Shown here one piece after another: positions 1-64,000 of a stretch of DNA of 64,000 nucleotides. The notes below the pieces were generated by a model. It searched no databases, had not been told where the DNA came from, and saw nothing but the letters and a program-made list of their open reading frames with translations. The first letter of the stretch is position 1. Every line of letters starts with the position of its first letter. The position numbers and the translations under genes are program-made. This DNA comes from Pseudeuparius sepicola (taxonomy: Eukaryota > Arthropoda > Insecta > Coleoptera > Anthribidae). The stretch covers positions 34,658,365 to 34,722,364 of the forward strand of contig OY987304.1 of assembly GCA_963920635.1 (NCBI GenBank), given 5' to 3'.

Positions 1-55
1 TAAGGCTTCACTTTTCCTGTAACATGCTGGGTCCCCTTATTTTAAAGAGTCCCTG
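1..55. repeat. Right end of a hAT-like MITE, cut by the window edge
   Basis: The sequence ends with the same terminal inverted repeat as the complete element at 6711-7237 (GGTCCCC, then an AT-rich stretch, then GAGTCCCTG). Only the right end is in the window, so its target duplication cannot be tested. Confidence 0.75.
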
Positions 56-497
56 ATGCAACTTAGTCAAAACAACATATTTTAATAATCATAAAAAGAA
101 CTAACATAATTATTATTGTATATTATTATCCCTTATACAAGAGCTACAAACATAAAAATATATTTTTTTACTACTAACCTGAGAAATCACCATTATTTAC
201 CTCAATCCTCTAATGAGAAGTAATATTTCTCTCCCTAGGTAAATAATAAAAAAATTTCTATATGTCATATAATAATTTTAAAAGACAAATTATTATATTG
301 ACATCTTATAATTTTATTTTATTTGTGAATGTCTGACGATGGCTTGTAGCCGAAACTAGTCACTGCATACTACTTTATACTTACCTATTATACTGGATTT
401 ATTGTGGAATTTTATCTTACTACCTAAACTCTAAATGGTAAAGTAAGTATATTTTTTGTTTTTTTTTTTGATGAGATTTAGTGAAGCAATAATTGAT

Positions 498-800
498 CAC
501 ATGCCACTTAATGTCAGACAAATTTTGTGGTTCCAACATGATTGAGCTCCATTCACACAAGCGGTGACAAGTTGCCTTCGGGGTATGTTACTAGATTAGT
601 AGGGGGTAACTTGGCACCCCAGATCTCGTGATTGAATGCTTAGATATTTTTCTCTGGGGTTATCTTAAGCAAAAGATCTATAAATCAATTCCATTTAGAA
701 AATTTCTAAATGATATTCGGCGGTGTATTGAAGACATAGTTACCCAGTTTGTGACAAAAATTTTGTAAAAGATGTTTCAAGGAGAACCATTATTTGTATC
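498..800 (+). pseudogene. Decayed Tc1/mariner-type transposase, C-terminal part
   Basis: Translation across frames shows LWFQHD followed by a stop where the family has LWFQHDGAP. Further on, in another frame, it shows LDIFLWGYLKQKIYKSIP. These are the second and third catalytic-aspartate regions of mariner-like DDE transposases. Stops and frameshifts break it throughout. No matching terminal repeats were found. Confidence 0.65.
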
Positions 801-1612
801 GTGCGCGAAGGAAGTCTTACTGAAATGTAGTGTTTTAATACCCAAATGTATTCATTTATTTGTATTTTCCTTACATAACTCCTTTTATATGAATGCATTT
901 AACGAGGAGAAGAAAAGACTAACCTAGTGTTCATCAAACCTTTGAAATTAAATCAACTTTGCACCAACTTGACATAATTTTTTAAACCAAATAGAGATTT
1001 TCTAAGAAAGCTACTGGCTAGAATTAGAATTGACGTTAAAAGTGTAATAAAGATGTCGATCTGTCAAAAAATTACAACTTTTAATAAATAAGTAAATAAA
1101 TAAAATGTTTGGAAGAATTTTTTTAGAAAAACCTGCAATAAACAAATAATGTCATCATGGGTATCTGAAAATTAGTACGTAGGCCATCAATTACAGAAGA
1201 AACAACTTTTCCTAATAACTTTTATCGAAAATGTGTCAAGTAAGTCGTTTTTGGATGATTTTTGAGAAAATGTCAATTTTGACAGATACCACCGTCATTT
1301 TTCATCCTCCGACAAGCACAAATCGATGGCACAATCAATATATCCCGGCTGGTCCTTCCCTGTTAATAATTTTATTTTTTTAGCCTTTAAAATCGGATTT
1401 GGCACTAGCCTATATATATTCCTTCACTCAACGCTATACTCTGGAGTTCAGTTCAGAGGAAGGGTGCCAAGTTTCGACATTTTTATTTTTATCCTAAGTA
1501 TTATTTATTGTTATTTCCTTTTTGAAATTTTTGTCTAAAAATACAAAGAATAAATTAATTTGCAAAACAGTTGTGCTTGTCGCATCGTCTTTACCTATTT
1601 TTATCTTGGTTA
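801..1612. other. Intergenic, nothing recognised
   Basis: AT-rich sequence with one 70-codon open frame at 1326-1538 that resembles no family known to me and has no splice or codon pattern supporting it. Confidence 0.5.
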
Positions 1613-1618
1613 TTTATT
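1613..1618 (-). terminator. Candidate polyadenylation signal of the QRICH2-like gene
   Basis: AATAAA on the minus strand about 60 nt downstream of the stop codon at 1677-1679. It is the nearest canonical signal. It is supported by position only. Confidence 0.4.
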
Positions 1619-1676
1619 TTCTCTTAGTATAATGCCGTAAGGTATGTTTTTGTTTTTATATAGGTAATACTGAGAC

Positions 1677-4600
1677 TTACTTCTGTTGAATTGATACTTT
1701 TGAAGAAACACGTCTTTGAGAAGATTTAGATGCTGACTTGGTCACTGTCACTGCCACTTCAGCAGATTTTTGTCGTACAGCACTTCCTCCGGAAGCTAAA
1801 ATAAAAAATTTAACATAATATCTGACACACATAGTACAGTTTGAAGATATTTCAGACCACTGTCTATGGTCGACATCCCGAAAAAAAATTTAGCGAGGTC
1901 TACTAATTTATGGCACTTACTGCGGCGTTCTATATCTTTCTTTTCCAAGATCTCTCCCTGCTTAACTTCCTTACTAAAATTATGCTCCTTTTCTCTTACA
2001 GTCGAAGGTTGTTCTGCGGCAGATTTTACAATGATTGGAGGCTGCTCCACAATGGCTCCAGCTGCCGGAGGTCGAGTCTGGGATAATTTTTTCAAAGCAT
2101 CATCGTCTCTACCTCGATAAAGCTAAAACATAGTTCCATGAGAATTTTGGATAAATAATAGTTCAAGTCAACCTGGCCGTCTGTTCCTTTAATAAGGCAA
2201 TCGTATGCTGGTGCTATTTCTGGTCCCCATTGCTCCATGAAGTGTCCAACCCTTGTTACTCTTTGCTGTGGAGTTGTTATAGTATGGCTACCGCCACAGT
2301 ATCGATTGCAAAGATGGTCTTTGCCTCTGTAGTGAATTAGTCCAGTTGAATTGGCGTAGAATGGCATCAAGCAACTTACCCTTTCTCACCCCGTGCTGAC
2401 AGTAACGCATTCTCCAGCATGTTCATATTTTTTGTATTGGGGAGTCTAAGGTGGGTATAAAGTAAAATGCGATTATTTGGAACCAGAAACTTACGATTTT
2501 TGATTCTTTCTCAGTTGGTCCAATTCAAATGCTAAATAAGGTCCAACACTTTTTGGCGGCGGCATTGCATATGGCCTTGGGTTAATTGTTGCATCTGTTT
2601 CAGTTCTCATAATCACCTCGTTGTCACAAGAGATGCAATTTACGTTCCTGAATTTAATTTTTTTATATTTTTTTTGTGTCTACAATTTTCATTTTTCATC
2701 GTACCTCAAAAATTTGCTCTTTGTACCCGCAGCTTCATGTTCAGACTTCAACGCCGAAATCTTCTTAAACTTATCTTGTATGGCCTTCAACTTGCTGTTG
2801 ATGAAATCTCTTAAAGGGTTCAACTCCATCTTGTCTAGTTTGTTTCCGATTTCCTTCTGAATATCGTCAAGGGCCTGATGCCAGATCTCTTCTTGTTTTT
2901 CCAGTTTATCCAATGTACCTTGTAGACTCTTACTAATCTCATCGTATGCAGCGTCAAACTGATCGTGTGAGACCTTCCTGTTAATTTGGCAAGCATCAGC
3001 TTTATCTGCCAAAGCGTCTTCTAAATCCTCTCGGTCGGCTTTAACAGTCTTCAAGAGTTCTATTTGTTCTATCAGCACCTAGACCGTAGAACTATTAAAC
3101 GCTATCCATTTACTTAGGTATAACTAAACCAGACTAATAAAAATGAATCAATTGCCTGCCTGGGATTAAATAGGTTGACAGGTCCATCCATCTAGGTATT
3201 CAATTATGATTCTAGATGGCCCGGCCCTAGATAAGATATCTAGTCAAATATGCTGTTGAAATATACCATGTACTGGTCACCAACAGAAAGTAATGAATAA
3301 GTACTTAAATACTTGAAGTGGTCTTTCAAGGGCGGACTAAAAACGTCATCAAAAGTGTGTTTTGTTATTTACAACTATATATGTAGAAATCAGCGATTTT
3401 TTTACAAAAAAGGGCACTTTTAAAATATTCATAGATACCAATGGCACTATTTTAAAAGTTATAACCGCGATATTAACTATTAGATATTTTTTCATTTTTC
3501 TAGCAACTATCGCTTTTAAAATAGTGTCATTAATATTTGAGTATTTTAAAAATACCCTTATTTTATGTAAATCTTTCAAATTGGTTGTAAATAAAATTCT
3601 ATTTATACAGAGAACGAGACACATTATTAAATAAACTTGTAGTTCTGGAACAAAGCATAAAAATATTACCAATATCCGTCAAAATTTAGTACCTATTACC
3701 TTTGATCTTGAACGGAAACTCAAAGATAATAGAAAGCAGACGCGATATACTGTTAAAAACAAATAAGGTTCAAACTACTATAAACATAGCTCTGCGACTA
3801 ATGAACAGCAAACTGTTTATGTCAATGTATAGATAGTAGACATTAGTATGCTGTGATTATGACAATAGTAGAACTGGACTAAGTTGAAAATACTTTGGAG
3901 ACAATTGAAACGACCTACATCCATCGTATTTTGCCTCAAATCTTTATCTTCCATAAGTTTTTGAGCTGTATCAGAAATTTGAGCAAAATCTTCTTGCAAT
4001 TCTCTCAATTTCTCGCTTAGATCTCCGACATTTCCTCCTGCTCCAGCCATAGAAGCATCCCCAGCAGGTAAACTAAGAAGGGAATTACGTATTTGTGCAA
4101 AATAACTTTAAATGTGTATACCCTAAGTTTATCCGTTCCCAAACATCTAAAAACTCCTTTTCTAGTTGGGTCACTCTTTCCTGAATTTTGCTGAAGTGGT
4201 CATTGAACAATGTATCTAAAGCGTTAACTTGTTCAACAAAATCGTTGAATCTGAGCTCGACTTGAGCAAGTCTTATATCAGGGGGTAAACTTTCGGTATT
4301 TGCTACAAAATTAGAGTTAAATCAATGATAATTTTGGGAGGAAGGAAATGTTACCAGCCATAAGATTCTTCATATCTGCTATGTCCTTAATTGTTTCAGC
4401 GAGAAGATCTGTTTGAAAGCTGTTTTTAAGTTTTATTAACTCTTGTTGAAGGATAAGTATCGCTTGCATTGGAGACATCTCAGAAAAATCAATACTAAAA
4501 AAAATAAATATATGACACGCAGTAAAAAATTACTGAAATGAAAGATTTTACGCATCAAAGTCTGCTTCGTTCTCGTTTTCCTCTGGAACTACCGACATTG

Positions 4601-7600
4601 TCGGACCCCTTTTTGTTCTGGTGTTAGCTCCAGATACAGTAGAGGGACGTTGTCCTAAATTATTTATTAGAAATTGAAATATTTTTAAAAAGAAAATCCA
4701 AGTTCTAACACACCAAACCGCACCAGAATCAGCTCGAACCGCAGAATACAGAAATCTAAACTTACGCGCATGTAAAAATAATTGTTGCTAAATTATAAAT
4801 TCGTATTGACCGTGCGTTAGAAAAATGGTCTGTTTTCAGTTGAATAAATAATTGTTCATACAAAAACAATGCCCACTAAACAATTTAAGTCTCTGAAACG
4901 TTTCTGAAACCGTCAAGAATATCACGAACCGTTTCAATTAAACGTGCATACAGGTTTCAGAAACCTCTTAAAAACTAAAAATGTCATACCTACGAAACGT
5001 TTCATAAAAAAATTAAACCTGGGTGATACCGTTCAGAAACGTTTTATTTAGACATAAACGTTTCAGAAACGTCTTAAAAACTGAAAATGATACGTTTCTT
5101 TTGAAACCTGTGAACCGTTTCAGAAACAATTAGATGCAACAGGAAATATTTCATTGAAAGGCACATAAACGTCTAAATAATGCCTACGAAACTGAATTAA
5201 ACATAACGTTGCCAACGTTGAACGAAACTCGGAAATCTTTCAGAACAGGTTGGTCTATATATAAATATTGGTGTACAAACAACAAATATAAAATATCCCT
5301 GAAAGATTACCCACTTGGAGGGAAATATGGGAATAATCGAAGAATGTACAATAACTGTATATGTACAAGGTGGTTCACTATAAATTGACACCCCCCTTAA
5401 CTTGTTATTTTTTGAGTTTAAAAAAGTTTTTTTACACAAGTTTTAGATACTAATACAAAGTTTTTTGTGACGCTATTGAACCTTATACAGTGTTTTCTAG
5501 AAAGCCGTGGCAGACATAACTTATGTTTTTTAAATGGAACACTTTGTATATTTTTGGATTATTGAATTCTACGCATTTTTCTGATTCCAACGAAGTATAT
5601 AATATATTGTATGTTCGCTCCAACCGTTCGTTCAGAACTGAGCCTTTTTTGTGGGGGATTGATTACTCCTTGAGTCATAGCAAAGATCATGATATTGTAT
5701 ATTATGATCTTTGGTCATTGGTTGCCATGGAAAACAAATGCCAAATTATAGTAATAATTATTGACAGTTTGCAAGAGTATATTCACGCTTTGGAAAACAA
5801 AGTGGGCTATTTTAAGATTTCAGAAAAAACTAAAAAGGAAAATTGAGACAAATGAGAAATTTTAAATAGTAATATTGTTAATAAACTTCGTCTTAATAGT
5901 CTTACGACTCGATACTATCTTTCTTAATGTTATTAGTTACTGTATAAAATTGTATGCAAAATATTTCACGTAGATAGTTGAGGGAAATTTCAACAATGGC
6001 TCTGGCACATACGATATAGATGATTCACGCTAATACAAATAACACGATTTTATTTTCCTGCTACATCAGCGGGTCGGGGGAAAGAGGGTAGGAGGAAGGT
6101 AATTTGTTTACATTGGCATTTTTTAAATTCGGTCATTCCGATTTTGTAATGCATAATAAATACTTTTTTGATAGACATGTATATCGTATAGGGGTGTTTG
6201 ATAGGTCGATGCAAACATTATAGGAGTGAGTAAGCTATTTAGAATTTACCTAGTATAAACTTACCTTAGTACGAGGTCTTACGGTTTTTGAAATATTTTT
6301 TTGAAATATTAATTTTGACCAATTTTTTTTTATTTCACAAATCCTTAGTTGGGCGCTATTAATGCGATAATCAGGAATACTATCCTAATCGTTTTTACTT
6401 GTTATATTAACATAATGTGTATTACTTGAGTTCCGTGCATTAAAAATAAAATAAATGAAAAATTAACAATAAAATGTCATTATAAGCTCGCAAAAGTATT
6501 GACTTTGAATTGAATTTTTTAAAAAAAGAAGTTCAAAATAATAATCAGGTGTAATGAAAACAAAAAAAATCTAACTGAATACTTCGACAAAACAAATATA
6601 ATTTTTAAAAAATTTAATCTCGAAAACCGTAAGGCTTCGTATTAAGGTAAGTTTGGCAAAATAAGTTCCAAATAACTTACTCTATCACCCCCTAAAATGT
6701 TTGCATCGACCAGGGACTCTTTAAAATAAGGGGACCGAGCATTTCAGTCTATTACATAGGAAAAGTGAAGCCTTGAGGGGAAGTTTGTTTTCTGTAAACT
6801 CCAAGGAGACCACATAAGTGGGCTGGTACAAGGTTATGTTATATGTCAGTGTCCAACTGCCATCAGGTTTTATGTGATAGATAGTGCCATATATTCAACA
6901 AAGGAGGCAAAAAATTTCCCATCATAATTTACAATTTTTATGTTTTCTAACTTCCAGATACTCAGATGTGACAATTAAAGAATTTCAACTATACAATAAA
7001 TTTGTTTCTTTGACAGTTGCCATATTCTGTAATTGTAGACACAACATTGTCAAGTCTAATTTTTAGAAATCATGGAAACCATTATTAATTTTTACTAACA
7101 ATCAAAGTACCTGTTATATTCATAGATTCTCCAATAAAATGGCATACTTGGCATCACTGATACTATTAGAATGAGGAAAGAATAGGCCTCACTTTGGAAA
7201 GTATAATGCTGGGTCCCCTTATTTTAAAGAGTCCCTGGCATCGACCTACCAAACACCCTGTTGCTTTTTAAAATCATGAAACAAAAAAGTTGACTTTGGT
7301 AATGTATCTATTCCTATATATCGTTGGCTCTGACAGTCTACGTGTATAGCTTTGTGCATATGGCATTCCCTAAATTTTCCTGATGAAACCGATATACCTA
7401 CAGTGTGTCCCGTTTTTCATGTTAACACCCCTGAAAATCTAAGTAGGTTGGGGGAATTGAACGGGTGAATTTTTTATATATTTTTTTATAAAGGTCATCA
7501 TCATTTGCGAAGTATTGGTTGAACCTTGCCGCGAAATCCTGGCCTACTGTGATTTTTTAAACGGGTGCGTTTTTCGAAAAACCATATTGGGCATTTTTTT

Positions 7601-9679
7601 ATTTAAAATCTGACACCACAGCTTTAATCAGGACTCATCAAATCCCCAAGTACCAAATTTGGAGTTCAGCATTTTGAGTTGGCACATAGAGGAACGCCTT
7701 GTATATTTTTTATTGTTCTGTGAGAGGTCCTCTTCATCATTAAACTGTTTCGAATTAATTACATGCCATACTTACTTGATTCGCCACATGCCTTCAAAAT
7801 TCCTATTTTCCTCAACTTTGACACCCTGCATATTTTTTGTCCAAATTTGATACTTCGGCTTGTCCTGATTAACGCTGTGGTGTCAGATTTTAAATAAAAA
7901 TTGCCTAATTTGGTTTTTGAAAACGCACCACTCTAAAAAATAAAAAAAAATCACCCGTTCAATTCTCCCAGCCTACTTAGGTTTTCAAGGGTGTTAACAT
8001 AAAAACAAGATATTCAAAAGATGAAAGAAACCGTTCAGATAAGCTATTAAATCTATTATTGCAAAGACCTAAAGACAGGAAATATAAGGATATTCAAAAT
8101 AGATTTATCAAAAAAAAATCCCTTTACCTGAAAGATCCATATTTTTCATAGTATCTTCTAAGACGCCAAGTCTTCTCTCAATCTCCTGAATTTGCATGGA
8201 ACTGAACTTAGATTGTCCACTATCTAAAGACTTGCGCAACTCCGTAGCTTTTGAGGCAATGTCCTGCGAAGGGGACGGAGTCATGAAGATAGGCGGCGCT
8301 ACAGAAGTTCTTTGAGCTAAAGTAATAAGTGTTATCAAATAAAAACAATTTTTTTGCGGGTTTATAAACCTAGAGTCATTTGTTCTTTGGCCAAATCCTC
8401 GATCATACTGGCCAACTTTTCTAAAGCAGCTTCACTGGCATCCAACCTTTTTGCAAGAGTCATTATCTGGAACATATCTAACACTGGCGAAGATTTCTCT
8501 GAACCACTTTGCCTAGAATTGAACGACCCTTGAGCAAGAAAAGTATGGAATAAATATTGCGAACCTCAAGGCATCTATAAGACCAATATTTGCGGGCATA
8601 TCCGTCAGTTCCTTAATTTTCTGTTCAAGATTTCTTATATCCTCCTGCGTTTTGTTGTACTGCTCTTTTGTTAGGGCTATAGTAAACTTTGGAGAACTGA
8701 TGTTATCTTTTGAGGCAGGTTCTACTACAACTACCGTTTGAAATGATGCAGAGCTATCTAAAAACAATCATCAATTGCAGGTTTTTTTAAATATAAAGTT
8801 ACTAGAATGTACCTGACTTCAAGTTAGAAGACCCTTCCTTCTTAATAACGGCTATTTCTTTTTCCTTCTGAGTTTCATCTGCTTTACCCTTCTCATCTAT
8901 AAAGAAAAATGAAAGACTTACGTTAACATTATTCTGGTTTCCAATAAGTTGAATATCGATTATAATATAGGTACAGCATGGCACCTTCAGTTCTTTGTTC
9001 CCAAAGTTCATATATTTTAATATTCTATTTCGATTTAAACAATACCACTTGTTGTTTGTTCAATCCATCAGTATATTTATCTTTCTTCTTATCTATCTGA
9101 TCTATCTACCAAGAACTGGACGGGCTAACCCTTTAGTGGTCCCTCACCACAAAGAACACCCCAAGTCGCTAATGAAGCAAAGATACCCAACTTTCCACTC
9201 TATTAAGTCCTAGTGATGTTGATAAATAACCTACCTGGTCCAGGCGTAGTTATGCTGCCTGTGCTAGCCCGCTTGCTTTTCTTGCGTTTCTTAGTCCTGC
9301 CTTTTCCATCTGGTCCAACCGTATATTCAGTTAAGGTAATTATGGGGCCAGGTTTAGCCGACGCAATGTATCCTTGTAGTCTTTCGCTGTCACTTCCTCT
9401 GAACTCTACGTTGCAGTCTCCAAGATCTAATTGATTCACGATGACGTGGAGCAAGGAGTGCAAGACTGTGAAGTTGACTATGCCCACCTAAGCTCGGTAA
9501 ATGAAAAAAGCATTTTCATTGTGCTACAAGTAACATTGTGAATTGTGAAATGCAACGTAAGTTTAAGAATTGAGAAAATCAAAGGGGAACTATAGAGCCG
9601 AAGATAGTATTACCTCTGGAGAATTTAAGGCTAGATCCACCATCTGGGGAAGGGATATCACTGTAGTACTTTTTGCCAT
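1677..9679 (-). CDS. QRICH2-like DUF4795 protein, 16 coding exons, complete
   Basis: Exons in transcript order: 9679-9614, 9487-9235, 8896-8813, 8757-8565, 8512-8370, 8316-8128, 4654-4552, 4494-4355, 4302-4122, 4072-3919, 3078-2705, 2647-2495, 2445-2380, 2326-2173, 2122-1921, 1795-1677. All junctions are GT-AG, phases agree, and the sum is 2574 nt (857 aa plus stop). The N-terminus (MAKSTTVISLPQMVDLAL, then VVGIVNF-like and HSLLH) and a C-terminal DUF4795 region (about aa 350-755) are seen. The latter includes RKVSHDQFDAAYDEI, the CxxC block NCISCDNEV and RYCGGSHTITTPQQRV. The middle is Lys/Glu-rich and coiled-coil-like. Vertebrate QRICH2 acts in sperm-flagellum assembly. A similar role here is inference. 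It lacks a long glutamine-rich segment. Intron 13 is only 53 bp, and intron 6 (3.5 kb) is filled with nested repeats. The basic Ser-rich tail (aa 818-857) is not family-typical. The assignment to the DUF4795 family is firm and one-to-one orthology is likely. Confidence 0.93.
4894..5128. repeat. Degenerate tandem array of GTTTCAGAAAC motifs
   Basis: About ten copies of the self-complementary words GAAACGTTTC and GTTTCAGAAAC lie in 235 bp of intron 6. They sit within two longer imperfect units that both contain a CTTAAAAACT-like spacer. No coding potential. Confidence 0.8.
5630..5845. repeat. Dispersed repeat, copy 1
   Basis: Closely similar to 25737-25910 (shared words CAGAACTGAGCC, GGTTGCCATGGAA, ATTGACAGTTTGCAAG, TTCACGCTTTGGAAAACAAA). 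A 107-codon open frame spans it but is broken in the other copy, so I do not treat it as a gene. Confidence 0.7.
6191..7258. mobile_element. Foldback element with ends GGGGTGTTTGATAGGTCGAT
   Basis: The left end reads GGGGTGTTTGATAGGTCGAT. The right end, in reverse complement, reads GGGTGTTTGGTAGGTCGATG. The arms continue inward (GTGAGTAAGCTATTT against GAGTAAGTTATTTG, and AAAACCGTAAGG against a matching arm). It is non-coding and split by the element at 6711-7237. Confidence 0.75.
6711..7237. mobile_element. hAT-like MITE with 8-bp target duplication
   Basis: 527 bp with about 33-bp terminal inverted repeats starting CAGGGACTCTTTAAAATAAG (one mismatch seen). It is flanked by exact 8-bp direct repeats GCATCGAC (6703-6710 and 7238-7245). 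An 8-bp duplication with CAG-type ends is characteristic of hAT elements. It carries no transposase and depends on one elsewhere. Confidence 0.88.
7401..8010. mobile_element. Foldback element, CAGTGTGTCCC end
   Basis: The left end CAGTGTGTCCCG follows TA. The arms pair over about 200 bp (GAATTGAACGGGTGA against TCACCCGTTCAATTC, and TTAAAATCTGACACCACAGC against its complement). The right end is decayed. It lies in intron 6 of the QRICH2-like gene. Confidence 0.8.
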
Positions 9680-9777
9680 TTTGGTAAGTATAAATTGATT
9701 ACAAAAAAGTAAATAAAAATAAGTTTACAAACTTCAGTTTCAGTGACACTGTCTATTCGTGTCTGTGAAATTTTACT

Positions 9778-10193
9778 TTACAGGGTGTGCCGCTTTAAAA
9801 ATACAGGATGATTTCTTTAAGAGTACCACCGCGATTTACTATTGACTATTCTGTCGTTTAAACCAGCCTCATTAAACGTCTGATTGTTCGAGACGATATT
9901 GTATGATGGCGAGCAGTTCTAAGCTCACTTTGTAGCCTAGTACTAGTGATATTCCTGTTTCTTAGAGCAGTTTGCCTAATAAAACGCTCATCCCTTGGAT
10001 CGGTACATCGGTTTCGCCCTTGGCCTGACCTTCGAGAGTAAGATCCTGTCTCGTTAAATCGTTCAACCATACGACTTATAGTCGAACGATGTCTTCCTAT
10101 CACATTAGCAACATGACACATCGAATAGCCTTCATCCACCAAAGTTAAAGCTCTTACTGCTTCTTCTGCCGATAAATTTTTTGGTCGATTCAT
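9778..10193 (-). pseudogene. Truncated Tc1-type transposase and element end
   Basis: An open frame from 10193 to 9858 encodes 111 aa beginning MNRPKNLSAEEAVRAL. It has two helix-turn-helix units (GYSMCHVANVIGRHRSTISR, then a paired-like repeat ending SSRTIRRLMR), which is the N-terminal DNA-binding half of Tc1 transposases. The catalytic DDE domain is missing. The frame runs directly into a CAGGGTGTGCCGC end at 9779, so the rest was probably lost by internal deletion. I did not find the matching end on the other side. Confidence 0.8.
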
Positions 10194-10199
10194 TTTTCA

Positions 10200-11534
10200 A
10201 TTTTAAAATACTCGTCGGGCAACTGGGCATATGAAACGAACGTTTAATAAGCAGTTTCCGAACAGTTTTTATCGGTATGGCGAATTTTATTTGACCTTTG
10301 CAACTTTAAAACACAACATCTGTTGACACATCGCTTGAAATGTCAGAAAAGTTCCATAGCCTACTTGAAAACATTTAACAATGACTGTGTTGAATAATAA
10401 AGTCTATAAAAACATGTTACGATATAAAACAGTGTATCTCCTTTAATAACAGAGATAATGAAGTAAACCAAAAAAGAAAATGTTGAAGAAAGATGGACCT
10501 ACCGTCTAATGTCAACTGCTATATGTTTCGGTTGCTAGTATACTCCACAGGGTGATACTAATTTTCGGAAAAAAACATAACATTTTTGTTACACCCGGTA
10601 TACATCGAAAATTAACTTTTTATCATAAACAGCGAAAACTATGACATTGTCAAGGAACCAACCTACAACGCAAAAAAAAGCATTCAAATCGGATCATAAT
10701 TTCAGAAAAAAAATAGCATCAAATAAGTGGTAAATTTATGTTGTTGCGTTAATTTTGTCCAGGAGTTTATTTCACGAATACGATTCCTTTACTAATTTCT
10801 TGTATACTTATATTTCCAAAACGATGTATTATGAATAAAAGCTAAAGTGACAGCTTCGACTGAGGCGAACATGTAAACAAACAACATGACGCTTGGATGT
10901 CGGAGGCAGGTGCGATTTGTTGACCTTTTTAACACTGGTTTATTTATTCCTACTTTTAGAAATCAATAATACCTATCTACATATACATATATTATTATTC
11001 TACATTTGGCCCTTTGAGAGGACATGTTAATTTATAGGATGTGGATGTGGCAATATGTAAATTTATAGGCAATAATTCTCTCTCGGGCTTTTATGTAAAA
11101 GAAAAAAAAGAGTATCTAACTTCTTACAGTTACTGCATAGTTAAATTATTATTATTATGGTTCCACAGTTAACAAAGAGACAACTACAATCAGTTGCCTA
11201 ATATTTTTTTTCCAAAAATTAGGTTACTTAATTTTTTTTAGTTCATTAAAAATGTTGTCCTTGAAAATTAGAAAATTTTTCCCTGCGACGCAATTCTTAA
11301 TAATGAAAAATAAACTTTGTCAACCAGCAGCCCCCCCTGACAATAACTTCTGGTTGCGCCACTGAGAAGAACAAGCCAACTTTTTTATGTAGAATGACTT
11401 TTTTCGATGAATTGAAAATAAAAAAATTTTCAAGTATAGTTAAGTCCATCCGTGGACACACTGTATATTCAATTAAAATGACAATAATACGACGAATAAA
11501 CGACTTTTTCTAAGTATAAATATTTTTATAAAAT
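10200..11534. other. Intergenic, nothing recognised
   Basis: AT-rich stretch between the Tc1 remnant and the MITE at 11535. No supported exon, RNA gene or matched terminal repeat. Confidence 0.5.
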
Positions 11535-11864
11535 CTATGACTACGTTTATCTCATGACAACTCGATCGGATTGAAATGGATCCGAGTGAGTTATGTCAAA
11601 TCTTTTATAATTCTACGTTTACATCATCAGTATTCAATCCTACGGTTTTCAATCCTCTCTAGGCACATTAACTTATTATACTTATTCCACAGTAGGTTGG
11701 TGCACATTCTGGCCAACTTGTGTTTGGAAATAGGGGCTTGACTTGAAATTTTAAATATTATTGAATTTCAATCTGTAGGGTTTACGCTGTCTATTTGAAT
11801 CCGCTCCAGTGAATACAAACCTCTCTCAATCGGATCGAACGCTTCGAGATAAACGTAGTCATAG
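11535..11864. mobile_element. 330-bp MITE, copy 1
   Basis: Perfect terminal inverted repeats CTATGACTACGTTTATCTC. It is near-identical over its length to 59933-60256. Internal words such as CGATCGGATTGAAATGGATC and TCAATCCTCTCTAGGCAC are shared. No coding capacity. The target duplication may be TA. Confidence 0.85.
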
Positions 11865-12263
11865 ACTGAGAACAAAATAGTATAGATAAGAACCTCGGCG
11901 GAAGTTTCATTACAGCCGCGGGATATCGCTTACTTAAACCTCGACTCTAATGATAGATTTTCCCACCTCATTACGAAAAATACTACTTTCGTTCCGTCAT
12001 GGTCCTGACTTGAGCATCGAGCTAATTCATCTACGTAAAAATCAAACAATACACATATAAAAAACGGGAAAGACAAAAGCTAAGTAGATACTTTCACCGC
12101 ATAAGGAATGCGCACTTGCAAGAAAACAAATGAATAACGCCCAGATAATAATTGCGATCCCACGGCTGCATAGATGTCCACAAGAAGTTACAAACAGCAA
12201 AGAGAAACTGCCGAAATCAGCAGACGAAATTTTAGTGTCACTCGCAACTTTTACTCGGTAAAG

Positions 12264-15200
12264 ATGTTTCGAACGGAAAGTGTCCGAGGCGAAATTTTGA
12301 GTTGCAAGGAGAGTGTGTTGAATAATAACGAGAAACACCGGGAGAAATTGAAATTTTCTTACGAAATAAATAAAATTGATACAAAAATTAACGCAGAGTT
12401 GCTGGAATATTTTAAAGGTAGGTAATAATATAGTTTTTACTGTTACTATGTGCTTCCAATGTGAAAAATTTTAAATTTCACTTTTACGTTGTGTCCGCAA
12501 TGATACAAGTATAATAAGCTACTTTTTCATTTTAATTTTTAGTAATTTTTTATAACAAAATATTTAGCTTCAAACACAGAAAAAATATTATTAGCCCAAT
12601 TTAAGACAATAAATAATATTATTAAGAGTTAGATACTTACCTATTTCTAATAGAAACGATTTCAAATGTGGAATTTGCTTTTCTTATGAGGTAATTTTAG
12701 ATTCTTCTCAATAGTAACTAAGTATTTATTACTCCAATAATTATTAACCACGCAATTATTTTCCTTCTGTCGGCAATAAAACTGGTTTGAAATTAACATT
12801 GTTCACCCAATGCTGTAGGTATTGAAAGTTAACAGAGATTTTAATGAAGGTTAATACTTACAGTGTAATTTTAGGGACAAAAGTTTAACCTACCTACTCT
12901 AGTAGACATAAAAAACAGAGTAAGTAAAATAGTTGAGTGAAATCATTTTATAGTAAGAGCATCAACGGCTGTCAAATATAAAAGATAATTTTTTCTGATA
13001 GACCCAGAGGTGATTGCGTTTTTGGGGAGATTATTTGACAGCTGTCATCTTATTTGCCTTTTTACTATATATTATATTCCACTCAATGGTGAAATATACT
13101 TTCTCTAACACCATTTTAGAAACTATCTCTCTAACACCATTTTAGAAACTATCCCACAACTAAAATTTTATTTGGACAGTAATAATTCCAACACACTGTG
13201 TGGAATAAGCTATTTAGTCGCATATATCAGTTGCTATGTTTACGTCATTACAAAAAAATAAGATATTTATTTCTGGTTTGTTTCGAATTTTTTGTGTGTT
13301 TCTAAAATCTCGTTAGAGAAAATATAGTCTACTACTCGCGAACCATTATTAGTCCTCGGACTATAAACTTTGCGCTTTTATGGAATATGGGCCATCCCTT
13401 AACTACTAGAATATATCTACTAATACCAAGACAAAGTGATAATGGCAAGCAGTCAAAATTAAGGAAAAAAAACGCATACACGTGTTTCATGCTATTTGGC
13501 AATCATCAGTACGGTGTAACATTAACCAAATCAAAAAGATGATAGGCATGTTTTGGAAAGAAACAAATGAAGTCCAGGGAGGAGCCAATCAGCCAACAGC
13601 ACATTTGCAGCTTCAGTCAGCACATCAAAATCGCCACGGAGGCTGCTAAAGCGACCTGCGTGGAAATCTTCATAAACCAAGATCAATAACAATAAGTGAT
13701 AACGAATGTAAAAATATTTACAAGAAAAAGTGATAATGGGCAAACACTCAAAATTATAAGAGAAAAAACTAGTAACCGTGTACACGTGTAACATTAACCC
13801 AATCAAAAAGATAGGCATTATTTGGGAAGCAACAAATGAAGTTCAGGCAGGAGCCAACAGCACATTATTCTTTGCAGCTTCAGTCAGCACAACCCTTGGA
13901 TTGGGAGATTGCACTAACATCGCCACGGAGGCTGCTAAAGCGACCTGCGTAGAAATCCTCATAACTCAAGATTCATTAACAATAAGGATGTAATATTAAG
14001 ACGGGGTTGACGACAGCGAAAGTGACGTTAGATTTCTTATTTTTTTAAGTTGTATAGCATAAAATCAAATAACATTTTACCTGGCAAAAATTTAGTACAA
14101 ACATCTCTGTCTTCATTTTAATCATAATATCTTAAAAGCATATGCACTGGAATTTTTCCCAAGGTTTTCATAGCCTATAAAACAAAACACTGCTTGTAAG
14201 ATCTTATGATTAAAACGAAGACAGAGATGTTTGTACAACATTTTTGCCAGGTAAAATGTTATTAGATTTTATGCTATACAACTTAAAAAAATACGAAATC
14301 TAACGTCACTTTCCCTGTCGGCAACCCCCCTCTTAACGTTTTTGTATAAAATTTATTTAGTGTACATCGCGGAAATTTCAACAATGACTGACAGTCTAGA
14401 TGTAGTGTACTTTTGTTTATGCTAGAACACGTTCATAGTGTCAACAATGGCTGTAGTTACATTTCAAAATATAAGACGTTTCTCCTCTTAGTAAAAATTG
14501 CGCAATACCTGAATGATGTACATCTACAACTTTCACGTGTTCATCAATTTCTAATTTTAATTCTTTGTTTGGTCTTTTTAAATATGTGTTGGGTGTAGGC
14601 ACGAACAACAGGGGTACCAGATACCTAATCCTTTTGAGTGATTAAGTTGGAATCAGACCGAATACGAATAGATATGATGGCATCTAGGTTAACAGTCGAC
14701 ATAGCAAACAGAAGGAAAATTATCTTCCCATGTGCCACGAACTAATAAATTTTAAACAATTTTTTGTTTAATTTAGGCGAAAAAACTGGTTTCGTTCAAG
14801 TGGGTCCAAAGAAATGGTTCTTTCCCAGTGGATTTGCCAAAGAAGCATCGAACTATTATAATTTTGAGCTGCGTAAGGACGACGTGTTCATAGTAACATT
14901 TCCAAGATCAGGTAAATTTTTAAAACAAATAATAAATCGTTTTTTAAAGTAGGTACCTACTATTTCCTGAAGGCATATAATTTTCGCACATCGGATTCAG
15001 TGCCTGAAAAGTATATTTTTTTGCGCTCTCACATGGCTATTGAAAAATAGACATATTACTTTATATAGGTTGGTACAAGGTCTTCACGCGAAAACCCCGC
15101 GACTGCCCTATTATTTCCCTAATTTTTGCAGATAGAAAAAGTTTTATATAAAAGTTGCAAGGTAAGTATCGGGATTTAGAAAGATGGCCTTGCGTATTAA

Positions 15201-16367
15201 ACAGGGTGTATCGTAAGAGTGAGACAAAATATAATTTTTGTTTTTAATAATAAACATCCTGTATATTTTTCTGATTGCAACAATATATAACATGTTGATA
15301 TTTGCATTTCTCTTTAGCAAGTTATGTAGTCCTAAATTTAAAAAAATATATTTAAAAGATCGCAGTTAGCCATGAAATTAAGTCGGATTTTTGATAGTTA
15401 GGTATACTAGATCATCTATACCCCGATTACTGTAAGAAGTCCCGATTTTGTCAGATGACAGTCTCCACAAAATCCCTAGGAATTTTCTGTTAACGATCGG
15501 TATAACAATGGTTTATGTGTCTCACCCAGTTAATGACGTCCCTCATTGATTTATGATGTGAAAAGTTACCCAAGTGATACGAAAAAAGAACATAATAAAA
15601 TAAAAAAAACCTATTGCAATCACGATTATACCGCTACAAATAAAAATAACTATGACTACAATTCATTTTAATAATAATTTCAAACGTCATGGAAACACTT
15701 TCATTTTGGTATTTTGTTAAAATCAGCCACTTGCGCCAGCGTCTATGGGGCGGACTCAGCAAATTTTGTTTCGGTGTTGTGAAAGTGACAGTGAAGGTTT
15801 TCCGGATCGTTCAAAAGGGTTCATACTTTGGGCAGTGAAAATATTCGCGGGTATTGTACGTTTCATGGGTTTTACCGTTATCTGTGTTGTTCTTGTTCGT
15901 GTTATTAGTAGTTATTCATTGTGCAAATGGGCTCGCTACTGACCTGGACTTATGACCCGGTTGCATTTTTTGCTGCATTGTTCCAACTTAGGATGGCGAA
16001 ATTACCATTTGACAGTCCCAGTAAGGACTTCTTAAAATAATTTTGCTATATTAGCACAGAATATATTATGTATAGCCTGTAGTGCTATTTATTCTGTACT
16101 ATTACTATTATTATTATTATTACATTAAATAATATTATGATAATTTTGCTCAGGAACTTGTCTGTCGATTGCAACTGCAACGGATTGCGGATAGATATTT
16201 CATGGTGTGCTTGGGTGTTATTGTGTTGTTTTGTTGTTACGTTAGTATTGAAAATTGTATTGTTGTATTATTGCCTCTGTTATGTTTGCTGTTAGTGTTG
16301 TAGTTTTGTTGTTATATTGTTGACGTTGACAGTAAAATGCCGCCAACAAATCTAAAAGGCAGGAGAA

Positions 16368-16406
<39 letters not shown>

Positions 16407-19400
16407 TGTGTCCCAGGATTAGCGAGTTTATAGGTGTAAATAACAAAAAAAAATCAGAGTTGAAAATTGAGCTTCTGGGGTTTCGCCCTGCTTAGTTTGA
16501 AACTAATTTTTGACATAATTTTACTTTCGAAAAATCAAGTACGCCTTGGAAATTTCGAAAATACTGATTTTGTACAGTAGTGAAGTGCCCCGTCTGTAGC
16601 TTTTACGACAAAATGTTATTAAAGAAAGTTGTTCAGAATAAAAAACTGAGTGTTTGTGCAAGATTTCAAAATCCCAGGCCTCCTTTGATTTTTGTCCTTT
16701 TTTATTGGAAAAGTGGGAAAAAGTGACCTTTTGGTAAAAGATATTACAAAATATTATTAAAGAAAGTTGTCCAGAATTGAAAATTGTATGCTTAATTTAG
16801 TAATAATCGGCTACATTATTTTTTTGACTGTTATTTTACCATTAGGTGTGCTTGGTTTTTCTATTGTCTGTGTAGGTAGAGTTACTGTCAAAGTTATTTT
16901 ACTGTATAGGTACACAATTTTCAATTCTGAACAACTTTCTTTAATAATATTTTTTAATATCTTTTACCAAAACGTCACTTTTTCCCACTTTTCCAATATA
17001 AAAGGGACAAAAATCAAACGAGGCCTATGATTTTGAAATTTTGCACAGATACTCAGTTTTTCATTCTGAACAACTTTCTTTAATAACATTTTGTCGTAAA
17101 AGCTACAGAAGGGGCACTTTACTAGTGTACAAAATCAGTATTTTCAAAGTTCCCAAGGTGTACTTGATTTTTCGAAAGTAAAATTATGTGAAAAATTAGT
17201 TTCAAGCTAAGCAGGGCGAAACCCCAGAAGCTCAATTTTCAGCTCGATTTTTTTTTGTCATTTACACCTATAAATTCGCTAATCCTGGGACACACTGTAT
17301 ATATTATGTATAAGGTAAATTTTGCAGTTATAGTTTTCTTATATGATTCGTTACTTGTATAACCTGACTTATTAATTATAAACAATATACAAGATGTTCA
17401 AACAAAGGTGACATTAATTCTAGTACAAACAGAATGCAAGAAAAATAAGAGGATCTTTTCCTATGAACCATGTGTCTCTCATTTTTTGATTTTGCGATAC
17501 AGGACAATAAAAGTTATTTTATAAAATCGAATTTTAGTTAGGTAATATGTTCTACAATAAGCGTCATACTGTCTTGAAGTTTGGTACAAATATGTTTTTA
17601 GTAAGTATGTAAATTTCGTGGGTAGGTATTGTTAGTTTTTAAGAATCATGGAAGTAGTAAGAGAAAGAGAGTTCTAGACCAAACAAGTCGAGACTTGTCT
17701 CATGGGAATTTGGCGGGATATCGATTAGGGTTATGGTGGTAGGGGAGGAAGCTGCACCCATCCCCACTCATTTGAAATAGTTATATAGAGTAACTAAGAG
17801 CAAACTAAACAGGTCTTTAAATAATCATCAAACTATAAACAGGTCCTTAAATAATTTAAAAAAATCTGGTGAACGTTCGAGATTTTGAAATAATTGAAAA
17901 ATTTAGTTATAAGTACCTAGTAAGTATGGTGAAAATGTGGTTCTGGAATTCGCACACTTCAAGACCATTCTACCCCAGCGGTTTTCGGAGGAATTGACAC
18001 AAGAACGAGTTGATGAGTTGAATGAGAACATAAGTAAAAAAGTAAGAACAAAAGATACTTTCTAAATAGCTTGGGTCCCGTTGGAAAAACTCCTATTATA
18101 TGTTCTAAAGAATGAACGAGAGATTGCGATGCCATATGGAGGAATTGGAAAAGTTGAAAAGCATCATTATTATGTATGAGTTAAATAAAAAGTTTATGCC
18201 ATAGACAAAAATTTTGAAAATAAAAAAATATATTTAACATCCTCAATCATTTGAAACGAAATGACTCGTGGCATAATATGGGACAAAATATTCTTGGCAA
18301 CACCAAACTAGTTTCCAATATCTAATGGAAATGGTCCCTCGAAGGTGTGCAGACCACGACAGATTTCAGAGTTGGTCCCCATCAGGCCGCGCACCTCGCC
18401 AAAAACCTAAATATGTTCGCTAGCTATATGGAATAAGAAATATTACAAAGCGGCATAGCGAAGAAAGTGGATAAAGCTCTAAATCCTCTACTGGCAACCA
18501 GTTGTATGACTTAAAAAATCATAGCTAACCAGTGAAATAAAAGATACTTACTGTTTAAATTTTTTTATTAACCTTAAAAGTCCAAAATCATCCGAAAGTG
18601 TATCGTACGTAGTATCTCTACTTAGTAACCCAGCCTCAGCGAAACATCCTTAGACGTTTTATTGTCATAGGATTTCAAACATCTACAAATTATGACAACT
18701 ATGCAGAGTACCCCGACCCAATTTACCTACGCTAATCTGAGCAATGTTGGCCTATTTCTAAACTCAGAAGTATTATTCCCATACGAGCTTTGGAACTTGG
18801 ATTTTAAGGTGGTATAAACACACATGGCATTAAATACTACCAACCCAAGTGAGTTTTTTGTGTTTATTTTGAAAATCATTATGATTTTCATAAAACCAAT
18901 GCTCAACTCAAATACTGCATTATATATTGCTCATATTTGGACCAAAAATGAGCCAAATCTGATGTTTCGTTTGGAAAAACAATATACCTAAAGTTTCTGG
19001 TAATTTTATATTAGAGAAGAAGATATATTCAGGTATATTGTTTTCGCAAACGAGACATCAGATTTGGCTGATCTTTTGTCCAAATATTAGTCCGGGAGAT
19101 AGTGACAGATTTTTGGACGTGATTTTACTCAGTATGCCTTGCAAAGGGCATTATGTGGCAGATATTCTCACAATAATAAGGTCTGAATCAGAGAGTCATC
19201 CTGGGTTCTTCATGTGAAAAAGTGAGTTTTCAATTATTCGGAAAATATGCGTTTTGATGCGATTTTATACAGGCTGCCATGTGTTTTATAAAGAAGTTCA
19301 AAATAGAAAATTCCTCGGAAAACCATAGGCATACCGTTAGGGTGGGTCCAAAGGGCTATTATTGCCACGTGATCTTGTATTTTAATAATTAATTTTTCCA

Positions 19401-22400
19401 CGTTTCTGAACAGGCTGCCAATGAGAAGTATGCAAGTTCTTATTATGAAAATGCTGAAAAAAAGATGGCAGACCTTTCACGCATATCCAAGTACTGTTTA
19501 AATTGAATGTTATTTAATCATTTAAACGAGTTATTTGATGTAAAGTGTATTGGACATGCGCAAACGGTATGCCATCTTTTCTTCAGCAGTTTCATAACAA
19601 GAACTTGCATACTTCTCATTGGCAACCTGTTCAGAAACGTGGAAAAATTAATTATTAAAATACAAGATCACGTGGCAATAATAGCCCTTTGGACCCACCC
19701 TAACGGTATGCCTATGGTTTTCCGAGGAATTTTCTATTTTGAACTTCATTATAAAACACATGGCAGCCTGACTAAAATCATATCAAAACGCATATTTTTC
19801 GAATAATTGAAAACTCAGTTTTTCACATGAAGAACCCAGGATGACTCTCTGATTCATACCTTATTATTGTGAGAATATGTGCCCCATAATGCCCTTTGCA
19901 AGGCATACTGAGTAAAATCACGTCCAAAAATCTGTCACTATCTCCCGGTCCATAAATATGCGCAATATAATGTAGCTGAGTATTGGTTTTTTGAAAAACC
20001 AATCGGATTCCATATGAAAGCATCATCATTACATTAAACTGGAGTTCGAAACACGAGTGAGCAAGTTTCCAAATGACACTATAGCCTATGCCTTAATTAT
20101 ACACCACTCATTTTTAACTTACAACATTTACGATGGTACGGTAAATACTGGAGCCCAGTATTAATTTTTTATGTATTTTTTATTTATTCCTATTTTTAAA
20201 TACTTATATTGTAATGGACTCGTATTATTAATAAATAATTATAACATTTTTTTTAGTGCATTATTTGCATACCAACCTCCAAACAAAATAAAGGCATTTA
20301 AATCATAATTTTATTTAATATACCTACCTAACTTCCTGAACCATTCATATTTAGAAACTTTTTAAAGATCAATTCTAAAGGGTAGGTATGTCATTTTGTA
20401 CACCTCTCCCCTACTTATTATTATTATATGTATACTACTCGCCGTTTTGATCTTAGTTTCGAAACCTCTTTTTTAATTTTTATCACTGGCATATATGTAA
20501 TAATAATTTATTATTTCAGGAACAACATGGACCCAAGAAATGGTTTGGTTAATAGCCAATGATTTGAATTATAAACGAGCTTCAAAAATTTCTCTAAATG
20601 CAAGATTTCCATTCTTAGAGTAAGAAAAACTTATACAGTGTGTCCCATTCAAGGGTCACTTCCCTACAATTTTTATTTCTGCGTCGATTTTGAAAACCTT
20701 TTTTTTAGATAGCTGTATAAAAATGGCATTCAATGCACCATTCGATCTTTTAGACAACCAAATACATGGCCAACTGGAATCACTTCCAATAAACATTTTT
20801 CGTTATCACAAGTGATACCTGCGTATACAGTGTCCTCCAAAACGTTCGCACCATAGGGGGAAGGTTTTTAATTAATGATTTATTTTTAAATTTAACTTTT
20901 TGGTTACCTTTTACATTAAATATAATTACCACAGAAAATATACCGTATATTTTCTGTGATAATTACATTTAAAAAATAAAATCGCTCAAAAAGTTTCACT
21001 TGAAAAAGTTGTTTCTTTTTCAATTTTACATAGGTGTACCAAATTTCAACGCTCTATTAAAACTTTTTGCCACTTTTTAATAAATTTGACCTTCCCGAAA
21101 ATTTTAAAAACTTGTAACTGCATAAAAACTACTTTATATCACTAGCTTTCATTCTATTCACTTTTTTTGCTATAAATACCGATAAAAATACCTATGTGTT
21201 TTTAAAATGAAAATTATATCGTTATGTTTGGTGCAAATTTGATGTAGGTACCATGAAGCAATTAGGGTAATAATATCACTACTTCACGTAGGTACCTAAC
21301 CAAAATTCAGGACTTTTTACGGGACAATTTACTTACCTTACATCTTAATTATATTATTTTAGCTTTAGCACATGCAGTGACTGTTACCACAACATATATT
21401 TATATAAACATGTTTGTATAAAACTAAGATTTCAGTAAAGGTATATATTTAAGTGATCCTAAACATGAATCCGTCCACACTTCTGTTATAAAAAAATTTC
21501 TAATTGCACTTATTGCTATTTGGACCCCTTTAAAAGTTATCGGAGTTGGCCATGTATGGTTTAAATTAATTGAATGGTCCATCAACTATGCCCATGATAT
21601 GCCACTATTAGAGAGGTATCTATAACTATCTAACAAAAAAGTTTAGCTTATTAGGTAGGGGGAAGTGGGCAACAGTGAAACAATGTCTACGGTGAAACAC
21701 TAGTGGTTGGTAATAGTTGGTAATCAGAATGAATATTTAGTGTCCCCATTATAATTTTAAAAGAAATGGCTTGTGGCATATGGGACAAAATGCTTTGGTA
21801 ATTGGCAACACCAAACTAGTTTCCAATATCTAATGGAAATTGTGTATGGGTCGATATATATACACACTCACATTGCTTTGGTTTTGGCAGTACCAGCTAG
21901 ATGGCGTTGGATAGTAAATGCTCACCGCATTATACTAGTTCCTTTTCCACTAAGCCAACGTGTTTGGGTCTTTTCGGCTGAGGTGCGCTACGTCTGCCTG
22001 ATGAGGGCCAACAAGCCCGAAACAGGTACCTGTCGTGGTCTGCACACCTCCGAAAGACCCATACACAATTTCCATTAGATATTGGAAACTAGTTTGGTGT
22101 TGCCAATTACCAAAGCATTTTGTCCCATATGCCACAAGCCATTTCTTTTATAGTTGGTAATTGTCACCTGATACATAATTTGTAGCAGTCGATTAATGTT
22201 TTCGGTAGTAGGTACAAGTATTTTTGGTCCTAGTAAAAATAAGTGGGATTTAAGGTAAGATTTTTTTAACATTGATATTGCAAAAGTAATACGATAATAA
22301 ATTATTGCTGCTTTGATTTTTCGGAAGTTTTAAACATTTGTTAACATAACCTAGAGACCATTTTTGTTCAATTGTATAATATTCAATTTCTGCGGGATTT

Positions 22401-25400
22401 TATAGCATTTGAGTGCAATATACACACTGAAACACACTACGGAAAGGTACACAGTGAAACGTTTCATTGTGTACTTTTCCGTTTCACTATAGGTATACTT
22501 TTTCCAACTCGATTTGATTTTTGCAGGGGGGCGAGAAAACCAAAACCTAGGAAAATAGACAATGCTTTAGGCACCTATATACCCCCGGTTATGATTTTCC
22601 CCAGAAAAAAAAATTAAAGAGAACATGCTGAAGGGTGGCTTTGCAGGAACTCTTGGTCTGGCCTCCTCTTCAGGTTGGATGAACTCTGAGTAGTTTGCTT
22701 CTGTAATGGATCACTTCATTAAACACACAGGAAGCAGTAAAAATTCAGGAGTGCTCATATTGGCATTGCCTCCATATATACTAGCAATAAAACACAACCT
22801 CTTATTGCCTCTTGATGACTCTATATTTGCCTCTTTCAAAGAATTTGGTTGAATTATTGTTTTTCTTGCTTATTAAATAGATGTTTACAAATATATCTTA
22901 CTGTGTACCAGTTTTCGTTTCACTGTGTATCATACAATTTTTTTATAGTATATTTCCTAACAAGTGCGGAAAGTGCCACTTTTCCGCACGCGATTGCAGT
23001 TGGCTGAACGACGCGTAGCGGAGTTCAGCCAAGAAATCGAGTGTGGAAAAGACACTTTCCGCAAGAGTGGAACACTATTTTTTCTACAAGCGTGCGGAAA
23101 AGTATACACTTTTCCGCATGGAAAGCGTGCGGAAAAGTATACACTTTTCCGCACGCATTTACTTTTCCGCACGCATTTTAGTTTAGAAAGTGTAACTAAC
23201 TGTACGTTTCCGCACGCTTGTAGAAAAAAATATTAATAAAAATTTTATTTCTTGAAAATTGTTTTTTTGTGTAAGTACAGATAAATTGAAACAGAAAACC
23301 TGCATAATGTTTCCGGTTCAAAAACATATTAGCGTTGAGTGAGGGAATATTCCCTCACTCAACGATATTAGATAAACCATAAAGATATGTAGGTAGACCA
23401 TATAAGTTACGTGTGATAAAATAAAAATTGTTTCACTGTTGCCCACTCTCCCCTACCCCTAAAAGTGGGACACACTGTACTTACCTAGCCACCTATATTA
23501 TCTATAGAAAGATCACAAATATATAACACTTATATTACACATTAAACCTTTTCATTATAGATTTAGTTGTTTCGTTCATAAAGACACCAAAGCCGAAATC
23601 TTAGCCGAAAATATTTTAGATCTAAAGAAATACAGAGCTGTCCAGGAAATCGATGTTCCTGCTTGGAAAATCTTTGCGAAATCTACAAATAGGAGATTTA
23701 TAAAAACTCATTTGCCATTTAGTTTGTTACCTCCAAATCTGTTAGAGGTAGGATGCAAAGTAAGTATTGTATATGTGTATTTTCATTTTCCATATTTGCT
23801 AATGTTTATTCTGGCCTTTCCTCAACATCGAAGGCCTGTCTCTGTTTGTTCGCCTTGCTTGACATTAAAACTAACTGGCCCTGTGGCGCAACGGATAACG
23901 CGTCTGACTACGGATCAGAAGATTCCAGGTTCGAATCCTGGCAGGGTCGATTAATTTTTATTGTTTTTTTATTTTACTTTTGATTACTTTTAGGTGATTT
24001 ACGTTGCAAGAAATCCTAAAGACGTTGCGGTCTCGTTTTACCATCTAAACAGGTCAATTAGAACTCAGGGATATGTGGGAGATTTTGCCAGATATTGGAA
24101 TTATTTCCAAAGAAATTTACGTAAGCTGCAGTTTGAGACATCTCTGGCGATTTTTCTATCTATTCCTCGTTTCAGAACCTTGGACACCGTATTGGGAGCA
24201 TCTTAAGGAAGGGTGGGATCGAAGAAATTGTGATAATGCCTTGTTTCTGTTTTATGAAAATATGATAAACGTGAGGACAGGAAAAAATTTAGAGGGTGGT
24301 CTATATTCGCACCTTGGGCTTATTATGATAAAACGAAAAAAGCCGTCATAGGCGCTGTAAAAGTTTTTGGTAACCTTTTAGACGTAGCCATTTTCCCATA
24401 TTTTGTTTAGTTTAAAAAAAATACAGTTGTGTATCACTTTCACATTACTTTCTTTCTCTTGTTTCTATAATTTAGTAGGTACTTCAAATGACCTGCATCA
24501 AATTTTTGGAAGTTTATATTTTCCATGGCCTACTATACCTAATTAAAATAAGACCCCAAAAATGACGAAATATTAAGTAGGTATATTATATATAATTATT
24601 GTTTTTGTTTTACCATAACTCAAAACTATAAACTTTTTTTTGTTGGATAGAGCTTCAAAAATTGCATTAAATGTATAATTCAGGTACCTCGTGCCTTAAA
24701 TTCATGGCCCACTGAGACGGTTTTTTAGTGCTGAAATTTCGAAAAGTACTATTAGGGATTTTTTTACAGGAAAATCAATGCCGGATTCTTATTCAGCGTT
24801 GTTCGAAACCCAAACGTACCAATTTGCATTACCATAGCTCTACAGGGTGTTTCAACATTTTCAGTGTCCGACTTAATTAGTGACCACCCCTATAAAAAAT
24901 TTTTTAGCACAATTTCATAAACTTTTTTTTGTTGGATAGAGCTTCAATAATGGCATTAAATGCATAATTCAGGTGCCTCGTGCGTTACATTCATGGCCCA
25001 CTGAGACGAAGTTTTAGTGCTGAAATTTCGAGAAGTACTATTAGGGACTTTTTTAGAGAAAAATTAATGCTAGATTTTTATTCAACGTTGTTGGAAACCC
25101 AAACGTACCAATTTGCATTAGAAAATGGAGGACTAATTGAAATGACTGAAATTTGAGTTTATGTTAAGTAGGTATGTTGTGTTGTTTATATTCATGTATT
25201 TGATGATATTAAATTAAATAAAAAAATTGTCCGCTAATAAATCTTTGAAAGAATATGAGTTCCTCATGAATATTTTAGTGACCAACTTACCAGAAATTAA
25301 GAAAATTAATTACAAATTAGTACGTTTTTGTTTGGAACCTCTCACTGCATATAAGAATCTGGCCTTACTTTTCCTTTTAATTTTTTTGGAACACCCTGTG

Positions 25401-28400
25401 GAGCTATGGTAATGCAAATTGGTACGTTTGGGTTTCCAACAACGCTGAACAAAAAACCGGCATTAATTTTCCTCTAAAAAATCCCTAATAGTATTTCTGG
25501 AAATTTCATCACTAAAACACCGTCTCAGTGGGCCATGAATTTAACGCACGAGGCACCTGAATTGTGCATTTAATGCCATTTTTAAAGCTCTACCCAACAA
25601 AAAAAAGTTTATGAAAATCGAGCTATAAATAAAAATTTTACGGGGGTGGTCAGCCCTTAAGTGTGGCAATAAAAATTTTGAGACTTCCTGTAGAGCTACG
25701 GCAATGCAAATTGGTACGTTTGGGTTTCGAACAATGATGAATTCAGAACTGAGCCTTTTGTGAGGTATTATTCCTTGGGTCATAGGTTGCCATGGAAGAC
25801 AAATGCCAAATTGTAGTAATAATTATTGACAGTTTGCAAGTATATTCACGCTTTGGAAAACAAAATGGGCTATTTTAAGACTTCGGAGAAAAATTAAGAA
25901 GGGAAACTGTGTGAACAATAGGAAGTAGGTATTTTAAAAAGATTTTTCTATTCATGGATTAAGTTTCACGTAAAATATTAATTCCTGTAGTCCCGTTGCC
26001 GTTGCTCTATCTTATACACAAAAAAATTAGAAAAATAAAAAATAAAACATTTTAGTTTTTATGCCTAAATAGGCTTTTTTGCGAAAAATCCATTAACAAC
26101 TAACACTCCGGAAAATCGGATTTTTGATATTTTTACATACAGAGTGTCTCACTTAAGAGTGAAACAACCTTATAACTTCTTTAATTCTTAACCGACCAGA
26201 ACGAAATTTTTACCAAAAGTAGATGGCATTGTTGCCTGCTTACTTCCAGAAAATTAGTCATATTATGATTTTTTTTTCAAAAAAAATGTACTAAAAGAAG
26301 TTGTTTAGGATCGACCCAGAACCCTAAATCCAAAATTTTGTCGAAATCAAAAAATTTTAATTACTTAACTTACTTATTTTAAAATGATTACTTTTTGAAA
26401 ACAACTTCAAAACTTCCATGGCACACTTTTCTAAACGCAGGAAATTCTTTAATTAAATTTAATTTTTTTATTTAATATTTTATTGATTTTGACAAAATTT
26501 TGAATTTAATGTTCTGGATCAATTCTGAACAACTTCTATTAGAAATTAAAAAAAAAGCCTAAATATTATTCAGGATTTTTAGCCTCTATGGCATCGCAGG
26601 TGGCTTTGACTTTGGAGTAGGCAACTATTTTTTTGGAAATAAGTACCTAGGCAACAATGCCATCTCCCTTTGGTAAAAATTTCGTTCTGGTCGGTTAAAA
26701 ATTAAAGAAGTTATAAGGTTATTTCACTATTAAGTGAGACACTCTGTGGACACCCTGGTAAGCTATGGTAGTGAAAAGCGGTATTTGGTTTTTTGGGGTA
26801 TGGCCAAACCAACTGCATTCGTTCTGTCCCTAAATGAATGCCTAACACTTTCGTCATTTTTTGGTACTATTATTATTTTAATCATAGTAGGTCATATGGA
26901 AAACGTAAATTTCCAAAAAAATATTTATATTATATTATATTAAAATTGTATTTTTGAGTGGTATAGAGGGAAAAAATTGAGAATAGCCCAACCGGTTAAA
27001 AATAATGAATGGTCTCGAGTTAAAGTGATACACACTGTGCCCTAGAAAAGAAGACCAACTCAATAACCGTAGTTTCTTGATGTCAAAATATGTCAAAACA
27101 CTTACCTATATTCAAAAATGCTTAAGCCTGGTTCATACAGCTTCTTTATCTTTTAATTTTTCTTTATCTTTAAGAAATATTAAATGTCATTGAATCGCAA
27201 AAATTGGTTTTTGGTTATACTTATTTCCGTGAATATTCTGAGATATTTTATGGTGTAGAATTTAATTTCCTTCATTTTTGTATCTTAGAAATCTGTCTTA
27301 AAAACCATTGTTTTCAAGACAGTTTTTTTGGGAATAAGATACGTGATTTCCAGAAGCGCGAGTTACTGGGAAAGAAAATTAGAAAACTATTAAAGTAATA
27401 ACACAACTCAATATCAGAAAAAAGTTGTTATAAACATGGGGTTCAAAATCGTTCATAAGAAATATACTAAGTGATTTTTATATTTGACATGTAACACATT
27501 GTAACGGTATCTTTGCTAAGAAAGATTTTCCCCTATTTTCTTTTCCTATAGTTACCCCAATGACGTAACCCATCTGGAAATCATGTAGGTATCTTATTCC
27601 AAAAACCCTGCATGTTTATCTCAAAAACAATGGTTTTTAAGACATAAATATCTAAGACACAAAACTTGAATAAAATTAAAATTCTGCTCCATAAAAATAT
27701 TTTGCAGACTCCTTAGACCTAATAGTTGGAGAATAATAGATCAAATGTCGCGATTTTAATTACTTTTTGAGTTAGAACAATGAGAACCAACTGGTCGAAA
27801 TGGATATAAATAATAATAACCTGAGTACCAAATCTCAACTCAATATCTCTCAAATTCACGAAAATAAGTATACTTACCTACCTGAAAACCGACTTTTAAA
27901 ATTCAACGGTAACCCCTTATATCTTTTAAACAATATTACCTATATGAGTATTTAAAAATCTTTTCATAAAAATGTTACCTTCAGGAGTGTCGAACAAATT
28001 ATTTCTGTAATAACATTCATTTGTGAAATTAACTTTTTAGTCATGTACTAATTAAAATTACTAATTACTAAGTACTAATTAAAATTTTCACATTTTCACA
28101 TGTCTGTGATTTCTTTGAAAATTACATTTTATTATACAATATTTTCTTTATTACTATACTCATAGTAAATAAAACTTTTATAAGACTTTCTTGGTACACC
28201 AGACGTATAATATTATTTGCATTCATACACCCGTATATAGGGTGACCCAGAAAAGAAGTTCAACCCATTAACCGCACATTCTTGATGTCAAAATATGGCG
28301 ATGTAACCACCACTTACCTATGTAAAAATGCTACCCTTAATTTTGCCTTAAACCGCAATTATTTCGCAAGCAAGGCAACAGCCCGTTTTAACCCCTCGAT

Positions 28401-31359
28401 TTTCTCCTAAACATCCACCTTCCCCTAGCTTCAACCTGATTTCCTCATGCTATGCTAGGTCCATCCTGTTCAATCATCGAAGGTTTCACGTTTCACCTCA
28501 ATTATCTTTGATCTAAGGTTTACACCCTGTATAGATAAGCAATACAATATTCGAAAATTTCAGTTTTAATACCCATTTCTTAGTAAGTTTTAAAATGAAA
28601 TGGTTTTTCCTCATAACTCATGCTTTTATTAAAAAATTAAAGAATAATATCCACGTTCGTCACGACGTCCAGCGATGCTTGCCAATTTTCTGTGGTTTTG
28701 CCAATAACCCTTCCCTATCACGTCCCATTTAGTAACCATAAAGAAGAATTATATTTTTTACTTTTTGTTTTCCCATAATAAGCCCAGAGCGCAATATTTG
28801 GATCACCCGGTAGTCGGTGTACCTTAAAGCGTTGAGTGAGGAATTCACTTAACGCTTAAAGCCTAAAGATTAGTAGTAGGTACCGGGTTACCCCAGTTTG
28901 GGTTGCTTATGCCTATATATGTACCAGTGTGTCCCAATTTGATACGGGACACCTCAGAACTATATGAAGGACAGGGAAAACAAATGGTCTCTATTTTTTT
29001 ACTGGTAGTCCCAAGGGAGAGTATCACATAGTCGGCGGTATTTGCATGGGGTAATTATTTCATGGCCTGCTATGTTTTTTTAAAATAGCTAATTTTCAAG
29101 AAACCCTATTAGGGATTTTTTTACGACAAAATGTCATAAAGAAAACTTGTTCAGAATGAAAAACTGAGTAGAACTGCGAAATTTCAAAAGTCTAGGCCTA
29201 CTTTAATTTTTAGCTTTTTCGCCCTTTTCTCCCTCTTTTTTCTTAGAAATGTGTCTTTTCTGGAGCTTTCACGTCAAAATATTATTAAGGAAACTTGATC
29301 ATCGTGAAAAAATAAAATTTTGACGTATAAGCTCCAGAAAGACACTTTTCTAAGATAAAAGTGCGAGATAAATCTAAAAATTAAAGTAGGCCTAGCCTTT
29401 TGAAATTTTGCGAGTCTACTCAGTTTTTCATTCTGAACAAGTTTTCCTAATAACATTTTCTTGTAAAAAAATCCCCAAGGGGGATTCCTGAAAATTTGCT
29501 ATTTTAAAAAATCATAGCAGGCCATGAAATAATTACCCCATCCAAATACCACCGCCTATGAGATACTCTCCCTTGGTACTACCAATAAAAAAAATAGAGA
29601 CCATTTGTTTTCCTTGCCCTTCATATATTTCTGAGGTGTCCAGTACCAAATTGGGACACACTGTAGGTACCACCAATAGAAAAAAATGTTCACCTTTCGA
29701 GAAAAAGTCATTCTCCATAATAAAAAATGCTCATAAAACCCTGAAAAATAAAGGTATTGGTAAAAAAATTACGTTTCTTGTATATTTGTTTTTTGTTTTA
29801 TGAAAAATAACTACAACCTATTTAATTTTTTTTCTTTTTTAATATATTGCACTTAAAGAGCTCTAGCAAAGTTTACAGAATAAAAATATTCTGTAAACTT
29901 TGGCTCTAGGTACTTACTCAGTGCAGCATTTCTTATTTAAGCCCTTTGCATGGCCTGCTATGATATAAAACGTAACCCCAAAAATGGCCAAATCCTATTT
30001 GGATTTTTTTAAAGAAAAGAACTTATTGTCCAATCGATTCAGCCATGCTTAAAAACCCTTATACCAAGTTTCAAAGTTGCATCTTATACAGAGCGTTTAT
30101 AATTTAGGTGCAAATTTCGAAAAATGCCAATGTTTGCGGGTACCTACCTATTAACAGGATAAAATATTTTATTGATATTTTTTTCTTTCGATAGAGGTGT
30201 ACTACGGCTTTGAAATAGCACTATTTTGTATTAGCGTAGTTAATAAAAAGTCGAATTTAAGGAAAATAAATTACCTAAACTGAAGATAACAACTAACAAC
30301 AAAATAACCAAGTATCTCTAAATTGTCGTATTTTCTATTATCCCTCCTTCAACTTGAATACATTTTTCTAATCTTCTTTGGCAACTGGCTAAGGTAATGA
30401 GCCATTGCCAAAAAAGATGTATTCAAGTTGAAGGAGGGACAATAGAAAATACTAAAATTTAGACATATTTGGTTATTTGGTTGTTAGTTGTTATGTTCAG
30501 TTTAATTTCTTTTGTTAAAAATAAACGAAGAAAAACCGATATTTCAATAAATTTTACTTTTTATTACGAATGCCCTGTATTAACTAGGCCAATAAAAATA
30601 GTGCAATTTCAAAGCCGTAGTACAGCTTTATCTAAAGAAAAAAATCACTAAAATGTTTTATTCTGTTAATACAGGGTGCCCGCAAACATTGGTATTTTTC
30701 GAAATTTGCGCACCTAAATTTTAAACACGCTGTATAAGATGCAACTTTGAAACTTGGTATTAAGGGTTTTGATGCATGGCTAAATCGATTGGACAATTTT
30801 TTTTTCTTTAAAAAATGCCTAATAAGATTTCGCAATTTTTGGGGTTAGTAGAGTAGAGCTCTTTAAGTTCAATGTACTCAAAAAGAAAATAATTAAATCG
30901 GTTGTTCCGTTAAAAAATACCGATGCAAGAAATTTTTGTATGACGACTGGTTTTTTTTTCGAAAATTGAAAATGTTTGCCATGTTGTGGTATAAGCAACC
31001 CAAACTGGGGATACCCTATATAAAATAATATCAATATATTTTTTTAGAATACAACGGCCAGCATTCAACAAGTTTGTGAATTCTTGGGAAAGTCATACAC
31101 AAATGATCAAATAGGCACTCTTAAAAGTCACTTAGAGTTTGAAAATTTCAAGAGAAATTCGTCTGTTAACGGTGAAGAGCTGAGGGAACTGGGAATTTTA
31201 AGGAAAAATGAAGAAGGGTTTGTCAGAAAAGGAGAAAATGACAATTGGAGAAACTATTTTGACGAAGAATTAAATAAGAAAGCAGACGACTGGATTGAAA
31301 AGAATTTACAGCATACGGATTTACGATTTCCGGGACAAAAAGTTATACTTAAGTTATAA
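12264..31359 (+). CDS. Cytosolic sulfotransferase, 7 coding exons
   Basis: Exons: 12264-12417, 14777-14911, 20520-20619, 23561-23759, 23994-24120, 24176-24270, 31048-31359. All are GT-AG with matching phases and encode 373 aa. The enzyme transfers sulfate from PAPS to small hydroxylated substrates. Motifs seen: the 5'-phosphosulfate loop PRSGTTW (aa about 93-99), KTHLP with the catalytic-type His near aa 180, the 3'-phosphate motif YVARNPKDVAVSFYHL (aa about 199-214), and the C-terminal FVRKGENDNW (RKG near 330). The first ATG in frame is 12174 (403 aa). I chose 12264 because family members start shortly before the EIN-KID-K-NAELL segment, but even this N-terminus is about 30 aa longer than usual. 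Introns 2, 3 and 6 are TE-filled (3-7 kb), while intron 5 is 55 bp. The substrate is not predictable from sequence. Confidence 0.92.
13104..13154. repeat. 26-bp tandem duplication
   Basis: TCTCTAACACCATTTTAGAA and its extension occur twice in direct succession in intron 1 of the sulfotransferase gene. Confidence 0.8.
13425..13990. repeat. Two-unit tandem duplication of about 280 bp
   Basis: Unit 1 (13425-13719) and unit 2 (13720-13990) share AAGTGATAATGG, GTGTAACATTAACC, CAACAAATGAAGT, TTTGCAGCTTCAGTCAGCAC and GCCACGGAGGCTGCTAAAGC, with small indels between. Open frames across each unit shift relative to one another, so coding is not supported. It may be part of a satellite-like family. Confidence 0.8.
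14000..14332. mobile_element. 333-bp TTAA-site MITE with foldback arms
   Basis: Flanked on both sides by TTAA (13996-13999 and 14333-14336). The ends GACGGGGTTGACGACAG and, reversed, GAGGGGGGTTGCCGACAG are followed by GAAAGTGACGTTAGATTTC or a close variant. The arms pair almost to the centre. TTAA duplication is typical of piggyBac and Kolobok elements. No transposase is present. Confidence 0.82.
14912..16369. other. Sulfotransferase intron 2, left part
   Basis: No gene seen. A possible decayed element runs from CAGGGTGTATC near 15214 to a complementary GTGTCTCACCC near 15520, but the arms are too weak to assign. Confidence 0.4.
16370..16403. repeat. (TA)n microsatellite
   Basis: About 15 TA units immediately before a CAGTGTGTCCC foldback end. 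The foldback probably inserted into the microsatellite, which resumes as TATATA at its right end. Confidence 0.95.
16404..17297. mobile_element. 894-bp foldback element at a TA site
   Basis: The ends CAGTGTGTCCCAGGATTAGC are perfect inverted repeats and the arms pair for about 380 bp on each side of a loop near 16800-16900. TA flanks both ends. It holds the internal block CGACAAAATGTTATTAAAGA (16605 on) shared with the foldbacks at 28925 and 54437. No credible coding frame. Confidence 0.92.
17937..18179 (+). pseudogene. Unidentified coding-like remnant, possible retrocopy 3' end
   Basis: An 81-codon frame is interrupted by a single stop at 18063-18065. It reads like real protein: LEFAHFKTILPQRFSEELTQ in the first half, and WVPLEKLLLYVLKNEREIAM then PYGGIGKVEKHHYYV before the final stop. 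AATAAA and an A-rich stretch follow, as at the 3' end of a processed pseudogene. It lies in intron 2 of the sulfotransferase gene in the same orientation. I do not recognise the family. It could also be part of a retroelement. Confidence 0.4.
18255..18420 (-). repeat. Decayed hammerhead-bearing unit, second copy
   Basis: On the minus strand this matches the unit at 21980-22150. GAGGTGCGC is followed by CTGATGG (the last core base is changed from A), a weakened stem II, GAAA, CTGTC and GTGGTCTGCACACC, and then the ATATTGGAAACTAGTTTGGT arm. The core change and broken stem II suggest that it is inactive. Confidence 0.75.
18890..20030. mobile_element. Large foldback element, CCGGGAGATAGTGACAG family
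   Basis: Arms of about 400 bp pair between 19092 and 19946. Examples are GAGATAGTGACAGATTTTTG against its complement, GGTGGGTCCAAAGGGCTATT, and CCACGTGATCTTGTATTTTA. An extra 70-bp-arm hairpin (18926-19070) sits in the left flank. Weaker complementarity continues outward to ACCAATGCTCAACTC and its partner near 19990. No coding frame credible. Confidence 0.85.
20930..20958. repeat. 29-bp palindromic insertion with 8-bp duplication
   Basis: Arms CACAGAAAATATAC pair perfectly around one central base. The direct repeats ATAATTAC flank both sides exactly (20922-20929 and 20959-20966). One arm plus similar flanking bases recurs at 54218-54240 without the second arm. Confidence 0.75.
21758..22150. 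repeat. 95-bp perfect inverted repeats flanking the ribozyme region
   Basis: Arms 21758-21852 and 22056-22150 are identical in inverted orientation over all 95 bases. They contain GGCTTGTGGCATATGGGACA and CCAATATCTAATGGAAATTG. The 203-bp spacer holds the hammerhead core. Confidence 0.93.
21980..22050 (+). ncRNA. Hammerhead ribozyme, type I with short stem III
   Basis: Conserved core CTGATGA (21998-22004) is followed by stem II GGGC/GCCC with a 6-nt loop (22005-22018) and then GAAA (22019-22022). Stem III ACAGG/CCTGT closes on only two bases, and the cleavage triplet GTC ends at 22034. Stem I forms between 21980-21988 and 22042-22050 (AGGTG/CACCT plus GC pairs), with an internal loop and CG-rich pairs next to the core. 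All core bases expected of a self-cleaving hammerhead are present. The short stem III is like ribozymes of Penelope-like elements and retrozymes, which often act as dimers. Which element carries it here is inference. Confidence 0.85.
22448..22492. repeat. Long hairpin with GTGAAAC motif
   Basis: ACGGAAAGGTACACAGTGAA pairs with its downstream complement to form a 44-bp near-perfect palindrome centred on AACGTT. No flanking duplication seen. Confidence 0.8.
22970..23231. repeat. Array of GTGCGGAAAAGT palindromes
   Basis: At least eight copies of GTGCGGAAA or its complement form nested hairpins. Two complete 30-bp palindromes have arms CGTGCGGAAAAGTAT. An outer pair is CTACAAGCGTGCGGAAA with its complement at 23208-23228. 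The two overlapping open frames here (both strands) are by-products of the palindromy. Confidence 0.88.
23333..23364. repeat. 32-bp perfect palindrome with 7-bp duplication
   Basis: Arms CGTTGAGTGAGGGAAT form a perfect palindrome with no spacer. Exact direct repeats ATATTAG flank it (23326-23332 and 23365-23371). Same family as 28830-28854. Confidence 0.85.
23877..23949 (+). tRNA. tRNA-Arg (ACG)
   Basis: 73 nt. The acceptor stem GGCCCTG/CAGGGTC pairs (one G-U), the D-arm is GGCGCAACGGATAACGC, the anticodon arm TCTGA-CTACGGA-TCAGA carries ACG, and the T-arm CCAGG-TTCGAAT-CCTGG is perfect. The discriminator is G73. T-runs after 23950 can end Pol III transcription. It lies inside the 234-bp intron 4 of the sulfotransferase gene, in the same orientation. 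All canonical features are intact, so it is probably functional. Confidence 0.97.
24630..25735. mobile_element. Foldback cluster with repeated units
   Basis: A unit of about 210 bp (containing GTTGGATAGAGCTTCAA, CATGGCCCACTGAGACG and AACCCAAACGTACCAATTTG) occurs twice in forward orientation (24640-24850 and 24922-25120). It occurs once complete in reverse (25390-25610) and once in part (25684-25735). CAGGGTGTTTC and GGAACACCCTG mark internal junctions. No coding. Confidence 0.8.
25737..25910. repeat. Dispersed repeat, copy 2
   Basis: Copy of the 5630-5845 repeat, shorter by about 40 bp near its start. Confidence 0.7.
26140..26746. mobile_element. 607-bp foldback element, CAGAGTGTCTCAC ends
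   Basis: CAGAGTGTCTCACTTAA pairs with TTAAGTGAGACACTCTG. The arms continue with AACCGACCAGAACGAAATTT and AGATGGCATTGTTGCC and their complements. The left flank is TA, the right TG. Confidence 0.88.
26750..28828. other. Sulfotransferase intron 6, unassigned part
   Basis: AT-rich, with no exon between the exon ending 24270 and the one starting 31048. A GGGTGACCC-like word near 28240 and CACACTGTGCC near 27035 may be isolated foldback ends. Confidence 0.4.
28830..28854. repeat. 25-bp palindromic insertion with 7-bp duplication
   Basis: CGTTGAGTGAGGAATTC followed by ACTTAACG forms an imperfect palindrome. Exact direct repeats CTTAAAG flank it (28823-28829 and 28855-28861). Same arm sequence as 23333-23364. 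Confidence 0.8.
28925..29663. mobile_element. 739-bp foldback element, CAGTGTGTCCCAATTTG ends
   Basis: The ends CAGTGTGTCCCAATTTG pair with CAAATTGGGACACACTG. The arms pair nearly throughout (GGACACCTCAGAA, GACAGGGAAAACAAATGGTC, TTCATGGCCTGCTATG). It carries the shared block ACGACAAAATGTCATAAAGA (29123 on) and its complement near 29450. TA follows on the right. Confidence 0.92.
29841..30878. mobile_element. Foldback element near 30.3 kb
   Basis: Outer arms ACTTAAAGAGCTCTA and TAGAGCTCTTTAAGT. Inner arms include AACCCCAAAAATGGC, ATTTCGAAAAATGCCAATGT and GGTTATTTTG/ATTGTCCCTCCTTCAACTTG pairs around a loop near 30370. A 36-bp palindrome has inserted in its left arm only. Confidence 0.85.
29867..29902. 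repeat. 36-bp palindromic insertion with 7-bp duplication
   Basis: Arms CAAAGTTTACAGAATA pair around AAAA. Exact direct repeats GCTCTAG flank it (29860-29866 and 29903-29909). The opposite arm of the host foldback (about 30855-30865) shows the uninterrupted site, AGAGCTCTA. Confidence 0.9.
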
Positions 31360-31409
31360 TAATTCCTACGTTATAAGTTACGAATAATATGAACTGAACT
31401 GATTGATTA

Positions 31410-31415
31410 AATAAA
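31410..31415 (+). terminator. Candidate polyadenylation signal of the sulfotransferase gene
   Basis: AATAAA about 50 nt after the stop codon at 31357-31359. Confidence 0.5.
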
Positions 31416-31419
31416 TTCG

Positions 31420-32239
31420 GTAAATTTATCGCTGTAGTTTTATGCGGTTTGGAAAAAAGTTTATTTAATAATACATAGGTCCTACACATAGACTTTAAGC
31501 AAGGGTCCTACACATAGACTAAGTCTATGGTCCAACATAATTTGCATATGTAGGTAACTATAGTAAGTCCCATCCTTGTAAAATCTTTATTTGTTGACCG
31601 ATTTTGATAAACTTTTTTGTTAGGTAGGTTATTAAAATGCGCATTCAATGAGTATATAGGTACCTTTATTCTTGGGTTGTAATCATGGTCAACTACGTCC
31701 ACTTTTATTAACTCAAATTTCAAATAGTACTATTATTAGGGAGTTTTTAGACAAAAACAGACAACAGATTCTTATTATAAACGCCTACGCCGGTCCTGCC
31801 CTTAGAGGTGTTTATAAGGTCCTCGCTTCTCTCAAGGATGTCTGTTCGTATGTATGCGTAATTCTGTATATGTCCGTACGCTTTTTTCTTGACAGACAGG
31901 GCGCAGTTTTTTATTTTTAAAATCCAAATTTCGCGTGGACATTACGCCTGTAAAAGGGCATGATGCCTAGAGCCGTTCGGCCGTTTGGGCTAGTTTTCCG
32001 ATTTTGGAGTTCGCGGCAAAATTTGAATTTGACCAGGCGCCGGTCGAACCAGCGAGCATTGCCAGGTCTACTGGCATTTTACTAGTTGCTTTGATTTCAT
32101 CTTTGACCTATTGATCTGTACAGTAAAAAATATCAATAGTCCCAAGTGAGGGACTATTATCTCTACAACACTCATCCACTGAGTCACTGTGAGATCCTTC
32201 ATTATGGTATATAACCACATTGGATGCACGTTCTGTACA
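31420..32239. other. Intergenic, no gene seen
   Basis: Contains a short direct duplication of GGTCCTACACATAGACT (31478 and 31506) and a GC-richer stretch near 31930-32050. Nothing resembles a gene. Confidence 0.5.
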
Positions 32240-32490
32240 GTCGAGGATCTTATGTGAAAGCTATTTCGTCTAACTACTTGACCGTTATCTTTTTTGACTC
32301 TGTAAGATCTTGGAGTAGGCCATTTTTTTACAAAAGATTCTGGCCAAATTTGAGCCTCTCTCACAACTACATTTTTCCCTCTCACTAAATTCATTTTTAG
32401 GAGCTGAGTGCCTGTCAATAAAACATATAATTGTCTTTTATTGTTAAGTTTCTCCCTTTCATGGAAAAAATCAATTGTTTTCGATACCAA
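32240..32490 (-). pseudogene. Gypsy-type integrase C-terminal fragment
   Basis: The minus-strand frame contains VRGKNVVVRE followed by WPTPRSYRV and VVRRNSFHIR. This is the typical tail of Gypsy-class retrotransposon integrases (PRSY...RRN...HLR). No other part of the polyprotein and no paired LTRs were found nearby. It is an isolated remnant. Confidence 0.6.
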
Positions 32491-32538
32491 TAAATTTTGT
32501 GAAATTTGTAGTTTTATTCTAAGAAGTCTATTTTAAGG

Positions 32539-33290
32539 TCCTGATTTTTTATGGGGTGAGCATGGATAATGGTCTTAGTTACCGAATACAACAAGACGAA
32601 TAAAACAACAACAATAACCCTATAACCTATATATTTTGTGTACCTAACCCAGAGACCAGAGATATCTCTGACTCTGACCTAACCTCTGAGTCAGAGAAAT
32701 GGAGTAGGGAGAACGAGCTTTGACCTACTGCGCATCCTATTTCCCATATACCTGTATATTTAGGTATATGCTATTTCCAGGCAAATGTAATGTCCGGCAT
32801 ATTGTCCCCAGTTTGACGTTTGCAGTTTGTTTTCAGCGATAGTTGTTGTATTTTCAGCAGAGAAATGGCTTTTGTCGAAGCGATGTAGGTGCGCAGAAGA
32901 GTTTAATTTTCGTTCTCCTAGCTGGCATGCCGTTGTTATCTGTGGTTCGTGGTCGTATCCTGTGATCCTCGAGGCTACAGTCGGGGGAGGGCTCCCATAC
33001 AAGAGCTGGAGAATCGAAGATTATGAAAATATTGATCTCACAAGAGATAAGATACAATCAAGAAAGTCGAAAAAATTTGTATACCACCGTAGACAAAGCC
33101 GTATAATAATATCAATACTGAAGGGGATAAAAGTGGTATAAGTCAGACGTGCACTGCAGCTGCACGCCATTTTATATCCCGAACAAAAAAATAGTCCTGA
33201 TTTTTTTATGGGCTGAGCATGGATCAAGATCTGTTTACGGGTCTTGAGCATGGATAATGGTCGTAGCTACCGAATCCAACAAAAGGTAAA
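32539..33290. repeat. Pair of direct repeats with TGAGCATGGAT motif
   Basis: GTCCTGATTTTTTATGGG, TGAGCATGGATAATGGTC and ACCGAAT-CAACA occur at 32539-32610 and again at 33193-33290. The second copy carries an inserted internal duplication of TTGAGCATGGAT. The spacing of about 650 bp suggests terminal repeats of an old element or a simple duplication. The enclosed sequence has no recognised domain. Confidence 0.6.
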
Positions 33291-33613
33291 AGGAGGTCCG
33301 GAATTTTAAAACAACAACAACATACAGATCGTTGACAACAACCATGGTTTGTAGAGGTTCACTAACCTTGGCCAACAACAACAATCTACCTAACTTCAGA
33401 GCATATAATATGCTCTGCTAACTTCCCCTATTCTGTGACCATTGAGATAGTATGGGGGGGGGGGGGAGAAGCTGTCACGTGACCACAAACGGGAGCACCT
33501 TCGTCGCGTAGTTACTACTTTAGCGTCAGTTGGTTGTTCAGTGTTAAATGTGCAATTTTTGTGAGATATATTTTCTATTTTGAACTAAGTGTGTACAAAA
33601 AGTAATTAAAACA

Positions 33614-33693
33614 ATGGTGTCGTGCGCTGTACGGAGTTGTACGAGTAGGAATAATGTGGACAATAAGAAATCTACAGGAATAACATTTCACAG
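33614..33693 (+). pseudogene. Orphan first exon of a THAP zinc-finger protein
   Basis: ATG opens a 27-codon segment, MVSCAVRSCTSRN then ITFHR, ending at a GT donor (CACAG|GTAACAT). The spacing C-x-x-x-x-C and the TFHR ending before an intron match the start of THAP domains. No downstream THAP exon (W, C..H, AVPTIF-like) was found before the ASCC1 start. It is either the 5' piece of a gene truncated by rearrangement, a transposon-derived THAP exon, or an exon of a long gene reading past ASCC1. Confidence 0.55.
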
Positions 33694-33813
33694 GTAACAT
33701 AAGCAATAGACAAGGCCGCATTAATATAATTTATAATATCCACTTTGGTACTTTATGAAAAGAAAAATATTACCTTTATAACTACTCTAGGTATGTATAT
33801 GACTGACTGACTG

Positions 33814-33833
33814 ACTGACTAAACCCAGCTTTT
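33814..33833. repeat. (GACT)5 microsatellite
   Basis: Five perfect GACT units upstream of ASCC1. A G-run of about 12 lies near 33455. Confidence 0.9.
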
Positions 33834-34045
33834 GATTTCGTCGTTGTTAGTTCTCGTTTTTTTTTTACATTTTTTATAATTTTACTAGGAATACTGTTTA
33901 ATCAGGCCCTGGCGTGTCAGCCACATCGTTACTACTCTTAGCCACACCCCCTGATCCCATTTCTAACATACGGCGTAGTATCGTTATAGCGTCTCCCCCC
34001 TATACTACCTCAATTTCTGTGACCTAACCCTAACCTAAGAAAAAG

Positions 34046-37000
34046 ATGAATCATAACAAAGAATTCCCAGATTTTTTCACATCCAAGGACCCAATATCAA
34101 CCACTGTAACGCCCTTAAAATTCGGAAATGACACTTATTGGATGTGTAAGATTGCCAACGAAAATGAATCTGATACAACTCAACGAAAACTGTATTTGAA
34201 ACCATATGAAGACAACGATGAAGGAATTTTAGATTGCGGAGACATAGAAGACAGTTATGATATTGTTCTTACCAAGTCTGGAAGATTTATGACCAGTTTC
34301 TATGTACCTTCAAGTCTGCTTTCTTATATCGTTGGTGCAAAAGGGTCAAAACTAAAAAGCCTCCAGCGAAATACTGGGACGTTGATTAAAATCCCTAGAC
34401 CAAACGAAAAAGGCGATGTAAAGATTACTGGGGATACTGAAAGAAAGGTAGCTTCAGCTAGGACTCAAATATCAATGATTGTAATGCAAAGAAAGGATAG
34501 ATTGCCTGTGAGCCATTTTATTTCAATACCTATGAATACTGATAACATTAAACAAAAATTTGAAGAATTTAGAGAGAAAATACTAGCAAATCCACCAAGA
34601 GGAGTTACACCAACAATATTCCAAAAGGCTGATAAATTACATCTCACAATTTGTGTGTTAACTTTAGTTGATGAAGATGAATTAGCAACGGCCAAGAAAG
34701 TTCTAGAAACCTGCTATGAGGGATATATTTCACAATTGTTTGATAAGACTAAAAAGAAATATTTGACTGTTAAAGGTTGGTATTTTTCTTTAGGAAGTGG
34801 CTATTTATACGTCCGACGGATACAAACGTCAGTATACGTCTTGCGCTCTCATTGGCGGGCTGAGTCACGTGACTTCTTTGGATGTGCATTTAACTCCGCA
34901 CCCTTCCAAAGCCGAACTAAACTAATATTTAGATACGTCGGAAGTGCATTTTTCTCAAGCATCTTTGCAATAAGGAGCGTATGCCCTGCTCCTTTTTGGG
35001 GGATAGACGCTGCCGTATGAAAAAAGTAGTGGTAATAATTTCCAATGGTGTAACTCGCCCCCGATTTTCTTGAAATTTTGGCTAGGTAGGTACCCCGTAT
35101 TTTCGCCCGATGCGACGTTCGGCGTTGTAACACGAGTGTAACCAAAGCAACCAAAGTCAAAGTTTACAGAATAAAATATTCTGTAAACTTTGCCAAAGTC
35201 TAGGTGTAACCCGTGACCTGTTGTCTGCGCGAGTGAGTGAGCGAGAACATCCACCAAAGTAAAAGGTGGTAGAGAGGAGCTTTGGCGGTTTCCTCTTTCT
35301 CAACTTAATTTCCCCTATATAGTTCAAATTGTGTGTCTAATAAAAGTTGTCTGTGGGCAAAAGGCAGAATAGCAAAAACATAAGTCATGCTTTCATTGTT
35401 TGCGGAAAATTTTAAACTTAAAGGTAATTTGTTTACATTGGCATTTATTAAATTCAGTCTTTCCTATTTTGTAATGCATAATAAACAGTTTTTGATAGAC
35501 TTTTATATCGTATATAATGCTTTGAGATACTTATATTTACAAAATAACCTAAATCATATAAAAAAACTGGAAACATTGAATGTGCCAATAACATTTTTAA
35601 AATCATGAAACAAAAAAAGGTACCTTTGGTAATGTATCTAGGTATTCTTATATATCGTTGGGGATACCTTTGGTAAATTTTAGTTGTTTTTGCTTTTTGG
35701 GATTATTTTTTTTTTATTAAAATATAGACTAGAAAGAATGGTTGCGTTCAATGCAGTCCGAATTTTTGTAATCGCTAGGTAGCGCTATCTGTCAACCTTT
35801 GACAGCACTGTAATCGCTGCCGTGGTAAGTTGAACGACCAATTTAACTAGGTGTTTATGTATTTATTTTCGGTATTTTCTATTTTCGTTTTTAAAATAAC
35901 TTGATTATCTCTGTCGATATTTTACCATTTTGGCTAATTTTTATAATGACACCCAAAAAATAATAAACAACTAGGTATACAGAGTTGATAATACAAAAAG
36001 CAGTTATAACCACTTTTCCGCAATTGTCTCTTACAATTTCCCAACCTTCCATTTTTTTATTTATTTAAGTATTGCGTGAATAATTATTCTTTTTTGAAAA
36101 AATAACAAAATTAACGTTACATTTGCACTGATAACGTCGATGAGTTTTCAGGGCCCAGTTGCTTTTCAAGGCCAGTGAATCATCATTTGCTTATTCAAAT
36201 GGGGAACTTGCACAAAAATTAAATTTGAAAAATATTGCTTTCAAACGTAATTTATTGCCATTAAATGAACCACAGTTCACAAAAAAACTCATTTTTAATT
36301 TTTATGTAATAAATATAAGCAATTAAAAACTGCATAATTCAAATCATCCTTGTAACGCGCCCTCCTTGGTTGTGACGTCAAGTAGCTCTTTGGTGGTGGC
36401 GCCTCTGGTGGGCGGCGGCACCACTAATATGGGCGGCACATGTATAAAAACTACAGCACCACGCAAGCTTTGTTTAGAAAGATCAACGAGAACGTCCCAT
36501 CCTTGTCTATCCGTCTTATTATAGTCTTGATATTGTTGATAATGTTTGAAAAGAGTATGCTGTATTAAATAGTTATTTACATTGGGAGATGCGTAAGCGC
36601 ACTTTTTTGGCCAAGGAGGTTGTTTAACGCCCGCGTTGCCTCGGGTCTTAAAACTCTCCCCGAGGCCAAAAAGAGCTTACGCATCAAGCAATGCAATTTA
36701 ATATTAGGTACGTAATTACTTTGAATTTAAATACACTATGGAGTAGATTGTGAGTAATAATCTTCATAATAGCCAATGTCCAATTATTACTAAAAATGAT
36801 AATTAGTGATAAATGTAAAAGGTAGAATGCAATGATAATTAAAAAAATTCTTGTGCGATTGAACCCGGGACCTACGAATTACTAGTCCCGTGGCCTTACC
36901 ACTCAGTTAAAGAAGTGTTAAATTTAAACTTTTAGGCGGTTCTTATTTTTGACCTACATCAGAGCCCTCTGGAAATAGGTTGCCGAACTGTCTATTTTAA

Positions 37001-37979
37001 TGTTCAATTTCCATTCTCCCTTCTCTAATTCTGTGTAGCTGTCACTCCTGTCACTATGCCTTCCAATCGATCGAGCGCTGTGACGTCACAACCATTCCCG
37101 CGCTTTTCGTATCGTTTCAAATGAATAGCTTGCGGTCACAACTTTAATTATTTATTGCAAATTAAATATCGCGATTTGAGGGCTGATATTTGGTATGTGC
37201 TCTTTCTATAGATAGGCAAATATATTAAAGAAATAAAAAAAAATTCAAGTTCCTCATTCAGGCACAGTCTAGCAAAGCTATCTATAGGTGTGTGCTACTA
37301 TCAACAATCTTGATCTACAATATTATGATCTTTGGTATGGTGGTATAAAGTTGAATTTTCTATTGTGACTCATTGGCAATAAAAAAGAGTAGGTAGGAAT
37401 CATGACACCATCGATATGTTTCCAACATACTTAGCCGATTGTTACACAAGACAGGTACTTTTGCACTGGCTTATTTGTTAAAAAAATAAAGTTTCTATTT
37501 TCTGCGATTTTTTAGAATAAATGATCACATTCAAAACTGTCCAGACATTTTTTAATGTGTGATGTCCATGTCCACACATGATTACCTAAATGTCTGGCAA
37601 CAATATGGTTAATTTATCTTATCTTTTAGGCTTGCAAATAATGAATGACGATCCGTCCGAAGTAAATGTACTCTATGGTTGTATAGAAATAGATAAAACT
37701 GGTGCCGAACTTCGAGAAATGGCTGATAAAATTACTGAATATTATTATAAAGCTGGTTTAGCTAGAAGAAATTATGACCAAGTTAAATTGCATTTAACTT
37801 TTATGAACACAAGCTTCAGGAATCAGGATGAAGAGAAAAGCAAGTTTGATGCAACGAACATTTTGCAAGAATTCCAAGATTTTTATTTTGGCCAAGTGGA
37901 ATTAACAAATATTCAATTGTCAGTTCGATTTACAACTGTTGATGATTATTATGAATCATCATTAAAGATTTCTTTATAA
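34046..37979 (+). CDS. ASCC1: ASCC1 homologue (KH and 2H-phosphoesterase domains), 2 coding exons
   Basis: Exons 34046-34775 and 37630-37979 join in phase 1 to give 359 aa, close to human ASCC1 isoforms. A KH domain carries the GxxG loop in YIVGAKGSK (aa about 94-102). The AKAP7-like 2H domain follows, with paired H-x-T motifs KLHLTICVL (His199) and KLHLTFMNT (His298), and the C-terminal DFYFGQVELTNIQLS. ASCC1 is a subunit of the activating signal cointegrator 1 complex, linked to ASCC3 helicase in transcription and alkylation-damage repair. The donor GTTGGT is non-consensus but phase and alignment require it. Reading past it gives a 324-aa frame that enters repeat DNA. The intron (2.85 kb) contains a TIR transposon with a nested SINE-like element and a 35-bp palindromic insertion. 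The start ATG follows a CTAACCCTAACC-like stretch. Confidence 0.93.
34793..34900. repeat. Repeat with GGCTATTTATACGTCC end, copy 1
   Basis: TAGGAAG-GGCTATTTATACG, CTTGCGCTCTCATTGGCG and ACTTCTTTGGA are shared with 63899-64000. It begins just inside the ASCC1 intron. Confidence 0.75.
35158..35192. repeat. 35-bp palindromic insertion with 7-bp duplication
   Basis: Same arms CAAAGTTTACAGAATA as 29867-29902, around AAA. Exact direct repeats CCAAAGT flank it (35151-35157 and 35193-35199). It lies in the ASCC1 intron. Confidence 0.9.
35424..35680. repeat. Dispersed repeat, uninterrupted copy
   Basis: Matches the flanks at 6095-6190 and 7260-7330, without the foldback found there. Confidence 0.7.
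36199..37257. mobile_element. Non-autonomous ATGGGGAACTTG-family transposon, copy 1
   Basis: The left end ATGGGGAACTTGCACAAAAA and right end CAAGTTCCTCAT form short inverted repeats. The body is nearly identical to 44764-45935 (GGTTGTGACGTCAAGTAGCT, TTTAGAAAGA-CAACGAGAA, CCTTCCAATCGATCGAGCG). A foreign segment, including a SINE-like element, interrupts it from about 36580 to 37060. It lies in the ASCC1 intron. Confidence 0.85.
36583..36935 (-). mobile_element. tRNA-headed SINE-like element with hairpin tail, copy 1
   Basis: On the minus strand a tRNA-like head near 36920-36845 has A-box TAACTGAGTGG and B-box GGTTCAATC. A body follows (TTACTCACAATCTACTCCA). The tail is a long imperfect hairpin whose arms are GATGCGTAAGCTC...TTTGGCC and GGCCAAAAAAGTGCGC-TTACGCATC. 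Same architecture at 63384-63775. Confidence 0.75.
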
Positions 37980-37982
37980 AGT

Positions 37983-37988
37983 AATAAA
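37983..37988 (+). terminator. Candidate polyadenylation signal of ASCC1
   Basis: AATAAA four bases after the stop codon. This is close, but further AT-rich signals follow. Confidence 0.35.
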
Positions 37989-37989
37989 A

Positions 37990-39329
37990 CAATTTTTATT
38001 TTGAAGTATATTTTTTATTAAAATAATAGGAATAAAATTTATATTATTACACAGTTTACACGATATGTAAAATAGCTGCGACATTTTGTACTTTTCTTTT
38101 ATTATACAAATTAAGCTGCTATAGTAAAGAAATTAATTGTACAAAATAAACTTCTAAAACAGATTCTCGGTTTTCAAAACTAATTCTAGATTCCAGTTGA
38201 AAACTTCTTAAATAAAATTGGAAACAAATTAACAAAAAATATAGTAATAATACTCTTTTTCAAAGTCTATAAAAAATGGAAAATATTTTTTTCTAGTGCA
38301 AAAATAAAAATTGCAACATTAAAGCTAGACAAACACAAAACTTAATTCAAGTTTCAATTGCAAATAGTTTGTTTGTTTATCACATTTTGCAAATAATATA
38401 TCTAGACATTTTCAATATAATTATGTAATGTCAACCAGTCAGTCATTCATGTGGTCTATCTGAAATTTTCGGAAATAATACCAAGAGTGCTTAAAAATTA
38501 TCTGGTTAATTTTTAAGCACGAGTGGTATTTATGAAGACAATTTCACAAACAAAATCATCAAATCTCACCAAAATGTTGCATTTTGATAATAATTTTAAA
38601 AACAACTTGTCAAACTGACAAAACAAACGTGACAAGGTGGTTTTCACTTTAGTGTTTTCGATTTTGTATATTCACTTATCCCTTCTTACAACAATGTAAG
38701 GGTCGTTATATAACTTCACCATAAAAATTATTCTTGTTACATGGAATTCTTCACAGATAAATGAAAATTTCAAGCGAACCACTACAATTTGCCGACTAGT
38801 TTAATTGTAGGTTTTGGTGGAAGACACCAATTATTGCAACTAAGTATATATTTTTCATTAAAGAAAACTGGTCCGAAAATAGATCAGTTCATTTTTTACA
38901 ATACTTGGTATTAATATATTCTTTTATCATTCATTCAGATTTAAACCATGGTACCACAACAATACTAGTAACTTGATTAGACCACACGAACTATTAATGT
39001 TAAATCTCATTCTAAAAATTATCCGATAGAAATGAACTGAAAATGCTACAGGTGTATAATTGTATATTTTTTAAATTGTAAATGTCAGTCTTGATCCTGT
39101 TTCTTCCATCTACGATTAGGAGAGATTTTCATTTTAAGCTTAAATTTACATGGTTTACCATAGTCTCAAGATTTTAACTACCTATAGATAACTCGAGGTA
39201 TATTTATCTCTCTAAATTATGTAGGTACAAAATTCTATGTTAAACTGGAAAAATGCTATCTATATTTCAGTCAACTAATATGCGGGAATTCTACCTTTTA
39301 AGAGGCAGATTTTGCTATTCCTGAATGAC
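37990..39329. other. AT-rich intergenic sequence
   Basis: No gene seen. A 20-bp-arm hairpin (GTGCTTAAAAATT with its complement) lies near 38489-38522. Confidence 0.5.
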
Positions 39330-40010
39330 TTATGTGCCAAACGGAAGCAAAGTTTACATTATTCTTAAAAAAGGCAAGCGGGCCTAATGTACACGCGCGG
39401 CCCTTGAAATCGTTCCAATACGTGCGGACGCAAAGGCATTCAACTGACAACGTTGCAATTACCCCTCCCCTCTCTCGCGGTTTAGTGACGGCAAATCTAA
39501 CATCTTATTACGCGACATTACCTTACGTGACATTGCCAGTTACATTGCAAAAAACAGTAAATTCGGCGCTGTTAGGTTGGCCTTAGATTGCCTGAATAAT
39601 AGTGCAAAATCTATGACCCTACCCAAGGACATTGGCGGCTTTTTTCGCAAAAGTCTTTTCACAACCTCCAATAGAGCCGTTCTAAAAATCGAAGAAGGTG
39701 GTAAATCTCTTAATTGGGTGTCGTACTTTCCTCCGGTACCAAAAAGAACCTCGAAAATCCGATATCTAAGAGAAATTCCCGATTCACTACTAACCACTTT
39801 CGAGAAACGGGATGGCTGTAGAATCAACGAAAACGACGGAAAATCCTCTGAAACCACTATTGGAAATTGCTTGTTTTTTCTCATTTCTCGATTTTTCGGG
39901 GGCCCGGGAAGCATCAGAACCTCACCCGAAGACTCCAGGGAAGCTTTAAAAATTGAAATAAACCAAAGATTTGGTTCGCCGTTAAGATAAAAAAAGTGTA
40001 ATAAACCAAT
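39330..40010. other. GC- and CpG-richer block with overlapping open frames
   Basis: Frames of 137 codons (plus, 39577-39990) and 160 codons (minus, 40022-39540) overlap almost fully. Neither resembles a family I know or has clear splice sites. CpG-rich sequence at 39390-39540 differs from its AT-rich surroundings. It could be an untranslated first exon, a promoter region or a decayed element. Confidence 0.3.
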
Positions 40011-40928
40011 GTAAAAAACCACTACGAGATTCTTCTATAATAGCACAATAATTATACTTAGATATTAATTATACCTTATTTAACTAATACCACTTTGACA
40101 ATCAAAGAAATCCGCGTAATTTCACGTTACGTGAATCTCAAAACACGAAGAAACTGTGTAAAACTTTAAATACACTTTATTATAATGATAATGCAGCGAT
40201 TTATTATCTAACCTATTTTCGTTGACTGGCGTGTTAATACGTCAGCGCAATTTTATTTTCTATGGGGAGGAGTGGGTCGGTACGATGGAATGTAGGGGAA
40301 GTTGATTTGAGTAGCCGTGGAATTGGCGCAACGTTGCCGCACTTACCCGAAATTCTTGATTTCTTGCTTATTTCTCATGCCTAGTGGAACGATTTCTGAG
40401 GCCGGGCGTGTACCTGTTCTGTTGGTCTGTGCAAAAGATCACCCTGTGTTTTTAATCTCTCAGACAAACTTGTCTGAGATTAACCTATTATTGTCTGTGT
40501 ACCATACTCAAGTTATTTATGTGGGAAACTACTTTAAGCTGATATTTCTAAAGGAACAAGGCTAACTACTGTTAGATTGCTGAGGCTAAAATAGATTGAT
40601 GCACCATGTTGGATTAAACATTGAGCATGTTTTGCTGTAAACAAATTTTCCATCCATAAATAAATATCACAATGTAGAGAAGGAAGATGGTTTCACTACA
40701 GTTGTTATTTTTATGTCGAACAGGTGGACACATCTAGGTTTCTTAATTTGTTGTTAGAGGAATGTGGGCAGGAATGGTGCTAGTATTTAGAGGATATCAT
40801 TCTTACCATAGTTGAACACTGAATAAAAAAACTGCAGGAAGGAGCGTCTTTGGGATTAAAGTGCGACCAGGATGGAGCTTGCATATGGAATGCTGTTTCC
40901 AATTCACACACAGAATATTACAAACTGT

Positions 40929-41415
40929 CAGATAGTGACCGATTTAGGTGCCCCAGTAGAATGAAGGGAAATTTACGAGTGGCCTCTGGGGATAACATAT
41001 ATGGAAAATTCGGTTTTCCTATACAATATAAATATATAATAATTATGTTAATTTTCTATTAAACGTTGTACATTTCCATACCTTCGATGGGCTTGTGTGG
41101 AAAAATTGGTCAAAATCTCGATTTTTCTTGCAAGATTATGCCCTTATTTCAACCATTTAGCCACCTGCCACACTCAAGCCTTTGGTTTTCCAAAGCCAGA
41201 TTCTATTAATTAATCATTTTTTAGTGAACACGGCTCGCATGAAAATATGGGCAACAGCCACCTTTTATTCATGTTAAGGAAAATCGAATTTTCCCATATG
41301 TTATCCCTAGGGGCCACTCGTAAATTTCCCTTCATTCTACTCAACATCGATGTACTTTCCAATCCTCTTCGAGGCTTGTATGCGAAAATGGGGCACCTAA
41401 ATCTGTCACTATCTG
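40929..41415. mobile_element. 487-bp foldback, CAGATAGTGACNGATTTAGG ends
   Basis: CAGATAGTGACCGATTTAGG pairs with the right end, and GAATGAAGGGAAATTTACGA and GGATAACATAT pair inside. The ATAGTGACAGATTT end is related to the foldback at 19.1 kb, so the two may share a transposase. No flanking duplication is obvious. Confidence 0.85.
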
Positions 41416-42167
41416 ATGGTCTATTAAAGTTGGCAACCATTTTAGAGTAAATAATTATTATAATTATTATACAGCATGTAAATAAAGTAAGGAATAAATA
41501 CATTTTCTCAAAAAGGAAGAGTATTTTGGAGAAATCCTCATACACATTAATTTTTGTTGTAATCGACAATTTTTTCAAACAGTAATCTTTATTTTTGAGT
41601 GTGCCATTTGAGCATATTTGTCTACATACAAGATGTTAAAATGTTTGACATGTTAAGTACATAAGGAAATTTTCGAGAAAATTAATGTTTTATTGGCTTT
41701 ATGGCTTTACAACAATAATTCATCTATCTTATTTAGTAAAATCCAGGGAATATCCAAGACGATTAGTAAAATCTCAATGGACTTTACTGACAGTTTTTGG
41801 GAAACTGTGTTTTATTCATTTTGAAGTTTTAAGACGGTTGCCTAGAAAGAAATCTGTCTGGAAACAATGTTCAAGAAACTGACAGTAAAATCCAATGAAA
41901 ATGCATTAACTGTCTTGGAGACTGGCATGCTCAGGAAGGACCAGTTTGAACACCTAATTTAACTAGATTAAATAAAATTTTCCTTGAGTAACATATCAAA
42001 AAATTTAGCTTGCAGTATGCAGACAAATAATATGCTCTATCAAATGGAACACAAAAATATTTGGAAAAAAAAGCTGATGACGTCATACCAGGAACATTGA
42101 TAATGTAACAAATGCGAAGACAACATCAAAAGACGCTCGTTTTTTACAACAAAAATTTACATGTGAC

Positions 42168-42663
42168 CAAGGTTAGTTTATAGGAAGGTTAGGCCATACC
42201 CCCACTCTTAAACAAAACCAAAAGCAATCCCTTTGCACCTGCAACATCGCGCGACGGTGCTGCTCTCACCAGCTGGCCTTCAGCTTGATGCCAATGGCGT
42301 ATCAAAAGGGACAACACGGGGATTGAAAACCGAAAACAAAGTAAAAACACAAACATAAAACAACAATGTGATGCACCAACATACTCCACAAAGTTCCGTT
42401 ATTTCATTGCACAAACATTAAAATGAAGAAATAACCGAAAACAGCCAAAACAACATAAATATACACCATAAACAAAGTACATGCCAAAAACGTCTGTGTG
42501 CACCTATGGCTGGAAGCGTTATATCTATTTAGGGAGTTACTAAATCGCCAATTCATGTGTAAATGCTACCAACTTAAATTGCGGCCTTTCCCCCTTTCTC
42601 TCTCTCACCCCCCTTCCCTTCCAAGTCATCGAATGTCCTAACCTTCCTATAAACTAACCTTGT
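42168..42663. mobile_element. 496-bp MITE with 26-bp perfect TIRs
   Basis: CAAGGTTAGTTTATAGGAAG plus six further bases are perfectly repeated in inverse at the right end. The flanks CATGTGAC and TGTGTGAC match at 6 of 8 positions, which would suit a decayed 8-bp hAT-type duplication. No transposase. Confidence 0.85.
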
Positions 42664-43017
42664 GTGTGACGATTTCTCCTAAATACTTTTCCTTTTCAAG
42701 AAAAAGAATGTATTCCTTACTTTATGTATGTGAAGTTTATCTGTATTAAAAAACTAACAAACGCGTCTTACAACTTTTAAAACGCATTTATATATATCAC
42801 GGAGAAGTATCGATCACCACATATCACCATGCTCACTGTCAAAATAATGAGTCATACTTGAAGCCTAAAGATGGCCGTTTCCGTCTTACGCATTTTAGAG
42901 AGTTTAGACTCCTTCCTGGGATTCTGTATTCAAAGGTTGAACATGACATTTTCATGGCACTAACATAGAGGGTGTCAAAAGGCCAAATGCAGTTTTGAAA
43001 CCAAATATCCAATATAC

Positions 43018-43556
43018 AGGGTGATTCAGTCATGATGTAAAAAATGTTAACCACAGAGTAGGGGAGGCCTACTAAAAAGGAAAAAAATGTTTAGTCGAAG
43101 TTTAAAATGTGGGGCAAATCAACATTTGCACCCAAACGACTCAACTCTCTTGAGCTCCATTGCCAAGTCGTCAGCTCAGCAGTGGCACGTCGACGCGGCA
43201 GTCCGCGGTAGCAGCAGATCAAGTCGCATCGTGCTTGCGTTAAGTCAGTCGGTGGGATTCAAGATAGAGGCGAAGACTCTCCCCTTTCTCGCTCTACGTC
43301 TCGTCGCCAAGTGATCTCTATTCGTTGTCCGGCAATTTACGAGATGTTGTGCAACTGACAACTGAGCATGCCGGGGGTCACCATCCTGGACACACTAGTT
43401 TGCCAGCTGATCAGCAAAGTGCAGGTAATAAGGGATTTTAATACACTTCGGATAATACTTTTATTTCTTTTTGTTGACTTTACATTTTTTTAAATTTCTT
43501 AAGCAATTTTTTCCACCTGGGGTTAAAACTATTTACATCATGACTGAATTGTAATG
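43018..43556. mobile_element. TIR element, ATTCAGTCATGATGTAAA ends
   Basis: CAGGGTGATTCAGTCATGAT at the left pairs with ATTCAGTCATGATGTAAATA in reverse at the right. A GC-richer interior (43090-43400) holds an open frame without recognisable features. Part of the interior resembles 57100-57280 (GTTTAG, GGGCAAATCAAC words). Confidence 0.7.
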
Positions 43557-44353
43557 TATAAAGAAACTTATTAGGCATCAGGTAAGTGTGGTAACAGTGG
43601 CCAATATTATAGCTTCAGAAAAATTTATGTTGAGAAAATAAACATTAACCTCAGCAATCTCCTAGTCAACCTTACCCACAGACTAAGGAGTAATACAGAC
43701 AAATCCTTAGCGACATGTGTCAAAAGGAGGCTCGCTTTTTATCGAAATATCTTCTAAAGACATGAATAATATGCATTTTATTGGATTTTACGTTAATCTA
43801 CATAACAGAGATTATATTAGAACCAAATTTATGCATCAAATACTGTCTGTCTTTCTATAAATTGAAATGGAGGCTCGCTTATTTTTGACACATGTCCGTA
43901 AGGAGGCTTCTGTTGCAAAGCTATTTATTCTGTGCCTTATCCCATTATCGTTCAGAGATTTTAAAGAAAAACAATAAATTTAAAAACACACTCATAATAA
44001 TTTTGGAAAAGAACAGAATAATCTTGACCTCTCTTACTTAAATTAACATAATAAATACTATCATCTCTCTCGAATTTTGTCATGGTTCCATCCAAAATCT
44101 AAATATTTGGCATTATTTTAACATTAAACAGTAAACATAGACTCTTCGTTCCTTTGCTATTAACTATGAATAAGTGTTTAGATTTGGAAGTCACTCTTTT
44201 CTTTAGTGACATAGTCATAGTTCAGTTGCAAACTAAGTGCTTGACCAACGTGGAGATTATTGGAAAAGAAAAGGGAATTTGATGACTTTGAAGAGGATAA
44301 GATACAAGAGTAGAATAATAGAAATATACGCAGTGACTCAAATTCGACTAAAT

Positions 44354-44431
44354 GGACGAAAATCAAAGTAGGCTAATTGTTTGAAAATCAGTAGAGAAAA
44401 TCAAAGTAGGTTAATTGTTCGAAAATCAGTA
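44354..44431. repeat. 39-bp tandem duplication
   Basis: AAAATCAAAGTAGG-TAATTGTT-GAAAATCAGTAGA occurs twice in succession with two substitutions. Confidence 0.85.
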
Positions 44432-44763
44432 GATATCTTGTACAGAAAAGGCACTTAACCTACACAGAAAATAAATTGTTTCTGTCAAGTTCAAATCTAA
44501 CATTGTCATTTACACCTATACCACTTATCTGGAGACACCTCAGAAAAATAACCAAGGATAGAGAGAGTAAGAACAAAAAGTAAACAGAGCCATCATCTTT
44601 TTGAGTGATGCCACATACCCCATTGTTTACAGCATTTCATTTCAAAATAGACAGGTTTAATAATGTGATAAAATGAAGACACACCTCCCATAACATTAAA
44701 TTAACAAATATAGCTATTAATTCCTTATGTGACGATTTAAAACTAAAACTAAATTGTGCTGTA

Positions 44764-45935
44764 ATGGGGAACTTGCACAAAAATTAAATTTGAAATAGTA
44801 TATTTCATTACGAGTCTGGAAATAAAGATTTTTCCATGCTGCGCCTCACACGGGAAGTCATGAAAGCACGGAAAAATCTATTTCTGGACGTGTAATGAAC
44901 GATACTTTTTATTATACTTCTTTGAAAACGGAAACTTAAAACATTTTATCGGCATATTGTAATAAATTTAATTGACAAAAAATAAACAATGCAGACAATA
45001 TAGTGTTTGGTATGTATGATGCGTTTCCATGGTTACTCTCAAATTATTTCAAAGGTGCTTTGTTGTAAATTACCTAGTTATTGTCAGATAAGGTGAATAA
45101 AATGTCAAAAATATTACAGAAATGTATCTAAATATTGAAACACTTACGAATACAAAATAGGTATATGTTAAATATCAGAGAGCATATAGAGTTTCTTAAA
45201 TTTAGTTTACTTTGCTGTATATTTCTATTTTAAAGCCATATATTCGGTATTTTTATTCAGCGCACGGAAAGTTTTTCCATGCGCTGTTTCCGGGCGCTAG
45301 CCCGAAAAACCCCATCTTTCATTATTGCTAAAAGAGATGAAAATAAGGTGTTTTCGAAGAAGTATAATAAAAAATATTATTTTCAAACGTAATTTATTGC
45401 CATTAAATGAACCCCACAGTTCACAAAAAAACTATTTTTTTATTTTTATGTAATAAATATAAGCAATTAAAAACTGCATAATTCAAATCATTCCTGTAAT
45501 GCACCCTCCATGGTTGTGACGTCAAGTAGCTCGTTGGTGGTGGCGCCTCTGGTGGGTGGCGGCACGATATATAAACTAATATGGGCGGCACATGTAGAAA
45601 AACTACAGCACCACGCACACTTTGTTTAGAAAGAGCAACGAGAATGCCCTATCCTTGTCTATCCGTCTTATTATAATCTATCTCAGTCTTGATATTGTTG
45701 ATAATGTTTGAAAAGATTGTGCTGTATTAAATAGTTATTTAACTGCCTTCCAATCGATCGAGCGACGTGACGTCACAACCATTCCTCCGCTTTTCGTGTC
45801 GTTTCAAATGAATAGCTTGCGGTCACCAACTTTAATTATTTATTGCAAATTAAATATTGTGATTTGGGGGCTGATATATCTTTCTATAGATAGGCAAATA
45901 TATTAAAGAAGTAAAAAAATGTTCAAGTTCCCTGT
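44764..45935. mobile_element. Non-autonomous ATGGGGAACTTG-family transposon, copy 2
   Basis: ATGGGGAACTTGCACAAAAA at the left, CAAGTTCCCTGT at the right, TA on both sides. The body matches 36199-37257 outside the nested parts. An insertion at about 44803-45372 (TTTCATTACGAGTCTGGAAATA, with a complementary TATTTCTGGACGTGTAATGA) is related to sequence at 58160-58200. Confidence 0.88.
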
Positions 45936-45977
45936 TACAGTATGCTAATAATTATCAGTATAATAAAAAACATTGTA

Positions 45978-46624
45978 CAGGGTGTTCCCGTATATTTTGA
46001 CCCACCCCTAGAGCCTTTATTTTTCGAGTTAGAAAAAAATTACTTAAATGAAAGTTGTAGGGTTTTTTTCTGAACCACTGGGATCTGATACTATAACTTT
46101 CACCTTTTAGAAGACATAGGGGAATAGGCCGCGCGTCGCCTGCGTCCAGCTAGGTTTGTCAGTCGTTGGCGGGGGGAGTACACAGTAGTCCCGCACCGCT
46201 TATCAGTCGAGTTTTGCGAGCAAAAAACACGCCCCGCCCCCCGCCAACGACTGACGAACCTAGTCGAATACACGGCGGCGCGCCGCCCTTTCTATACTAA
46301 AACGGTGAAAGTACGGTATAACGAATGAGCGTCGCAAATTTATGAAAAAATATAAACTTACTTTTTTTAATGTAACCGTGTATATTTGTGGATTTTTGAA
46401 TTGCTCGCATTTTTCCGATTCCAACAATATAAATATGTTATATATTTATACTTAATCAAGATTTCCATGGAAAAACATGTTAACTTAGATAACAGCATGC
46501 CTGTCAATCCATTATTTTTGGGACAATACACCTTGTTACCTTATACAACTTTCATTTAAGTAATTTTTTCTAACTCGAAAAATAAAGGCTCTAGGGGTTG
46601 GTAAAAATATACGGAAACACCCTG
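45978..46624. mobile_element. 647-bp foldback element at a TA site, GC-rich centre
   Basis: The ends CAGGGTGTTCCCGTATATTT pair with their complement at 46624. The arms continue (CTAGAGCCTTTATTTTTCGA, TTACTTAAATGAAAGTTGTA). The central hairpin 46151-46262 has GC-rich arms GTCAGTCGTTGGCGGGGGG. Confidence 0.9.
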
Positions 46625-46629
46625 TAAAC

Positions 46630-47837
46630 AAGGGCATACAGGGTAGAAAATTTGAATCACCACACAAAATATTCTTCTAGCACAAAAATTACAAAAATAA
46701 TTGAAGGTATTCATTTAAAATGGACAATTTTGGCAGGATAATAATTTGATGCACCAATATATCGACAGTTTCAGCTGTCACATTTATCAAAATAAGAAGG
46801 TAGGGAAAGGTTGTGGATAGATATCTCATTCTTCCAAATCAGGAAATGCTCTAATCTAACAGAACTCTTAGGGGGAGAAAGACGTGGTTAATGTGGGTTT
46901 GTTGAATATTGCACATGTGCAGATTCCTTTGATCATTTCCACACAGAACGTAGGTACTACCACAATATAACCAGTACCTTGACTCTCAAATATTTTCCCT
47001 TAGAGGTATCTATTGTAATTAATTGTTTTACTGTGTCAGATCATCTGACAGGCTCGTCCTTGTTTTAGTAGTACATAATTGCAACATGAGTGTTAAGGGA
47101 CATTGTGGGACCAAAGACTTCAATTTAATTGTGCAGCTAGCTTTTTTGATTTCTGACGAATATTGAACACTAAAAATTAATACATTTTTAAGAAACATTT
47201 TATTGTAAAAAAAGATTTTTGATTTATTTAATTTAATTTCATTAATTTGGTTTTTTTATTATATTCTCGATATTAAACTGTCCAGTTAGTTAAGAATAAT
47301 AAAGGAAAAATGAAAGGTTTTTCTATCATTTATCCAGGCATCGATTTATTAAAATAGTCCTGTGCAGTCTACGCTACCAGACGTAGAATGACCTTGAGTA
47401 AGACTGCAATTGGTGATAGATATTGCCAATGTTACACGGTGTCATAAGGGTATGAAAGCAATACTGGATATGAGTGACAGTCTTGCCTATTAATTTTGTT
47501 ATATTGAAACCTACCAAAAACTAGCTAGGAACTTTAGTTTTTTGTAGAATTTGCCACGTCCATATGACAATGTCACTCATTGGCTACCTATACTATCCAT
47601 AAACAAAGGTACTACCTAGTTCACGTCTCCCCCCTTGAGATTTCTGTGCCAGTTCCTATAATATCCACCTTGATGCTTGGCAAGGAACGAACAACCCAAA
47701 ACTCTCAGTCTATTTGAGAGTTTAAGAGAAATACAGACACCCACATTTAGGATCCCAGTTGCTGAGTACACCTACTATCTGTGATTACTCAAGACAAACT
47801 TACACATAGGTTAAAGCTGAAATCCCCCAAAATACCC
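46630..47837. other. Region downstream of deltex, no second gene seen
   Basis: Probably includes the deltex 3' UTR (minus strand). Several minus-strand AATAAA words occur, none decisive. Confidence 0.4.
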
Positions 47838-47840
47838 CCT

Positions 47841-50800
47841 TTATCTCCTCCCTGTATTCTCCTCCACTATCCCCAACGCCTCCAGCTCCCTCAGAACCCG
47901 ATTTATGTACCCCGAGTCTGGATAACTGTGGCTGTTATTGCTGGGACCGGTCTCTGTCTTGTGCGGTATGTTCCAGGAGACTACGTCTTCGCACCCGGTA
48001 GTATTCGAGCGGGTTATGGTGAAGATTAGCTTCCGTTGCCAGGCAACGTTTAACAGCCGCAGTATTTTCCGGCCCTTGGTGCTGTCCGGAAGGTAGGCGA
48101 CGCGGGGGAAGCCCACAGCGTAGTATTCCCGGCCAGGGTTAGGGTGATCTAGCCCTTGTATGCCAGACTGGATACTGAAATTGACATAAATATCCAACCG
48201 TTGACAATCAAGCAGTTGAGTATGTTTCCTTCACAAAAGTTCAAACTGTGACAAATAAACTAATGTTGGGCCTTCTTCATTAGCCTTAAGTTAAGTAATT
48301 TGTACTATTAAAAATACCATATTCAGTACTTTCTTGCAATAGAAATAGACTTTCCATTAAGACGCTACATAATTTTTTATTAGGTAAAGTAGGTCTCTGG
48401 AGTGTTGGTATACATTTCATCAATATTTGTATCAATCAGAGACACAAGATCTATTCTTATACGCGCAGAACTGAGTTACTATGTCTGCCCTTTTCTTTGA
48501 TTAGTGGACATACGTACGGTTGATTTCAATCCATCTGTACGTGTGTCAGATAAAGACGCCAATAGATCGTATGGCGTAGAGTTTATAACCACCGAACTGC
48601 AGGGTAAGCAAGCGATGGACGAAGAACATTTGTCACATGTCATTGTCACAGCATAAATTTAAAAAATTCTGTGGTTTTGTGCAAATTTAGATTCATCCTT
48701 ACCTGTATACCTAGGATGCATTTGTATATTTATTTAAAAAAATGATTTGTTTATTTACCCTGGAGGTTGGTCAATATATCTTCCTTGTCTGATAAATTAT
48801 TAAAGGATGTGGTTAAAATTTTGATTTTGCTCTTTGGTAAAACGTACTATTTTATATTATTTATAAATAAAAATGTGGGTGAACAGCCACAACCGAGAAT
48901 GGTGGTCTGTGTTTATCTGGTTGCGTTTAGAACTATAAATGTTCCCTTTTTAAATCTACGGCACTGGAGGTTATAGCAACAATTTGCTTGATTCAGTGAC
49001 ATAAATTGATGACGTGCATGCCAACACTCCTGAATCATATTTTAAAAAAGTTAATCAAAATTTAAATATATTGTCGGCCTGTCGCATTTTGGATCAATGA
49101 TAGTACATACCATATTCCCTGTTGTCAATTATTATTTCTTTCGTAATTTTAACTTTTCTATAAAGAGGACAAAAATGACTATGGAAATCAAAACATTCCT
49201 ATAAAATTAGGCCAGATGGATAGCCCCAGAATTTGCAAATCCTTATCGCTGAAGGCAACAGAAAAAGGGGTTCTTTGTTTTGCTTCTTCAAATAGTTGTG
49301 AAAGACCAGGACGTATTTTATTTCTGCTCTAGAAAGCTTGGAAAAAGGATTATCTATCCAAAATATCGAAAAAATTAGTTGCCATAATTTTTGGATTATT
49401 AAGTTCTCATTGACAATAACTAAAGAACTGACGAAGTTTTTGTACAGGCCTGTTTTTTTGCAGGAATTTTTATGAAGAATGTTTTTATTACAGATTTGGC
49501 TTAAGCACATTGAACAATAATTTGAGATCCCAAATTAAACGTACAATTTATTATATTATTTATAGTTACCGGTTTCTTAGAATAAATGTAATTACTTAGG
49601 TACCTAAAACATTTCCAATGTTATATAATAAATAGTGTACCTACAAGTGCTATATTTTTTTGTGTTTTTGGAGTTTTGCAGGATTCTACTTTCATCATCT
49701 GAATCTTACGTTTCAGTCTCAGACAAAAGATTATCTGAGGTTGCTGAGTTGCTTGATATTTTCGCGATAAAAATAAATTCCATTTTCTCACTAATCAGCA
49801 ATAAAAGCAATTATTGCTTTTCTGAATTTTATCAAATATTGAGACAAGACTCAAAAATTAACAACAACATGTATTTTTATATTTTAACTTTTAACCTTAA
49901 AAAGTCATTTGCAAATGCCAACAAATAATGTCAAATTCATCAATAAACAAAAGGGTACAGCAGACTTCAAGCCCGATGGATGTGATGGGCAATTTAAAAT
50001 GCTATGATGGAGTTCAGCTCAGTGTTTGAATTTCTTTGAGACAATCACATTGACGATTACTAGTTCATAGCTATTATGATACAGATTTTTCATTAGGCTA
50101 CAAGTTTGCAACCAATAAGGATGCACATTTAATATCATGACCATGACCATGACAGATTTAAACTTTATCAATTTTGACAGTTTGCAGCTACTGTTTAAAA
50201 TTTGTGGTTTTTGGCAGCAAAAATCAGTAAGATGTGCTATAGGGAGAATATCTGCCTACACCAGAAATTGTGGGACCGGCCAGAAGAACAATGAACTAAT
50301 ACACTAAATAAAAATATCTTGATTTTCACTTGCATTTTATGTAGATATATACAGAAAACGGCAGTGATTCAATTTTTTGGGGGTTTAATTAAGCCAAACA
50401 TGAAAACAGAAATTTAGATTTCAGAAAAAATGCCCTCACTGTTATGTACCATACGAGGGTATTTCCGAAAATACATGGTATAATTCATTATTACATAATT
50501 TATACTTCTAGGAAGCAATTAAACTTTAAGAATATTATCTGTGTATATTTTAAATACCTCACTAAAACCTATTAAATAGTAAGATAATCCTAATTTAAAC
50601 TAGAATTTTCCACTCTTTTAAATTAAACTTTGCGGATTACCTTGATAGATATCTCCTGCTTGCGTAGGCAACGCTGCATTTTTACCATTTTCTCATTTTT
50701 TGCAAAAATAGAAGACGGATTTGTGAAGCAATGTTGGGATCACTTATTGCTATGTTATTATGTTGAGTTCGACACGGTATGTGCGTTTACCAACAACAAT

Positions 50801-53800
50801 CGGAATTACATGAATCTGGAAGTTATTAAACACAGGGAAAACTAAGAGCTGAACTTTAGTATTACAAAAATCTAATGGTAGATAAAAATGATCCTCCCAA
50901 TACAATAGAAAATATGTTCTTATTTGTTGGCTGCAACCATTGATTTTGCCTAACAGCATATTATGCACAAGTAATTTCTCTGAGTTACAGCACTTTTTAC
51001 TTTCATTATGAGAAAACATTTGTCACAAGGTAAACTAAGAAATAATGAAAATTAAATGCTGTTCGGCTTTGCTTTTTGCCACTATGGGGAAGCAAATATG
51101 CGTGTACACAAAATGCCCCTTCAGTGGTTTAACTGCGACGGGAATACAAGCACATGTTTTACCCGATCATAACGGAAATTTTTGAATTTTAACTTTTTTT
51201 TCGGGTAAATCCCGGTCGACAAAAAATTTTAAAAATACAGGGGAGTCTTCTCACCCTATACAAGTGGATAAGCCACTAAAACAAAAATGTATTAGCACAT
51301 TTGTTTTCAATAAAATCAGCAAAATCAAATGAAGATTTTTCAGTCTATGAATTGGAGAGAGAAATAAGAAGAAAAGTAATAATAGGGTACTTGCACAAAT
51401 TTTGTTTTTTGTTCAATTTATATTTAATGAAAAGTTTTTGTATGGAGAATAACATTCCTCAAATAAAAACTGCAAAATAATTGTTTCCTTTTTGGCAAAC
51501 TGATTCTGAAAATGGCTTTTTGAATGCGCGCTTAAACAAAGCTCTGACATCACTTATATCTAAACATGGTAAATTTGGCAACATGGGGTTTTGGCTGGAA
51601 TATTTTGTGTTTTATGGAATAGCAGCTGTCAGTGTCAGGCTTCAAACTGAAATCATAACCTTATTAGTGAATGCTGATGTTGATAGATTATTATTTGCAT
51701 TTGGAAATTCAGTGTTCAATCAAATATGTACTAATGCCCATTAGGAAGTGTTGTTGTCGTATTTTGAACGTGATACAACAATGGAAGCAAATTTTGTGAA
51801 AGCTTATAATCGAATAATTTGCCAAAGCTAGATGTCTTCATTGTGTCAGATTATTTTACAAATAGCAAGCTCTATAACTCAGCAGAAATTCGTAGAGTTA
51901 AGACACAGAGGTAAGCTAAAAAACAATATTGTTGATTAGTTAAGTACCTAATATATAATATTTCTTTCAGTGCGGCAAGAGATATGATGATTCAGCCGTT
52001 TGTTATGTGCACTTAATGAGACACTCAGGAAAGTATACTGTAAAAACCAAAATATGCCCAGAACACAAGGTTCGTTACAAAAATTATGCAGTAGTTTGTG
52101 AAATAGATGAAGTGGCTGAGAAGATCATTCAAGCAGAATGTCTAGACTGCGCGGCTTCCCAAGGAAGTTGCAAACATTCCGTGGCATTTTTAACGTGGCT
52201 GCATAGACATAGCCGAAGTGAATAAGACAAGTGTATCCACTATCCACTGTGTGGTCGCCGGGCTACGAAAATGAAATGTTATTGACACCCAGGAGTGGGA
52301 GAACTAGGCCGAGCGTTTGAGCGATATTTACGGGCGTAGGCAGTGTAAAGATAATAATTGTATAATAATTATAGGTAACAAAACGTGCTCAAATTATAAA
52401 TAAAGGTGGCCAATTCATGGATTTTACTGTATTTTGAAGTAATTTGAACTTAAGGCATACCTAGGCATAGTAAATAGTGCCTTTGTTAGAAATCAATGTT
52501 TATTTTTAACATAATTTACCTAGACAGTTTTTTCTTTTCTCTGCTCTCTTTCACGAGGTGTATATCGGTGCTTAGAATGAAATCCAATATGTAATTACGA
52601 AACTGAAATGCCAACACATGATTCGTGACTTACGTTCAAATTTAAAAGCACTACAGTTATTTAAGAAGTCTTGTAAAGTTGAATCATAAACATCATTTGT
52701 ATCAATATGTTCAGAGAAACCACTCTAATTTTCCTAATAAATAATTTATGTAAGAACTGGGATGCACCATTTACATCTTTCCATCATATATATAGTTTTC
52801 CATATCTTCTTTTAGCTAAAAAGCATTATAAAAATGCAAACCAATAAATATCACCTGGCTATGACTTACATAAAAATGATCTTCACATACAAATATAAGA
52901 GTTTTAGTGGAAAAATATTTTTTACGTTTTATAGCTTCCAACAATTTTGTTCTTCTGTGCCAAGTCTGTAGATCTTGTATAAATGTTTAATTTGAATTTA
53001 AAGACGTATTCTCATATGATTTTACCACCAATAATAATACATTTCGCAGTCTCTTTTAGGCAAGTAGAACCCCAGTTATAAAAGTACACAACACTGAGAA
53101 GACAACACAACTAAATATTTTGACAATCAATATATTTATAATTATAATCCAGCAGGTAGTATAATGAATAATAAGGAGACTATAATAAAAACCTAAGGCC
53201 TGGGCTGGGGGAGTTAAAACAAATAATTTAGGTATTTTTCTGAGTTTATAGGTTATAACCAGAAAACAACTTTTTAGGTTAGTTCAGCTCTTCTTCTTCA
53301 TTTTGTGGAAGGGAACCGAGAAGGATTCTGCCAGTCCCATTAAATAAAAGGATCTCAAAATCATAGATATAAAAATAAATTTACAATGTTGCCAAATCTA
53401 CTCGATATCCATATAAGTGACGTCACCGGTTGTTTTACAGGAATTGAAATTAGAAAATTCATATCTCAGTAACAGTAGCTAACAAAAAATTTTTAATGCG
53501 TTTTTCGTACTTCCCTATCACTTAGGTATAGTTTAAAAATAGTTTTGAAAAATCGTCAAGTTCCCTATTATTGAAGAAATTGAAATCCACGAGTTTAAGG
53601 GCTATTTGGAAATATTTCATTATAAACTGTAATAAATTTTGGAAATTAAAGTACTTAGTTTCATTATTATGACTGGCTGTAGAAGAAAAGTGTGTGCAAC
53701 ACATTTAAGTAGCAGCTATTAAGACACTCATATTAATTACGAAACTCACCTACGACTCGTGACGTAATTCGCGCTCATGTGTTAATAGCTATCATTAAAT

Positions 53801-56800
53801 ACTTATTGTATAATAACAACAATAATAATAATTTATTGCAATCCAATTGAACAGACACGTGTATACATGAAACATTCCATTTCCATAGGATTAATTATGG
53901 CTACAACTCTTTTATCTCCCGTTTAAGTAGACTTGCAAATGCTAATGATATAGATTTGTTCTCAGAAAAACCGAGTTTTATGTCTCAACTGAATCGATGG
54001 AAACTATGATATATCAGCGCTGGCCTTTCTATGAATATTCTGGTCTCTGGCCCTCCATGTTAATGCTTACTATATGTTATTGTCTTTTTAGTTTTTAAGT
54101 TTTTAACTGTTTAAGCTTTGTTGTTCTTGCTTGTGTAGTTTTAGAGTGATCTATGCATAATTTCAATTCTTTTGAACCATATGTATATTTAACAGGTACT
54201 ACTTGCATATGCCTATTATCACAGAAAATATACCTATTTAGAACAGAGAGCCCCTTAATGGCAGCTGTCAAATGGACTCCAACTTTGAAGCTTAATATAG
54301 ACCAACAATAATCCAAGAAAGTTCCTAGTTCGGTCCCACAATAACTGTATGATATACTGATGTATGTAGTATAGGTCTAATCAGTAAAATCAGTACACCC
54401 CATTGACTAACTGCGATAAACATATTATGTTATATACAGGGTCGTCCAAACTTCATCAGCAATACTTTAAAAACTGCTAGAAAATTTCAGAATAGGAGAT
54501 TTTTCCTATAAACATGTATGGAAATCCTAACGGTTTTCGATATACGTCAAAGTTCAATTTTTTTTTCAAATTACCTTTTATTTCTCCTAAAAGAAGACAG
54601 CTAAGGCAAACATATTTGGTACAGTTTAGACACTCATTAAATACTATGAATTAAAAATAATTCAGCCCATCTACTTCCACCAGTGTCTGAGAGACGGGGT
54701 CAATCATCATATTTTTTTTATAAAAAAAAATGGTACGCCACTGGAAAAGTAATATTTTTTGCCTTCACTAAATTTTCCATTAAATTCTAAGAAAAAAACT
54801 ATTCTTGACTTTTTTCAAAAAATGTACCGTTTTTTGAAAAATTCACTTTTAATGCGTTTTAATTTTTTAGCAGATGATAATCAAAGTAGGTCTAGGCTCC
54901 CGAAATTTTCCACACATACTGAGTTTTCAATTCCGAACAACTTTCCTTAATAACATTTGGTCCTAGGAATTTAAAAAAATCTAATTTTTCGCACCAGTAA
55001 AGTGGGCTATAGGTGGGTCTTACGGCAAAATGTTATTATGGAAAATTGTTCGGAATTAAAAACTCAGTAGGTGTGCAAAATTTCGAAAGCTTAGACCTAC
55101 TTTGATTGTCTTCTGCTAAAAAAATTAAAAACAAAAGTGAATTTTTCAAAAACAGTAGTTTTCGAAAAAAAGTCAACAATAGTTTTTTTCTTATAATTAA
55201 TTGGAAAACTTAGTGAAGGTACAAAAAATTACTTTTCCAGTGCTGTACCATTTTTTTATTAAAAAATATGATGGTTGACCCCTGTCTCTCGGGCACTGGT
55301 GGAAGTAAAGGGTGTTTTTTTTAGAGGCGGAGTACTTTAAAATGGCAACACTGTTTCCTGCGACAGCCGATTTGACAGTTTTTGTTTTTTTTTAAATCAG
55401 TTTGGTTTGGCAATTTATTATGACTAGACTGACGCCGGAGCAACGTTTGCAAATTGTTCAAAATTATTCTGAAAAAAAATGGTTCAATTCGAGAAACACA
55501 TTGGGAATTACGTGAGTTTTATGGTGCTCATAATCGTCCTTCCAAGCGATTAAATCGAGAAACTATGGATCGTTTTCGCAATACGTTTACTCTAAACCTA
55601 AACGATAATACGCATCCCGTAAGACATCATACAGTGCGCACAAAACAAGCGATTGCAAGCGGTACAGAGACATGCTCACTAACTTTTTCGTGCCTCAATT
55701 ATTGGAAGGCAGTAATGTTGCAGACATGTGGTTTCAGCAGGATGGGGCCACATGCCACACAGCGAGCGATAAAATTAATTTACTGACAGAAACTTTTGAC
55801 CTACGATTCATTTCACGAAATTGACCTCCATAACTGACCACCTCGTTCGTGCGATTTGACGCCATTAGATTATTTTCTTTGGAGTTATGTAAAGTCACAT
55901 GTCTACGCCGATAAACCAGAAACAACTCAGCACTGGAAAGCCAATATTCGACGCGTTATTGCCGAAATACAGCCTGATTTACAGCTAAGAGTGTGTGAAA
56001 ATTGGACCTCCAGGTTATGCCATGTACGCGTCAGCCGCGGAGGCCAGATGCCCGAAATCATATTCAAACATTAATGCCAAAGAATTATCTTTCAAATAAA
56101 GATAATTTCATGGATATTAAAAACATTTTTTTTTATGTTTTATTTCAGTTCTCCACCTCTAAAAAAAACACCCTTTAGATGGGCTGAATTATTTTTAATT
56201 TATAGTATTTAATGAGTGTCTAAACTGTACCAAATATGTTTGCCTTAACTGTCTTCCTTTAGGAAAAATAAAAGAAAACTTGAAAAAAAATTGAACTTTG
56301 AAGCCCTGTATATCAAAAACCGCTAGGATTTCGATACATATTTATATGAAAAATCTCCTTTTTTGAAATTTACTAGCAGTTTTTAAAGTATTGCTGATAA
56401 AGTTTGGACCACCCTGTATAAAGACAAAATGGAAAGGGTAAAAACTGATGATACCAGTCATGAAAGCAGGTAATACATATATTAATACAAACTGGCGTTT
56501 TAAATACTTTTTCTCAGAATACTTTGTGTATGTATTCAAAAACTTTTCTCTGGCATACGGCTATATCAGGAAACTAATAATGAAATTAAACGACTTACTT
56601 GTAAACAATCTGAATGGTCCGGTAATTCTGATAGCCCGGTAAACTCCTGTCGATCACACCCCACTCCATGCTTCCGGGCGGCTGGTTTCCGTGTTTCTCG
56701 CCGTAAATGCACCCGCACACCGCACACTGGATGTGCAACTGGGTTCCGCTCTCTTGCTGTTCTGTCAGCGAGTAATTCAGACAGTCCAAGTGCAGCACGT

Positions 56801-59800
56801 GGTTGCACGGAAGGGCAATCACCACCACCACCGGCTTGAGAGGCTGGCGGCAGAGGGGGCAGGGCTGCCGCGGGGCCCACTCGCTCGGTTTCGACACGCG
56901 GACAAAACGGGAGATGACGGAGCTCGCCGGATCCAATCCTAATGGGAAACCACAATTTTTAGAAGGACACATCGTCTATTTGCACACGTAAGGTATGCAA
57001 ACTTATAAACAGATATCTTTAGACTTAGTGGACATACTGTTGCCAAAAGTTGGCATATTTTTCTTACCCTTATAGAGGGTGTATCTTTGATAAGTACAGA
57101 AATTTTAACCACATAATCGGGGAACCCAATAAAGCCGAAAAACACAAAAAATTATTCTATGTTTAGAAAATTGGGCAAATCAACCTTAGCCCCTGCATAA
57201 TGTAACGCCGCTAGGCCCACAGCAAAAGGTAGATGCAGGCTCGGCGAGCCGGTCTCCCCTGTCCCTAAGCAATGTAGGGAAAAAAGTTAGATTCAAAAAG
57301 AAAGCTCTGAGACATGGTCACTTTAGAATGGAATAAAAATGCTTATAGAATTTACCTTGGAAAATTCCTGTTTTTAAGTATCCATGTTTTTTTAATCTCG
57401 TTTGCTATCCCACAAACTCATTATTCCTTCTTCAAGTGCACATACAATTAATGTAACGAACACATCACTTTTTATCACTTTACCAATATTTTAAGTACCT
57501 AGGCAGTGGAAGTTTAAATAATGCTAGTAAAAAGAACTTGTACTCAGACTTACAATATCGGTTAGAAAGTCAACAATTTTCGTTCGAGTTTTTGTCATAA
57601 AGATAATTTTTTAATTGTCATTTTTTGTCGAGTCTTTTACGGAGTATCTACCTACCTACGTTAGAACTGATTTTCAGACCGCACTTTTTTTTTATCCTAT
57701 TTTTGTCAAATCTTTTGCGGAGTACCTATCTACCTACCTACTTTACAAGTGACTTTCAGGCTGTGATTTTTTTTTTATCATAATTAGCCATCTCTTGGGG
57801 CACCTTGGGGCAATGGATGTCTGATCAGTAATCAAGAAAATAAAGAATAACCTGTAAAGTATTGTCGGCCCTAGCCGCAAATGGCAACGAAGACAAAATA
57901 ATAGTAATTGCCCCCCTCCCGTGCACAAGCATGTGGTTGCTTCTGGGGTACTCCTAGTTTGGAGTATTGTGAGGGTGAGAATTATTATTATTTGGGCAGC
58001 TATGCCTAAGAGGCAATCACCATCGTGCAAAAAATGTTCAAGATAATTCCCCAGAAAGTCCGGGTACATAGCTCTGTTTAGCCGCTCTTCAAAAATATGT
58101 GGTCCAACAAGATTGTCATTAACAATTCGTGCCCACACATTTAAAGAAAATCTTTCTTGAAATAGTAATTTCATTACAAGTCTGGAAATAAGTAATTTTC
58201 TGTGCACATGTGACAAATTGTCGTGTGAGGCGAAGCCAAACATGGAAAGTCATGCAAGTCATGCAACTGTCTTATTCGAGCTGTTTTTCACAAGCAATAT
58301 CTTGCCTTTGGTGTCCAAATCTGCCAAAATCTCTTAATCTCTGGACAATTCTAACAAAAGTTCGCGCATCCCATGACAGTTAAAACAATCAAATCAACAA
58401 ATCTGGTGAATTTTCACCAGGCCTGACAACATTGTCACTGTCGCCTACGAGAAGTAGGGATCCGTGAGTATGAAGTTGATGCTTGCGATTGGCTAATATC
58501 ACGCACAAATTAGTAGAAGTGGGGATCACCCATAGCGTTGATGTAATAACCTGTTAGCTGTAGGTACCTAATAGTGTGCAGCTCAAAGCTCTAATAATAA
58601 GCACTAGTTTCGAATTTTTCCAAAACATGGACGTCTATACGAATCTCGAGCTATCCAATATCCAACATTATTTTAATGTACGGGAAGTGTTTTTAGAATG
58701 CAAAAAAAGTGTGCAGTGAAATAACAGTTTTGTTTTGTTAATAAACACAAGAAAGGAGCACAACATCTGATCATTGATGCATCTGAAAGGTAGTTTTTTT
58801 GCACGATATTCGCTAAAAGAACCATTAGGGAGTTGTCCAAAATTAACCGGTGTGAAGCTGGGTTTTATTGGTGCCCTACTAGTAACATTTTCTAATGGAT
58901 GAGTGAATTTTTTCTTTGAAAAATGAAGTAAAACATCAATTACTCTTACAAAATTTGTCGGGCGTAGACAACCCCTCCCAACTCCTTGTTTAGGCCCGAC
59001 AATTTTTTTCAAAATGTTGTTTCTCCTTCCAGGCATTATTAAGGATGGTTCTGCCAAAAAAAAATCGTGATGTGTTGCTTAAAAATAACGAAGTTAGAGA
59101 ATTTTCTCTTTAACCCATTCGGGACAGGTCGACATGCCACGCGCATCCGTGTCAGACGATGCCGGGAATCCAAAGGTGGGGGACGGCTGTCATACTATTA
59201 CGTCACCTGACCTTGGTACGCAGAACGTGCTTCAGGACGTGGTCAGTCAGTCTGTTGCCTCATTCGTTAACTTCTCTACGTTTGTGTGCATACCAATATT
59301 TTGACAATTTAAATCTATTAAAAAAATTTAAAGAAAAATATGTATAACTTTGTTATATTAGTTTATTAGTTTTCACTTATTCATTTTCCTTATTTGTTAC
59401 GTATCAAAACATTTCTTAATTTCTATATTTATTTCATTTCACTGTTTTATAGTCATAATATAATAATAAAATAATATAATTTTCATATGCCTATTGTTGA
59501 GACGCAAGCAACAAAATGCCGTACCTGTACGTCAGCCGTTCTGCTACCTAATCGATTTTACGATTGCCGTACCCATGCGGCGTCAGTCTTTCTGAGACAA
59601 TATTTCTGACGTAATGTACGGCATTCGGTTAAGTTTTATGAGTAGTATATGTACGGCACCCGGCCCTCAAGTTCCCTTTCAAAATAGTACCGGTACGTCA
59701 ACTGTCCTGAATGGGATAAGGAGATTGGGAGAGATTGTTTACACCAGACAAATTTCTTCAAAGGGTATTTCTCGTTTCTGGTTTTATTCAAAATCACGAA

Positions 59801-62367
59801 GATAGCGAGTTTTCTCTTTAAAGGAGTTGGGACAAATTTTGTAAGAGTAGAAAAGAAAAAGCGATACGTCCGGCAACGCCGAGGGCAACGCTGAACAAGG
59901 AATCGAGGGGAAGCGATAGCGGTCCGTGATACTGACTACGTTTATCTCGTGACAACTCGATCGGATTGAAATGGATCTGATTGAGTTATGTCAAATCTTT
60001 TATAATCCTACGTTTACATCATCAGTATTGAATCCTACGGTTTTCAATCCTCTCTAGGCACATTAACTTATTATACTTATTCCACAGTAGGTTGGTGCAC
60101 ATTCTAGCCAACTTCTGTTTGGAAATAGCGGCTTGACTTGAAATTTTAAATATGATTGAATTTCAATCTGTAGGGTTTACGCCGCCTATTTGAATCCGCT
60201 CCAGTGAATTCAAACCTCTCTCAATCGGATCGAACGCGTAGAGATAAACCTAGTCATACATCATACCCAGATGGGTCATGAACACCTAGCTGCGGGCGCT
60301 GGTTTTAGGGGTCCTAGTAGGGTTTTAAAAAAATATTTTTAACCTTAATAACTTTTTTATTGCAGATCCGTAACAAGCGCATTTTTCCCCAGCTGCCCTT
60401 AAAATGTCTGTATTTATCAAAGATACACCCTGTATAACTGACAATATGAACTAAAATAGGGATTGGTCGACAAGAGATTTTTTGGCCGATACCATTGCTT
60501 TTACGAATAAGTTTTCCAACCGATGCGAGTAACTTTTTGTTTATACCACAGATACTTACTCCAAGACTCATTATGAATAAATCTCGGAATGAATTGCGAG
60601 GAGTAGGTAATATTTAAATGTTTCTTTTGTAATACTAGCAAAAGGTTTAGTAAATTTAAAAGTAGTTACCTGGTACATATTATTTACACAAAATAATGAT
60701 ATATAGAATAGTAACAGTAAAAATTAAAGGCAGATAAAATCTTGTATTGGTCATTGCCAAATCAGTCTATAATGCGAGTAACTGATAGCACAATACCTGG
60801 GCAGAAGCCATAAAAAGGTTGTAAACCCTGGGCGCGCGAGTATCGAGTGATCTGAGAGAAATTAGTAAATGTAAAAATTTAAATATTACATCCATTTATG
60901 TCAAAAATAAAAATTAAGTATATTCAGTACAGTAATAAAAACGACTATAATGTTTGATGGGGACCTTTAGACAGGTATAGAGGGCTTCAGAATCAAAAAA
61001 AGATGTTACGGTATATGGGTCACCCTGTAGACCCGAATAACTTGGCAAGGAAAGCCCAAATCGAAAAATTTTATATTGAAAAACACCCCTTAAAACCACC
61101 TGCCAAACACCCCTTTAAAGTATTTACTATACATTCTGACTCACCCTGTATAACATGAATATATATAATCATTGAAAAATCGAAAAATCTACAAGGTGTT
61201 CCATCCAAAAAACATAAATTTGCTATATATCTCCGAAACGTGACATTCTATTATTCTTCTGAATACATATCTCAAATCGCTAGAAAATTTAATAAAATTT
61301 CAAATTTTCTACTTTTTTTCTAAATTCAAAAACAAACAAGTTAGAATGTTACGTGCACAACCCTGTACTTTATTCACTAAGTGTACACTCTTAGAATCAA
61401 TCACCCAGCTTAACAGTTATGACAGATTTACCTATATAGAACGATTTTTTTAGGTCTACTACTACGATTTTCTGACACTGCGCTACGCAGAAAAAATGTA
61501 GGAAGCAAAAAAAACATGGCAATTTTGGATAGCTAGGTGACACTAAAACGAAAATCGGCATCCAAGGCAATATAAAAGAAACTCGCAAAATTATTAATAA
61601 GAAGCCGTAGCTTGTTTATTGAAAGAGATAGAAGAAAACTTTTCTATTGAAAATTGATGCAACGCGTGTTCAAATAAGATAATTTCAGAAAATTACACGG
61701 GGCCCAAAAACATCATTCTATAAAAATTATTGTGCTGGGATTCCAAAAAACCCTCCAAATTCAATTACCGAATGATTTATTGGGATTTGGATAATATATT
61801 AATCTTACATGCAAATTGTTTTTGCAAATTTATTATTAAGATCCTGACAAATCAATAAGTCACTTCACTTACCCACTATAGAAGGCAAATCTTCGACAAT
61901 ACCATCATCACTACCACTGCAGTTAATCAAATCGGCGGTAGAAGCCGTAGCTTGACTTTCTCGACTCTCCTGACTCAAATATGTCGAAACGGTATCTAAG
62001 CTTGGTCTGCGTCCGGACTTTGTGCTGCTACTGTCTGCATCTAACAATATTCTATTCTCATTTGATCGAGATGGGGATGTATTCGCCGATTTATGACCTA
62101 CAGCAGTAAAAACGTAAATTAACCTATGTGAAATAAGTAGGTACAAAATTTACTCACTGAAAATGTTCAGGTTGTTTAAAATAGCCCTCGCCAAATTAGC
62201 AGGTGTTGTTTCATTACTGCTTTTAGTTTTCCCACTAGACTTTTTCTTGCTTGCAGTCTTTTTGGTATTTTCTGTGGCATTTAAGGCAGCACTGCTACCA
62301 ATCACCTTACTTTGATTCTGGGAATGATTTGCCGACTGAGATTTTCTTATATCTACATTTCGCCGAC
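47841..62367 (-). CDS. dx: Deltex E3 ubiquitin ligase, last four coding exons (5' part outside)
   Basis: Exons in transcript order: 62367-62158, 62097-61873, 56938-56599, 48174-47841. The phases join cleanly, giving 368 aa to the stop. The first two encode a Ser/Lys-rich linker. The third carries the RING finger (CPLCRQPL, PCNHVLHLDC, CAVCGC) and the hallmark GEKHGNQPPGSMEW, entering the Deltex C-terminal domain (GYQNYRTIQIVY). The fourth completes that domain (SGIQGLDHPNPGREYY, GFPRVAYLPDSTKGR, WQRKLIFTITRSNTTG). Deltex binds Notch and ubiquitylates targets, and this C-terminal domain binds NAD+/ADP-ribose in studied homologues. The N-terminal WWE domains expected upstream lie beyond the window or are hidden. 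Introns of 8.4 and 4.9 kb are filled with transposons. Confidence 0.93.
48175..51381. other. Deltex intron, left part
   Basis: No exon, RNA gene or matched terminal repeats seen. Scattered short open frames only. Confidence 0.45.
51382..53568. mobile_element. 2.2-kb ATAGGGTACTTG-family transposon carrying SWIM remnants
   Basis: ATAGGGTACTTGCAC at the left and CAAGTTCCCTAT at the right are inverted repeats with TA outside both. They match the ends of the non-autonomous copies at 36199 and 44764. The left interior holds the broken SWIM-type frame at 51481-52225. The right half is AT-rich and non-coding. It is the only copy here with protein remnants and may derive from the family's coding member or have captured a gene fragment. 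Confidence 0.75.
51481..52225 (+). pseudogene. Broken SWIM zinc-finger protein fragment
   Basis: Three pieces lie in the same orientation. 51481-51744 includes FGNMGFWLEYFVFYGIAAVS. 51819-51910 reads LPKLDVFIVSDYFTNSKLYN then SAEIRRVK, ending at a GT donor. 51971-52225 contains ICPEHKVRYKNYAV and the SWIM-type signature ECLDCAASQGSCKHSVAFL (CxC...CxH) with LHRHSR. The order matches arthropod proteins that combine SWIM with a YqaJ-like nuclease. No YqaJ part is seen. Stops separate the pieces, and the last splice is out of phase by one frame. Confidence 0.7.
55308..56175 (+). mobile_element. 868-bp deleted mariner-type transposon
   Basis: The terminal repeats AAGGGTGTTTTTTTTAGAGG are followed by CGGAG or TGGAG. 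TA flanks both ends. The insertion point GGAAG-TA-GATGGG is intact in the opposite arm of the host foldback (54670-54682), so the empty site is visible. Confidence 0.93.
55420..56074 (+). pseudogene. Mariner-family transposase, internally deleted and frameshifted
   Basis: It starts MTRLTPEQRLQIVQNYSEK. An early frameshift in an A-run near 55478 is followed by the helix-turn-helix part (EFYGAHNRPSKRLNRETMDR). The centre is missing. A later frame shows the catalytic region DMWFQQDGATCHT and PRSCDLTPLDYFLWSYVKSH, and the frame closes with MPEIIFKH and a stop. Length is about 655 nt against over 1 kb expected. It cannot encode an active enzyme. Confidence 0.9.
57621..57778. repeat. 80-bp tandem duplication
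   Basis: TTTTTTGTCGAGTCTTTTAC and its extension through CGGAGTA-CT...CTACCTAC to a poly-T repeats as TTTTTGTCAAATCTTTTGCG. Two units diverged by about 15 %. Confidence 0.8.
58007..58156 (-). pseudogene. Mariner/Tc1-type transposase fragment
   Basis: The minus-strand frame holds RFSLNVWARIVNDNLVGPHI and YPDFLGNYLEHFL. This is the segment between the first two catalytic aspartates in the transposase type also seen at 498-800. Flanking parts of the frame are unrelated. Confidence 0.7.
59114..59715. mobile_element. 602-bp piggyBac-like MITE with GTACGGCA motifs
   Basis: TTAA precedes CCCATTCGGGACAG. The right end, in reverse, is CCCATTCAGGACAG, flanked by ATAA (one base off TTAA). TGTACGGCA or TGCCGTAC occurs four times in the right half in both orientations. 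A direct repeat of about 26 bp (ACGAAG-TAG-GA-TTTTCTCT) flanks at 59088 and 59796. Confidence 0.7.
59933..60256. mobile_element. 330-bp MITE, copy 2
   Basis: Near-identical to 11535-11864. TGACTACGTTTATCTC at the left, and the right end has one change (GAGATAAACCTAGTCA). Confidence 0.85.
60260..61872. other. Deltex intron, right part
   Basis: No exon seen. A CAGGGTGTATCTTTGATAA end (minus, near 60431) resembles GAGGGTGTATCTTTGATAAG at 57075 in inverse orientation. These may be two ends of one invaded element. CACCCTGTA words near 61022 and 61144 are isolated. Confidence 0.4.
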
Positions 62368-62861
62368 CTAAAAAAATAGTTTTGCTCTACAACTTTATAC
62401 ATTGTCAATAATTATTATTTTCGTAACTCCCCTACGTATTTAAGGACACAATTATTTAGCAATCCTTATTTCTAGTCATAGGTCGTACATTCGACACTAC
62501 AGTGTCGAATTCAGTTATTTTTCTTTACTGGCAGATTTTTAAAGCTTTGGCCTGTGCACTACATTAATATCATTTAATCCTAGTGTATTCACCAGAATTA
62601 AACAAATGATCATGTATAAAAATAAATAAAATGATTTAAAACCATAACATGTATTTGAAATGTACAGTATCTCCACAGTAAGAGTCAATAAGAGAGAAAA
62701 CTTTTTTCCTGCTCCCTCCCCCGTGAGTTTACTTTACATGCTCGCCAAGAGGTCCGAAAGCAAAAGTGAAATGTTCGAGGTGCCCTGTTGCTAGGTACAA
62801 GTAGTGGTTGCTAAGTACAAAAAGTATTGCCTAGCAACAATGCAACGATTGTTCAGCAAGG

Positions 62862-63246
62862 TACGGAAGCGCAGAGAGGCCACCTATGACAAAAAATGAC
62901 TTTTAACTCGAAATTATTCCAACTTTTAACTCAGAATTATTCGGAGTTGTAAGTCGGAATTCCGACATGTAACTCGGAATAATTCCGACTTGTAACTCGA
63001 AATAATTCCAACTTTTTCTTAGTATAATTCCGAGGTAAAAGTCGGAATTATTCTGAGTTACAAGTCGGAATTATTCCAAGTTACAAGTCGGAATTTCGAC
63101 TTAGAAGTCAGAATTCCGAGTTACATGTTGGAATTCCGACTTACAACTCGGAATTCTGAGTTGGAAGTCAGAATTCTGAGTTACAAGTCGGAATATAACG
63201 CCGAGAAATTTTTTTTTTGTCACAGGTGGCCTATCTGCGCTTCTGT
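62862..63246. mobile_element. Foldback element built of AAGTCGGAATTCCGA repeats
   Basis: The end repeats GGAAGCGCAGAGAGGCCACC and, reversed, GAAGCGCAGATAGGCCACCT enclose about 15 copies of a 20-bp self-complementary unit, roughly AAGTCGGAATTCCGAGTTAC (62907-63193). The direct repeats AGCAAGG (62855-62861 and 63247-63253) flank the whole as a 7-bp target duplication. Confidence 0.88.
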
Positions 63247-63383
63247 AGCAAGGACCTTAAAACCATCAATAAAATATATGTAGCAACTTAAAACTGGCAT
63301 CAAATTTAATATGTTTCACATTGATTGTTTTATAAACTGTTTTTTTTTATTATTTTTCGGTGTCAAATAATGTGGCTAATAGC

Positions 63384-63775
63384 AATGTCAAGCAGCAGTG
63401 AACATAGCGCTGGGTTAAAAGCATCCGGATAGTAAACCGTAGGTCATGGGTTCGAGTCCCACACAAAACCAAAGTTTTTTTATTTATTTTTTATTATTGC
63501 TGCATTCTACTTCTTATATTTATTACTGATTTTAACTTTTGTTAATTGAGCAATGGATATTTTGAATATTATTACTCACAATCTACTCCAATTAAAATTA
63601 CCTATACGAACTTCTCGGAAGCAGGAAAAAATATAATACATTGCACGATGCGTAAGCTCTTTTTTGGCCTCGGAGGTTTTTAAGAACCGAGGCAAGGCGG
63701 GCGTTGCCTAGGTCCTTAAACAACCTCCTCGGCCAAAAAAGTGGGATTATGCATCTTGCAATGTAAATAGGTAAC
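63384..63775 (+). mobile_element. tRNA-headed SINE-like element with hairpin tail, copy 2
   Basis: A tRNA-like head at 63395-63470 has B-box GGGTTCGAGTCCC. The body shares ATTACTCACAATCTACTCCA with 36583-36935. The tail hairpin 63650-63765 has arms GATGCGTAAGCTC...TTTTTTGGCC and GGCCAAAAAAGTGGGATTAT. Confidence 0.75.
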
Positions 63776-63898
63776 TATTATTGTACATTTTACGGAGAAA
63801 AAGCCCACTTGATAAAAAGTTTTGGTTGTATTTCAAGTGAGGTTGCCATGGAGAAACTTAACACTTAACGGGTGTCCATAAAAAAAAAAATAAAATTT

Positions 63899-64000
63899 TT
63901 AGGAAGCGGCTATTTATACGTCCATTGTGTATGAAAGTCGGTATACCTCTTGCGCTCTCATTGGCGAGTTAAATCACTTCACTTCTTTGGACATACAAGT
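63899..64000. repeat. Repeat with GGCTATTTATACGTCC end, copy 2, cut by window edge
   Basis: Matches 34793-34900 and runs to the window end. Confidence 0.75.

Follow-up and report, generated by a model that had tools for sequence, protein, structure and literature searches.

In the P superfamily of cut-and-paste transposons, insertion is described as duplicating 7 bp of target DNA in 1360 and Galileo and 8 bp in P itself. The ends needed for mobility are given as 138 and 216 bp for the P element of D. melanogaster and as somewhat under 100 bp for the P-MITEs of Anopheles (PMC1562414). End-joining junctions of P{w^a} have been sequenced in Drosophila (PMC2895639 Table 1; PMC5466332 Table 1), and among the isolates tabulated there an interior of 18-44 bp combined with inverted arms of at least 7 occurs in 39/63 and 17/34 cases. 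For the Mutator-like element Muta1, a yeast assay is described as yielding mostly precise excision when the element is flanked by its duplication, with end remnants of up to 13 bp reported as occasional and for donor sites without the duplication (PMC5225508). A literature search at the level of titles and abstract openings returned none describing genome-wide P scars.

Palindromes with flanking duplications in the window

The window analysed here is a stretch of 64,000 nucleotides from the anthribid beetle Pseudeuparius sepicola, in which a first-pass annotation had singled out five palindromes bounded by direct repeats, with two arm families each recurring within the window. Exact flanking repeats are present at all five sites (8, 7, 7, 7 and 7 bp) and both arm families do recur. 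Palindromy holds at four sites, with 28/29, 32/32, 32/36 and 32/35 self-complementary positions, while 28830-28854 can be called only partly palindromic because 18 of its 25 positions are self-complementary. A blind scan for sequences with C..G ends, exact repeats of 7-9 bp, 7-nt inverted ends (at most one mismatch) and an interior of 18-44 recovered 10 sites in the window. Across 100 block-Markov controls the mean was 0.05, with no site in 95 and a single one in five. Nine of the ten were retained (Table 1, where they are termed scars after the interpretation proposed below); 21252-21288 was dropped because its arms are short and its repeat TAGGTAC appears by eye to be a common word. Among 24 perfect palindromes of the window (arm of at least 9, loop of at most 12, low-complexity arms removed), six have an exact 7-8 bp repeat directly at the arm ends, two have one only once 3 nt are trimmed, and 16 have 0-3 bp. 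A 290-kb sample from one contig of the same genome yielded 12 further sites against 0.46 expected from 24 controls. It is confirmed that palindromes with flanking duplications are real and lie far beyond chance.

All ten exact sites fall within 20.9-35.2 kb of the window, a clustering that, evaluated post hoc against uniform placement, gives p ~4e-5 for the nine kept sites and 7e-4 for the seven strictest. The site at 5681-5713, with its one-mismatch duplication, falls outside this cluster.

Table 1. Features of the window (scar lengths exclude the flanking repeats)
Feature	Position	Strand	Details
Scar, 29 bp, CACAGAAAATATAC family	20930..20958	.	8-bp flanking repeat ATAATTAC
Scar, 32 bp, CGTTGAGTGAGGGAATA family	23333..23364	.	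Flanking repeat ATATTAG
Scar, 25 bp, CGTTGAGTGAGGGAATA family	28830..28854	.	Repeat CTTAAAG; one arm is shorter and altered
Scar, 36 bp, CAAAGTTTACAGAATA family	29867..29902	.	Flanking repeat GCTCTAG
Scar, 35 bp, CAAAGTTTACAGAATA family	35158..35192	.	Repeat CCAAAGT; inside dispersed repeat
Additional scar, 21 bp, CAGAGCATATAA family	33397..33417	.	Repeat CTAACTT
Additional scar, 26 bp	32745..32770	.	Repeat CTATTTCC
Additional scar, 27 bp, imperfect arms	32650..32676	.	Repeat ACCTAACC
Additional scar, 22 bp, CAAGA type	33225..33246	.	9-bp repeat AGCATGGAT
Paralogous stretch, empty site of the 33225 insert	32538..32594	+	
Probable older scar, 33 bp, CAAAGATCATG family	5681..5713	.	GTCATAG/GTCATTG, one mismatch
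Single CGTTGAGTGAAGGAATA end, 17 nt	1417..1433	-	CTATATA / CTATACT; possibly a one-sided scar (suggestive only)
Single CACAGAAAATATACCTA end	54220..54236	+	Possibly a one-sided scar (suggestive only)
Candidate non-autonomous P-type element, ~576 bp, terminal inverted repeat	33440..34015	.	8-10 bp direct repeat TTCTGTGACC
Open frame, 27 aa, inside the ~576-bp element	33614..33694	+	Resembles first exon of THAP domain; Pfam THAP 14.1 bits, E=0.081, under the curated cut-off of 23.9

Several of these families have relatives in the sampled stretches. The 20930 scar is matched in L014 (16854-16904), with a 7-bp repeat, and in L028 (18243-18272), with no clear duplication; the 23333 scar, whose structure is compatible with the joining of two 17-nt tails through an overlap of 2 nt (TA), is matched in L006 (7697-7728, repeat CTCGTAC), and the 5681 scar in the same stretch (9418-9445, repeat GTAGTAC). 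The CAAGA type shows 9-bp duplications at all three of its sites (33225; L006 6095; L010 10996). A 7-bp duplication had been thought uncommon by the first-pass annotation, whereas it is described as usual for 1360 and Galileo within the P superfamily. When 14 scar duplications from the window and the sample were compared with the Galileo motif GTANTAC, which was chosen after some of them had been seen, they agreed at 3.29 of 6 positions against 1.66 (0/20000 draws).

A clean empty site is furnished by the paralogous stretch at 32538-32594, from which the 33225 insert is absent. The case of the 29867 insert is less clean: it is missing from the inverted partner arm near 30854, but so are the ~60 nt that come after it.

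Genome-wide families

Arm palindromes and their flanks were searched for throughout the same assembly (769 Mb), and recurrence with duplications was found in two families. The CAAAG family (CAAAGTTTACAGAATA) has 112 palindromic copies against none for the reversed-pattern control, and of the 40 examined with flanks, 27 bear an exact 7-bp duplication and 34 one with at most one mismatch, leaving six without even a near-exact one; mispaired flanks gave 15 exact and 32 near-exact matches among 1560 pairings. Twelve kinds of centre occur among these 40 copies, AAA being the commonest (16/40). GTANTAC is not clear in the 27 exact duplications, which have C (15) or T (11) at position 2 and G (15) or A (12) at position 6. 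Insertion contexts are mostly unrelated genome-wide, as had been claimed for the window, except that the context of the 35158 scar is itself a dispersed repeat common to five of the 40 copies. Inside one 54-bp site, 20 nt of the site's own duplication and adjoining tail are repeated in inverted orientation, a repair signature of the sort expected from templated repair. Neither the window nor the 290-kb sample yielded a longer element of the CAAAG or CGTTGAG family, and within the window none was seen with any of the window's arm sequences; one scan of viral contigs gave 0 matches to the CAAAG palindrome.

The CTGGACC family, not seen in the window, comprises 234 palindromes genome-wide (control 0). 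Of 20 copies examined with flanks, 11 have an exact and 14 a near-exact 7-bp duplication and six lack even the latter, as compared with 0 exact and 8 near-exact among 380 mispaired flanks. Two longer copies are known: one of 880 bp with 25-bp inverted ends matching at 23 positions and the exact 7-bp duplication CCCAAAG, and one of 476 bp with the duplication AATCTAC, whose repeat family has at least 41 matches genome-wide (40 of 3376 first-look candidates scored). Similarly, a 1258-bp element in sampled stretch L008 carries the ends of the 33397 scar within a much longer inverted repeat. Longer elements sharing scar ends, which the annotation had suggested looking for along with a transposase, thus exist for CAGAGCATATAA and CTGGACC; none with a P transposase was found.

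Tail length was measured on 100 arms, i.e. 50 scars among the 234 CTGGACC palindromes. Agreement with the 25-bp repeat extends over 20 nt in 24/100 arms, 21 in one and 22 in five, in which the last two letters may belong to the opposite arm, and is never longer. What this family retains of its terminal repeat is therefore the outer portion alone (25-bp repeat, arms of at most 20-22 nt), as is likewise the case for the 33397 scar relative to the L008 element. Since the search pattern required 13-nt arms with at most 12 nt between them, scars above 38 bp or arm matches above 25 nt could not appear; given that lengths peak at 31-33 and that only 2/50 scars reach 38, little has probably been lost, and the tail limit is taken as provisional. 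This limit of ~20 nt compares with 17 in Drosophila P. Thirty-nine of the 50 scars consist simply of joined tails no longer than 20 nt; 23 kinds of centre occur among the 50. By eye, two CACAG copies have exactly 17 nt in common on one side. Counted against the excision reading proposed below are the 8-bp site at L026 19834, one side of which agrees with a CAGGGACTC element for 19 nt, the tail limit differing from that of Drosophila P, the 9-bp duplications of the CAAGA type, the frequency of the AAA centre and the copies without a near-exact duplication.

At position 8 the two CTGGACC ends differ (G versus A). This asymmetry looked decisive in one pair but is weak over 50 scars and was rejected as proof: 18 keep it, while 31 are A/A and one is G/G, a pattern close to what independently mixed arms would give.

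P transposases in the genome

At least 150 matches to the P RNase-H domain are present in the genome (150 scored of 1302 candidates), with open frames of up to 866 aa, and one sampled locus combines a P RNase-H domain with a THAP domain. No terminal repeat was seen around the 866-aa frame in two stretches, one on each side, and these flanks revealed no element combining a P transposase with scar-family ends. A 2015-bp element in L006 that appeared P-like by eye was rejected, three pieces of it giving no P family in Pfam.

Origin of the palindromes

The duplications, the recurrence of arms, the longer elements that share scar ends in two families, the truncated repeats in one, the variable centres and the many P transposases in the genome suggest that longer cut-and-paste transposons, most likely members of the P superfamily, very probably left the palindromes behind as fossil footprints of their excision. 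On insertion such an element would duplicate 7 bp (8 or 9 in some families). Transposase would later cleave precisely at the 3' ends of the element on one strand and ~17-20 nt inside it on the other, so that each broken chromosome end would keep a single-stranded tail, 17-20 nt long, from the outermost part of the terminal repeat. If these tails were joined through short overlaps or a few filler bases, the product would be duplication, tail, inverted tail and duplication. Overlaps, blunt joins and templated filler are all present among the junctions. We infer that a P transposase made the cuts and that an end-joining repair pathway lies behind the scars, and the CAAAG and CGTTGAG families presumably share this excision origin.

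Had the 25-36 bp palindromes themselves been mobilised in trans as ultra-short elements, as the first-pass annotation proposed, hundreds of copies with their own near-exact duplications (48 of the 60 examined) and one commonest CAAAG centre would be accounted for. This is nevertheless very improbable given the many different centres (12 among 40 and 23 among 50, against the common interior expected of a self-mobile MITE), the truncated terminal repeats of the CTGGACC family, the own-flank copy inside one site, the longer ends that P elements are described as needing and the longer elements with the same ends. What survives of that proposal is that these are products of transposition, with 7-8 bp target duplications and two terminal repeats. 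Chance, or the copying of one duplicated segment, is hardly credible: the 35158 scar and five of 40 other copies do share a dispersed context, whereas most of the 60 examined flanks are unrelated, and the window, sample, pattern and mispaired-flank controls refute it.

More weight is due to internal deletion, in which aborted gap repair would shorten an element where it sits instead of its being cleanly excised and the ends joined. The 54-bp and 51-bp relatives, and a series of 86-180 bp within the CGTTGACTGACGTA family, indicate that short derivatives exist, and the limit of 38 bp in the CTGGACC pattern would hide longer ones. Such internal deletions should often retain more than 20-22 nt of the end; none of the 100 arms does so, though up to 25 would be visible, making this origin quite unlikely. 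A hAT-type reading was dropped by reasoning: palindromes from hAT hairpin opening derive from the flank, while the arms here recur at unrelated sites. Somewhat less unlikely is the same footprint mechanism, operated by transposons outside the P superfamily whose duplications span 7-9 bp and whose stagger is long; to this the 9-bp duplications of the CAAGA type, the tail limit of 20 rather than 17 nt and the absence of a P transposase tied to scar ends (in the flanks of one P frame) would point. Against it stand the abundance of P transposases, the P-superfamily duplication lengths of 7 and 8 bp, the leaning of some duplications to the Galileo motif and, for Muta1, excision described as mostly precise with only occasional remnants of at most 13 bp (PMC5225508).

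Under the preferred reading of P-type excision footprints, it is conceivable, if on balance somewhat doubtful, that a P clade cuts ~20 nt inside its ends rather than 17 and that its exit scars survive in this genome by the tens of thousands; the figure of ~30,000 is a rough extrapolation from 12 in 290 kb of one contig. Such a clade would leave a natural archive of chromosome-break joining over evolutionary time. Cut-and-paste transposons that have left are normally invisible, and if P-type scars persist and are readable, departures could be counted alongside arrivals, the cut position of an uncharacterised transposase could be deduced from sequence alone, and end-joining outcomes could be compared across species without a laboratory break assay. 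As a caution, tiny palindromes with duplications are not necessarily tiny transposons.

Comparison with known systems

1360 (Hoppel) and Galileo share 7-bp duplications with the scars described here, some of whose duplications lean to Galileo GTANTAC; to our knowledge, they are known as inserted elements and not as scars. The P-MITEs of Anopheles gambiae, as described (PMC1562414), are likewise short non-autonomous P-type sequences with inverted ends and exact duplications, but have 8-bp duplications and are larger, the present scars being far shorter than two such ends. The Drosophila P footprints, in their tabulated form, are built in the same order, with an outer tail of the terminal repeat and an inverted one meeting at a short overlap or filler between two copies of the duplication, and interiors of 30-36 bp are common there too, the lengths of 21-36 seen here overlapping those of the P{w^a} junction interiors. 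They differ in having 8-bp duplications and 17-nt tails and in coming from laboratory crosses, whereas the scars of this beetle have duplications of 7, 8 or 9 bp and tails of ~20 nt in one family, and stand in a genome assembly where one family numbers 112 copies and another 234.

Palindromic sites in the window and the genome

All five C..G palindromes with exact flanking repeats described in the first-pass annotation were verified as exact. Scanning blind for this design recovered 10 sites in the 64-kb window, where 100 composition-matched controls averaged 0.05; nine of the 10 were retained, namely the five reported sites and the four listed in the table. An exact 7-8 bp repeat stands right at the arm ends in six of 24 clean palindromes of the window and appears only after trimming in two, the other 16 having flanking repeats of just 0-3 bp. 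The 33225 site has a clean empty counterpart; that of the 29867 site additionally lacks ~60 nt beside the insert.

The ten exact sites are packed in 14.3 kb (20930-35192), and L006, one of 29 stretches (290 kb in total) sampled from contig C1 of the same genome, has five sites in 3.4 kb. Under a uniform model the window clustering is significant, though post hoc; local hopping or a common target preference possibly lies behind it in both regions. Two palindromic sites of L006 abut longer inverted-ended elements with the same duplication, in the order repeat-scar-repeat-element-repeat, as if one target had been struck twice. The TTTTCCGCACGC array of the window also yields palindromes with flanking repeats, of a design differing from the scars.

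Coordinates of palindromic sites, elements and other features in the window and in stretches sampled from contig C1
Sequence	Position	Feature
Window	5681-5713	Older-looking site; duplication with one mismatch
Window	6711-7237	527-bp CAGGGACTC element
Window	21252-21288	Blind-scan site, weak; discarded
Window	22960-23229	TTTTCCGCACGC repeats in both orientations; local array
Window	32650-32676	Blind-scan site, kept
Window	32745-32770	Blind-scan site, kept
Window	33225-33246	Blind-scan site, kept
Window	33397-33417	Blind-scan site, kept
Window	33440-34015	576-bp inverted-ended element; THAP-like first exon inside, below Pfam cut-off
Window	34046-35020, 37590-37979	Frames with KH and AKAP7-like domains
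Window	62898-63194	Imperfect inverted and tandem repeats; GGAATTCC-rich array
L003	3536-3686	CGTTGACTGACGTA element
L006	6095-9445	Five palindromic sites
L006	6086-6708, 3875-6771	Palindromic sites abutting longer elements
L008	9990-11247	1258-bp element
L012	461-640	CGTTGACTGACGTA element
L014	5437-5522, 10535-10714	CGTTGACTGACGTA elements
L018	6055-6163	CGTTGACTGACGTA element
L026	19834-19864	31-bp palindrome; 8-bp repeat

The window (C7:34658365-34722364 of a 769-Mb assembly in 16 contigs) carries one tRNA; the size of the assembly and such genes, the KH and AKAP7-like domains included, mark the genome as eukaryotic. The 290-kb sample holds 12 same-design sites, one of them weak-looking (L016 3008), against 0.46 in 24 controls, and includes relatives of the window families at other places. 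The genome-wide search for palindromic arms, as proposed in the annotation, likewise recovered flanking duplications. The CAAAGTTTACAGAATA palindrome of the CAAAG family (spacer 0-10) has 112 exact copies and its reversed control none; among the 40 with flanks fetched, 27 show an exact 7-bp duplication, 34 one with at most one mismatch and six neither, while mispaired flanks give 15/1560 and 32/1560, respectively. These 40 have 12 kinds of centre, and five share the flanking repeat of window site 35158. For the CTGGACC palindrome (spacer 0-12) the count is 234, with 0 in the control; flanks of 20 copies yield 11 exact and 14 near-exact 7-bp duplications, with six showing neither, as against 0/380 exact and 8/380 near-exact in mispaired flanks.

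Longer elements sharing the scar ends

Longer elements with the same ends were found for two types of scar. Stretch L010 contains a 476-bp element with CTGGACC ends, whose repeat family has at least 41 matches, 40 of 3376 first-look candidates having been scored. Its 25-bp terminal repeat was derived from ten left ends and the single right end reached, the right-hand stretches of the other nine copies stopping short of the element end. In the copy whose right end was reached (880 bp), the ends agree at 23/25 positions and the duplication, CCCAAAG, is exact. The ends of window scar 33397 recur in the L008 element inside inverted repeats 30 bp or longer; its duplications, ATAGTAC and ATATTAC, differ by one mismatch. 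No longer element was found for CAAAG or CGTTGAG in the window or the 290-kb sample. A CGTTGACTGACGTA family comprises elements of several sizes (86-180 bp) with exact 7-bp duplications.

Origin of the scars

Comparison of 100 CTGGACC arms (50 listed scars of the 234) with the 25-bp repeat shows the match stopping at 20 nt in 24, at 21 nt in one and at 22 nt in five, where the final two letters may come from the opposite arm, and none later. Plain joins of two tails, each of at most 20 nt, account for 39 of the 50 scars, the other 11 requiring added or altered bases. A CAAAG site in L016 holds an inverted 20-nt copy of its own left duplication plus tail. This arm limit and the internal flank copy fit end joining at a staggered break rather than insertion of a fixed unit, so the proposal that the ultra-short palindromes are themselves mobile now appears unlikely. 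The palindromes are very likely excision footprints: the ends would have been joined at a staggered break left by a departed element. Counting against this are the near-exact 7-bp duplication lacking in 12 of 60 examined CAAAG and CTGGACC flanks, and a left/right asymmetry at position 8 that is weak across the 50 CTGGACC scars.

Alternatively, aborted gap repair could have shrunk the elements in place. The CTGGACC pattern, in which the arms were set at 13 nt and separated by 12 nt or less, could not show scars above 38 bp, which would leave room for such remnants; just 2/50 scars reach 38 bp. This length limit makes aborted gap repair slightly more probable than it would otherwise be, though its probability stays small, and correspondingly tempers the confidence, good though not full, that the palindromes are excision footprints of longer transposons, most likely of the P superfamily.

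Comparison with P-superfamily transposons

The genome has at least 150 P RNase-H-domain matches as against none in 14 control genomes (kind not specified), and broken frames of one sampled locus encode a THAP domain (E=9.7e-15) together with a P RNase-H domain (E=1.1e-8). The source transposons are likely members of the P superfamily. Against this, no P transposase could be tied to a scar end, and no terminal repeat was found around one P frame. Duplications of 7 bp characterize 1360 (PMC3276498) and Galileo, the latter with a few of 8 bp (PMC4168063). The P element has 8-bp duplications. Fourteen scars have 7-bp duplications that tend toward the Galileo motif GTANTAC, which was chosen after some had been seen; the tendency is less clear in 27 CAAAG duplications. 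The 9-bp duplications at three sites of the CAAGA type count against this affinity, as does the 19-nt match of the L026 site to the CAGGGACTC element. The two share ends, suggesting that similar scars also arise from a family whose duplications are 8 bp.

P transposase cleaves one strand at a point 17 nt into the element (PMC7776569, PMC10983969), and 17-nt 3' overhangs remain at the donor site (PMC2895639). Sequenced Drosophila donor sites, as tabulated in Table 1 of PMC2895639 and Table 1 of PMC5466332, have the same anatomy as the scars described here: 39/63 and 17/34 isolates, respectively, combine an interior of 18-44 bp with inverted arms of 7 or more, and most of the others are short joins, from which no palindrome would result. 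The CTGGACC limit is 20 nt, a value resting on a length-limited search, versus 17 nt in P, a difference that counts against the P reading. Scars of this kind are already known, and what is new here is their scale and perhaps the cut position.
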